Shown one piece after another: positions 1 to 64,000 of a stretch of DNA of 64,000 nucleotides. A program made the position numbers and the translations under genes. Every line of letters begins with the position of its first letter. The stretch's first letter is position 1. The stretch is from Lathyrus oleraceus. Taxonomy: Eukaryota > Streptophyta > Magnoliopsida > Fabales > Fabaceae. The notes under the pieces are model-generated. The model worked only from the letters and a program-made list of their open reading frames with translations, ran no database searches and was not told the DNA's origin. The DNA lies in assembly GCF_024323335.1 (NCBI RefSeq), contig NC_066580.1:437963851-438027850 (forward strand). The letters run 5' to 3'.

Positions 1-3000
1 TGTCAAAACCCTAATCTTATGGTCTCATTTCATGACCTTGTTCATGTACATTATCAGTCAAGTCATGTTCTTTTCAAAGTCAAACATTCAAGTCATAAGG
101 CAAAACAATTTGGAAACCAACTTCAAACCATTTGTTAATCCAGTTCAATTTATTTCATGTCATTGTAAACCATTACATGTGAGTCCATACAAGAAAATAC
201 AAAATTTGGCATTTTTGACCAACTGTTGACTTTGGTCAACAGTTGACTTTTTGGTCAACTTTGACCAAAGTCAACCCAAATTCATTAAACCCTAAATTCA
301 CCCATAATTGTCCATTGAATTCCATTTACAAGAAAAATACAAAAAAAATGAACTTTGACCAATTGTTGACTTTGGTCAACTTTGACCAAAGTCAACACAA
401 CCTCTTTGCATCCTAAAATCCTAAGTCTTCCATCATGAAGCTTAATCCATCACTCCATTGTTCATGTTTGCTTGCTTCCATCATGAGAGCTTCATTTGCA
501 AGTTATCCTTGGCCAACCATGTTTATGTTCATGCCATGCCTACAAGAGCAGTCAAGTTATACAAAAACAGCAAATCATGACCAACATAAAGTCCAAGCCA
601 TAAAGTAAAGCCATGAGTTTGCTGCCAATGTCCAAGCCAAAACCTGTTGTGAAAGTACAACCATTTTCATCCATGAAGCATGCCAAGACATGGTTTGAAC
701 TAGCTATGCATACGAGGTAAACCAACACCCTTGCCTGTCCAAGAACCAGTCAATATGGAATGTTCGGAGCAGCCACTGCAGTGTCAATGGCAGGGAAATC
801 TCTGTAAAAGTGGAGTCAGCTACTGTACAATTAATGCATGCAGAGCAGATTCAAATATTTGCAGATATTCGAATGCCATACCTGAGCCTGCCGAATGGCC
901 TACCAAATTAGACATGACTAAACGCACAGATTTTCGACATGTGCAATCAACATTTGCTGCTACTCCATCTCATCTTCAAGAAGTGATGACAGAAGGTTTC
1001 AGGATTTCATATCATACTTAAAACAGAGGGATTGTGTTGGAGTTATTAAAATCCCAGCTTCAAAATCAATATGGGCAAGGCTGCTATTTATACTTCCTCA
1101 TTCACTTGAAATGTGCTCGTTGCTGTCTGTTGCACCCGATCCATCTGAGTGCCTAATTGCCTTGGTTTTATCCAAAGAAACAAACTTTGAGTGGGAATGA
1201 TATTTGTCCTTAATCATAAGATCATTCATTGCAATACATATTGATTATCAAGCATGAACAATTAACAACAACAAAATCTTACCATGGAAGCTCAAACATG
1301 CAGTAGAACAAACCACATGTCAAACCTGCATTCAACCTGCAGCAAGTGATAATAGTCCAAGCAACCATGCAAACTCAGTCCCTACATCAGCCTAGCAAAT
1401 AACCATTTAACTGTTAACATAGGCATCCTGCAGACCTGAAGAAACAGAAAAATGGACAGCAAAACATCATAAACCAAAATGAAACCTATAGAGAAGACAT
1501 GGAAAAGATGTTGAACCATATGGCAATGTTGAAAATCGAGCACAATTCAGAGGGCATACCATAACCACATGCTGAAGAAATCAATCCGGAAATGGACATT
1601 GAACATGCTGCAAAACCAGTGCACCATAAGTCAACAGGTTGTTGTGTAAAGATCCATTTGTTTAAGCTAACAATGCTCAAGGATTTTCTAACCTGCAATG
1701 AGGCCTTTAAACCAAGCTGAAAGTCTTGTTGCAACACACCAAGTCACAAGGCAAACTTCAGGTAAACATCAGGAAGCCAGAACTTATCTGCAAAAGCACA
1801 CAATCGCATCACCATGGAAGGACACAGCAGGATAATAGCTTGAAACTACTGGCTGCATAACAGTCTGAAGCCTGAACTGAAATACCAATTATACTCACCT
1901 TCTAACCAGTGCCAAGACCAAGACGACTTGCAAGAAACAATGCAACACGGCAAGCTACAATTGGGAGCATGAATGCACTACATGGTAACTTATTGTGCAG
2001 CAGTTCTTGCTCTGTCAATGCAGCAGCCCACTCAACAATCCTACAACATGCAATGACTAGCTACAACCATGTACCTTAGGCCTTGTTATAAACCTGCAAG
2101 CAAGAGGATTCAGAACCAAGGGAAACCCCTACCAAACCATGAACCACATTGATGCAAGCTACTGAATACAAACTCCTGTCATGCAACATATATGACAAAT
2201 TCAGTTATGCATAACATGAAGCAAAACTAAGGTAAGAACAACACAAAGCCAAGATTGAATCTAACAACTCACAAATATCATACATGTTGCAGAAATTAGT
2301 GTAGAAACATTGGCCAAGTTGGAGCCTTGAGCAGCATACCATTAATTGGTCTACAAATCCAACACCACACGATATATAAGTGACAAACAAAGCATGGTAC
2401 ATCAACTGGCATTCAAAAACTTACCATGGTGTGTACATCCATCTGCTGCAACCTGCACTTTGCAAGGTCTGCTACAACATACTTGCTGCTCACTACCAGG
2501 ATTCAGCATCACAGGCCAATTGTGCCAAATCAAGACCATATCCTGCTACTTCATGAAGCAGACCATGCCAGAGATGTAATGTACTGCAGGACCAATAAGA
2601 CCATTCACTTACTGCAGTCAATTAGAATACTTTGTGAACCTAGCAAGACAATGTAATGCAAGGTCAGAAAAATGCATATGCTACATAAGACCAAGAAAAA
2701 GAAAAACCATTCCAAGCTGCAACAGAGATATGAACTACAAACCAATGGGGCAATTGGAAGCAGGGTTGTGGCTCAACATAAATAGGCCAACCATTTGTAG
2801 TTTACAAGTCCCTGTTATGCTTTGACCATCTGCTACTTGACCTAAACGTTAACAGCAATTGACATCACAAGCAAAATATGCAGAGGGAGTTTAATAAAGT
2901 TTGATTTAGACAGGTTGTATATAAGTCTTCTTGTTACCTTTCCATGATCCAGTTGAACAACAAGCCAATCATCAATCCAAATTGCAATTGCTGTAATGAG

Positions 3001-3560
3001 CATATTAAAAGTACAACCTGCAAGATGTTACCAACCCAATTCCACCTGACTGCAAAACCACATCAGTCTTGCATCCTGCAGCATCCATGTTCATCATCAA
3101 GCCAAGGCATAACAACTACAATGAGGTTCTTAATGAAAGTAGTCAAGTTGTTCAGGCCAAAGAAACATGAAATAAATTGGCAAATGCAATCCATCATCAG
3201 TGGAAATCATGTTGTTGAACCTGTTTTGAAACCCTGTTGCAGAAGCAAATTGAAGCCAAGCCAAACCTCCAAAGCCATTGAACCTCAACCGAAACTGCTC
3301 TTGAGTTTTCACAAAAAAAAGTCACTGCAGTAAAAAGAATAAGGTAATTAGCAAAGGCAGTAATTCAAGGATATCCCAATTTGGCATAGAGACAAAAATG
3401 AAGAAGAAAGAGTGGGTTCAGAATACCGTTTCCGGTTTTAGCATTAAACAAGCCCATCCGAGTCTGAACAATCAAAAAGGTATTTTGCAGGATGCTCCAG
3501 TGAAACACCAAATGCACCTTTGAAACCCTAAATCAGGAGGCATAAATAAAAAGGGTGAAT
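1..3560 (+). other. Noncoding, LTR U3-like sequence
   Basis: No coding region is supported here. Bases 215-400 carry repeated TTGACTTTGGTCAA-type words, in direct and inverted order, like those in the U3 of the LTR at 28179-30166. The stretch 400-3400 is A/C-rich with recurring CTGCA-containing words and only short random reading frames. I read it as the upstream (U3) part of a + oriented Ogre-type LTR whose U5 ends at 6419, but its start lies outside the window and an unrelated insertion cannot be excluded. Confidence 0.4.
3541..3553 (+). promoter_or_regulatory. Possible LTR TATA region
   Basis: A CATAAATAAAAAG word is followed within 20-60 bases by GA-rich sequence and an AAACCCTAA word. 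This is the arrangement seen just after the TATA box of the LTR at 62256. It would place transcription start near 3575 and make 3575-6419 the R/U5 part. Weak evidence by itself. Confidence 0.25.
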
Positions 3561-3696
3561 CAGTAAGAGAGAGCACAACAAAAATCGGAGGCGGAAAAGA
3601 GACTATAAACCCTAATCAAAAAAAGAGGAATTAACAACAGAGAGAGGTGGAAGCGAAAATCTGAGAAAAAAACCTAAAAACCCCAAAATCGTTCAC

Positions 3697-3984
3697 CTGG
3701 AGGCCAGCTTCTGCGCATCCTTCACCGCCACCACCGCGACACTTTGTAAGAGCTTCCTTCTCCTTCTTTTTATCCTTCTCATGTGCTTGTTGACGAAACA
3801 TTGTGAGAGTTGAGAGAGATTGATTCGCTGAGTTTGAGAGCGTGAGAGGGTTTCGTTGATGAGTGATTTCATAACAGGGACGAGAGGGGCGAGTTCGTTG
3901 AGATTGCCGTCGTTGGGAAAGTTTGAGTTCGTGAGGTTGGGGAGAGGGTGAAGGAAGACGAACATCTGTGTTCTCCGTTTCCAT
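3697..3984 (-). CDS. Possible first exon of an unrecognised gene
   Basis: On the minus strand an ATG at 3984 opens about 96 codons. The first part is rich in Ser, Pro, Gln and Arg; a Lys/Glu-rich segment and a Gly run follow. The frame runs into a CAG|GTGAAC word at about 3696 that would serve as a splice donor. A second frame (ATG at 3965) is open over the same bases. GC is clearly higher than in the flanks, which suggests real or once-real coding sequence. I recognise no domain and found no convincing downstream exons toward base 1. It could be a captured gene fragment or a chance frame in the R region of an LTR. Confidence 0.2.
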
Positions 3985-4842
3985 TTTTTTGTTTTTTTTC
4001 CTTTTTTAATTTTATTTATTTAATTTAATTTGTTTTTAACACAAAAACCATAAAAAATGTTTAATTTGTTTTTTTATTTTAACTCTTTTTATGTTTATCC
4101 CGGTTTATATATTCAACGTAGCAGCACAATGTTAAATAACCCTGAGTGGTCTGGTGGAGGAGGGCAGTGTTCATATTCTTGAGTGGGGTGGGTTCAATAC
4201 TCATATGTAGCATTTTCCTTTGCATTTTATTTCTTTTAGTTATTTTATTTTTTTTCTTTAGCATTTTCATTTATTCTTATGTTTATGCCTTTATTACACT
4301 CATATGTTCATTTTGTTAAGTTGTTGTCTTCTAATTTAATTCAAAAACCATTTTAAAACTATAAAAATCATGTTTTTCTCGATTTAATATCGAGCCCATT
4401 TTTCACACCCTTGTAAGTCGATTGCTTTTTAAGCATCGCCATTGACCTCACATAGCTTACTCTTGGGCTTTCTTACAATGAGCCGGTTCCCTTGCACTTA
4501 CACTCATACATTGTTTAATGCTTCATTATTTCATTCTTTGATTATTTGATTCGATTATATACTTGTTTATATCTTACTTGTTTGATTAACTGTGGCCTAC
4601 TTGTATGGTGTATAAGGCATGTATTATTATTGTTTGTTTGCCATGAACAATCCCCATTCGTAACAAATGTATCCCTCTCCCATGAAATGTATAATATTTT
4701 TTTCATTCTTTATTCATCTGTAAATACAAGAATTAAAATGAGCATTCGATAACCATTTCAAAGCAAGATCAAAACCTCGATCCAACGTCGAGTAATCATT
4801 TTTTCAAAACCTAACAGAACCAGCACATATTCATCCACCCTT

Positions 4843-4947
4843 TTGTAAGTCGATTGCTTTATGCATCGCCATCAACCTTGTAAGTCGATTGCTTTATGCA
4901 TCCCCATCAACCTTGTAAGTCGATTGCTTCGTGCATCGCCATCTACC
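4843..4947 (+). repeat. 35-bp tandem repeat, three copies
   Basis: TTGTAAGTCGATTGCTT begins at 4843, 4878 and 4913, a strict 35-bp period, each copy with a CATCGCCATC-like tail. An isolated diverged copy lies at 4411. It lies inside the LTR. Confidence 0.85.
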
Positions 4948-5520
4948 CTTATCCCTAGCACCTCTCCTTGCTCCACTCGTCAATTCTTGTTCCGATTAGG
5001 TAGCACCCATTAGATAGAACCTTTTGTATGATAACATAGGTAGAATTCCCATATTCTTTGCATGCTAACATTAGGTAGATATTCCCATTTGTAAATCCTA
5101 ACACTTAAATACATATTGCATGACAACTCTAGGGCAGAGCTTCCCCCACTTCTAGACCTCTCCGAGCGTCTCCGATCTTGTGGCATGTAGTCTGTTCTAT
5201 TGCAAAAAGGTAACTGCCTAAGACTCGATTCAGCGAGCTGCGACACCTACTGCTAGGACGTGAACACATTGCCCACTCTCCTTTGACACAACTGGTGTCC
5301 TCCTTTGTAAGTCCATATTCAGATGGCAATCCCTATGTAGGGGAACTACGTCGCCCTGATTCTCATACCAGATGAGGTACGTAGGCAGGAGATCGTGCGA
5401 GATCTCTCCGGGCACTCTTTTCCTTTTTTTGTGTGTGTTTGCTTGACAGCTAGCAGGCTCGAGTACCAGACTCCCTGTTAGCTTGTTTGTTTAACTTTGT
5501 TGTTGCTTCTGACGATTTAG

Positions 5521-5710
5521 CGTCCGGTTAAACCCTTTGTGTGTGTAGGAGTCTGACATAAGTCCAGCGATTGGCAGTTGGTTTCCTGTGTGTGTTTGTT
5601 GGTTCGGAGTCCGATGTAAGTCCAGCGATTGGCATTCGGTTTCCATGTTTGCCTGTTTGTGTGGAGTCTGACATAAGTCCAGCGATTGGCAGTCGGTTTC
5701 CTGCGTGTGT
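5521..5710 (+). repeat. 57/58-bp tandem repeat, three copies
   Basis: The core AAGTCCAGCGATTGGCA recurs with starts of the surrounding unit at about 5551, 5609 and 5666. The same core is found reversed in the inner Ogre LTR near 31265, 31330 and 31412, which supports the assignment of this stretch to an Ogre-type LTR. Confidence 0.8.
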
Positions 5711-6419
5711 TTTGTTTGGCGTCCCTATGTAGCCGAACTACGACAACTCTGATTCTCATGTTCAGATGAGATACGTAGGCACAAGACGTGATGTCTTGCC
5801 GAGTTTGACTAACGACTAACAACTAATCCTTGTTTTCTTTCGCCCTCGTTGCGATCCTTTCTCTCGCCCTCGTTGCGATCGAGACCTTCCCTTTCTCTTG
5901 CCCTAGTTGCAATCGAGACCTTTGTTCCCGTAGTTAGCTGAACCATGTTTTGCTCTGATTCTCATTCCCGATGAGATACGTAGGCATAAGACGCGACGTC
6001 TTAGCGAGCACACTTACCCTTAACCCATAGGTAGCCGAGCTACGAAGACTCTGATTCTCATTCCAGATGAGATACGTATGCAGTGGATGCGACATCCGTG
6101 CGAGTCATTTTCTTTGACCCTCTCTTTTAGTAAATAGTACATTAGATAAACACACACCCTTTAGACAAGAAACAAACAAGAGTGGATCCCCTAGAGTACT
6201 ACGGATGCGTAGGGGTGCTAATACCTTCCCTTCGCATAATCGACTCCCGAACCCAAGATTTGGTGCGAGACCTTGTCTTTTCCTTTCCTTTCTCTTCAGG
6301 TTTACTTCGAGCGTTTCCTTTCCCTCCTTTGGGATAAATAACACACGATGGCGACTCTTCTGTCACTTTCTTCTTCGCCGGTTGTTTTTTCGCACTACCG
6401 TATTTTTCGGGTTGCGACA

Positions 6420-6920
6420 ACAAAGATCACCATCACCAAAAGGATAATGGTAAGATCAAAATGACTTCAAAGATCGCCATAACCAAAAGGATGATGGTAA
6501 GATAAAAAATAACATCACCATCACCCAAAGGATGGTGGTTAAACAAACTCTGAAGGTTGAAATTACCAAAAGGATAATGGCCATCACCAAAAGGATGATG
6601 ATTAATTCACAATGACTTCAACGATCACCGACACCAAAAGAATGACGATAAGATCAAACAACAAAACTTGCTATCACCAAAAGGATGATAGTAAGACTAA
6701 AATAATTGCAAAGATCTCCATCACAAAAAAATATGATGGTTAGACCAAAGCTTCAAGGATCACCAACACCAAAAGGATGATGGTAAGATCAAACAACAAA
6801 ACTTGTTATCACGAAAAGGATGATAGTAAGTACACAACTTCAATGATCACTATCCCAAAAGGATGAAGTTAATATTTATGGCAATACTTGCTATCACTAA
6901 AAGGATGATAGTAACACGAT
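6420..6920. repeat. AAAAGG-loop minisatellite, unit copy 1
   Basis: About a dozen imperfect copies of CACCAAAAGGATGATGGTAA-like units of 35-60 bp. Many have arms that pair around the AAAAGG core, for example CTATC at 6671-6675 with GATAG at 6687-6691. The same array recurs at 8588-9088 and 10756-11256 in the other copies of the 2168-bp unit. Similar arrays occur in the 3' UTR of the outer Ogre-like element (48690-50560). Confidence 0.85.
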
Positions 6921-7923
6921 AACTTCTTTTTGTTGCTGGCCAAAACACTACTTGATTCAGACTTGCACTCCTTTCTTTTCTTTAAGGCCCATTTACCCTA
7001 TATCTAATCATGTTCATCTCATTTTATCATGATAATTAGTTTAGATAATTAAGATTTTGGGAGATTAATCAGGTTTTACAAATATTAGGTTAATTAGAAC
7101 TTTAACTAATTTAATTAAATTAGATCTTAATTAGTTTTTTGAACTTAGTTAATTTCTAATTAGATCATGTTTTAAATACTTAGATAATTAAACAAATTAA
7201 GTTTTACATAATTAGATAATTAGGATTATTTAGTTTTTTTATTAAATGTTTATTTTTAGAAACTATCTTCCTAATTAATCAATTTTTGACATATTGACCA
7301 TTTTGCCCTTAAGGCTTGAAATCTCGATTTTTAATACATGCTCCCTTAGTTTAGGATCTTGATCAGTTTTGTCTGATTCTTATTTAGATGATTAATTCAA
7401 TAGGATATTATTTAACATAATGCAACTATTCATTTCAATCCCACTGATTAGTGTTGACCAAAGGTCGCTTTGGTCAACTAAATCTTTTATAATTGTGTTG
7501 TAAGCCCCAAACCTATTCAAGTGAACAAAAGACCCTTTATCACTTGATATGGAATGTTCATTATGCTCAAGCTATTGTAGATATGTTGAATCTTAGGAGC
7601 TCGGGACCTTAAGGTTCAAATACAAGATCAAGGCTTCAAAGTCAACATCAACCTAACATAGCTAGCAACGTGGACTACTTCTCAAGCACTGCAAAGGTAT
7701 CAACACTTGAAGATCATAATTCAGAGTGTGTGGCACGAGCCTTAAGAAATAGAGAATGAATGAGATTGGAGAATTCCATTAACTCATTTTGAATATCTTT
7801 GGGCACGGGATGCTTGATCCAATTGCTCATTGTATTCACCTCTATTCATAGACTTTAGCATAATTTGAATTACGTGATTGGAAAGCCTTCTTCTACAACA
7901 AGTAGCACTACATCAATAAGATA
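6921..7923. other. AT-rich noncoding part of the 2168-bp unit
   Basis: No coding evidence. 6980-7430 is dominated by TTAATTAGAT-type words; 7440-7490 carries a GTTGACCAAAGGTCGCTTTGGTCAAC inverted repeat (20 bases of it paired around a short centre). 7700-7923 contains a stretch repeated in diverged form at 12300-12480. The same sequence recurs at 9089-10091 and 11257-12258. Confidence 0.7.
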
Positions 7924-10900
7924 TTCATGTTCAGATGAGATACGTAGGCACAAGACGCGATGTCTTGCCGAGTTTGACTAACGACTAACAACTAATCCTT
8001 GTTTTCTTTCGCCCTCGTTGCGATCCTTTCTCTCGCCCTCGTTGCGATCGAGACCTTCCCTTTCTCTTGCCCTAGTTGCAATCGAGACCTTTGTTCCCGT
8101 AGTTAGCTGAACTATGTTTTGCTCTGATTCTCATTCCCGATGAGATACGTAGGCATAAGACGTGACGTCTTAGCGAGCACACTTACCCTTAACCCATAGG
8201 TAGCCGAGCTACGAAGACTCTGATTCTCATTCCAGATGAGATACGTATGCAGTGGATGCGACATCCTGCGAGTCATTTTCTTTGACCCTCTCTTTTAGTA
8301 AATAGTACATTAGATAAACACACACCCTTTAGACAAGAAACAAACAAGAGTGGATCCCGTAGAGTACTACGGATGCGTAGGGGTGCTAATACCTTCCCTT
8401 CGCATAATCGACTCCTGAACCCAAGATTTGGTTGCGAGACCTTGTCTTTTCCTTTCCTTTCTCTTCAGGTTTACTTCGAGCGTTTCCTTTCCCTCCTTTG
8501 GGATAAATAACGCACGGTGGCGACTCTTCTGTCACTTTCTTCTTCGCCGGTTGTTTTTTCGCACTACCGTATTTTTCGGGTTGCGACAACAAAGATCACC
8601 ATCACCAAAAGGATAATGGTAAGATCAAAATGACTTCAAAGATCGCCATAACCAAAAGGATGATGGTAAGATAAAAAATAACATCACCATCACCCAAAGG
8701 ATGGTGGTTAAACAAACTCTGAAGGTTGAAATTACCAAAAGGATAATGGCCATCACCAAAAGGATGATGATTAATTCACAATGACTTCAACGATCACCGA
8801 CACCAAAAGAATGACGATAAGATCAAACAACAAAACTTGCTATCACCAAAAGGATGATAGTAAGACTAAAATAATTGCAAAGATCTCCATCACAAAAAAA
8901 TATGATGGTTAGACCAAAGCTTCAAGGATCACCAACACCAAAAGGATGATGGTAAGATCAAACAACAAAACTTGTTATCACGAAAAGGATGATAGTAAGT
9001 ACACAACTTCAATGATCACTATCCCAAAAGGATGAAGTTAATATTTATGGCAATACTTGCTATCACTAAAAGGATGATAGTAACACGACAACTTCTTTTT
9101 GTTGCTGGCCAAAACACTACTTGATTCAGACTTGCACTCCTTTCTTTTCTTTAAGGCCCGTTTACCCTATATCTAATCATGTTCATCTCATTTTATCATG
9201 ATAATTAGTTTAGATAATTAAGATTTTGGGAGATTAATCAGGTTTTACAAATATTAGGTTAATTAGAACTTTAACTAATTTAATTAAATTAGATCTTAGT
9301 TAGTTTTTTGAACTTAGTTAATTTCTAATTAGATCATGTTTTAAATACTTAGATAATTAAACAAATTAAGTTTTACATAATTAGATAATTAGGATTATTT
9401 AGTTTTTTATTAAATGTTTATTTTTAGAAACTATCTTCCTAATTAATCAATTTTTGACATATTGACCATTTTGCCCTTAAGGCTTGAAATCTCGATTTTT
9501 AATACATGCTCCCTTAGTTTAGGATCTTGATCAGTTTTGTCTGATTCTTATTTAGATGATTAATTCAATAGGATATTATTTAACATAATGCAACTATTCA
9601 TTTCAATCCCACTGATTAGTGTTGACCAAAGGTCGCTTTGGTCAACTAAATCTTTTATAATTGTGTTGTAAGCCCCAAACCTATTCAAGTGAACAAAAGA
9701 CCCTTTATCACTTGATATGGAATGTTCATTATGCTCAAGCTATTGTAGATATGTTGAATCTCAGGAGCTCGGGACCTTAAGGTTCAAATACAAGATCAAG
9801 GCTTCAAAGTCAACATCAACCTAACATAGCTAGCAACGTGGACTACTTCTCAAGCACTGCAAAGGTATCAACACTTGAAGATCATAATTCAGAGTGTGTG
9901 GCACGAGCCTTAAGAAATAGAGAATGAATGAGATTGGAGAATTCCATTAACTCATTTTGAATATCTTTGGGCACGGGATGCTTGATCCAATTGCTCATTG
10001 TATTCACCTCTATTCATAGACTTTAGCATAATTTGAATTACGTGATTGGAAAGCCTTCTTCTACAACAAGTAGCACTACATCAATAAGATATTCATGTTC
10101 AGATGAGATACGTAGGCACAAGACGCGATGTCTTGCCGAGTTTGACTAACGACTAACAACTAATCCTTGTTTTCTTTCGCCCTCGTTGCGATCCTTTCTC
10201 TCGCCCTCGTTGCGATCGAGACCTTCCCTTTCTCTTGCCCTAGTTGCAATCGAGACCTTTGTTCCCGTAGTTAGCTGAACTATGTTTTGCTCTGATTCTC
10301 ATTCCCGATGAGATACGTAGGCATAAGACGTGACGTCTTAGCGAGCACACTTACCCTTAACCCATAGGTAGCCGAGCTACGAAGACTCTGATTCTCATTC
10401 CAGATGAGATACGTATGCAGTGGATGCGACATCCTGCGAGTCATTTTCTTTGACCCTCTCTTTTAGTAAATAGTACATTAGATAAACACACACCCTTTAG
10501 ACAAGAAACAAACAAGAGTGGATCCCGTAGAGTACTACGGATGCGTAGGGGTGCTAATACCTTCCCTTCGCATAATCGACTCCTGAACCCAAGATTTGGT
10601 TGCGAGACCTTGTCTTTTCCTTTCCTTTCTCTTCAGGTTTACTTCGAGCGTTTCCTTTCCCTCCTTTGGGATAAATAACGCACGGTGGCGACTCTTCTGT
10701 CACTTTCTTCTTCGCCGGTTGTTTTTTCGCACTACCGTATTTTTCGGGTTGCGACAACAAAGATCACCATCACCAAAAGGATAATGGTAAGATCAAAATG
10801 ACTTCAAAGATCGCCATAACCAAAAGGATGATGGTAAGATAAAAAATAACATCACCATCACCCAAAGGATGGTGGTTAAACAAACTCTGAAGGTTGAAAT

Positions 10901-12258
10901 TACCAAAAGGATAATGGCCATCACCAAAAGGATGATGATTAATTCACAATGACTTCAACGATCACCGACACCAAAAGAATGACGATAAGATCAAACAACA
11001 AAACTTGCTATCACCAAAAGGATGATAGTAAGACTAAAATAATTGCAAAGATCTCCATCACAAAAAAATATGATGGTTAGACCAAAGCTTCAAGGATCAC
11101 CAACACCAAAAGGATGATGGTAAGATCAAACAACAAAACTTGTTATCACGAAAAGGATGATAGTAAGTACACAACTTCAATGATCACTATCCCAAAAGGA
11201 TGAAGTTAATATTTATGGCAATACTTGCTATCACTAAAAGGATGATAGTAACACGACAACTTCTTTTTGTTGCTGGCCAAAACACTACTTGATTCAGACT
11301 TGCACTCCTTTCTTTTCTTTAAGGCCCATTTACCCTATATCTAATCATGTTCATCTCATTTTATCATGATAATTAGTTTAGATAATTAAGATTTTGGGAG
11401 ATTAATCAGGTTTTACAAATATTAGGTTAATTAGAACTTTAACTAATTTAATTAAATTAGATCTTAATTAGTTTTTTGAACTTAGTTAATTTCTAATTAG
11501 ATCATGTTTTAAATACTTAGATAATTAAACAAATTAAGTTTTACATAATTAGATAATTAGGATTATTTAGTTTTTTATTAAATGTTTATTTTTAGAAACT
11601 ATCTTCCTAATTAATCAATTTTTGACATATTGACCATTTTGCCCTTAAGGCTTGAAATCTCGATTTTTAATACATGCTCCCTTAGTTTAGGATCTTGATC
11701 AGTTTTGTCTGATTCTTATTTAGATGATTAATTCAATAGGATATTATTTAACATAATGCAACTATTCATTTCAATCCCACTGATTAGTGTTGACCAAAGG
11801 TCGCTTTGGTCAACCAAATCTTTTATAATTGTGTTGTAAGCCCCAAACCTATTCAAGTGAACAAAAGACCCTTTATCACTTGATATGGAATGTTCATTAT
11901 GCTCAAGCTATTGTAGATATGTTGAATCTCAGGAACTCGGGACCTTAAGGTTCAAATACAAGATCAAGGCTTCAAAGTCAACATCAACCTAACATAGCTA
12001 GCAACGTGGACTACTTCTCAAGCACTGCAAAGGTATCAACACTTGAAGATCATAATTCAGAGTGTGTGGCACGAGCCTTAAGAAATAGAGAATGAATGAG
12101 ATTGGAGAATTCCATTAACTCATTTTGAATATCTTTGGGCACGGGATGCTTGATCCAATTGCTCATCGTATTCACCTCTATTCATAGACTTTAGCATAAT
12201 TTGAATTACGTGATTGGAAAGCCTTCTTCTACAACAAGTAGCACTACATCAATAAGAT

Positions 12259-12480
12259 CAACACACTGGATCTTCTATCATCAACTTGTTAATTTTGATT
12301 CGAGTTGCACGCTACGAGCCTTAAGAAATAAAGAATGGATGAGAGTGGAGAATTCCATTAACTCATTATGGATATCCTTGGGTATGAGACGCTTGACCCA
12401 GTTGCTCAAGGTATTCGCCTTTGTTCATAGACTTTAGTGCAATTTGAATCATACAACTGATAAGTCTTCTTCGAGCAAGC
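12259..12480. repeat. Diverged extra copy of the 2168-bp unit tail
   Basis: From about 12310 the sequence repeats 12070-12245 in diverged form: CGAGCCTTAAGAAATA, GAGAATTCCATTAACTCAT and CATAGACTTTAG words occur in the same order. This older local duplication predates the near-identical triplication. Confidence 0.75.
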
Positions 12481-14200
12481 ATCAATCATTCAAACACTTC
12501 AACAATGGAGCATCATTGCTATTAGCAACTTGTGGTTGTACACATTCTTTCATGCAATTCTTTGCCTTAAAAGGTGGTAAACCTTGGCATGTTCTTAGCC
12601 CTGTAAGGTGGTAAACCTTGGCTATTCAATTCTTCACCTTGTAAGGTGGTAAACCTTGACTATTCAATTCAATTCCTTTCCTTGAGAGGTGTTAAACCTT
12701 GGAACTTCAGTTCTTTACCCTGGGAGTCATGGACAATGGCATTTGTTTCTCTTTGCCCTGTCAGGTGATAAACCTTGGCAATCCAATTCAGTTCTTTTCC
12801 CTGAGAGTCATTGACTCTAGCATTTGTTTCTATTTGCCTTTAGAGGTGTTAAACCTTGGAAATTCAGTTCTTTACCTTGAGAGTCATGGACTCTGGTATC
12901 TGTTTCTCTTTTTCCTGTAAGGTGATAAACCTTGGTCGTCCAATTCAGTTCCTTGCCTTCAATAGTTTTAAACTCTGGTAGTGATACATTGCCTAGAAGA
13001 TTGTGAACCTTGTCATTCCTTTTTCAGCCTTATAGGGTTGTGTACCCTGGAAAATCAATTTGTTTCCCTTTGTTTCAACCTTAGTGGGCTGAACTACGAT
13101 TGCTTTGATTTTCTCATTGCACTATGAGAATACGTAGGCACGAGGATGCAAATCCTTGGAAAGCATACTCATAATTATTCTTCCTTCCGCCTTAGGGCAC
13201 CATCCATATCTTTCATAATCCATCATTTACCTTTAATCATTAAACCGTTCACCTCAGTGACATACTATTTCTTTGAAACCGAAATACATTTTTCTTTGGA
13301 ATTCCAAATACACCCTTTTAGGACCATATAGTGACAATCCGCGTTTGTACCTAGAGTTGTTTGGCTTGTACCCAGACATTTTATTCCTTTTTTTTCGGCC
13401 GATAAACCCGTTTCCCTCTATGGTACAAATTTCACTTCTCCTATGGATTCCAATGTATACCCTGACCTTTGGTTCCAAATTATACTTTTTCAGTCACTCT
13501 TATCAAACCGCGATTCTTTGACTTTGGTCAAGCATTCCATTCATCTCCATGATGCATTCATATTCTACCTTCATTCATTTCAAGTGATATACCTTATCTT
13601 TGAGCCAAATATACTATTTCTTTGAGCTCCATCTTGTACCTCTTTGTGAACCAAGAGATGTTTGTGCTGTAAAACCAAACACTTAATTCCTTTGTTTTCG
13701 GTTGTTCCAATATAGTGATACCATGTTTTAGGCCCCTCACTCGTTGGTTCATACCAGTTTTACTCTTGGGTTAATATTTCACCCCTTGTTGGAGTTCAAA
13801 TCATACAACCCTTTAGTTCAGACCATACCTTGTTATCACAGTTCTTTTCATCTCTCACCACTAGTTCTATGAACTACGGAGCTCTGAATTCCTCATTACA
13901 CTATGAGGATATGTAGGTATGAGGTTCCCAATCCTCATCAAGAACTTTATCTATTTCCTTCCTTTTCCCTTATTCTTTTGTGAGTATCTTTAGATATAAC
14001 ACCTATTCGAGCTTAGAACAATCAAAACGGTTCCCATGGAGTACAATGGATATAATGGGTGCTAATACATTCCCCTTGCATAACCGACTTCCTTACCCAG
14101 CATATCTCTTTCCCCTAGTTTTTATCGACGTTTTCCCTTTCCTTCGGGAATAAATAAAGTTCGATGGCGACTATGTTGTATGTTCGAGCATGCGATATGT
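12481..14200 (+). mobile_element. LTR fragment, + orientation, with AAGGTGGTAAACCTT array
   Basis: 12560-13010 holds about ten imperfect copies of a 35-60 bp unit with core AAGGTGGTAAACCTT, itself a hairpin (arms AAGGT/ACCTT). Two hairpin modules typical of Ogre U5 follow at 13111-13156 and 13891-13938. The conserved U5 block GGTGCTAATACATTCCCC lies near 14059, and GGGAATAAATAAAG near 14145. The stretch therefore reads as R/U5 of a + oriented LTR. It joins the minus-strand ORF1 relic at about 14200 without a recognisable LTR end, so the junction is a deletion or recombination point. Confidence 0.6.
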
Positions 14201-15235
14201 TCGGGTATATTTCCGCTAGCTTCAACATCTTGAATTCCTTTGCTCTCTTCTTCACCCAACTAGTGTAAGGCTCCAAAGCTATACAATTCTTTAATCCAAG
14301 CTCACTTTTTCCTTTCCTATGAATATTATGCCAAGCATGCACCATCCTAGCTTTCAACCCTTGAGTGTCTTTCCCTTCTTGGAAAAATAGACCTTCTAAC
14401 AAAGTGTTATTAGTTTTGTCCTTCATAGCGAACCCTTGTTGACGTCTTGCCAAAGCCGGATTATAGTTGATTCCCCCTTATGTACCCAGAAGAGGCATAT
14501 TAGATAACTCCCCACAACTATCAATAATCTCGATGTCGTCATAAACAGAAGAGTACCAAGTAATGTTGTCATTGATAAGAGACATAAGTCTTTGAGACCA
14601 CCTTAAATAATCCTTGTTTTCTTGGAAGATAGGAGACTGCAGAAAGCACAAAATAAACCACTTGTACAGTAAAGGCACACAACAGACAATAGTTCCACCC
14701 TTTTAGAATTCCTGTGATGAATGGAGAAATAAGCATCGCCGAGGAGAGTTAGAACCATATTCCTAATAAAAAATATCCTCATAACATTAACATCAACAAA
14801 ATTGTCAATGTTAGGAAACAAGACTAAACCATAGATGAGTAAGCCAAGAACAATCTTGAATGCCACCATATTATTAGCATTAGCAAAAGAAAAGGCTTTC
14901 TCAAATATAAACTTTGAAGTCAACCCTCTGATACCTCCTTTGACAGTGAGATTGGTATATATGTCAGACTTCCTCGGATGAATGGCTTCGACAATAACCC
15001 GAGATTCAAGAATTCCTTCCACCCCACTAAAAGGAACTTTATCAGAAACTGGTATACCCAAAAGATGAGCATACTCCTCCATGGTAGGCAATAACTGATA
15101 ATCAAGGAAAGTGAAGCACAGATAAACAAGATCATAGAACTGAACAAAAGTACCGAGAAGACCATCCTCAACATCAGTAGATAACACAAATAAAAGTCTT
15201 CCAAAACGGGCTATGAAACCCTTAGGATCATCCAC
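14200..15235 (-). pseudogene. Broken Ogre ORF1-type protein
   Basis: Three minus-strand frames together align with the ORF1 protein at 42704-44344: 15235-14603, 14678-14478 and 14453-14200. Shared landmarks are the YDL..LCFTF.DYQL.PT.EEY segment, the IYG..LFP....F.D segment, and a late YTSWVKKRA motif. The family is the DUF7745-like protein encoded upstream of gag in legume Ogre elements, as I recall it; its function is unknown. Breaks are one frameshift near 14640, an in-frame stop near 14470, and loss of the C-terminal coiled-coil part at the 14200 junction. The start at 15235 is not the true start: the N-terminal ~50 residues seen in the intact relative are missing or diverged. Confidence 0.75.
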
Positions 15236-16029
15236 GGAAGATGCTAGCTTCCTTTATTCCATGAGATCGAGACATTTGAAACTGTATTTCTGAGTATTCC
15301 TCCTTCCAATATCCATGATCAAAATATCTGCGATGTTTGCAACAAGAGTCTCTAAGTTCCTTGAAAATTAAGTAAAATTATTATGAATGCCATGAGTGCA
15401 TGATGCAACAATCACAAACAAGGTCACACAAAGCACACAAATAAGGTCCAAAGGTTCGGAGTCACGAGCATGGAGCCAAGGGTGAGAACCAACCCATAAT
15501 GTATGTACTAAGGGAATCACCTGTAGAAAAAGGTTCTAAAAAGTTCCTAGAGTCGTAATTCCATCTTTTGGAATTATCAATTTATACGACTACTCGTCAA
15601 CCAATAATATTCTCAAGAGAAACTCGTCTGAGTGTAGTATCGCGTAACAACTAATTCAAGTCTACACCTGAATAGCCACCACACTACATCCTAAAAGGCC
15701 AAGATGGGTTAAGGATTCTAAGGTCCTCGGCTTCTCGGGCTCCCAGGTTGGAAAAAGTAATGCCAACTACGACTACTCGTGTGACATCAGTAATCCCAAA
15801 GGGGCCTTCACTGAGTAGGGGGTCTCAAGTCAGCTTATTAAGGATTAACTCCATGTAAGCCAAACATGAATATAACACCCTCCTATCATAAGAGCTCTCA
15901 AATACGGGTATAGGAATTATCTCACCACATAGAGATCGCCAAGCACAAGACGAAACAAACAATAACAAACAACAACAATTACAATATATACAAAAAAAAC
16001 AAATATGGGCTTAACGCACTATGGACTAC
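15236..16029 (-). other. Leader between 5' LTR and ORF1
   Basis: Noncoding stretch between the primer binding site at 16030 and the ORF1 relic. It contains no supported gene. Its position matches the untranslated leader of a minus-strand Ogre element. Confidence 0.6.
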
Positions 16030-16045
16030 TCCCCACAAAGTCGCC
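16030..16045 (-). promoter_or_regulatory. Primer binding site
   Basis: TCCCCACAAAGTCGCCA-type sequence (+ strand reading) ends a few bases before the LTR at 16053. It resembles the ATCCCCAGCAGAGTCGCCA site of the inner Ogre at 45141, which would pair with a tRNA 3' end; Ogre elements are known to use tRNA-Arg. A gap and a substitution in the middle may reflect decay or a different tRNA isoacceptor. Confidence 0.7.
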
Positions 16046-16052
16046 ACTTTTC

Positions 16053-19000
16053 TGTAGCGATAATTTTTTTGAGATTAAGCTATTGATTAACTTAACTCGC
16101 AATGCACGATTCGCCACTGTGCTTTTATTGTTTCCAAAGGAAAAGGGAAAAAGTACGAACAAAATCCAAAGAAGTTTTAAAAACAAAACTAATAAAAAGA
16201 GAACAAGGGTCCAAGAGTTAGTTATGCAAAGGGAAGGTATTAACACCATAAACATCCATGGTATTTCATGTGAACCTCTTTGAAAATATGTACATTTTGG
16301 TTTGAAAAGGGTGTTGTTTGTTAAAAGATTGGAGAGATAAGAAAAGAAGTATATTTTTCTTGTTTTTATGTTTGTCAAGACTTTTGAAGTCTAATGCCTA
16401 CGTACCAACAAAGTGCAATGGAGGATCAAAACCTCGTACTTCATGGTAAAAATAACAAAGAGAGTTTATTTTGATTCATTTTTATGGAAAATACATTTTG
16501 TAATTTTAAGGAGAATACTCAACTAGTCACCCAAAAGTATGAGAACTTTGCATCATCATGATAACTTGGATAAGGATCAACAAGTATGCCACTAGCTCTC
16601 ATAAATGGAAAAGAATTATCATAATTGCTATGGGGATAGGATAATTATATCTCAACTATGGAAATGGCTTATGTCTAATACCTTGAGAAAAGTTCTAAAA
16701 GGAAAAGTACACAAAAACAATTTGAATGAGTTATGCATTTTTTTAAGTCTTTTGAAATTGGTCTGGATATGCCTAAGATGAATTAGCATTTATTAGGATT
16801 TTTTTTTTAAAATCACTTGACAAAAGTCAAGGTTTATTGATAAAGAGGTTCAAGTTAGAAAGCAAGAAGGTTTTGAAAAAAAGAGAGAAGATTTTAAAAA
16901 CTAAAGAAAGGGAGGAGAAGAAGAGACTATCCTGAAGCATAAAGTAAAAGCTAGGGAGGAAAGATCTAACCAAGAGATAACAAGCTTTGTGACATAAGTC
17001 AAACAAGAATTCCCTCATTTGGATTAAGCCTCAAGCAAGCCAAAATAAGCAAATAATAATCCATGTATCAGATGAATCAAAAGTGACCAAACTAAGTTTT
17101 CACAGAGAAGTCCAAAGTCATAGGTATTAGATGAATTCCAAGGTCTCAAGTCACAAGTCCCAAAGCAAAAGTCAAGATCATAATTCTAAGTCCATAACTC
17201 CATAATCATGCAAAGGATAGTAACCACAAGTCCATGAGTTAAGAGAAACAAGTTTCTTTTCAGATTTTTTCTTATTAGTGTCTTCTTTACAATGATATAA
17301 AATAAAGTTCCAAATGGACAAAAAACAAAATGACATAATCACTAACAATATGATATGAAATGCTAAATATAAAGTGTAAAGTAAATGACATAAAATAAAT
17401 GCATAAAGTAAATGACATTGAAATATAATTTAATACAAGTGAAAAGTTAGTAAAAGATGTTAGTGAAGATGAAAAGATGTTTTGGTCATTTTTTGAATAA
17501 CACTCAACTATCCACTCACGAGCATGAAAATATGAACTTATACATCATTTATGAGAAGGGCTCCAACTTGGATAAAATCAACTAGTATGTCACTAGCTCT
17601 CACAAATGGAAAATGAGCAACATTTTCACACAATACATGAGGAATATGAGACTTACAATCTCACTTATAAAAGTTCATTTGCTTTTGGGACAAATTTAGC
17701 GCTATGTTAAGCAATTGTAATTGGACTTATGTAGAAGTCACAACTATCTGAGGCCGGTCAATAATAATGTTTATGTTAATACATGCTAGAGAAATGATAT
17801 GAAAAATCATTCTCCTAAAGTCATGCCACACAAAAAAGAAAAGGAATGATCAAGCACAAAGGCAATGAGGATGGTCTATTACTTCAATCCACACTTCATG
17901 ACACTTAAGACAAACTTATGCATCAATTCAAAGTACTTTAAATGATCCATGATCACTTAGAAGGTAGATTTGAAATGATGAAAGTTCATTAAGTACCAAT
18001 CCACACATCATGAACAAGATGGACACAAGTCATCCAATTGATCAAAGGGAAAATAAGGATATGAAGAAGAAGGAATCAAGAGAAGTCACACCCAAATTGG
18101 ATCAAAAGTTTGATCAAGTCATCATCAAAATCAATCATCCATTTTGGTTGATCAGGGTTTTCACCCCATCAACACCCAAGACCCATTGATTTTGATGAGA
18201 GTTGAAGTCCAAACCATCATGATCCAAGGCTAACAAAAGTTCACAAGGTCACACAAATATAAAATGCATTTAAATAAAATAAAAGTGCATCAAATGTATT
18301 TTTAAATGAATTTTAAAATAGAAATAAAATAGAAAATTCATAAAGTCCTTCAAAACACCAAATAAATGACCAAGAAAATTATGGAAGATTGAAAATAAAA
18401 TAAGAAACATATAATAACATTTTCATAATTTTAAAATGCAGAAAAATAATTTTTAACCAATTAAAACAAAGGAGAAAAGAGAAAATTCATGAAAAATAGA
18501 AAATCAGTGAAATAAAATATAGAAAAATAAAAATTAGATGAAGAAAAATAAAAGAGAATTTTAGAAATTACTTTGGGATTTTTTGGATAAAAAATGAAAT
18601 TACAATAAATTTTTAAAGGAAAAAGCAATTAAAAATAATAAAAAAAAAAGAATTAAAATCATAAAAAACATAGAGCATTAAATCACACCTCATTAATTGA
18701 CGTAACATATCCAACACTCTAAAGGTTAGGATGCATGGTGGAATGCGCTACAAATCAAACACAAGATCCAGTTTAAGTCTAACCAATCAAAAGAGTCTAT
18801 TCTGCCAACATGTATGATTCAAACTCAGACAACCTAAGAAAGCTCCGGTCTTCTTCTCCGGTGAACTCTCACCAGAGTTTTATCGTTTGATAAATTCAAG
18901 ACATGGAACCACCACCATTGTGATCTTCTTCTCATCCCGAATTCAACCTTATACTCCAAATTCATTTATGTGAATTGAGCAAAGGGAATTTCAGAGAAGT

Positions 19001-20687
19001 TTCAGAAACAAGCAAGTCATGAAAAATAAAATTAAATGATGAACATGATCAATCAACATCAGATAAGTTAGGGGAAAGCATCAGGGAGTGAAGGACTACA
19101 TTGTGGTAACTTGTTTGAGTTCAAAAGATGCTCAAAGCTACCTTGTCCAGCTGGTGATCAGAAGTTGATGAAGCTCGATCTGGTTAGAGCACTTCAGGGG
19201 GTCTCAGAGCTTGGGAATTGTTGCAAAAGTTTCAGAGGATGCCGAAGATGCTAATGAAATCAAGAAATTGGATTGAAATAAGTTGAAACTCAAAACATGA
19301 TAGTTGAATTTTCTGGAAAAATTTCAAGTTGCAGTAAGGGTTTCTTGGCTCTCAAAAGCTTGGAAATGAATGCAATAGCTTCCTCTATTTATAGGGAATG
19401 TGTTTGAATCAAAATACATGTGAAACGATGCAGAATTCATGCAAAACGAATTTGATCCAAATGCGTGAAAAATGTGACTCGCAACTCATCAAAACTCAGC
19501 CAAATGATGTATTTTAAGGGTCAATTAACTTCTGGAGATTTGGTTAAACATGTTTAGGATCAAAACACTTGCTAATTTGGCTTGGAATTGATATTAATGA
19601 TGTGCAAATTTTAGGCAATTGTGATTTCTTCAGTTCCAAATCACCATGTTCAACTCAATGAGGCATCCTACTCAAGAGGCTTTTTGATCCCATTATTTTT
19701 GCAATGTGTTAACATCGTGGTCAAGATTATAATGTGTCAAAAAAGGTTGTATTTGGATGTTTGAGCACAAAGTTATGACATGTTCAAGTTGGCATAAAAA
19801 TTGGTTACATAAATTAGAAAAGTTTGAGTGCTTCATGGTTGAAAATGACATGTAATGTCTCAATGAATTCCGTGACCTTCCAAGTATATTCTGACCTTGA
19901 CCCTTGAAGAAAACTTGTAGAGGGCATCACAAATGACATTGTGCAAAAAGAAGCAGCCTCATATGTTGAAAATTGAAGAAGTTATGATATTTGAAAGTTG
20001 GAGAAAAGTCACTTGAAAATATGTCAATTTTCACTAAGTCCACAAGTGACCTATAATGTCTCCAAACTTTTGATGATCCTCCAAGCATAATTGGCTTTTG
20101 TCATGTGAAGAGAAGTTGTAGAGGATATTGAGAAGATTCATATGCAAAAGGAAGCATTCAAAAATATTGAGAATTGAAGGAGTTGTAATCTTTGGAACCT
20201 TGACTTCAAAAATGTTGACTTTTAGGTCAAACCCCTTGGAACAAGCTTGTGTATTTGGACTTTTCTTACATTTCAAAGCACGTGGATAATCATATGAACT
20301 CAAGATAAGGTTTCCTTGATTGTCTCTTGATTAAATTGATCAAATCTTGAAGTTGCTTATTGAAGAAGGCATAAAAATAAACACATGAACCTTTGACTTC
20401 CCTTGAGAAGTAAGCCACAAAACTTTGAGATGTCCTTGGTTAAAAAACTCTTACCTTGCACAAATAGCTTAAGGGAAACAAGACATATTTTTGATATGTT
20501 GATTAGTGGTTAGATAAGCAATGAATCAAATAAACACAAAGATAAAACACAATCAAAGAGGTGTTTGGTGATCCCTGCAAAAGCAAACCCAAAGATGGAT
20601 AAGGGGAAGAACCAAAATGTGACATTGCTTGTATGCAAAAATGCAAATGAGATGTGAGATCTTAGAGTTAAAAATTAGAGTATGACA
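16053..20687 (-). mobile_element. 5' LTR of a minus-strand Ogre-type element
   Basis: The + strand reading begins TGTAGCGATAA at 16053, next to the primer binding site, and ends TATGACA at 20687, giving TG...CA ends and a length of 4635 bp. The conserved U5 block (reverse of GGTATTAACACC) is at about 16232 and a hairpin module at 16378-16402. A TATA box lies at 19385-19394, giving a U3 of about 1.3 kb and an R/U5 of about 3.3 kb. The matching 3' LTR is not in the window, since the element is cut at about 14200. Reading frames inside are short and unrelated to known proteins. Confidence 0.8.
19385..19394 (-). promoter_or_regulatory. TATA box of the LTR at 16053-20687
   Basis: CTATAAATAG on the minus strand, the plant consensus, about 1.3 kb inside the U3 end of the LTR. 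Transcription would run toward lower coordinates through R/U5. Confidence 0.65.
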
Positions 20688-20770
20688 ATGACTAACTCAA
20701 TATAATAGTGGTTATATTTTAAAATTAGTTTTGAAAAATATATATAAAAAATATCATTGGTGAAGTTCGA

Positions 20771-21230
20771 GGAATTAACCTGTCACCCCCAAAGTTAACC
20801 TTGACACTCCCACATATTTTCATAATTTTCAAACTGTTTTTGAAAAAATTGAGTCAAAAGTACGAATGAAATTTCTGGTAGTTCATTCAAAGTTTTTGAT
20901 AATAAACCAAATTTTTGATACTTCATTTTAAAATTTTTCAGTACTACTTTTTTATGTATTTTATCAGAAATCTCGAAAAATATTGTAGTATATCGAAAAT
21001 TTCAAAAATTGATGTAGTGTAAAAAATATTTTTTGAAATTTTCAGAATTCTTTTTTTTTTGAAATTCCGTTAATTTTTATCGGAAATTTTGGAAAAAATT
21101 ATTATTTTAAATTTTTTTGTTGGTATTTTCTCAAAATTTCTGATAAATATAATAAAAAATATAAAAATAAAATAAAAATTACAATATGGAGATGTCAAAT
21201 TTAGTTCTGGAAGTGACTGGTTAATTTCTA
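20771..21230. mobile_element. Degenerate MITE-like element with ~50-bp inverted ends
   Basis: 20772-20820 and the reverse complement of 21181-21229 align over about 48 bases at roughly three quarters identity. Both contain ATTAACC.GTCAC, then TTGACA and ATATT words in the same order. The interior is AT-rich and noncoding. I see no clear target-site duplication and cannot assign a superfamily. Confidence 0.5.
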
Positions 21231-22526
21231 GGGATTCGCATTCAGCCCAATTCGCAACATATAGCATTGTTGTTCTTTTCAAATATATTTTATATAATTG
21301 TTGGTATTTTTTAAATTATGATTGAAACAATTAAAAGATATCTTATATCAACAGACTATGCCTTCACACATTTTAACTACTAATAGTTGTTTTAAACAAG
21401 TTAAATATAAATTTAATATGTTGAATAATAAAATATAAAAAAATATGTATTTTACTGAATCATTAAATATTAATCAATTGATCGTTACTCAAATGTGTGA
21501 ATTTTGTACTATAAATGATTTAACTTCATTGTCATGATGTTTGTTTTATCTTTAAAAACTAATTTTTTTAAGCATTTTAATTTATTTTTTAAAATATTCA
21601 AATAGTTAACTTTTTTCAAATACTTTTTTTATAAATTAAAAATATAAAATTTGTCATCCAAAAAACATAAACATAAATCATTAAAAAAGATAAAAATATT
21701 ATTAAAAATGTATAAATTTAAAAAGAAAAATGTATTTCAATAATAATTTTTATGAAAAGTAATTTAAAATAGTTTTAAATATAAACAATTTTTTAAAAAT
21801 TAATATTTAAAAATAATTAGAAAGACGATTTATCTAAAATAAAATTAAAAAATATATATTTAAATCAATTTTTTTATTTGAAAATTCTTTAAAAAAAGTT
21901 ATTAACTTTTATGTAATAAAAATATGTAACTAAATATGAAACAAACTAAACAACTTGGCTAGGAAAAGGTTGTTCAAGTTGTTATTGGAGTTGACTTCTT
22001 CACCACTAAAATACCATTTTCACCGGCAAAACTTTCTTTGTTCACCAAACTTAATTAATTAAATAATTAAATAAACAATGCAACCAATAGTTAGTTGATT
22101 TAGTAGTAATTTGAAAAAGAAAAAACACTAGAAGTATATAGAAGAAGTCAATCTAAGCAAAACCAAGTCTCCAACCGTACTATTTCTGGGACCCACCTCT
22201 CGCCAAATCAACAACAATCGCGCTTCACAGAAACACTTTTTTTGACTAATCTTAAACCCAAAACATACGGTATCTTCTCCGTATCCCTCCATGCAACTAT
22301 TAATCACAAGTTAAAAAAAAAAAAAATTATTATTTTTTATTATTATTTGAACATTTCAAATATACACGGAACTTCCTTACATGTTTCCTCAACATTTTTT
22401 TCCACACGCACAAAACACATTTTACAAAACTCAACTCTGTTGGAAAATTAATTTACAACAAACTCAACCAATATACATACATACTATACTATAGCTATCT
22501 TCAATTCAACTCATCAACATATATTC
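21231..22526. other. AT-rich intergenic region and protease promoter
   Basis: Mostly A/T runs with no coding evidence to about 21950. 22130-22526 is less AT-rich and would hold the promoter and 5' UTR of the aspartyl protease. ATACATACTATACTATAG around 22475-22495 is the only TATA-like word near a plausible start. A long A run sits at 22314-22326. Confidence 0.5.
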
Positions 22527-25270
22527 ATGGCTTTAGTGTTGTTAGCGTTATTATTATCTTTAATTTCACTATCAAATACTTCCTATGCTTTAAGTTCATT
22601 CGGTTTTGACATCCACCATCGATTTTCCGAACCGGTCAAGGGTATTTTCGGTATTGACAAACTACCCGACGAGGGAACTCGTGAATATTACGTTGCTATG
22701 GCCCACAGAGACCGTGTGTTTCACGCTCGCCGCCTCGCAGACGGCGGTGATATTGATCAGAAACTTCTTACGTTTTCTCCCGATAACTCCACTTACCAGA
22801 TTCCCTTGTTTGGATAGTAAGACTTTTTTTTTTTCAATCACTTGTTAATTGTTGATTTTCTGTTAGTTTAATTTGATTTTAGTTTTCTTGTTCAATGTAT
22901 TGATGATAAGTATTTGGAATTCAGTTTGCATTTTGCGAATGTTTCTGTTGGAACGCCATCTTCATGGTTTCTTGTTGCGTTGGATACCGGAAGTGACTTG
23001 TTCTGGCTCCCTTGCAACTGTACCGAATGTGTCCGTGGTGGTATACAGACATCATCACGACAGGTATGCTTAAATCTTGTACTATATAATATGTCTTAGT
23101 AGTTTTTAGTTGCGGTTTAAATCGTATAAATAGAGACTCTATTTAACTACGAATTGAGATAGACATTTTATGAGCTCTATTTAGTCGGGTTTATCAGAGT
23201 CTGTGCGTTAGTCCGTCTTACACGCCCTCAAACTAAAATATAGATTTATATCTCTACTATCTTTTGATAAAAATATAGATTTAATGATACTTTTGTTGTT
23301 GCTTACAGAAAATTGAGTTTAATATCTATGATAATAAGAGATCATCCACTAGTAAAAATGTTGCCTGCAATAGCAGCTTATGTGAGCAGCCGGCACTTTG
23401 TTCTTCTTCATCTGGTGGCACTTGTCCATACCAAGTTCAATATCTATCAGAAAATACTTCAACTTCTGGTTTCTTGGTGGAAGATGTGTTGCATCTAATC
23501 ACGGATCATGGTGATCAAACTAAACAGGCTAACCCGACGGTTACTTTCGGGTAAGTTTTCAGCATCTAAATCTCTGTCGCGAGTTTACTTATAGAATCAA
23601 TTTTTTGGTTTTTGGTCTTGGTTTTTTATATTTGTGTTTGTCATTGAATATGTTGCAGTTGTGGGCAAGTTCAGACCGGTGCTTTTCTGACCGGGGCAGC
23701 TCCAAATGGCTTGTTTGGATTAGGAATGAGTGATGTATCTGTTCCAAGTGTCTTAGCCAAAAAAGGCCTAACTTCAAATTCTTTTTCAATGTGTTTTGGT
23801 GAACATGGTTATGGAAGAATCACATTTGGGGATAATAATAGTAATGATAATAATAGCTTGGACCAAGGAAAAACACCATTCAACATTAGGCCATTGCAGT
23901 AAGTGGTTACTAGTATACAATATATTCATATATCTCACTCTTAGATTTTTTTTTCATGTTTTCTCGAACACGAAATGGTCACTTAGATGCAAAACATTGA
24001 AACATGTCAAATTCTAAACTTCAACGACGACGAGCGTCTACTTTGAAGTTTTAATTAATACGGGCACTCTTTTGCAGTTCAACTTACAACATCACTGTCA
24101 CACAAATTATTGTGGGAGGAAATGTTGCTGATCTTGAGTTAAATGCAATATTTGACACTGGAACCTCGTTTACATACCTAAACAACCCGGCTTATAAGCA
24201 AATTACTCAAAGTGTAAGTAATCTTAATAGATTATAATTTTTCAACAAGGTAACTAGAGTTTCATTTCTTGCATCACTTGAGTTCTTTCTTAATTTTTTA
24301 TGTTGTTTTTGCAGTTTGATTCAAACATTAAACTCCAAAGGCATTCAGCTTCTGAATCTGATGATCTTCCCTTTGAGTACTGCTATGAGCTCAGGTGATT
24401 ATAGCTTTAAGAGAATTCTCTTCTTTTTTCATTTCATATTGATCACCAAAAATTGATTGTTAGATATAATTGAAGTTTGTTACAAGTTAGTTAAGATTTG
24501 TTATGTTCGCTATGTAATCAAGTGTAAAGTGTATTAGTTGCAAATCAGTTACAATTTCAACTTTGTTTGCAGCCCAAACCAGACTACGGTTCAAGTTCCC
24601 ACTGTTAACCTAACGATGAAAGGCGGAGACAATTACTATGTCATGGACCCAATAGTAACGGTTAGTTACGGGGTACGGGTACCATTTCTAGAAGAAAAAA
24701 ATTATTCTGAAATTGGTATGTAATGTTTTGCATCCCTCTTAACTTCATGAATGCTTCTTTTGGTGTTCATTTCAGGATGGTAACAACAATGTTCTTTGTT
24801 TGGCTGTCTTGAAAAGCAACAATCTGAACATCATTGGACGTGAGTATGATAACCGAATTAAAGCTTTTTTAATAAGTACAATTGCAACATTGATCATCAT
24901 GTTTCTTTTCATGCAGAAAACTTCATGACCGGTTACCGTATAGTCTTCGATCGCGAGAACATGGCTCTGGGTTGGAGAGAATCTAACTGTGAGTACAATT
25001 CACCTTATTATGCTTCAGAATATAGCACCTTGTTAAATGAGAAATGATGTTATTTAATTGTTGTTATTATCAGGTTACGATGATGAACTCTCGAGTTTGC
25101 CGGCAAACCGATCTTACGCTCCTGGGATATCTCCTGCTATGGCTGTGAATCCTGAAAAAACATCTAACCAGTCTAATAATCCTGAAAGATTACCATCTAG
25201 TCACTCATTGAAGATAAAACCTGCTTTTGCATTTACAGTGGCAATTTCTCTGCTTTTGGCCATTTTTTGA
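22527..25270 (+). CDS. Aspartyl protease family protein, probably GPI-anchored (APF1-like), ten exons
   Basis: A pepsin-type (A1) aspartic peptidase that would cleave proteins at the cell surface or in the secretory path. Exons, all with GT-AG introns: 22527-22816, 22925-23063, 23309-23550, 23659-23898, 24078-24213, 24315-24394, 24573-24672, 24776-24839, 24917-24988, 25074-25270. They sum to 1560 bases, 519 codons plus stop, in one frame. Residues 1-22 form a signal peptide (ALVLLALLLSLISLS). Catalytic Asp are in DTGSDLFW (about residue 117) and FDTGTSF (about residue 330). Cys-rich CNCTEC, the NIIGQNFMTGY segment and FDRENMALGW match the plant family. The Ser/Asn/Pro-rich C-terminus ends in a short hydrophobic tail after KIKPAFAF, as in GPI-anchored Arabidopsis members. 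No break is seen; the gene looks functional. Substrate unknown. The exon 7 donor at 24672 was chosen because it alone keeps the frame well. Confidence 0.93.
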
Positions 25271-25894
25271 TCATACCTTTAGCTGTTAAGTGTTGTATTA
25301 TTTAGATTAGTATCATTTTTTTTCAGAACACACGAGAGAAGTGATATTACTACACTTTTTCTTTTTCTTTTCTGGAGTCTTAATAGCATTGATTTGATAT
25401 GGTTTGTAGATAATGTAAACCCACATATAGTTGTATACCATGTGATTTAAATTTTGATTCTTTGTATTGTAGTTGACTGAACTCATTTTTGGTCTTTAGA
25501 ACTTCAATGCAATTTTTTACAAATTAGTTATACAAATATATTTTGCAAAAGAACCGAATCAAATCTATCCTCCGAATTTTAGAATCTGAAAAGTGTTTTT
25601 TTGAGGTATCTGATTTAGAATTTAAAATAGTGGAAACTCCATTAAACCAGATAAACATGATACGATAAACAATGACTATAACTTGTGAATAATTAAAAAT
25701 ATTATCTAAATATGAGTTGGGTCTCGATGAAAGAGAGAAAAGTTGTAATTAATTTTGACTGGAAAAATGATTACTCAAAATTCGGTTACAAAAGGTTTTA
25801 AGCTTTTGCTTATATATTCAAATCCAATCCAAATATAATCTAAATAAAAAATCAAATGAATTATATTTAAATTCATCATTTAATTCATATTCAG
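25271..25894. other. Protease 3' UTR and AT-rich spacer
   Basis: The first ~200 bases after the stop are T-rich and would hold the 3' UTR and poly(A) site. The rest is AT-rich spacer up to the copia relic. I see no LTR here, so the copia relic has lost its 3' LTR or it has decayed beyond recognition. Confidence 0.5.
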
Positions 25895-28178
25895 TTAATC
25901 AGAATCAACAACACCAATTTCATCTTTCAAATGGATAAATTGGTTCAGAACATCTGTCAATTGTTTCTTAGTACTATAATGAGCAACTTCAAACGCTCTA
26001 TTATGAACTTGATTTCTCAGAAAATGAAACTTTGTGTTAATGTGTTTGCTTCTTCCATGCAGCATTAGATTTTTGACAAGGCTTATGGTTGATTTGTTGT
26101 CAATCATCAACTTCACAGACTTGCTCACCCTGATCTTTAGATCCTGCAACAAGTTCATAACCCACACAACTTGACAAGCAATCAAAACACCTGCAATATA
26201 CTCAATTTGACAAGTTGACAATGCAATCACGGATTGCTTCCTAGAGCACCAAGAAATAGGATCTCTCAGATATTTGAAGAAATATCCATAAGTACTTCTT
26301 TTGTCAACTTTGTCTCCACACAATAAGATTATGAATAACACCTTAGCTCTGATTCAATTTCAACACCAGAAGGGAACACAACTCCATATTTCAGAATTCT
26401 CTTAATAACCTCAGTATCCTGATAACAGCTTGGTAATGTGACCACTTTGATTTGTTCATAAACCTACTCACAATTTCAACTGCATAGCAAATATCAGGTC
26501 TAATATTACAGAGACGTCTCAATGAGCCAACCAACTAGTTAAAAGTTGTAGCATCTACATCATCATCCTAAACATTAGAATCAAGCTTGTGATTTCTTTC
26601 AGCATGTATGATTGTAGTATTGCAATTTATTAGTTCGAACCTCTTAAGAAGCTCAAGTTCATACTTCAGTTGATGCAAGATTATACCCTTCTCATGATGC
26701 ACAATCTCCATCCTTAGAAAATATGTCATGTTTTCTAGACCAGTCATCTCAAACTCAATCATCAACACCTTCTTAAACTTGACTATCTCATCTAAATAGC
26801 TCCCTGTTAGTAATGTATCGTCAACATAGAGACACACCAGAATCATATTGCTATCAGATGTATGTTGAACATAAACACCATACTCCATCTCACATTTTCT
26901 GAATCCTTGAAGCTTGAAAAATAAATCAGTTTTCAGATTACAAACTCTAGGAAACACCTCGAAGTAATCTAGTCTAGATTTCTATAGAAATTTTTTAGCT
27001 ACTAACCATGCTTTATGTTTGCCAATTTATCCATATGACTTTAGTTTCACCTTGTAAACCCATCTCACACTGATGGATTTCTTGTTCTTTGGAAGCTCAC
27101 TCAACTCCCAAGTCTTACTTATTTCTATAGCCTCAAGTTCTTCCTTCATGGCCTTCAACCACACTTTCTTTTTTAGAGCTTCGTTAGTACTTTAGAGTCT
27201 ACCAACGCGGCACACTGAATGAATTCCCCTTCATAGTTTATCTCAGTATTTTGCAACATGTCAAACTCTCCAAATCTCCTTGGTAATTGTCTGATTCTTT
27301 GTGGTTGCTGAACTTGTTGAGAACCTTATTCAGATGCTAGAACAATATCAGATGTTGGACTACCTTCAGAGTCCGGTCCACCTTTAGAGGCATGATTACC
27401 ACCAGAGTCTGGATCATCATCAGAATCTGGATTAAAATCATATTCATCTTTAGAGTTAGACTCACCTTCAAACTCTTCTTCAGCATCAGAGTCACCTTCA
27501 GACTTTGACTTATCTTCAGACTCAGAATCTCCTTCAGATTCAGATTCTCCTTCAGAGTCTAAAATGTCTTCTGAAGTTAGCTTGGGTGTTAACACTGCAC
27601 CAGAGTTGGATTGTGAATTGTTTTATTCCCATGCTTCTGATGATTTCACAATAAAATCTCTTCTGAATTCATCATTGTTAGTGACAGGACAATAGAGCTT
27701 ATAAGCACATGTAATGTGGTTCTCTATAAGCAACATGACTTTGCTTCTGTCATCCAACTCTTAGCATATGGGACTTGTTTATAACAAACAGAACCAAACA
27801 CCTTCAGATGGCTAACACTTTGCTTATCTCTAGTCCACTTCTCAAAAGAAACAATATCATTTAGCTTTTTGGTTGCACATTTGTTGAACACATATGTTGC
27901 AGTGGTAACAGCTTCTCCCCACAAGGTGTGAGGGAGCTTCTTCTCCTTCATCATGCTCCTTGTCATATCAAGCAAAGTTATGTTTCTTATTTTAGCAAAA
28001 TCATTGTATTGAGGAGTGTATGGAGCAGTATCCCTATGTTCAATTCCATTCTCCTCACAAAACCTTTTGAACTCTGTAGAGTTGTACTCACATCCACCAT
28101 CAGTTCTGAGAATTTTCAACTTCTAATCATTATGCTTTTCAGACTTTACCTTGAACTTCTAAAACTCCGCAAACACCT
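25895..28178 (-). pseudogene. Ty1/copia polyprotein relic (integrase, RT, RNase H)
   Basis: Minus-strand order is the normal copia order. 28178-27724 is the end of the integrase core (LKILRTDGG at the DDE region, then LLDMTRSMM and LWGEA). 27595-27326 is an Asp/Ser/Glu-rich linker. About 27190-26568 is reverse transcriptase, with the WVYKVKL entry and the LYVDD catalytic motif. 26341-25895 is RNase H (KRSTYGYFF, SWCSRKQSV, ALSTCQIEYIAG). Breaks: two stops near 28125 and 28160, several stops in the RT entry, an internal RT deletion joining FEVFPRVCNLK to the later part, and a stop before the RNase H frame. The upstream half (gag, protease, integrase start) is missing because another element begins exactly at 28179. 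It starts 625 bp after the protease stop codon and is oriented against that gene. Confidence 0.9.
27326..27595 (-). repeat. Acidic Asp/Ser/Glu repeat segment in the copia relic
   Basis: The linker between integrase and reverse transcriptase is made of repeated short units such as SEGDSESEDKSKSEGDS and DSEGG, coded by TCAGA/CTTCAGA tandem words. It shows replication-slippage expansion. Such linkers are variable in copia elements; the length and purity here are notable but no function is implied. Confidence 0.7.
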
Positions 28179-30166
28179 TGTCGCTACGCGAAAAATACAG
28201 AGTCGCCATTGGATTTTATTTATTCTATAGGAAAGGGAAAATATCGAGAAAACCCCAAAAGAATTGTCATCGCAACCACGAACGGGTTCGAAAGTCGATT
28301 ATGTAAGGGGAATGTATTAACACCCCTCACAATCATCGTACTCGATGGGAACCATCTAGCTTATCTCTCGCTTGAATGGGTGTCGTTATCTTAATGCTTA
28401 CTTGCTAAAGGTTTACGAAGTGAAAATAAATTTTTTATTAGTGTGCTCGCCAAGGATTTGGGTCCTCGTGCCTACGTATGCTCACTTGTTGAAGTGAGAA
28501 ATCAGAGCCCCGTTGTTCGTGGTACAAAATGTTTATTTGTTTTGTTTATGTTATACCTTGAAAAGGGTTTTCGAAATTATGCCCTAAGGCTCAAACAAAA
28601 GGTTTGATGAGTTAATGTTGTGTTTTAGGTTTTGAAAAGAGATTGTTCTTGACTTCGGATTGCACTAAAGACTATGGGTAAAGGTGAGTATCTCGAACTA
28701 CCAAGCCAAGCGTCTTGTGTTCAAAATACTCAGAATGAGTGTAGGAAAGCTCCATTCTCATCCCTTCTTTACCACTTAAGGCTCGTGGCATACAATCCTA
28801 ATCGTATTTTATTGTGTTTTGAATTTGATTTGAGAAAATACTGTTTAACGTTGGATCAATGGTTTGTTTATTGCTGATAGCATTCATGCCTTTCTAGGTT
28901 TCATTCATTCTGACTTGTGTTTTCGCAGCTCATGTAGGTCATGGTTTAACAGGTTTTGGTTATATGCACATGAATGATGGTTGGATAAGGCAACATGATG
29001 AGCAAAATTGGAATATGAAGCATCATGTAAAAGTGGCAAATCAAATATCAAGATGGGTTTTGAAGATTAGGATTAGGATTAGAATTGAAGATTTAGGGTT
29101 TTAGGATGGAAAAGGGGATTGGATTGACTTTGGTCAAAGTTGATCAAAAAGTCAACATTCAATTTTTTTGTATTTTTCTCATGTAATGACCATTTGTAAT
29201 GGATTATGATGATGGAATTTTCATTTGAATGAAATTGGATTGCTATTTGAATTGATCTTGATTTTTTAACCTTGTATGGAATTTTAAATGGATATGACTT
29301 GAAATGGACATGATTAACTTGTAACTTGAATTAAACATGACTTGAGTATGGATTGAACCAAGGCCGGAAAATGAATCAAACTTGACATGAGTTGAATATG
29401 ACTTAAAAATGAATTGGACCAAAGCTTGTAATGGAATGGAATCAAGGCAAGGATCCATGAATGTACCACTAACCATACACCAAAGGACATAGCAATTACT
29501 TAAATGATCAATGACAAACCTGAACAAAGGCATGACAACATATGAAATGAATATTGACCAGATGAAAATAGGTTAATCAAGGAAAGGGCTAGGGTTAGGC
29601 ATGAGGATGAACATATGGCATAGCAAAACATATACCTAGGCATAAACCAAAGGACACAAGCACATGATGCACATGTGGGAGAATGAAGTTGATGGGATCA
29701 AAAGCAATAGGAACCACATGCATGGACTATGCACAAGAGGTTGGAAGCAACTTTGGTCAAGCAAAAGAACCAAATCACAATGGAATGAGATGAAATTAGG
29801 GTTATGGGCCCACACAAGGGCATGAGACATGAATAGGGTTTAGGGACACCATGATCAAATGGGTATCCCCCAAATAGGATTTTGATTCCTCAAGAAGCCA
29901 CAATTGACACACCAAACATGGGCACAAAACCCAAGCATCAAAAGTTATCTCCAAGTAGGGTTTGATTGATTGAGCCACCTCAAGTTGGTGAGAAACCCTA
30001 GTTTTCACTAGATGCAAGCACAAAGCCATGAATCTAAGTCACTTGTCTTCTTATGTTGAACCATGCTTATGCAGATGAAATGAATGCTTATGAGGATATA
30101 CAAATGATTAGAGTTAGTGACCTAAATGATCATTGTAAAGGGTGGGGAAAATTTTAGGGTATGACA
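28179..30166 (-). mobile_element. 3' LTR of the outer Ogre-like element
   Basis: The + strand reading begins TGTCGCTACGCG at 28179 and ends GGTATGACA at 30166 (1988 bp), with TG...CA ends. Near its start are the conserved U5 block (reverse of GGTGTTAATACATTCCCC) at about 28305-28325 and a two-hairpin module at 28453-28498. At 29120-29160 it shares TTGACTTTGGTCAAAG-type words with 215-400. It is less than half as long as the other Ogre LTRs here, and I see no TATA box, so an internal deletion is likely. Confidence 0.75.
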
Positions 30167-30748
30167 GTTGCCTATATTTAATCTTCTCAGACCTGAATGT
30201 ATGGATATCAACAACTTCCGGGCATTCAAAGTAGAAGAGGATTAAATATTAGAATATAAAAAAATTTGCCCACTGGGAACAAATGAAATATGAAGATAGG
30301 TTACAAAGAAATTCTCCACTGGGGTATAAGATGAACAAAATAGCTTTTATGCAGGGCAACTGCTAGGGATTGAAAAGTTATTTAGGTAAGTGGGTAGTTA
30401 TGGGAATGTTATATTTGCATGACGTATGCAATATGATAATACAATACGGTTAATTTTTTATTTTGTCTTTCTCTTTTTCTTTTCTTTTTTCTCTGCCTTC
30501 ACTAACAAGTTTTGACATGTAACCGGTGATCGAGGTATTCCCGCAGATTCTGAAAAGTAAACGCTTGTACTTGCAAAAGATAAGTAACAGAGGATATAGA
30601 ACTGAGACTAAACTCTTCTGCAAAAGATAGAGAGACGTCTTGCAAAAGGCAAGTAGCTCAACTGAGAAAAGGTTAAACTTCCTGCTATAAAAGGTAGAGG
30701 ATACTTGCAAAAGGCAAGCAAAATGTATAATATTTCCTCATGCACGAG
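30167..30748 (-). other. 3' UTR end of the outer element, with AAAAGG-loop repeats
   Basis: Noncoding. Between the 3' LTR and the inner Ogre insertion it carries units such as CTTGCAAAAGGCAAG (30704-30718), which continue in kind beyond the inner element at 48690-50560. This continuity shows that 30748 and 48686 were once adjacent. Confidence 0.8.
30744..30748. repeat. Target-site duplication ACGAG, left copy
   Basis: ACGAG precedes the left LTR and recurs at 48681-48685 directly after the right LTR. A perfect 5-bp duplication is standard for LTR elements. Confidence 0.95.
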
Positions 30749-30991
30749 TGTCGCATTACGCGAAAAACCGGCGGGGAAACAAGAACAACAGAGCCGCCAC
30801 CGTGCGTTATTTATCCCAAAAGAGGGAAAGGAAACGCTCGAAGTAAACCTAGGAAAGAACATGGTCTCGCGACCAAAGAGAATGGGTTCGGGAGTCGGTT
30901 ATGCGAAGGGAAGGTATTAGCACCCCTACGCATCCGTCGTACTCGACGGGATCCACGCACAAAAGGAAGGATAAATGGTTGCTAAAACACT

Positions 30992-31012
30992 GCTCACACA
31001 CACACACACACT
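30992..31012. repeat. CA microsatellite
   Basis: A run of CA dinucleotides within the LTR; the copy in the other LTR (about 45388-45407) is two units longer, a typical slippage difference. Confidence 0.85.
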
Positions 31013-31679
31013 GGCTGAAAGAGACACAAGAAAACAAAACTGAAACTGACTCGGCAGAATACCGCATCCTGGGCCTACTTAGTCTATCAAGCATAGACAT
31101 CAGAGTCGAAGTAGTTCGGACTGGGGGAAACGACACATGCTCGCTAGGATGTCGCATCCTATGCATACGTATCTTCTTGGACGAAGAAGAATCAGAGCAT
31201 TCGTAGCTCGGCTGACACACACACAAACAAACAACAGGGAAAGGCAAACGTGGAGCCTGAATGCCAATCACTGGACTTACATCAGCATCCGAACCAACAA
31301 ACACACACAGGAAACCAACTGCCAACCGCTGGACTTACGTCGGACTCCAACCAGAAAAGGAGAAACAACTCACACAAACAAAACAAAAGGGCGAACGTGG
31401 AGCCCGAATGCCAATCACTGGACTTACATCAGCATCCGAACCAAAAAAAAACACACAAGGGTGGTTAAGACACAAAGGGTGGAAAAGAAAAAGGGCGCCC
31501 GGATGCCAATCTCCTGCCTACGTACCTCATCTGGTATGAGGATCAGGGCGACGTAGTTCCCCTACGCAGGGAAAAAGGACTAGCCTAACCAGATAACAGA
31601 GGGAGACACAACTAGGGAGACTACGACTCGAGCCTAGATGTTATCATGCAAAATCATCCCTAAGTTAAGGTTTCTAGCT

Positions 31680-31832
31680 AACTGGCACAGGGAGCCAGCC
31701 TATCCTAATCATGACTTGCATAGGAAGCAAGTCACACACACACTTAACTTGCATAGGAAGCAAGCCAAGCAAAACCTAACTTGCACAGGAAGCAAGTCTA
31801 AACTAAACCTAACTTGCACAGGAAGCAAGTCA
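31680..31832. repeat. Hairpin repeat with loop ACAGGAA and variable arms
   Basis: Five units of about 33-35 bp: 31682-31698 (arms CTGGC/GCCAG), 31713-31733 (GACTTGC/GCAAGTC), 31748-31764, 31779-31797 and 31812-31830 (ACTTGC/GCAAGT). Loops are ACAGGGA, ATAGGAA or ACAGGAA. In the first unit both arms change together. Present only in the left LTR, inside the stretch missing from the right LTR. Confidence 0.85.
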
Positions 31833-34601
31833 AACAAACATACAAGCACAGGTAGCGCACACTATACACAAGCAAGGGGCTCAAACAAGGCTAGGTTTTA
31901 GTCGAGGGGTCAAATCAACCTCAACAAACAAACCTCTGGAACTGGGTAAATGTTGCTCTTAACCTTGACATTGAGAGCCAAGGTGAAGCAGATGAAAGGA
32001 GATGAGGGGTGTGCCTCATTGCTCTTATCCCTGGTCAGGGAGAGCATTTGAATATCAGAAGGTGTGGGAGTTCAGAAAGTTGGAACTCTATCCACAAGTT
32101 AGACTCTATAGATCTTGGGTTTTTACTCACTATGCATCAACACAGGTAGTGTGAGCAAGGTGAGTGACACACAGACTAGCAGGGGATAGATTGCTTATCC
32201 CTTGGATTCTGCCAATTGCCTCTTCACTTAGGAGGTCTTTGCATATGTACAAGGACAAAATTAAACAATCAAAAACATTGCCTCTTAAGGAGGACTTCAG
32301 ACAGTTGCCTGGCCAAGTAACAGGCCAGGTCTTCCAGACTACATGAAGATTAGAAGTATACCTCAATGCAAATTGCTTAACAAGCAAAGCAAAGCAAAAG
32401 TTCACAAGGAACTGAGCAACTAAAAGCACCTGAAATAGTCAAGCAGACATTAGTATACAACTTCAAAATTAAAGCAAAAGGAAACAGAAGTCAACAGTCA
32501 ACACAAGCAAGTGAATGTGCAAGGTACAAGGCTCAAGGCATGTGAGCCAAGCAACCTACAAAACAAAACATGTTAGTCATGATAAACAAGCAAACACAAC
32601 CAATTTGTATTGGTCTCATTGGACAGTTGTTGGTTATCCTGAAAAGATGAGCTCAAATTTGAGTAACAGGACCACTAGGACAAGCCTAGGGTCAAAAGAG
32701 AATGAGAAAGTCAAAACAGCAAATGACAAGCATCCAAAATCAAGTTCAAACAATCAAGAAACAAACCCAATTGGGTTCACATTCATATCAATCATCATCA
32801 TCATTTCATGAACAATTTAGGTCATGGCATGGCATTTAGAAGCTCATAGAAGTCAACAGCAAGACTTGAATCAAAAGCAATCTCAAACATTTCCAAAAAT
32901 CACCAAATAAATCATGATCAATCACAACCTATAGCATGGTAAGCATGTCAAATTTCATCTCATTTGGACAAGTAGAAGATAGTCAATGAAAATCAGAAAG
33001 GCAAGGCAATTTTGAACATGCTCAAAGAAGTCAACCAAACATGCATCAACTTAAGAAAATCATAAATCAGTGATGGCATATGATAAATGAATGAGACTAA
33101 AACCATGGCAAAGCTTAAGATGTCTAGTAATTACATATCAAATTTCATGTCCATCTAATAAAGTATGAGGATTTTACAAATGAAATGGGAACATGTGTCA
33201 CAAAAAGTCAACATAAGACCCAACAGGGGAGAAAAATCTCAATCAATTGGAAAATGCCATAAACAAATCCACAAAAAATCACATGTAAACTAGACATACA
33301 CAAGCTCAATCATGCAAAAATTCAATCCATTTTGAGGTCAAGAAGCATGGCTATGAAAATCATCAAGTTGCACATCAATGGTGTGACACAAATTATCACA
33401 CCCTACTTCAAAAAATCATAACTCAATGACCAGAGAAGATAAATTCATGAACTCTATACCAACATCACCATGAATGTGTCTAGTTTGTGTATAAAAAATT
33501 TCAAGGCCATAGGATAAAGTGTCACTATTTCACAAATGATTTGGTAAAAGGTACAACAATTGAGCACATGAGCAAAACCCTAATACCAAATAAAATCCAT
33601 TCATAAAAAAAAATCAGGAAAAATTATGACAAATAAGTAGAGATCATGATGAATCAAATGCAAAAAATCCCATGGAAATTGGATCAAGGATGATGAACTT
33701 ATGATTTTTACAAAATGAGCATACAAAGATGAAATAATTATTGAAATAACATGATTTATGCAATTAATTAAGCACGGCAGTGGCAGTTTAGTAAATACCG
33801 GATCCACTAATCGAAACACCGCGTTTTGGACATTGAAAAGGAAATAATCTGATTGGTTAGTATGGATAAACAGCGCCATGCATACGTGAACAGGGGATAA
33901 ATCTGGGAAACTCATGCATATTCTAGGGTTTATGTTGAACAGTGAATCTTCATCCTCTCCAAAAATCGTGAAAAACAAATTGGCCCAGAAATTGAAATTG
34001 GACACGCCATCATGACCAGCAAACATCCAGCATTACAAATCCAAACATCATTTTCATTGAATCAACTTGAACAACACGAATCGAGCAAAAATAACATTTA
34101 ACATCAAACTTGAAACTTAGATTTCTCTCAGAATAGTTAACCATTTTTAGTGATTCAAGTTCCAACATGACCATCACAACAAAACCTAACTAAAGCATGG
34201 CATAGTTTCAAGAAATTGGAGATTCGAGTTCTTACTTGATTTTGAAGGAATTAGTGAAACAGTTGTTGTTTGGATCTTTGGTGATGAAACAGTTGCTCCA
34301 ACAAGCTCCTAATGATGAATGATGAAGTTTGCTTGGCTCAAGAAAGCTTGGTTTGGCTCCAATCAAATTCTGCCATTAGTGAAGCTTGAAGAAAACAGTC
34401 GTGGAAAACAGCTTTACAGTTGGTGTGTGATGGTTGGAATCAGCTCAAAATGGATGTTGAATGATGAAACAACAATAGCCAGCTCGTGTGCTTTACAAGT
34501 TTGCAAGGAAAAGTTCAAAAATGCAAAAATGGAAATTTGAGAGAGTGAGAGAATTCTGTGTGTTCAGAGGCTGCTAGGGTTGCCAATGATCAGAAAATAA
34601 C

Positions 34602-34610
34602 CTATATATC
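34602..34610 (-). promoter_or_regulatory. TATA box of the inner Ogre LTR
   Basis: GATATATAG on the minus strand, about 1 kb from the U3 end, followed by CT-rich sequence. The same site recurs at about 47649-47657 in the 5' LTR, where it would drive the element. Confidence 0.55.
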
Positions 34611-35632
34611 TGCTGTTTAAGGTTGCTAAGTGGAATGCTAATCACAATTTGTTTTAAAAATCAAATTTGCTAAATGACCACTTTTGTTCAAATGGTGAGG
34701 TGCAAGGGCTGTAGCACGAAAATGGGCTTTGTAACATGACCAAAATGCAATTTCAGAACATGTTTGAATGGCCAAATTGATTAGAAATGGTTATCTCAAA
34801 AACTCACTTTTGTACCACACTTGAAATAATTCATGTAAGTGAAAAAAAGGTCATTTTGATCTATGAGGTTTTGGTGAATGATGGTTACATTTTTGGAAAG
34901 AGGAGGTCAAATGTGACTTGCTGGAAAAAACCCCACCCAAATTGGCCAAATGGTTTGAGAGATATGGCCTTTTGAAGTTCAAGAAATTTTGAAAATGAAT
35001 TGATCATAACTTGCCAACCATACATGGGAATTGAGAGTTCTTGGACTTTTTGGAAATGGGAGAACAAGATCTTCAACTTTCATGTTGGGCAAAAATTCAT
35101 TTGAAGCTTGTATCAAGATGTAAGTTTGGGATCAAGAAGTTTCCATTTTTGGCAAGTTTCAATTACAGGTCCAGTTTCTATTTTTGGAAATTTTTGATTT
35201 GGCTTCAAATTCTTCCATGATGATGTTTGACATGTTATATGAGGCCTATTTGGACATGAATAAGCTCTCTCAAACCAAATCCAACCAACAAAAATCATAA
35301 AAACAAACCCAGTTGACCAAGTTTGACTTTTTAGGGTTTCTGACTGACTGTGCATTGACTGATGACTTCTGAGCATCCCATCCTTGACCAAAACACTTCA
35401 AATGGATCCCCAAGTCATGTGAACATGTTGGACCAACCCTAGGGCCTTGGCTCAATGAGAATTGTGCTTGCTTGCTTGACTGACTGATCTCCTGATCAGT
35501 TTGACCTAATTCTCCTGACTGGCTTGCACTTGAGGCAAAGGGATAATGCAATGCTATGCAGTGGACCATGTTATGTTATGACCTAATATGAGAATGTATG
35601 TACAATGATAGGTGCAAATTTGAGGTGCTACA

Positions 35633-35645
35633 GCTGCCCCTATTC
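35633..35645 (-). promoter_or_regulatory. Polypurine tract region
   Basis: The sequence next to the 3' LTR reads AATAGGGGCAGC on the minus strand. It is the purine-rich stretch expected to prime plus-strand synthesis. Confidence 0.6.
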
Positions 35646-35754
35646 AATCAGCTGGGAACCCGAATGGATGAGAGCAACGACTGTCAGACTTTCAGGGTAA
35701 ACAGGGATTGAATACTAAGAACCGTAGAAATTTGCACCCTGCTGGGGAAATAAT

Positions 35755-36232
35755 CAACAATGCCTGTCAGGATCGGCAAAGAAACAGTCTTGAAAGAAAA
35801 ATCCGTCTGGAACGGAAAAAAGAAATCGGCCTGAATACCGAAACAGAAACGTCGACCTGGATACCAAAATAAATGGTAACACAGGGATAACCATGGCCTG
35901 AGCGCCGCTCGTCAGTCTGAATACTGAGCATCGGTGTATGAGAGATTTGATGTCGATCTGAAACATCGGAAATTGGCCTGAACGCCACCTCGGTCTGAAT
36001 ACCGGAAAAATTGGCCTGAGTGCCATAAGTACATCGACCTGATCGTCGGAAACTTCTTCGGTCTGAATACCGGAAAATCATAAGTACATCGACCTGATCG
36101 TCGGAAACTTCTTCGGTCTGAATACCGGAAAAAACATAAGTACATCAACCTGATCGTCGGAAACTTCTTCGGTCTGAATACCGGACAATTGGCCTGAGTG
36201 CCAAAGCGTGAATTGGTTTGTGTTCCAAAACA
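35755..36232. repeat. CTGAAT-loop hairpin array in the inner Ogre 3' UTR
   Basis: About fifteen short units in which a conserved CTGAAT/CTGAGT loop is flanked by arms that differ but pair: CCGT/ACGG (35803-35815), GGC/GCC (35895-35906), CAGT/ACTG (35913-35926), CGGT/ACCG (35991-36004), TTGGC/GCCAA (36189-36204), TTGG/CCAA (36213-36228). A 54-58 bp higher-order unit (GTACATCGACCTGATCGTCG) repeats from about 36027 to 36165. Confidence 0.85.
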
Positions 36233-36235
36233 CTC

Positions 36236-37517
36236 AACATCCTGAAGAGGGCTTAGAAAAGCCGTCTTGTTAAAGGATGGACATTCGATTCCACAAGAAA
36301 TACGAATCTTATTCGACTGGGGAGGACGACTTCGACCCAAGAGCGCATGAGACATATTATCTATAGCCGTCAGAACGTAGATAATACACTCGCATGGAAG
36401 ATTATTCATAACCGGGTTGTAGGTTGTTAAATGAATAATCGACCGAAAACATCCTGAAGAGAGCGAAAGCAAACTTGTTACAGGATGAACATTCGATTCC
36501 ACAAGGAATACGAATCTTACTCTGCTGGATATAACAATCGAAAGATTGACCAAAGAATGCATGAGATATATTATCTATAGTCGTCAAAACGTAGATAATA
36601 AACTCGCATGGAAGATTATCCATAACCGGGTTGTAGGTTGTTAAATGAATAATCGACCGAAAACATCCTGAAGAGAGCGAAAGCAAACTTGTTAAAGGAT
36701 GAACATTCGATTCCACAAGGAACACGAATCTTACTCTGCTGGAGAAAACAATCAAAAGATTGACCAAAGAGTGCATGAGATATATTATCTATAGCCGTCA
36801 AAACGTAGATAATACACTCGCATGGAAGATTATCCATAACCGGGTTGTAGGTTGTTAAATGAATAATCGACCGAAAACATCCCGAAGAGAGCGAAAGCAA
36901 ACTTGTTAAAGGATGAACATTCGATTCCACAAGGAACACGAATCTTACTCTGCTGGAGAAAACAATCAAAAGATTGACCAAAGAGTGCATGAGATATATT
37001 ATCTATAGCCGTCAAAACATAGATAATACACTCGCATGGAAGATTATCCATAACCGGGTTGTAGGTTGTTAAATGAATAATCGACCGAAAACATCCTGAA
37101 GAGAGCGAAAGCAAACTTGTTAAAGGATGAACATTCGATTCCACAAGGAACACGAATCTTACTCTGCTGGAGAAAACAATCAAAAGATTGACCAAAGAGT
37201 GCATGAGATATATTATCTATAGCCGTCAAAACGTAGATAATACACTCACATGGAAGATTATCCATAACCGGGTTGTAGGTTGTTAAATGAATAATCGACC
37301 GAAAACATCCTGAAGAGAGCGAAAGCAAACTTGTTAAAGGATGAACATTCGATTCCACAAGGAACACGAATCTTACTCTGCTGGAGAAAACAATCAAAAG
37401 ATTGACCAAAGAGTGCATGAGATATATTATCTATAGCCGTCAAAACATAGATAATACACTCGCATGGAAGATTATCCATAACCGGGTTGTAGGTTGTTAA
37501 ATGAATAATCGACCGAA
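36236..37517. repeat. 214-bp tandem repeat, six copies, in the inner Ogre 3' UTR
   Basis: The words GTTGTAGGTTGTTAAATGAA and GATATATTATCTATAG recur with a 214-bp period. Four copies (about 36660-37517) are nearly identical, the one before is close, and the first (36236-36450) is clearly diverged. The array lies between pol remnant and 3' LTR, the position from which satellite repeats such as PisTR-A of pea are known to have arisen from Ogre 3' UTRs. The 124-codon minus-strand frame repeated in it comes from the repeat period and is not a gene. Confidence 0.95.
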
Positions 37518-39604
37518 AAGAAAGGCATATGGGTACCAGACTAGGTATGCAAAAGATGACCAATCAAAAGAGGATAAAGTTGCCTACTCGGAGCAAGTAT
37601 CCAAAAAGAAGGTGAAGACCCAATGGGGACAAGACTATCAATACCACAAGGGTAGGACTTACAACTACCGGTTTGTAGGTAGAAGCCACAGAAAAGTAAC
37701 CAGTCATCGATAGGATGAGCACAAAGGGTTAACTCCGCTAGGGGATGAAAGTGGGATTTTACAGCTACCAGTTTGTAGGTAGAAAACCACAGAAATAGGA
37801 CTTACAACTACCGGTTTGTAGGTAGAGGCCACACAATTCCGCTGAGGATAAGGTGAATGAGTGTCGGTTAGTGAGCAACTATTCATTTATGCCCCAGGGA
37901 AGCACAAGAGACAGCCAATAGGAAGCCAATTCAGGATCGATCCAAAATGGCAGACTGAAACAAGACCCACCCTAATGAGGAAAGAAACTCAATAGGGACT
38001 ACCCATCCCAATGCGTGTTGGGAGGGAACGGAAACAACCGTCATCCACGAGGAAGTATCTCAGTGGGGAAATGGCAGGAAAGGGTAGACACTTTCTGCTT
38101 AAGGGTTGGCTCTACATGGAGAGATCAGACACACCCATATCTGCTAGGGAGGATCTACTAGAGAGATCTGTATCAACAAATAGCAGGAGACAACCATCAA
38201 CAGATACACGGCAACAGCTGCATCATGAGTACCTGAATGTTATGATTATGCATGTATGCATTATACCTAAAATGTATGATGAATGTTGACAAACAGACAT
38301 GCTCAACAGGCAGGTTCGGGAATCAACCATCCGACACCATTCTTCCGGAGGGAAAACCAAAGTCATCAGAGAGCAAAGAAAATCCACTGGGGACTGGGAT
38401 ATCAGGGAACACTCATCCTGCAGGGGAGGAAGGCCACCAGAGGCTTTCGGAGGGATCTTCAGTCACAAACCGGAGAACAAAGTTCAAACACAGGCGTACG
38501 CGCCACAACAACTCGTGCTGGAGACCAGAGGTACCGAGAAGCAATCAGATCTCTGATGAGAACAGATAGGCATTGACAAAGCTCCTCGTGCAAACAACTC
38601 CGCTGAGGGATCTATCTGAGAGAATGCCGGATTACTGGGATGTCAATCCACCGAATACTGAATCTTCAAAGAAAAAATACCCATGCTGGGGGGAGAGAGG
38701 AAGACTGCTCTGCTGGAGAGAGGAAAGTTAGAGCCTTCAATAAACACTCTGCCTGGGAACTGGCCCACAAACTTGCAAACTTGTTAGGGATGCCCCACAA
38801 TAGGGCTTAAACAGCACTCCACTGGGGATGCCCCACCATAGGTGCTAATAGGAACTTGGAGGAAGACTCTGCACTGCCGGGGACATGAAGATGAACAACT
38901 TCAACCATAAGCAAACTCGCTGAGGAGAGACCATACGAGGTTCTGCGGGACAAAGATATAGCCATGCTCGAGATACGAACAATTGTCTTACCTGTTGTTA
39001 ATCATACCACCCTCAGGAGAGCACTGTGGGTCTCCTAAGTAACCTTCCATCATTGTGAATGTTCACTTTGTTTAAGAACAATTTTTTTGAAAAATTTGTT
39101 TATTTTGAAACAATGATACTTTATCAATTAAAACATGCAAAACATTTGTTGAATTAAAACACATAAGAGTGCAAATAATTGGGTAAAAGCTCAAATAGAT
39201 GTAATTGAATGGTAGTCTGCAAAGGGCGAGACTCCATGGATCTGTACAAATTTGAAATCGGTGATATATATTGGAGAGGGCTACATTGAACATAATGACC
39301 CTTTCTCTACCATTCTAAATTTCGATGTATTCAGAGCTTCAGTCGACGATGTATCGAGAATTCCTGGCGGATGACAGATATAGAACACAGTCTTGTCAAG
39401 ATGCAGTTACTTGCCAAATCCCTAATTTTTGCCTAGATTGCCCCAGTGTGAGGTGCTCAATCTAGCGGGATGCAAATTCTTTTTTCAATGTCTCTAACTT
39501 TTGCCTGGATCGCCCTTTCGGGTTTTCAATCCACCGAGACGCTCCTTTTTTGCCTAAGTCGCCCTTTGGGGTGTTCGACTTAGCGAGCTATTCTGTTTTT
39601 TCTT
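37518..39604 (-). other. Inner Ogre 3' UTR, proximal part
   Basis: Noncoding. 37640-37840 carries three copies of a unit with core AACTACCGGTTTGTAGGTAG (arms CTACC/GGTAG pair). The part up to about 38980 has many CTGGGGA/GCTGAGGA words. 39060-39300 is ordinary noncoding sequence. The hairpin family at 39433-39583 closes it, directly after the integrase end. Confidence 0.7.
39421..39600. repeat. Three long-armed hairpins just after the pol end
   Basis: Each begins with TTTTGCCT and ends near AGCG or ACCGAG. Arms: CTAGATTG/CAATCTAG (39433-39465), TGGAT/ATCCA (39506-39533), CTAAGTCG/CGACTTAG (39554-39583). The outer element has two relatives at 51975-51999 (TGGAT/ATCCA) and 52022-52054 (CTAAGTC/GACTTAG, with an inner ACTCG/CGAGT stem). 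Confidence 0.85.
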
Positions 39605-39962
39605 TTAGGCGAAGTATTTCTTGACTGCATCAGAATTCACAGGACGAGTGAACTTCTCTATCCATTGTTGTAAGTGTCAAAGCACTGCCTGAGAAGGCTC
39701 TCTTGACAACATATGGACATTCATAGCTTGGGGTTCACTTGCCCCTGGAGTCGGGCACGAAAGACAAGACTTTCTTGAGCACAAGGTCACCTTCTCGGAA
39801 CACACGAGGTTTGACCTTCTTATCGAATGATTTCTTCACTCCCTGCTGATATAACTGACCATGACACATGGCAATTAATCTCTTCTTTTTGATCAGATTC
39901 ACTCGGTCGTAACGACTCTGAATCCATTCAGCATCAGCCAACTTGGGACTTTGAGGGTGCTA
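39605..39962 (-). pseudogene. Integrase C-terminal end of the inner Ogre
   Basis: From 39962 the frame reads the end of a Ty3/gypsy integrase: a SPKLADAEW start, then SRYDRVNLIKKKRL and VKPRVFREGDLVLKK, the typical region after the catalytic core that binds nucleic acid. A Trp-type codon has become a stop at about 39735 (after PDSRGK). A frameshift follows before the last residues, ending VKKYF-A near 39607. The catalytic core and everything before it are deleted, so it is not functional. Confidence 0.85.
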
Positions 39963-40021
39963 TCTTTTCCTTCGTTTTTTTTTATTTCTTTTGATTTTGA
40001 TTTCTTTTGATTTTGCACCCT

Positions 40022-40059
40022 CTTTTTTTCTCTTTTTTCTTCTTTTTTTTTTTTAATAA

Positions 40060-40089
<30 letters not shown>
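40022..40089. repeat. Poly(T) tract
   Basis: Long T runs broken only by TTC and AATAATAA mark the deletion scar between the pol spacer piece and the integrase end. Two smaller T-rich tracts lie at 44407-44457. Confidence 0.85.
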
Positions 40090-40090
<1 letters not shown>

Positions 40091-40264
40091 TTAATGCCCC
40101 AGTTGGCTGTTCTGCTGATTCTCGAGATACAGCTGAGTGATCTTCTTTTCTTGCTCAAGAAGTCGGGAAATCTCGTCAGGAATCCCTTCAACATCATCTT
40201 CTTCCGCTTCGAATACAGGGAATTCAGAATTGGGAGATGGCGTTGGACCATTATGTTCAATGGG
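40091..40264 (-). pseudogene. Pol spacer fragment of the inner Ogre
   Basis: About 57 codons rich in Glu/Asp (SEFPVFEAEEDDVEGIPDEI, then SRLLEQEKK). I recognise this as the acidic spacer that precedes reverse transcriptase in legume Ogre pol. It ends at a stop at 40091 before the RT domain. It shows that the missing enzymes were removed by at least two deletions, one on each side of this piece. Confidence 0.7.
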
Positions 40265-40698
40265 TTTAAGAAATAACCTGCATAATGATTTGATATGAAA
40301 AGCTTTTTGAAAAACAAACAAAACAATCGTTATGCAGATGAAAAGATTGCTTTTATTCTTGTTTTTAGGGTTTTTTTGTGATCACCAATTTCATGCAAAA
40401 GCGAAAAGGGAAAACAATTGGAAAAACAAATATTCGACATGTATTTATTTGAATGAAAATATCATTGCACAAAATATTGCCAACAATGTCATCACTTCTC
40501 CTTTTGGCATGGGAGAAGGGTTTTTAAACAAAGTGATTATTATTCTGACTTAGGAATGACTGTAAGAACGCCCACAGTGACCCAATTGTGATAGATCCCC
40601 CCAGGGATGACAACTGTCAATATCTTTTGTACCAGCAGCTTCTGCTTTTGAACAAACCTTCTGAAGAAAAGTCGGCGCCAGCCCAGGACTTGTGAGTT

Positions 40699-42231
40699 TC
40701 AAGCTTGATTAGCATTGGGACCTAAGTCCTCCAAGATCAGAATACCTGACCTCACAAGGTCTTGAACCTTCATCTTCAGCTGAAAGCAGCTATCCACATC
40801 GTTACCAGGAGCACCTGAATGATACACACAATGTTGTTCAGGCCTATACCACCAACGAGGGTTGACGGGTATGGGCGGCGGGTCTCTGGGAGTAATCAAG
40901 TTCCGCTCTATCAGAGAGGGATACAGTTCGGCGTAGGACATGGGGATTGGATCAAAAATGATCTTCTTCCTCTCATTACTTGTACCAGCTTGATTATCGT
41001 TGGGAGGCTGGTAAGCCTGCTGCTGAGGACGATGTTGTGGAGTCTGATACTACTGAGTTGGTCTTCTCTGCTGTTGTTGAGTTTGAGTCGCTGGAATAGT
41101 CACAGCAGCGACTTGCCAATACTGTCCTCTGTTCACACTCCTCCGACGGTGTACAACGTTCGTTTCACCCTCTCCCCTTCTGGGTGCCCCAGAGGATGGC
41201 TTCCTAGAACTGGAAGAGTTTGAAGAGCCAGGATCTTGTATCCTTCCTGCTTTGATAAGACTCTCAGTTCTTTCTCCACAGACAACAACATCAGAAAAGC
41301 TGCTGAACGGGCAACTTCCCAAGCGATCCATGAACACACCTTGCAAGGTTCCAATGAACATGTCAGTCAGCTCTCTCTCCAACATCGGAGGTTGCACTCT
41401 TGCGGCTAGTTCACGCCACCTCTGGGCATACTCTTTGAAGCTCTCATTATCTTTCTGATACAAGCTCTGTAACTGAGTTCGGCTCGGCGCCATATCCATG
41501 TTGTGCTTGTATTGCCTTAGGAAGGCCTCACCCAAATCTTTCCAGCTTCTGACTGATTCTCGCTTCAACTCCATGTACCAGTCCAAAGATGCCCCAGATA
41601 GACTATCTTGGAAAAAGTACATCCACATTTTCTCATCGTCAGTGTAAGCAGAGATCTTCCTGAAGTATGCCTGCACATGAGTGCGAGGGCAGGAAGTACC
41701 GTTGTATTTGTCGAATGACGGTGCCTTGAATTTGTGCGGGATTCTCAGACCTTCAACTAATCCCATGTTTGTAACATCAAAACCGAGGGAGTTTTGACAT
41801 TCCATCGCCCGGATTTTCTCAGCAAGGGCCTCAACTTTACGATCTCTCGCATCATTTCTGCCCAAAATATCTTCGTCTTCACTGAGTAAGGTAAACATAT
41901 CCTCTTGTCTGTCAACAATCGGAATTCTGTTACGGGCCGGAGCATGGATGACTCTGGCATTAGCAGCATCTGGAGCAATTGGTTGACCGTCGACTCGGAT
42001 ACCCCTCAACTCTTCTCCCACAGCATAGTTGTTGACGGGCACAGCAGCAGCAGGAGTGTCAGGAACCGGGTTTCCTTCTTGTAGAGGTGGATTGACTGAT
42101 GGCAATGCAGCTTCTTGCCTCTGAACCAGAGCTCGGAGTTCTTCTTGCCCTTGCGTAACCCCTTGCATCATGTGAATAAATTGGGCCATGTTAGCTCTCA
42201 TCTCAGCTAACTCGGCTTGTACTTGATCCAT
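40699..42231 (-). pseudogene. gag: Ogre gag, one nonsense codon
   Basis: Capsid-type protein that would form the intracellular particle carrying the element RNA. I take the start at the Met at 42231 (MDQVQAELAEMRANMAQFI, an N-terminal coiled coil) although an upstream Met at 42342 is in frame. The retrotransposon gag domain spans roughly residues 160-330, with FDKYNG, YFFQDSLSGAS.DWY and SFKEYAQRWRELAA. The last ~80 residues carry a C-x2-H zinc-knuckle-like motif, where the usual GH is GN. A single TAG at 41050-41052 interrupts a Gln-rich stretch; the frame stays open on both sides, about 510 codons in all. gag stops at 40699 without the protease that normally follows in Ogre. Confidence 0.88.
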
Positions 42232-42703
42232 ATTCCGTTGATGGTTGAGTCGCGTTGAGTAGCGGTGCGGTCTTTGATCAGCTATCCTGCCTGAACACAG
42301 AAACCAAAGTAAGAAGGCGGCACAAGAACACCTGTTATGCAAATGAGATGAGTATGATGTTTAATGATGTATGATGCACATGATATGCTCATTTCTCAGG
42401 CATTCAAAGAGCCTGATCCATCCCCAAAAGATGGCAACCTGCAGCAACAAGAGAACAATACAATACAGGGAAAGTGAGAACAACAGGGAAATACTAACAA
42501 CCTTATCTATAAATAAGGGTAAAAGGATCATACAACCAAAAAAGTCAACAAAAATCTGAACCGGAGTACAAACAGATGAATCCCTATCCAACATGCCTGG
42601 AGGTGATTCTCAACAACAAAGATCCAAAAGACGGAGTACAAACAAATGAATCCCATCCAACAGGCCTGGAGGTGATTCTCAACAAATACATCAAAGATAT
42701 AAA

Positions 42704-44344
42704 CTAAGACAGACGGTCTTCCGGAATGAGGGTCTTCAGGTAATGGCACTGGTCTATCAGCAGTGTGCATTCTGAACATTCTGGTAGAGGGGTGATCTTC
42801 TCTTTCAATTGTCTTCTAAGCTCTAAGACTTCTCCTCCAAGATAGTCCTCTGATGTCTGTCTCAAGTCTACCTCCTTCTTCAACTGGATATCTTTGTCTT
42901 TGAGTTGCTTCTCTAGGTCTTTGATCTTCTTCTGATAGTTGACTTATGCCCTCTGCAGTCTCAAGCACTCCCTATGCTCTGCATCCAACATGGATTCCAT
43001 CTCCTCATATGATCTCTTCTTGCTCCTGGCTCTGCTAGCATCCTCTCCTTGCACTTCCCTGAGTTGATGGGCCAAGTGCAACCTATCAGCTTTGGCTTTG
43101 TACAACTCCATCTGAGTGTCCTGCTCCTTCTCCCTCAAACGGCGACTCTCCATCAGAGCTTGCTTATAGTGCTCAGCAGGCACACTATCAGCAAGAACCA
43201 AAGGTGGTTGCTCCTGCAACGGCTCCATCCTATCATAGGGTAGCAATAAGGTTTCCACTCTCTTCTTTACCCAATCGGTGTAATCGGGCATTGCAATGGC
43301 AAACTTCTTCCCTAAGACGGATCCATCCTTCACTCCAACAGATCTCCAAGCTCCTCCTATCTGCTCCAACCTAGTCGGGTCACTCTGCTTCTCAAAATAC
43401 ACACTCTCAACTATCTCAGCTTCAAGTGGTCTTCTACTCATAACAAACCCTAACTGGCGAAGAGAAAGAACTGGATTATAATTTATACAGCCCTTGGTCC
43501 CCACGAGTGGCACGTTTCGGAATTCACCACAACTCATAACAACATTCCGTACGTCCATCCGGTAAGATTGCCATCGGATGTCGTAGGAGGTGAGCGACAT
43601 GACCCTCTGAGTCCACTTAAGAGTGCTTTGGGTATCCACAAAGGGTCCACTGACAGGCAGGAGTGACATAAACCATCTGAACAGGAGAGGTAGACAGCAC
43701 TTGATGGCTCCATCCTTACCATGCCTACTGTGGATGGCATAGTAAGTATCAGCTAACAAGGTGGGGACTGGATTCCCTCTGATGAAGATAGTGATAGCGG
43801 CATGGTCAATGAAATTGGGCATGCTTGGGAATAGGATGATCCCATAGATCATGGCAGCAAGCTGGGCGTGAAAAACTTCCCAATTCCCCTTCTCTGCTTC
43901 ATCTCTAGCAATTCTCAAGAGAAACTTCAACGGCAGACCCACTACTTCCCCACTGGGCTTCCAATTATCACCAACTTCCTTGTCACTCAAACGGAGAGCT
44001 CTGGCAACAATTCTGAAGTCAACCTCCTTAGGCACGTCCAAGAAGGGAATCTGATGCTGAATCGGGATGCTCATCAGAATAGAATACTCCTCGAGAGTAG
44101 GTGCTAACTGATAGTCTTGGAAGGTGAAACATCTGAGCTCCGGGTCATAGAACTGAAGAAGTGTCTGCAGAGGCACCGGATCAACTAACGTCTTCAACAC
44201 TGTCAAAATATCTCCATACTGCCCAACGAAACTCTTCAGTCGATCATCAGTCACAAGACTACTTAGCTCGATCAATGAATTCAACGGCTCACGATGAAAG
44301 CTGTAGGAGCAGGTCTTCCGCTTCGGTTCTGGGACTGTTGCCAT
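42704..44344 (-). pseudogene. Ogre ORF1 protein (DUF7745-like), one nonsense codon
   Basis: Ogre elements carry an extra protein upstream of gag; its role is unknown. Here the frame from the Met at 44344 runs 466 codons, meets a stop at 42944-42946, and continues open to 42704, about 546 codons. The N-terminal half is a helical domain with LRCFTFQDYQLAPTLEEY, IYGIILFPSMPNFIDHAA and PLLFRWFMSLLP segments, related to plant mobile domain proteins. A DYTDWVKKRVE motif follows at about residue 365. The C-terminal 150 residues are charged coiled coil (EKEQDTQMELYKAKADRL). The premature stop removes the last coiled-coil part. The relic at 14200-15235 is a distant relative. Confidence 0.88.
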
Positions 44345-45140
44345 CTCTATCAGTGAACCAAGCTCTGGAATGTACCTGAGAAATGATATGCATGCAGAGA
44401 TTAGTTTCTTTTTTTTTTTGTATCTTTTTTTTTTGTATCTTTTTTTTGCGTTTCTTTTGAAAAATAAATATGCTATGATGCAAATGATGCAGACTGGACT
44501 GGCTGATTGTGCAATCTCTGATCACAAGGTTGAAGCTTCAGTCAAAATTCAGAACCCAAATCCAACTTGAAAAACCCAAGGTCAATTGAATACACTGTTG
44601 TCTGAACCCGAAGTCACCAACAGAACCAAGAGTCACCAACGGTACCTGTAATAATGAACCCTTCCCGACTCACGGGTGTAGTCTAGGCCAGGGTAAGGTC
44701 GAGAGAAACACAGCATAAATAACCTTTCGCAGAATACCATCATATACACACCCGAAGTATGTAACGACGATACCCCACCAGGGTCTGAACTGCTCGTGAT
44801 ATCAATGTTCCGCTAAGTGGCGCAATACCACCCGCTTCCCATGAATCACTCTATTCCTAATCATCCTAGATTTCACTCATGGTCTGGGTATTGGACCTTT
44901 TACCTCAACTGACTCCCACCCCACAAAGAAAAAACAGACAACTAGCCAGGCAGAATGAATAATGAATATGAATGCAAACATAATTACAAACATAAATGCA
45001 AACAATAGACAATGAATGCAAACAGTAAATAATGAATGCAATAAATAAACACAGCACACAGCAACCAAAACCCTAACCTAGAGAGCGCTAGGAGAGACTC
45101 GCTTAGGGAAGATGGACCAGCATAGGTCAACTTCTCTAGC
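44345..45140 (-). other. Leader of the inner Ogre
   Basis: Noncoding region between primer binding site and ORF1. It includes two T-rich tracts at 44407-44457 and repeated AATGAATGCAAACA-type words at 44950-45045. No gene is supported. Confidence 0.65.
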
Positions 45141-45159
45141 ATCCCCAGCAGAGTCGCCA
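45141..45159 (-). promoter_or_regulatory. Primer binding site of the inner Ogre
   Basis: ATCCCCAGCAGAGTCGCCA on the + strand ends in CCA like a tRNA 3' end. The minus-strand element RNA would therefore pair with that tRNA over 19 bases. It sits two bases from the 5' LTR. Ogre elements are known to use tRNA-Arg. Confidence 0.88.
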
Positions 45160-45161
45160 GC

Positions 45162-48100
45162 TGTCGCATTACGCGAAAAACCGGCGGGGAAACAAGAACA
45201 ACAGAGCCGCCACCGTGCGTTATTTATCCCAAAAGAGGGAAAGGAAACGCTCGAAGTAAACCTAGGAAAGAACATGGGTTCGGGAGTCGGTTATGCGAAG
45301 GGAAGGTATTAGCACCCCTACGCATCCGTCGTACTCGACGGGATCCACACACAAAAGGAAGGATAAATGGTTGCTAAAACACTGCTCACACACACACACA
45401 CACACACTGGCTGAAAGAGACACAAGAAAACAAAACTGAAACTGACTCGGCAGGATACCGCATCCTGGGCCTACTTAGTCTATCAAGCATAGACATCAGA
45501 GTCGAAGTAGTTCGGACTGGGGGAAACGACACATGCTCGCTAGGATGTCGCATCCTATGCATACGTATCTTCTTGGACGAAGAAGAATCAGAGCATTCGT
45601 AGCTCGGCTGACACACACACAAACAAACAACAGGCAAAGGCAAACGTGGAGCCTGAATGCCAATCACTGGACAGTTGTTGGTTATCCTGAAAAGATGAGC
45701 TCAAATGTGAGTAACAGGACCACTAGGACAAGCCTAGGGTCAAAAGAGAATGAGAAAGTCAAAACAGCAAATGGCAAGCATCCAAAATCAAGTTCAAACA
45801 ATCAAGAAACAAACCCAATTGGGTTCACATTCATATCAATCATCATCATCATTTCATGAACAATTTAGGTCATGGCATGGCATTTAGAAGCTCATAGAAG
45901 TCAACAGCAAGACTTGAATCAAAAGCAATCTCAAACATTTCAAAAAATCACCAAATAAATCATGATCAATCACAACCTATAGCATGGTAAGCATGTCAAA
46001 TTTCATCTCATTTGGACAAGTAGAAGATAGTCAATGAAAATCAGAAAGACAAGGCAATTTTGAACATGCTCAAAGAAGTCAACCAAACATGCATCAACTT
46101 AAGAAAATCATAAATCAGTGATGGCATATGATAAATGAATGAGACTAAAACCATGGCAAAGCTTAAGATGTCTAGTAATTACATATCAAATTTCATGTCC
46201 ATCTAATAAAGTATGAGGATTTTACAAATGAAATGGGAACATGTGTCACAAAAAGTCAACATAAGACCCAACAGGGGAGAAAAATCTCAATCAATTGGAA
46301 AATGCCATAAACAAATCCACAAAAAATCACATGTAAACTAGACATACACAAGCTCAATCATGCAAAAATTCAATCCATTTTGAGGTCAAGAAGCATGGCT
46401 ATGAAAATCATCAAGTTGCATATCAATGGTGTGACACAAATTATCACACCCTACTTCAAAAAATCATAACTCAATGACCAGAGAAGCTAAATTCATGAAC
46501 TCTATACCAAAATCACCATGGATGTGTCTAGTTTGTGCATAACAAATTTCAAGGCCATAGGATAAAGTGTCACTATTTCACAAATGATTTGGTAAAAGGT
46601 ACAACAATTGAGCACATGAGCAAAACCCTAATACCAAATAAAATCCATTCATCAAAAAAATCAGGAAAAATTATGACAAATAAGTAGAGATCGTGATGAA
46701 TCAAATGCAAAAAATCCCATGGAAATTGGATCAAGCATGATGAACTTATGATTTTTACAAAATGAGCATACAAAGATGAAATAATTATTGAAATAACATG
46801 ATTTATGCAATTAATTAAGCACGGCAGTGGCAGTTTAGTAAATACCGGATCCACTAATCGAAACACCGCGTTTTGGACATTGGAAAGGAAATAATCTGAT
46901 TGGTTAGTATGGATAAACAGCGCCATGCATACGTGAACAGGGGATAAATCTGGGAAACTCATGCATATTCTAGGGTTTATGTTGAACAGTGAATCTTCAT
47001 CCTCTCCAAAAATCGTGAAAAACAAATTGGCCCAGAAATTGAAATTGGACACGCCATCATGACCAGCAAACATCCAGCATTACAAATCCAAACATCATTT
47101 TCATTGAATCAACTTGAACAACACGAATCGAGCAAAAATAACATTTAACATCAAACTTGAAACTTAGATTTCTCTCAGAATAGTTAACCATTTTTAGTGA
47201 TTCAAGTTCCAACATGACCATCACAACAAAACCTAACTAAAGCATGGCATAGTTTCAAGAAATTGGAGATTCGAGTTCTTACTTGATTTTGAAGGAATTA
47301 GTGAAACAGTTGTTGTTTGGATCTTTGGTGATGAAACAGTTGCTCCAACAAGCTCCCAATGATGAATGATGAAGTTTGCTTGGCTCAAGAAAGCTTGGTT
47401 TGGCTCCAATCAAATTCTGCCATTAGTGAAGCTTGAAGAAAACAGTCGTGGAAAACAGCTTTACAGTTGGTGTGTGATGGTTGAAATCAGCTCAAAATGG
47501 ATGTTGAATGATGAAACAACAATAGCCAGCTCGTGTGCTTTACAAGTTTGCAAGGAAAAGTTCAAAAATGCAAAAATGGAAATTTGAGAGAGTGAGAGAA
47601 TTCTGTGTGTTCAGAGGCTGCTAGGGTTGCCAATGATCAGAAAATAACCTATATATCTGCTGTTTAAGGTTGCTAAGTGGAATGCTAATCACAATTTGTT
47701 TTAAAAATCAAATTTGCTAAATGACCACTTTTGTTCAAATGGTGAGGTGCAAGGGCTGTAGCACGAAAATGGGCTTTGTAACATGACCAAAATGCAATTT
47801 CAGAACATGTTTGAATGGCCAAATTGATTAGAAATGGTTATCTCAAAAACTCACTTTTGTACCACACTTGAAATAATTCATGTAAGTGAAAAAAAGGTCA
47901 TTTTGATCTATGGGGTTTTGGTGAATGATGGTTACATTTTTGGAAAGAGGAGGTCAAATGTGACTTGCTGGAAAAAAACCCCACCCAAATTGGCCAAATG
48001 GTTTGAGAGATATGGCCTTTTGAAGTTCAAGAAATTTTGAAAATGAATTGATCATAACTTGCCAACCATACATGGGAATTGAGAGTTCTTGGACTTTTTG

Positions 48101-48680
48101 GAAATGGGAGAACAAGATCTTCAACTTTCATGTTGGGCAAAAATTCATTTGAAGCTTGTATCAAGATGTAAGTTTGGGATCAAGAAGTTTCCATTTTTGG
48201 CAAGTTTCAATTACAGGTCCAGTTTCTATTTTTGGAAATTTCTGATTTGGCTTCAAATTCTTCCATGATGATGTTTGACATGTTATATGAGGCCTATTTG
48301 GACATGAATAAGCTCTCTCAAACCAAATCCAACCAACAAAAATCATAAAAACAAACCCAGTTGACCAAGTTTGACTTTTTAGGGTTTCTGACTGACTGTG
48401 CATTGACTAATGACTTCTGAGCATCCCATCCTTGACCAAAACACTTCAAATGGATCCCCAAGTCATGTGAACATGTTGGACCAACCCTAGGGCCTTGGCT
48501 CAATGAGAATTGTGCTTGCTTGCTTGATTGACTGATCTCCTGATCAGTTTGACCTAATTCTCCTGACTGGCTTGCACTTGAGGCAAAGGGACAATGCAAT
48601 GCTATGCAGTGGACCATGTTATGTTATGACCTAATATGAGAATGTATGTACAATGATAGGTGCAAATTTGAGGTGCTACA
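45162..48680 (-). mobile_element. 5' LTR of the inner Ogre (3519 bp)
   Basis: Same ends as the 3' LTR (TGTCGCATTACGCG ... GAGGTGCTACA). It lacks about 1348 bp found in the other LTR; the joint at about 45669-45673 is one copy of TGGAC, which flanks the missing part in the intact LTR. A second gap of about 21 bp lies near 45274. Elsewhere only scattered single-base differences are seen. Confidence 0.93.
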
Positions 48681-48685
48681 ACGAG
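48681..48685. repeat. Target-site duplication ACGAG, right copy
   Basis: Directly follows the right LTR and matches 30744-30748. Confidence 0.95.
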
Positions 48686-49080
48686 GCATATGAGACAATC
48701 TCAGTAAAACGCTAAGAAAGCACACGAAGGTAAATGTGATTTCTCATGCGAAAGACAATGAGAAACTTTTCAACAAAAGGTTAAGAAGAAAATGAGGTTG
48801 AAGGACGACATTGCTACGGATAAGGCCCTTTCTCATACAAAAGGTAGCAACAACTCCTCAATAATAGAGAAACGAGGATTTCAAAAGGTTAAAAATATGG
48901 ATAGATTTCTCACACAAAAGGTGATGAGAAACTCCTTAACAAAAGGTTAAGAAGCAGACTGGAATTGAACTTCTTATACAAAAGGTAATGAGAACTCCTT
49001 GACAGAAGGTCAACAAGAAAGATGGGAATGAGATTCTCATACAAAAGGTAGTGAGAAATTTTCGACAAAAGGTTTCATAG
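48686..49080. repeat. AAAAGG-loop hairpin repeats, outer 3' UTR, part 1
   Basis: Units of 25-45 bp with core ACAAAAGGT. The arms differ but pair: CTTAAC/GTTAAG at 48935-48951, TTGAC/GTCAA at 48999-49013. Noncoding. Confidence 0.85.
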
Positions 49081-49990
49081 AGATTGAAATGCATTCGACC
49101 TCAATACTATGAATGAGGTAAAACTGGGCATTCTAAACTCTACGGTTGGAAATAAAATATGGTCAACATCAACTTTAAGGTCGAGGATAGTGACACAATC
49201 AAGATCCAATCGGTGACTAGGGGTAATGATTATCAATAACTTTGAGGCTAGGATAAAATATAGACGACAACTTTGAGGCTGGACGTCAACTCTGAGGTTG
49301 GGGATTAAAAAGAGCTTGTCATTAACTCTGAGGTTAGGGGTATAAAAGGTAAACATTAACTCTGAGGTTGAGGACACCAAGGTATATACATCAAATCTGA
49401 GGTTGACGATAGAAAAAGGATAAACGATAACTCTGAGGTTGGAAACAGGATAGATGACAACCCTAAGGCTGGTCATAAAACAAATTATTAACTCTGAGGT
49501 TGATATGAAGAGTAGGCGTCAACTCTGAGGTTGGGGGAAAGAAGATATGTACCACAAATCTGAGGATGGCGGTAAAGGATCTAAGCATCAACTATGTGGC
49601 TGGTCATAAACTAAATAATAACTCTAATGCTAGAGATTGAAAGCAATAAATGGCAACTCTGAGGTTGGAAGTAGCAAAGACAACAACATTGGGGTTGGGA
49701 AAAACATATTATCAACTTTGAGGCTGAGATTGAAAAGATATGCATCAACTCTGAGGTTGGATGTGCAAAATGATATCAACTGTGAAGTTGGAGGTAAGCA
49801 AGATATACATCAACTCTGAGGTTGGACAAAAGGAGTATATAGATTAACTCTGAGGCTGAGAGTAGCAATAAACGACATTAACTCTGAGGTTGAGAAACAT
49901 ACAACAACTCTGAGACCAGAAAAAAGAAAGGAGACAACAACTCTGTGGTTGGAAAAGAAATAACAACTCTGAGGTTGGGAATAAGAAAAA
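49080..49990. repeat. CAACTCTGAGGTTG minisatellite, outer 3' UTR
   Basis: Roughly twenty imperfect units of 30-60 bp, each with an AACTCTGAGGTTGG-like core. Most cores form a short hairpin CAAC-TCTGAG-GTTG; the unit at about 49324 is TAAC/GTTA instead. Noncoding. Confidence 0.85.
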
Positions 49991-50570
49991 GGGCAAACAG
50001 GAAGTAAATTTCTCACAGAAAAGGTGATGAGAAAACCTCTCAACAAAAGGTTAAGAAGAAAGCCTGAAGGGATTTCTCACACAAAAGGTAGCAACAGCTC
50101 CTTAGCGAGAAATGATTTATCATGCAAAAGAAAGGGTGTACTTACAAAAGGTAAACAAATGATGAGACTTCCCGTGCAAAAGGCAGGGGGATACTTACAA
50201 AAGGTAAGCTGATGGAGATGATAGTCTTTATGCAAAAGGCAAAAAGAGGCTCACAAAAGGTAAGTGAGAAATATGAGATGTTTCCTTTGCAAAAGGTAGA
50301 GGGTACTTACGAAAAGTAAGCTGAAAGAAACTTCCCATGCGAAAGGCAAGGGATACTTACAAAATGTAAATAAATGACGAGACATCCCGTGCAAAAGGCA
50401 GGGGTACTTACAAAAGGTAAGCTGCTAGAAAGGGCTTCCCATGCAAAAGGCAAGGGATACTTACAAAAGGTAAGCAAATGACGAGACTCCCCGTGCAAAA
50501 GGCAGGGGTATACTTACAAAAGGTAAGAAACGAACGAAAGGTCACCAATATTTGCAAAAGGAAAAACGAA
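49990..50570. repeat. AAAAGG-loop hairpin repeats, outer 3' UTR, part 2
   Basis: Units such as CTTACAAAAGGTAAG alternate with CCCGTGCAAAAGGCAGGGG-type units in a higher-order pattern of about 60-120 bp between 50130 and 50530. These match 30704-30718 across the inner insertion. Confidence 0.85.
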
Positions 50571-52788
50571 GAGAATATACTTTGGGAAAACCTGCTAGGA
50601 ATACCACTCAAGAACTTCATGATAAAGTTCTCGATTGAGGAGAAAGAATTGCCTCAACTGAGGATTCTTTTATCCTTTCGAGAAAGACTTTCATGTTGTT
50701 ATGCATTTTTATTTTATATGGCGTAATGCCCCCAACTCGACGGAATATGATATGTGTCTCATGATGCAATGCATGATTGCTTATGCAGGTTGCTCTATTG
50801 AAAAGTTAGAGGATGTGTTTAGCGTCTTATGTATAATGGATCTTGCTCTAAACAACCTTTGAAGTAAAGAAAGGATCTTCTTTCCCTAATCAGTCATGAC
50901 CCAGTCTGTTGGGAATCTGCATGGATTGCCTCATTCACAAGTTATAAAGCAACTTTGTCATATAACTATCTCAATTTGACCTGCCTCAATTGTCTTGGAA
51001 CTGTGCACCTCTTATTAACCATCTTGGAGAGATATTGACTTCGTGTGCTCTTGGAGTGGCCTGCCCCAATACGAGCCTTGAAGTAACTTTGCCTTTGGAT
51101 GACTAATCTTTGGGGAATGGCCCTGACTAACTGATATTCTAAGAGATATGTCGAATCTCAACGTGACTACCTCAGATTGACTGAATCTTGTAGACATTTC
51201 TCAGCGTGATTATCCCAGATTTATTGAACCTTGTAGAGACTTGTCTTTCTGCTCAACGAAGTCTTCAGTCGTTCAGCCCATTGATGTGATCAACAAACGT
51301 GACTTACCCTTGCTCAACGGAGTTCTCAAGCATTCTGCATTTTTGGTATGATCAATCAAGATGATTTTCCCTGCTCAACAGAGGTCTCAAGCATCAACAG
51401 GTTCCTCAATTCACATTCATTGCAGAAACTTCCTTGATGTCAAATGCCTACTCACGAGTAAGACAAGTTCATTTGAGAATGATAATGTCAATGTTATGTT
51501 TATGCTAGTTTTGAAATCCAATTATGTGCACTAGAATTATGACATACAATGAATGTATCACTGATTAAGAATGTCATATCAATACCAACACAAATGATAA
51601 GCAAATCAGTAAGGAGTCGGTTTTAACACGATCTTACTGACCATATGCTTTCGAAATAAACCCTGCTTAAATTCGGTCTTTTGAGGGTTGTAACGTGGTA
51701 TGGTTCACGGTTTCAAAAAGAAAGGATTTAAGGCTCAAACTTATCCTAACCCACCCATTCTCCGTGATGTTCTCCAGTTCTATGCTCAACTAGTTCAACA
51801 CAAATGCTCATCTTCCAAAAGGGATTTTGAAGTGATGATTAATGCACCAAAGAGGTTTTCAGAGTGGCAGTCACCCTTCTTCTTTTTGGTTTGTGGCCAC
51901 AGGAATTTGTTCTGACTGAGGATTTTCTTTCGATTCCTCTTTTGCTGATTTTTATTTTAGTTCCCTACTTTTGCTGGATTGACTCGGATTTGCGATCCAC
52001 ATGGGTGCCCTAATTTTTTGCCTAAGTCACTCGTTTTCGAGTTTTTCGACTTAGCGAACTCCTTTTTTTTTTCAAAAAGTACTTATTTTTTGTTGTTGTT
52101 GGGAACAAATCGTGTGACATTAGTTTGTTTGGTTCGAAGAGGTTGTGGCTGCCTCGTGCCTCTGTGAGTGAGGGACAACCATTATGGATTTTTGGTTTTC
52201 GACCTCTCGTGAGGGATAAGGTATGGTTGATCCTTAGATAGAACACCCCCTTTTTGAAGTTTCAACGCTTCGTCAAACTAATTGACGACTACCCCGCCCC
52301 GGGTTAAGGTTGAGGGTTTTTCTGTATAGAAAGAAACTCCTAATCTTTTGCTCAAAGGGGTTGACTAGGGATTATCTTCCTTATAACTCCAGTGTTTGGG
52401 ATTTGAAGCAATGTCTTATATCATCAGTGAGGTTTTATCCAAAAGTATATGTGCGGTGATTTTGTGTTTTCAATTTCATCATCCTCCTCTTGATTTTGCT
52501 TAAAACAAAAGTTTGAATAGCGATGAAAATTTTTAGTGAACACAAATGGATGGATTCAAAATATGCATATTTATTTCAATGTTAATATTATTCAAAAACA
52601 AACGAGTTTATTATAAGAGAATAATACACATGACAAACCAGAAAGCTACACACTAACATGTTTGAGCAACCAAATGATTGTTGGCATGATCAGCTTTATT
52701 ACTTCCCACGGGTTGGGATCTTGGTATTTGCAGAAGTTAACAGAGTAGTTCTACAGACACAACCTCTTCAGATCTACCACTGCTCTGG
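50571..52788 (-). other. Outer element 3' region, noncoding
   Basis: No reverse transcriptase, RNase H or integrase can be read on either strand. 51230-51400 has three TGCTCAACGGAG-like units. 51961-52060 holds two hairpins of the family found after the pol end of the inner element, so this is the homologous region. The integrase end expected on its high-coordinate side is missing. Confidence 0.65.
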
Positions 52789-53457
52789 CTATGGAACTGC
52801 AAATGTGATTGCCTGTGGAGGCAAAGTATTCCATATGTTCGGGTCGTTCGGTGCGAACGAGATAATCTTTGAGTCGATCAAGTTTTGTACCTTATGCTTG
52901 AAGATATTACAATTCTCGATCGAGTGCCCCGATGTCCCAGAGTGGTACTCACAACTAACATTCATATCATATCCTGGAGGAAGAGGTGTTGGAGGAGCAT
53001 TAGTTTCCCTTAGCTGAACCAACGAGTCCTTGAGCAGGTGAGCAAGCAGATAACCATATGGCATGGGAACTGGGTCAAACTTTCTGGGCCTTCTTAGTCC
53101 CTATCTACCCTGTTGATGGTAGTTCTTCTATTCTGAAGTATAAGGTTGTTGAGAAGCGTAGTGTTGCTGATATTGCATTGGTAGAGAACCAATAGAAATA
53201 ACATACATTTGTTGTTGATATGGACTTGGTGCTACTGCTGCCACTTGATAGTATGACAATTGGTAGGCTCCAACCCCTTCTGCTATCATAGCAGCATTGG
53301 TCTCCTCTTCCTTCTTCTTTAGGAATCTGGACTGGGGTTTCTTTGCTCCATTAACCATAACTATTGTATCCTGGATTTTGCCGATCTTTAAGTAGTTCTC
53401 GATTCGTTCACCGGCAACCACTAAATCTGAAAAATCAGCATTAATACTTCCTATCAA
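52789..53457 (-). pseudogene. gag: C-terminal gag of the outer Ogre-like element
   Basis: Minus-strand frame 53457-52789 with two in-frame stops near 53126 and 53105. It starts inside gag at SDLVVAGERIENYLKIGKIQ, which corresponds to the segment SDVVVCGERTESLIKAGRIQ of the inner gag. A Gln/Tyr-rich stretch follows, then PMPYGYLLAHLL and a CEYHSGTSGHSIENC knuckle. This keeps the His that the inner gag lacks. The N-terminal two thirds are absent, and upstream of 53460 the sequence changes to something unrelated. Not functional. Confidence 0.85.
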
Positions 53458-53460
53458 TAT

Positions 53461-54450
53461 ATGGCTCTCATAACTCCCAACGTCATCCCGGTTACCTTCT
53501 TATCATGTTCCATTCCTCAACTTCATCCTTAGCACCCCACACCAGATCAATTATGGAATTCTCACAACACCATATTCATTCTCCAACCGACAATCTCCAT
53601 TTCTACACACAAAACCAACAATCCCCAATTCTACTTTCCAACCAATAATTCCCGATTCCATGACCAAAAATCTGTGTCATAGAGAAATTTTCACCCACAA
53701 CCAACGATTCCTAATTCCATGCCCAAAACCTCCATACAAAACCCATCAATTACCCGTCCAACTCAGTTTAGCCATTCAGATCTTCACCAAGGGCCAATGT
53801 TACACCCAAATCCTCTAATACATGAGCCAACAACTGACTGCAAAACTTTCACTACCTTGACCCCTGCTACCTTTATCCCTTTCATAACAGATTTTTCTGC
53901 TCTGAAAATCAAATCAGAGTGACGAACAACATGTAATTGTTGTTGCGAACTGCTTTCTCAAGTTGTGGAAGACGAAAAGAAATTTTCTAGTAACGTCTGT
54001 AAGCGCCATAATAGGTTGGATCGTATATCGGATCTCCCTGATAGTATCAAATTCGATCAAATTTGTGATGACGTAAAGGAACACACCTCATTCTCTATTG
54101 TGTTTGTTATCAATGACTTAATTCATTATTGTGATTTACGTAGAAGGAAAATTTTCATCTTTGATCTCGGTGGAGTGGTGAGAACTCTATCATGCTCCGA
54201 TGTTCCCCTTCATGGTTTTCAATTTGGAATCACTCTCCTCTGTCACCGTCAAACACTCAAGTTCTTAGTCAAGTTGCCTCGACGACCTCCGGCAATCGTT
54301 TCAATTCCAGTGAGATGCACCGCCCTTGACGCGGAATTTGGTTGGCCATGGAGCTCAAAAAACGCACTACAAGCATTTGCAAAACACGAGGATACAGTAA
54401 GGGTAATTTGGGGTTATTGCATTGATAAAAATATGTTATTAGTGACTTAA
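53461..54450 (+). pseudogene. Unrecognised broken gene
   Basis: The + strand frame from 53719 to 53922 (67 codons, His/Pro/Thr-rich) continues in the same frame, across a TGA at 53920-53922, into 53965-54450 (161 codons). Upstream to about 53461 the same style of Asn/Pro/His-rich coding is seen with further stops. The second part looks like a folded domain: FSIVFVINDLIHYCDLRRRK, IFIFDLGGVV, VPLHGFQFGITLLCH and FGWPWSS segments, ending at a stop at 54450. Base composition is coding-like. I do not recognise the family; it may be a legume gene fragment carried by, or older than, the surrounding elements. Confidence 0.5.
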
Positions 54451-55269
54451 CGAGCCCTCCACACTTGGGCCTCCTGCACTTTCTTATTGGTCCAAGCTAC
54501 TAAAATAAGAACTTTTATTTTTAGAAATAATAAATTAACTTGCCACAAAAAAAAGAAGGTATTTCTTAATGCACCCCATATGATTCTTATGCACCACACG
54601 AAATTTCAAAAATGTTCCCAGTTTCTGGAGATGCATCTCTGAGCGCACCAAAATATCAGTTAACGTTAACGTTTTTCGGAGATGCATTTTCAGAATATTT
54701 TGGAAGTTAAATTGCATCAGACTCTTCTCCTTCCCTATTACACATTACTCAAACTTCAACTTAACTTCAACTCTCAAAATTTTTCTCTACACCAAGTTAA
54801 ATTTCATTCAACAAGGCTCAAGGGAACATCAATCTTCATCTGTAACATCATCCATCTTCATCAAAAACATCAATTTCTTGTAAGTTTTTCGAGTTTTCAA
54901 TAAATGTTTGAGTTTTGGTGTAAATGAGTAGAAATTAATGATTAGGGTTATAAATGAGTAGAAATTATATTAAAGATAGTTCAGCCATATTGTATTAGTT
55001 ATTTGTTGGCTGAAATTGATGATCAAAACAATGTTTTTGAGCTTCATCGTGGTACATTACGCCATTGACGCGACCTCTGTGTAGTAGAAAATTCCGAAGA
55101 TGCATCTCCGGAATTTTTCAACGGTTTAGTTTTCCAGTAAGCGGAGATGCATCTCCATAATTTTTCAGCAGATGTATCTCCTGAAATTTCTCAGTTTATT
55201 TTATTTTATTTTATTACTTGTGTTATTTACTTGCACTAATGATCTGTCTTACTTTAACTTACATGCATA
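54451..55269. other. Spacer with repeated GGAGATGCATCTCC palindromes
   Basis: AT-rich noncoding stretch upstream of the PMD gene. GGAGATGCATCTCC, a perfect 14-base palindrome, occurs at about 55142, with near copies at about 54629, 54679, 55088 and 55171. Some are followed by AATTTTTCA. This may be the 5' region of a transposon that carries the PMD gene. Confidence 0.55.
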
Positions 55270-56969
55270 ATGGTTGATAGACATGATAGATTGAGGCACG
55301 ACAGGGTTGCTCAGCGCGTATCCGTTCTACGGGAGAAGAGTCAGCAGGTTCCAGAAGCTCCTGGTCCCTCTGGTCAGCCTGAGTCGTCTACTTCTAGGGC
55401 TCGTGATTCTCCTCATGCCACTCCATCTTCTTCTTTCTATAAGAGACGGGATTCACCATTTGACGCATCACTCTCCCTATCCTCCCGTAAGCGTCAGGTT
55501 TCACCAATGCCACCTCATACTATAGATGTTATTGATCCACTTCCACCTCTTACTACTGATGTTGTTGATCCAATGCCACCTCTAGAGGCTGAGGCTGAGG
55601 CTTTTGGAAGTGGTCCAGTTGATTTTTCCTTATTGCCTATATATCCAAACCATACTTCCAGACATATCTGGGATAACATTAGTTGGATTCTTTATTTATT
55701 TTTACGTTAATTTTAATTTCTGACATGGATTATTTTTGACAAATTTCAAGATTGTGATGCACATAAGTTTCTTAACCATTGGAGGAAGATTGATGCATTG
55801 CCTCATCCGAAGGAGGAATGGTTTCAGTCGGTTTTGTCCTTATTTGGCCTCAAGGACTTGTGCATGATCGGTTATACTACGGTCAACCACAGGATACTTA
55901 ATGCATTCGTGGGGAGATGGCACTCAGAGACCTTGTTATTTTATCTGCTACATGGTGATATGTTTATCACACTTGATGATGTCTCGTGTTTGCTACATCT
56001 TCTGATCAGGGGGGATTCTTATCATGGGAGGATAACCAAAGACAAGGCATTCGAGATGATGGTAGAGTATCTAGGGGTTGATCCAGGGGAGACGATGTAT
56101 GAGTTGGATAAGACTAGGGGTGATCATGCTAGATTTGTATACCTGAAAAAGGTATACGAGGATGCACTCCTAAGTGCACAGCAGACTGATGGTGATGATA
56201 AGCAGGTGGCGCTCCATATATCGCATGCATTGCGAGCATACTTGCTTTATTTGGTTGTCACTGTGATTTTTATGGACAAAAGTGTCACCTATACAGACTT
56301 CGTCTACCTACGTTACTTCATGGATTTCAAGCGGATCCATGAGTAAAACTTAGGGGCGGCTTGTTTGGTCTACCTATATTCAAAGTTGAGAGAAGGTTGT
56401 ATGTGGAAGATAAAGCAGGTCACAGGTAGAATCACACTACTAACGGTAATAATTATTGGTCTTTGTATGTTTCTTTGTCATTTTAATTTCATCTTTGAAA
56501 ATCCATTATCGATGATTCGTGTGTTCCAAACTTTTCATTTCAGGGTTGGATCCTCCAACACATTCCGTGCATCTCTAGTTGAGCGAGTGTACCTGATTAC
56601 ACTAAGGATATATCGTGTGTTACTACTTTTATCCTGCTCAGAGGGAACCATGCGATCGAGCCTTACAGAGTTTATCTTTACCATATGGTTGCTAAGGACA
56701 TGCACGTCAACGACTATATTGATCACTGTGAGACGTGGCCATTTGACGAGATAGTGTTATAATTTGAATGATTGGGATATGGATTGTGTCTCATTGCTCT
56801 TCATCTTCCTGAGCGCGTCATGCGGTAGTTCAACTATACTCAGACCATTCTCAAACACCATGTCGTCTCTGCTCCTGTTGCCTTGGCACATATACAGACA
56901 TATGACATGTTTGATTATTATGAGAGTCATCTGGTACCGGAGAAGGCACGGTCTACCATAGCTGAGAGA
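55270..56969 (+). pseudogene. Plant mobile domain (MAIN-like / PP7 long-form-like) gene, broken
   Basis: PMD proteins come from transposons; host members (MAIN, MAIL) act in the nucleus. 55270-55680 is a low-complexity N-terminal exon (Ser/Pro/Arg-rich) ending DFSLLPIYPNHTSRHIWD. After an intron-like gap the PMD core runs 55751-56343: KFLNHWRKIDALPHP, GLKDLCMIGYTTV, FVGRWHSETLLFYLLHGDM, ITLDDVSCLLHLLIRG. A stop (TAA) at 56344-56346 interrupts it, and the same frame continues to about 56432. A second intron (about 56433-56543) and a frameshifted C-terminal part follow, with HLPERVMR and HLVPEKARSTIAER. At 56970 a copia LTR interrupts it. Multiple stops and frameshifts make it a pseudogene. Confidence 0.82.
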
Positions 56970-57846
56970 TGTTGGTGTAAGCCCTAGAGGCCAATACTTT
57001 TGGTACTTGTATCGAATTATTTATTATTAATAAAAGGCTTTTTCTTTATTATGTTTGTTTAATAAAGTCCCTAGAATAGCTAGTCCCTTTAATGTATCAA
57101 GTGTGACTTAATCATGAGATCTCATTAAACATAAGGACATTATTCTTAAAGTATCCGTAGTTGAGCTTTATTGTGAAGTGGGATAACATTAAAGCATTAA
57201 GACTATTATGTATATAGACTGATGATCACGTCTCATGGATCATGGATAAGGAGTTATCAAGTCTTAAACATAGGTATGAATATTAAGAGTAATATTTATA
57301 CTGGATTGACCCGTTATGAGAATACTCTATAGGATGTTATGCAAAGTGTCATAAGTTATTCTCATGGTGATAATGGTGTATACCACCCTTCAACCTGAAA
57401 CCACTATGGACCCTAGATGTAGAGTCAAGTTCCTTATTGCTGATCAAACATTGTCCGTAACTGGATGACCATAAAGATAGTTGATGGGTACTCTACGAAG
57501 CATGCTGAGGGACATGAGTGACCTAGATAGAATTTGCCCATCCTGCGTAACAGGATAAATGTTTATGGGCCCAATATTGAACTGGACAAGGATGACACGG
57601 TCTATGCCTTGTGTTCAATATATACATAAGCGCAAAAGGGTAATTGTACACATAAGTATTATCACAAAAGGATTTGTCAGATCACATGACATTTTCGTGT
57701 CTTGGGTAGCAGTGATGTGTTGCTAGATACCGCTCACTGTTTATTATATTAAATACGTGATTTAATATAATTGCCAATGTCGTGAAAACCTACAGGGTCA
57801 CACGCAAAAGGACGGGTTGATGAGAGATAGATTAACTAAGGAACAC

Positions 57847-57990
57847 CGTAAGGTACAATGCACTTAAGTGAATTGTATAACATCGTAAGGTACGGTGTAC
57901 TTAAGTAGAATACGAAATATGGTAAGGTACCATGCGCTTAAGTGATTTTGGCATATTATAAGATATGATCCACATACACTTAAATGGGCT
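57847..57990 (+). repeat. 37-bp U3 repeat with CACTTAAGTG palindrome
   Basis: CGTAAGGTAC-type starts at 57847, 57884 and 57921, with a weaker fourth unit from 57958: a strict 37-bp period. Each contains a full or partial CACTTAAGTG palindrome. The array lies just upstream of the TATA box, a position typical of LTR enhancers. Confidence 0.85.
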
Positions 57991-58018
57991 TTTTAGCTTG
58001 CATCCCACACAAGTGGTT

Positions 58019-58028
58019 CTATAAATAG
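58019..58028 (+). promoter_or_regulatory. TATA box of the copia LTR
   Basis: CTATAAATAG, the plant consensus, about 1.05 kb into the LTR and followed by the TC tract at 58069-58092. Confidence 0.8.
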
Positions 58029-58068
58029 AACCCTTGTGTAGAAGCATTTGTGCAGTTGAAATTTCGTT

Positions 58069-58092
58069 TCTCTCTCTCTCTCTCTCTCTCTC
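58069..58092. repeat. TC microsatellite
   Basis: About eleven CT units in the R region of the copia LTR. Confidence 0.9.
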
Positions 58093-58327
58093 ACTCAAAG
58101 TCTTCATTCGTAGCAGCTAGCACTGAGATTGAAGGAATCTGTTCGTGTGGACTGAGTAGAGGCGTTGTCGTCGTTCAATGTTCATGATCGCTCCGTAGAT
58201 CTGCATCAAAGGTTTTAATCGCCATAAGAGGTAACGATTCTATCACTGATCATGCCCATTCATAAGGATCACTAAAGGAGATTTTTTTTTAATTTCCCCT
58301 GCGTTTTGGATCGCTCTTCTCCTTCAG

Positions 58328-58340
58328 TGGTATTAGAGCC
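58328..58340 (+). promoter_or_regulatory. Primer binding site (initiator tRNA-Met type)
   Basis: TGGTATTAGAGCC differs by one base from the TGGTATCAGAGC site common to plant copia elements, which pairs with the 3' end of initiator tRNA-Met. Confidence 0.9.
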
Positions 58341-59940
58341 ACTTACGAAACCATGCATCTGATAGCTGTTTATTTTCTGTATTTTGTGTATTAATACGAT
58401 TAAAATACATAATGAATCAAAGAATAAACGAGTAATAAAATTTGGCATCATGTGTGTACGATTTGGATGATTGATGTTGATTATGCTTCGGAATCCGACG
58501 TTAGTATGGTGAAACAGCGATACATCGATCGTCCATAGGTTATGCAATTGAGATCGATCAAGTTATATATATGATATAAGTAATCCTGATGCAAAATATG
58601 GTATATATGATATACTATTTCTGTTTCGTTCATTCAAACACTTAATGGTTGTTTTCCTTTGAGCGATCAATGGTCATTTGCTTCTTGATCCGACATTAGT
58701 ATGGTGAAGCAATGACGTGTTGATCAATCATACTGAATTAACAATCGAGGTGTGTTTGCAGGTCTAAAATTGGTGCATTAGGGTTAATGACGGCACAAGG
58801 GTTGTGCTGTCAAAGAGTTATGCGATTAGGGTTGTGATTATGCAAGAGTTGTGCTTTAAAGTATCAAGTGTTGATACGAAAAAAGACGTCGATTTCAAAT
58901 GAATTGTTCATTAAAATTTTGCAGAACCCCCGGCTAACTCTGCGTAGTGTGATCGGTCACCGAAATTTAATTTGGTTTTAATTAATTAACAGGATTTAAA
59001 TTAATAATAATAATGTGTTTATTATTATTGTCTTGTGGTGATTGGTTATTGCCTTAGTTTTCCTTTATTCTGTTTTGGGATTTTAAAATACGACCTGCGT
59101 GTCGTGCCTCTCTTTTAATCTCTTAATGTAACTTCTTTTCCCATCTCACTCCCTCGTATGTAAAACGAGTTTCTTTTATATAATGTAATGTTATGAAGAA
59201 AGAGAAGAATACAATATCAAAGGAGGACAACCTTGAAGATCTTACTTGGAGAAGCTTAGATCGTTATTAAGTTAGCTTAGGTTCTCTCATTGGCTTGGGA
59301 GAACAATTGCGCTAGGGGTCATAACTGTTTCATTATGTATGTTGATGCATGTGAATATATGTTGATGCATGTGAGAGACGATTTATATGATAAATAAGCC
59401 GGTGAGATCAGAATAATTACAAATTCCCTCAAATTAAATATTAAGTTTATGCTTTCCAAGTTTTAGCACTCATCAAGACTAGTATCGAATAATGTAGGTT
59501 TCGCCTATGCGAGGTGCATATTCTATATTAGTAAGGTGCGATGGGATAATTGTAATATCCAATTGCTAAAACAATGGGTCAAACTTAACTAAACAAATTA
59601 TAATAAGATTATATATGTTTAGAAGCAAGAGTTGGAAATGATCCATGTGATGGATTGGAATAAGGAGTTATTCACCCAACTAAAATATTCGAGAGTTGTA
59701 TTAGATACAATTGGAAGGAGTTCCTACCTAAATAACCTAGTTTTATGTAATCCGCCTACGCGGACTTAAAACAAAGTGAAATGTGGATCTCGACCCACTA
59801 GAAAATCTTCCAACGGGATTTTCCGAATCAAATGGTGAGGGTCATTTGTTTTGAGTAAAATAGTGGGAGCATATTTAATTAAAGGCCTAATTAAATATAT
59901 TATTGATACTTATATTTTCATTATTTTCATGTAGATTACC
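58341..59940 (+). other. Copia leader
   Basis: About 1.6 kb of noncoding sequence between primer binding site and gag. It includes a repeated unit TCCGACGTTAGTATGGTGAA (58496 and 58690) and several GGGTTGTG words. No gene is seen. Confidence 0.7.
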
Positions 59941-61211
59941 ATGACAACAAACACCTCTAACAATGTTTTACGATCAATCCTTGATAAGGAAAAATTGTTT
60001 GGGAAATTTTTTCTGGATTGGCACCCAAATCTGAAGATTGTCCTCAAACATGATAGAAAGTTGTATGTCTTGGAGAAACCTGTTCCTGAAGAGGAACCTC
60101 CTAGTTCTGCACCTCAGGCATAAAGAGATGCTTATAAGAAGCATGTCGATGATGCCAATGAAATTGCTTGCCTCATGCTAGCTACTATGAACTCAGAGTT
60201 GCAAAAGCAACATGAGAACATGGCAGCGTTCGATATGATCGAACACCTGAAGATGCTCTATCAAGAGCAGGCAAGGCATGAAAGGTTTGAAGTTTCAAAA
60301 GCCCTTTTTCAAGGCAAGTTAGCCGAGGGAGCCCCTGTAGGTCCCCATGTGTTCAAGATAACTGGGTATGTAGAGAACCTTGAGAGGTTGGGTTTTCCCC
60401 TCAGAAAGGAACTTGCGACTGATTTGATCTTGCAATCATTGCCAGATAGATTCAGTCAATTTGTATTTAATTTCAATATGAATGATATGGACAAATCTCT
60501 TCCTGAACTGCTAGCCATGTTAAGAACTGTTGAGCAGAATCTGAAGTCAAAAGGGAAGTCCATTCTGATGATCAGAAATGGATAGAGACAGAACAAAAGA
60601 CCCACCAAGCAGGGTGATAAAGGGAAAGGCAAGGAAGTTGCCAAACCCAAACCCACTGCTCCTGCTTTGAATCCTAGTGGAGGCATAGCAAAGGAAGACA
60701 CCTGCTTCCATTGCGGTAAGACCGGACACTAGAAGAGAAACTGCCCAAAGTACCTGGAAGATAATAAGAATGGAGTAGAGACTTCAACTTCAGGTATTTT
60801 TGTTATTGAAATTAATTTATCTACTTCTATATCATGGGTATTAGATACTGGATGCGGTTCTCACATTTGTACCAATGTGGATGGGCTAAAAAGGAATAGA
60901 GATTTGGTAAAAGGTGAAGTTGACCTACGAGTTGGCAATGGAGCAAAGGTTGTTGCTTTAGTCGTAGGAACTTATGTATTGACTTTACCTAGTGATTTAA
61001 TAATTCAGTTAGAGAACTGTTATTATGTACCTGCAATTAGCAGGAATATTATTTTCATTTCTTGTTTAGACAAGTTTGGTTTTTCATTTATAATAAAGAA
61101 CAATTGTTGCTCCATTTATTTGAATGATATATTCTATGCTACTGCACAAATGAACAATGGACTATATGTCCTTGATCTTGAAATGCCTATTTACAACATT
61201 AATACTAAAGG
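59941..61211 (+). pseudogene. Copia gag and protease, broken
   Basis: One frame from the Met at 59941 with stops at 60121, 60583 and 60730. The last lies inside the zinc knuckle CFHCGKTGH-x-KRNC, at the codon that is usually Trp. Gag matches the UBN2-type domain (LKMLYQEQARHERFEVSKAL, GFPLRKELATDLILQSLP). The protease has the active-site WVLDTGCGSHIC motif near 60840. A one-base frameshift at about 61205-61212 separates it from the integrase frame. Two of the stops look like Trp TGG changed to TAG, the G-to-A change expected from cytosine methylation of the other strand. Confidence 0.9.
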
Positions 61212-62255
61212 ATGAAACCTAATGAGTTAAATCCAACTTACCTTTGGCATTGTCGATTAGGCCACATAAATGAGAACCGCATTTACAAACTCCATAAAGA
61301 TAGACTCTTGGACTCTTTTGATTATGAATCATATGAGACATGCAGATCTTGTTTGATTGGAAAGATGATAAAGTCTCCATTCACAGGAAAAGGTGAAAGA
61401 GCTAATGATCTTTTGGCCCTCATACATACTGATGTATGTGGACCACTAAACATACCAGTCAGAGGAGGTTTTCAGTACTTCATCACATTTACTGATGATT
61501 TTGATAGATATGGTTATGTGTATTTAATGAAACACAAATCAGAATCCTTTGAAAAGTTCAAGGAATTCAAGAATGAAGTACAAAACCAACTAGGTAAGAA
61601 TATTAAAACTCTTCGATCAGATCGAGGTGGTGAGTATTTAAGCCTAGAGTTTGATGATCATCTGAAAGAGTGTGGGATCCTATCCCAACTTACTCCTCCT
61701 AGAACACCCCAATGGAACGGTGTATCTGAGAGAAGAAATCGAACCTTGTTAGACATGGTCCGATATATGATGAGTCACGCCGATCTTCCAAACTCCTTTT
61801 GGGGACATGCACTATTGACAGCAGCTTACACACTTAATTGTGTTCCATCCAAAAAGGTTGAGAAGACACCATATGAGATATGGAGTGGTAAGAAACCACA
61901 TATGTCTTACATGAAGATTTGGGGTTGTGAAGTTTATGTGAAACGACAAATTTCAACTAAGCTTGAGCCCAAATCTGACAAATGCTTATTTGTGGGGTAT
62001 CCTAAAGAAACAAGAGGGTATTACTTCTACAATCCTTCGGAGGGCAAAGTGTTTGTCGCTCGAACTGGAGTTTTCCTAGAAAAGGATTTTATTTTCAAAG
62101 GAATCAGTGGGAGGAAAGTAGAGCTTGAAGAAATTCAAGAATCACAAAGCATTGATACACCTATGGAGGAATTAAAGCAGGAAACACAAGTAGTTGTGGA
62201 AGAGCAACCTGCTAAAGTAGAACAAGACCAACGTAGGTCAAGCAGGATATGTCAC
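61212..62255 (+). pseudogene. Copia integrase, cut at its C-terminus
   Basis: Long open frame. An N-terminal zinc-binding HHCC region (LWHCRLGHI, then CRSCLIGKM) is followed by the catalytic DDE core, with Asp in HTDVCGPL, Asp in RSDRGGEY and Glu in GVSERRNRTLLDM. The YEIWSGKKP and GCEVYVK segments mark the C-terminal region. The frame is intact to RRSSRI near 62249, where the next LTR interrupts it, so reverse transcriptase is lost. This is much better preserved than the gag part. Confidence 0.92.
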
Positions 62256-64000
62256 TGTCATACCCCAAAATTTGCCTGTTAATTTTTATGATAAATTGAT
62301 TCATGCATAGCATTCATTTCACATTTGCATTCATTCATTAGCATACATTCTCATATAAATTATAAATTTTAATTTATTTATTATGTGATACAGATATAAA
62401 AAATAATAATGATTTTGGTTATCTGTATGATATAAATAAATTTTATATATATAAATAAAATAGTTTTAATTTAATGATAAATAAAAATAGATTTGAATTT
62501 TAATTGTATAATTAAAATTTTAAATTAATTTTATCTGTTAAAGCTCATTAAATTATAATAACTATTTTTTATAATTTAGTGACTCATGTTCCATTTATTC
62601 ATTATTTATAAATAGTATTTATTTAGTAATTCATGTTTTTTACTTAATAAAATTTATTTATAAGAGTAACACTTTTTTAAAAGCCCATAAATTATAAAAT
62701 AATTTTGGTTGATATAAGTAAGAATAATTTTGATTTTTTTTAAATGATGAAAGTAAAAATAGAAATAGGTTTAAATTTTAATTCAATTATGTAACTAAAA
62801 TTTAAATTATTTTTTATTTGTTAAGAGTCATTTAAGTTATTCATTATTTATAATAATATTTGTATTTAATAAGTATTTATTTATAATAATAGATATTTAA
62901 GACCAAATCCAAACCAAAAATATATAAATAATCATAGTATTATTTATCATATGATGGTTTTGTTTTATAAAAATAATTTTGGCTCTAATTTAATAACAAA
63001 ATTTAAATTTGAACTTTTGAAATACCAGCCCATGCAAAATGTTAGAGCTAACTCTCCTAAATTATATGGTGAGATCCTAAAATATAGGAAAGGATCCAAA
63101 TATTTAGTAAGGTTAAACCCTAATCCACATCATTATAAATACTTCATATGGCTGCAGCGAGAGAGGGGGAAGACGAAAAAGAGGAGAGATACAACAGAAG
63201 AAGATACACAAGGCAAGGCAGAAGCAAGAAGATTCACAGGCAGGGAAAAGAGAAGCAACCAGAAAGCACTCATAGTCTGAATAAGAACAACACACATACA
63301 GTGAGCAAGCTAGAAGAATCAAATCCCCAATAAGTGTTCATTAGGGAATTTGCATCCAGCATGATTACCTTGCAATACTCCTTAATTCATGCATGAATAA
63401 TATTGGTTTAATATATATTGAGATGATGTATTCATGGTTTGGTGGATGTTGATATTGCTTTATTCAAGTATGCATCTGTTCTTGATATGTCATAGCATGT
63501 TGGAGAAATTTTGTTTGCATGATTAAAGAATTATATCTGTCATTTAATTATTATTATATGAGTGTTATTTCTAGCATGATTATGTTTATTTCACATACTG
63601 TTATTACATAATAATGATGATGATATAATGGTGATAATATAAATCATTGGTTGTCTTTAACATGTATGTGTAAGGTTTGTTTTATCATTATCACTTGCAC
63701 TAAAGAGAACTAATACATGAGTAAAATAATATAAGCTTCTTGATTTGTGCATGGCTATTTTTATTATTGCATGATGATTACATATGATCTTATTTTATGT
63801 GTGTGGTTTGATATAAGATGAAGTTACAGGTTTGTTATATTCACATGAAAGAAACAGCATGAGAAAAAATAAAGTAGTTTGCCGTAAGAGAGAAAGATGT
63901 AACATGCATGGTGGTGTTGTGTCAAAATGGAAAAATCCATGTAGAACTAATATATATTTTAATGAAGGCGAATAAATAACGAATGGACCAACATGGCTCG
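62256..64000 (+). mobile_element. LTR of another element, + orientation, continues past the window
   Basis: Starts TGTCATACCCCAAAATTTGC, a common 5' LTR start in legume Ty3/gypsy elements, directly inside the copia integrase. 62300-62960 is very AT-rich U3. A TATA box at 63134-63141 is followed by a purine-rich GCGAGAGAGGGGG start of R. The rest, to 64000, is noncoding. If it is an insertion, GTCAC at 62251-62255 would be the left target copy. Confidence 0.75.
63134..63141 (+). promoter_or_regulatory. TATA box of the right-hand LTR
   Basis: TATAAATA about 880 bp into the LTR, followed about 25 bases later by a purine-rich stretch that would contain the transcription start. Confidence 0.7.

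Follow-up and report, generated by a model that had tools for sequence, protein, structure and literature searches.

A repeated motif near the end of Ogre LTRs is very probably a conserved three-way-junction RNA with a probable pseudoknot

Near the end of their long terminal repeats (LTRs), Ogre retrotransposons (Ty3/gypsy, Tat lineage) carry one to four copies of a motif. It very probably corresponds to a genuine conserved RNA structure, in which a three-way junction is probably combined with a pseudoknot. Helices P2 and P3 covary above a tree-based null, and the closing helix P1 also shows double changes, with weaker statistics. The UGAU and UACGUAG strands of the junction are near-fixed while the letters of the helices change in compensating pairs, and the modules are RNA folds that evolve separately. 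We are highly confident that this is a real fold, under selection as sense-strand RNA.

Ogre-type LTRs in the window and the host genome

The window, i.e. the whole 64-kb stretch of DNA analysed here, is plant DNA rich in Ogre-type LTR retrotransposons. In one of them, element C, an LTR of ~4.9 kb was delimited by self-match at 30749-35632 and its partner LTR starts at 45162. Between these LTRs lie Retrotrans_gag (41053-42360) and DUF7745 (42947-44521), both on the minus strand, so that element C has the gag, the extra ORF and the long LTRs of an Ogre element; no pol frame of at least 200 aa was seen in it. The exact word TGGCGACTCTGCTGGGGA, which we take to be the Ogre primer binding site (PBS) fitting tRNA-Arg, is located at 45142-45159, 2 nt from the LTR match, as in an Ogre-type element. 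Ogre is very abundant in the host genome, with 60,260 exact PBS words (30,089 + 30,171).

The modules at 5335-6120 are close to the end of another Ogre-type LTR. The word TTGCGACA at 6412-6419 has no PBS after it, so this LTR looks like a 3' or solo LTR; in LTRs of the same type (e.g. loci L143, L148, and L175), TTGCGACA is the LTR end beside a true PBS. In many copies, including the same three loci, a word resembling the start of the PBS, GGTGGCGACTCT, lies inside the LTR, ~50-110 nt upstream of the true PBS as estimated by eye, and it was also seen at 6349 in the window; it is possibly a decoy or a relic of an older LTR end.

Further repeats and frames were noted in the window. A tandem array of a 214-bp unit (36266-37519, 5.9 copies, 95% matches) is situated between the two LTRs of the minus-strand Ogre element, and an open frame at 55717-56343 (+) matches the plant mobile domain PF10536 (E 8.3e-14). 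According to the available excerpts of PMC6317226, 57% of Ogre elements contain this domain.

Architecture of the module

The unit has the order P1-UGAU-P2-UACGUAG-GC(A)-P3-P1'. The first-pass annotation had described four modules of two hairpins each, whose arms were all read in the sequence where it had placed them. The first arms are CTCAT/ATGAG (5362-5376) and TCTCAT/ATGAGA (5754-5771, 5960-5976, and 6056-6072), and the varying second arms are GAGATC/GATCTC (5389-5406), CAAGAC/GTCTTG (5782-5798), TAAGAC/GTCTTA (5987-6003), and GGATG/CATCC (6085-6097). The two-hairpin description was correct but incomplete, as the closing helix P1 makes the module a three-way junction. P1 was seen by lining up the window copies, in which the letters before TGAT complement those after the second hairpin. 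P3 begins with GC, usually with an extra A, and P1' follows directly after P3; the second pair at the foot of P3 is formed in only 48 of 93 modules.

The junction letters are near-fixed. Among 164 parsed modules (of 167 full-length ones, in a sample partly picked for junction variants), TGAT was found in 121 and TACGTAG in 108. Other versions were mainly TGATT, TGACT, and TGAAT for the former, and TATGTAG, TACGTAT, and TACATAG for the latter.

A third small stem upstream, also claimed earlier, is present in many copies, but its geometry varies and none was found for module A3 (core at 5977). From 61 non-redundant modules entered, 60 were scored, of which 40 had an upstream hairpin of at least 5 bp, compared to 18.6% with the flank letters shuffled, and 20 had none.

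When pieces of 103 nt were folded, the minimum-energy fold was the junction in six of ten (A1, A2, A4, both C2 copies, and the 28430-28526 module), while unguided folding yielded no junction for A3, 13083-13179, C1, and 16355-16450. Shorter pieces, some of them cut in P1, gave the junction in four of eight (A2, A3, A4, and C2). The stability of single-module folds relative to shuffles was uneven, with z from +0.2 to -3.4 over eight pieces, two of which were no stabler than their shuffles.

Module catalogue

A covariance model built from 48 modules detected 19 modules in the window (Table 1). The exact core TACGTAKGCA occurs there 16 times, compared to 0.04 expected from shuffles. In module A3, the upstream strand CCATG does not fully fit CGTAG, so the pseudoknot strand is impaired in this copy.

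A 2168-bp unit, of which the LTR end is part, occurs three times head-to-tail at 5756-12258 (+) with ~99% identity; LTR ends have thus multiplied in tandem together with their modules. Elsewhere in the host genome, a unit bearing a module has likewise been amplified in tandem, with six copies of one module variant spaced exactly 3,808 bases apart (G000 C2:413199395-413218466).

Table 1 Positions of the modules, their parts, and the second structured element in the window.
Feature	Position	Strand	Basis and remarks
Module A1	5335-5428	+	Covariance match, 78.9 bits; three-way junction in fold of 103-nt piece; no junction in shorter piece cut in P1
A1, 5' side	CTACG 5346-5350; P1 GCCC 5353-5356 / GGGC 5410-5413; J1/2 TGAT 5357-5360	+	Sequence
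A1, hairpins	P2 5361-5366 / 5372-5377; J2/3 TACGTAG 5378-5384; GC 5385-5386, A 5387; P3 5389-5394 / 5401-5406	+	Sequence
Module A2	5727-5819	+	83.4 bits; junction in longer and shorter pieces
A2, parts	CTACG 5738-5742; P1 AACTC 5745-5749 / GAGTT 5801-5805; P2 5754-5759 / 5766-5771; TACGTAG 5772-5778; P3 5782-5787 / 5793-5798	+	
Module A3	5932-6024	+	85.5 bits; junction in shorter piece (z -2.95), absent in longer piece
A3, parts	Upstream CCATG 5943-5947; P1 TGCTC 5951-5955 / GAGCA 6006-6010; P2 5960-5965 / 5971-5976; TACGTAG 5977-5983; P3 5987-5992 / 5998-6003	+	
Module A4, core TACGTAT	6029-6120	+	80.7 bits; junction in longer and shorter folds (z -2.06)
A4, parts	CTACG 6040-6044; P1 GACTC 6047-6051 / GAGTC 6102-6106; P2 6056-6061 / 6067-6072; P3 6085-6089 / 6093-6097	+	
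Second structured element: two adjacent hairpins, the second with loop GTGCTAATACC, between modules and LTR end	6184-6241	+	RNAalifold, 20 non-redundant of 34 copies
Modules, second copy of 2168-bp tandem repeat	7897-8288 (7897-7988, foreign sequence upstream; 8101-8193; 8198-8288)	+	Covariance model
Modules, third copy of 2168-bp tandem repeat	10065-10456 (10065-10156; 10269-10361; 10366-10456)	+	Covariance model
Module of another LTR	13083-13179	+	74.8 bits; P1 TGCTTT/AAAGCA (at 13131), P2 TTCTCAT/ATGAGAA; minimum-energy folds without P1 (z -3.39)
Diverged module, core TATGTAGG	13863-13958	+	58 bits
Diverged module, P1 GTTT/AAAC (at 16404)	16355-16450	-	55.3 bits; fold not junction
Module with P2 CTCACTT/AAGTGAG, P1 GCTC/GAGC	28430-28526	-	73.7 bits; fold is junction
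Element C 3' LTR, module 3, P2 GTCTAT/ATAGAC, P1 GACTC/GAGTC	31034-31122	-	46.7 bits; piece cut in P1, fold not junction (z 0.23)
Element C 3' LTR, module 2, core TACGTATGCA	31124-31217	-	78.8 bits; fold is junction
Element C 3' LTR, module 1, closing stem CGCCC/GGGCG (at 31524)	31482-31567	-	62.1 bits; fold not junction
Element C 5' LTR, copies of modules 3 (45430-45518) and 2 (45520-45613)	45430-45613	-	Covariance model; ~270-450 nt before PBS

Covariation of the helices

A sequence-only MAFFT alignment was made of 48 modules, 45 of which remained after clustering 111 pattern-found modules at 90% and three of which were additional modules from the window. On this alignment RNAalifold, unprompted, returned P1, P2, and P3, with double changes in 12 of 12 pairs. 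The proposed structure including the pseudoknot was paired in 88.5% of 1,149 cells, and its covariation score was 0.480, compared to 0.213 for shuffled and 0.093-0.143 for slid versions. Two of five measures were not clear of the shuffles, namely double-change pairs (17 vs 15.5) and further pair types (47 vs 43.7), which were reached by 80 and 39 of 500 shuffles.

Covariation above the phylogenetic background, the check that the first-pass annotation had set for its reading, was found for P2 and P3. We used a tree null in the style of R-scape (our own re-implementation, not R-scape itself), in which the parsimony changes on each branch of a FastTree tree are given to random columns, and the statistic was a G-test with average-product correction. 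For a structure-blind test, 61 non-redundant modules were selected by words alone; among 3,655 column pairs, the six ranked highest were all in helices (P3, P2, P3, P2, P1, and P3), with one-set E-values of 0.0000, 0.0125, 0.0150, 0.16, 0.96, and 1.15, of which three pass E < 0.05. The seventh pair was outside the structure and the eighth was in P1. For 93 modules found by the covariance model, which favours pairing, all of the top seven pairs belonged to the structure, and three had E < 0.05 (0.000, 0.005, and 0.030). Modules within one family are not independent.

None of the P1 pairs passed the one-set test, the best having E-values of 0.96 (61 modules) and 0.40 (93 modules), and they passed only if the test was limited to the ~22 proposed pairs (0.006 and 0.016 with the 61 modules). 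Pairing in P1 reached 95-100% for three pairs of the 93-module alignment and 90% for the innermost, and the outermost was mostly unpaired.

Sense-strand signal

Across P1-P3 of the 93-module alignment, there were 123 G.U and 57 A.C cells, compared to 238 and 199 in column shuffles. P3 had 61 G.U and 11 A.C cells (shuffled 99 and 63), and P2 had 45 and 25 (shuffled 79 and 66), part of the P2 A.C count being a one-letter slip between families in the alignment. P1 showed no G.U preference (17 G.U and 21 A.C; shuffled 59 and 70). Since deamination of G-C pairs yields G.U and A.C alike, the overall excess of G.U, carried by P2 and P3, points to selection as sense-strand RNA. The earlier reading of the motif as conserved RNA structure is thus supported by the covariation of P2 and P3, by RNAalifold, by the covariation score against shuffled and slid versions, and by the overall G.U bias.

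A probable pseudoknot

The upstream strand GAACUACG shows strong conservation, and its CUACG complements CGUAG of the junction, with which it probably pairs to form a pseudoknot across P1. Four of the five pairs of this helix hardly vary, and the fifth varies informatively. In the abundant TATGTAG families (16,091 + 16,235 = 32,326 pattern matches) it changes from G-C to A-U. CTACA was found upstream in 77 of the 100 TATGTAG matches listed (hand count), compared to 4 of the 100 TACATAG matches listed, the listed matches representing few families and not being independent. In the rarer TAAGTAG family, which is present in the window at 31034-31122 and 45430-45518, the same pair changes from G-C to U-A. 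For TA[A/G]NTAG (1,220 matches, control 178), three were compensated among the matches listed, all of one family. The modules of element C have CUACG/CGUAG, CUACG/CGUAU, and CUACU/AGUAG, the last with the pseudoknot pair changed on both sides (module 3), which is consistent with pairing inside each module, not from one module to another.

In a same-branch test, four of seven 3'-side changes fell on a branch with a 5'-side change and the pair was kept in all four (expected 0.97, P = 0.0044). The test covers one of the five pairs, with trees built without these columns and with the loci picked by eye (L222-L261) left out, and two of the four co-changes are in neighbouring modules of one locus. 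An earlier same-branch test (P < 1/5000) was discarded because its loci had been picked by eye for these letters.

Other observations gave the pseudoknot no support. With the core variant TACATAG (7,194 matches), the compensating CTATG was present in 2 of the 100 matches listed, and with TA[N][C/T]TAG (1,104 matches, control 146), one match was fully compensated among those listed. The TACGTAT class leaves a C.U mismatch in the pseudoknot helix, whose cells in the 93-module alignment include 13 G.U and 19 A.C, and in the all-pairs test the pseudoknot pair was not significant (E about 111). The upstream hairpin, which often uses the same CUAC letters, could be in competition with the pseudoknot.

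A second structured element near the LTR end

The two adjacent hairpins listed in Table 1 occupy the same place before the PBS in many of the LTRs sampled (e.g. L142, L144, L161, and L163). Compensating changes were observed in the hairpins (e.g. CCGTA-GAGTA-CTACGG, CCGTC-GAGTA-CGACGG, and CCGTTGAGTACAACGG), and a second stem surrounds the loop GTGCTAATACC. The element is also readable before the PBS of L162, L165, and L168, all of which are without the three-way junction. The combination of tandem modules with another structured element ahead of the LTR end is consistent with a leader or packaging region.

Abundance and distribution

The 12-letter core piece GATACGTAGGCA has 76,252 copies in the 3.795-Gb host genome (38,225 + 38,027), compared to 782 (401 + 381) for the reversed control. 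All loci sampled for modules were from this one genome. They comprise 20 stretches of 10 kb centred on core words, another 20 of 2 kb placed at PBS words, and 80 stretches with lengths of 241-781 bases, with L142-L221 falling in the first 6.4 Mb of contig C1. With the covariance model, the window plus L142-L181 yielded 88 matches, and L182-L261 yielded 101.

Modules were present in 16 of the 20 PBS-centred LTR ends, a sample taken from the first 28 PBS words listed, with four of the eight left out sitting in the module-bearing core-centred loci L143, L146, L148, and L155 and the other four omitted arbitrarily. No module was found in L162, L165, L168, and L177, which reached only 3.8-5.9 bits with filters off; some Ogre LTRs thus do without the module. 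Core words in PBS-centred loci were located 337-1003 nt upstream of the PBS. Since the modules lie within the LTR, any element that is transcribed would carry them in its genomic RNA, where they may be in the 5' leader, the 3' end or both. TATA-like words upstream of the modules had no common position.

Words similar to the core may also occur in the LTRs of other eudicots. Two pattern scans of prokaryote genomes gave 0 matches. In viral contigs, one pattern scan yielded at least 120 stretches and another 23, which on reading looked like phage DNA carrying the words by chance. Of the 141 viral-contig loci with a chance core word beside CTGAT, 100 (930 kb) were searched with the covariance model, and none matched at E up to 1; no relative of the DUF7745 protein was found among viral contigs.

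In the literature searched on Ogre, plant LTR packaging, xrRNA, and three-way junctions, we found no description of the module, which is absent from the available excerpts of PMC6317226, and nothing on the sorting of Ogre RNA between splicing, translation, and packaging. The word TACGTAGGCA occurred in 11 of the papers searched, none with a title that concerns LTRs, and the one occurrence checked was an actin primer.

Proposed function and alternatives

The best explanation of the whole, which we offer tentatively, is an RNA fold whose row of modules would serve as a packaging mark recognised by Gag. In this view, a protein, most likely the Gag of the element itself, recognises the compact core. 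The row of one to four modules would single out full-length RNA to be packaged and reverse-transcribed, with additional copies raising avidity. A near-fixed core, variable stems, tandem copies, a place before the PBS, and a second covarying element are what would be expected of a protein-recognised signal in genomic RNA. For the Gag-dependent packaging role taken by itself, our confidence is a shade lower still. The module, a compact tandem fold with a near-fixed core, offers a well-delimited target for probing experiments and for Gag-binding or nuclease assays, and its ready recognition by a covariance model makes it a marker for annotating LTR ends and families.

A less likely reading is that the modules are post-transcriptional regulators bound by a host protein, acting in the export of unspliced RNA or in the control of translation or splicing. 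Excerpts of PMC6317226, citing earlier work, state that the Ogre intron is removed from only a subset of transcripts, so unspliced RNA must exit the nucleus. An alternative upstream hairpin on the same CUAC letters in many copies would allow a two-state switch, but one third of the scored modules (20 of 60) are without such a hairpin of at least 5 bp.

We consider it rather improbable that the pseudoknotted junction blocks a 5'-to-3' exoribonuclease and shields uncapped replicative RNA downstream, as an xrRNA-like structure of no known class. Such a block would suit a three-way junction with a 5'-side strand probably pairing in and with tandem copies. In the plant retrotransposon BARE, RNA destined for packaging is uncapped (excerpts of PMC3735527), and other ways of ring formation may exist (excerpts of PMC7527734). 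The topology is unlike that of flaviviral class 1 xrRNAs, the partner strand here being between P2 and P3, and no conserved partner of the P3 loop was noticed by eye in the alignment. A broader form, to which we give slightly less credence again, is that the modules represent an undescribed class of pseudoknotted three-way-junction RNA, whose arrays act as a directional block to 5'-to-3' decay (or to a helicase) and protect or mark uncapped Ogre RNA. If true, a cellular genome would hold a counterpart of viral xrRNAs that had arisen with a different topology, in tens of thousands of copies in one plant genome.

Dimerisation through the self-complementary junction, one of the functions suggested earlier, is very unlikely. 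The four modules first described contain UACGUA, a perfect 6-nt palindrome, but the abundant UAUGUAG and the rarer UAAGUAG families are non-palindromic and still complement the upstream strand. Although short hairpins can be perfected by template switching and TACGTA holds an ACGT core like plant bZIP sites, a DNA-level feature (a cruciform or protein site) or a template-switching by-product without RNA function is the least credible reading, as it leaves unexplained a closing helix that spans two intervening hairpins, near-fixed junction letters beside variable stems, the probable pseudoknot, and the preference for G.U over A.C across P1-P3 as a whole, which would not be expected of a double-stranded DNA feature.

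Comparison with known systems

The hammerhead ribozymes of plant retrozymes are likewise small three-way junctions in plant LTR elements, and the hammerhead core begins with CUGAU-like letters, as the module does. No Rfam match of any kind, to a hammerhead model or otherwise, was obtained at E up to 1 in window positions 4000-14000 and 20 loci.

Flaviviral class 1 xrRNAs share with the module a three-way junction, a 5'-side strand that is paired in, and a frequent tandem arrangement. In ZIKV xrRNA1, C43G44 is the pairing partner of the upstream U2G3, and G30-G33 form a second pseudoknot with C53-C56 (excerpts of PMC7603331); by our reading of this numbering, the first partner is placed after P3. 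By the same reading, the partner strand is between P3 and P1 there, in contrast to its place between P2 and P3 in the Ogre module. The second class 1 pseudoknot, from the P3 loop to the 3' side, was looked for by eye only, and none was seen in A1.

Compared to the cis-acting leader RNAs of retroviruses and LTR retrotransposons, the module differs in being a junction motif with ~10 near-fixed core letters, repeated one to four times and known here from sequence. It resembles them in lying upstream of the PBS, here within the LTR, in forming stem-loops in a row, and in being conserved by structure.
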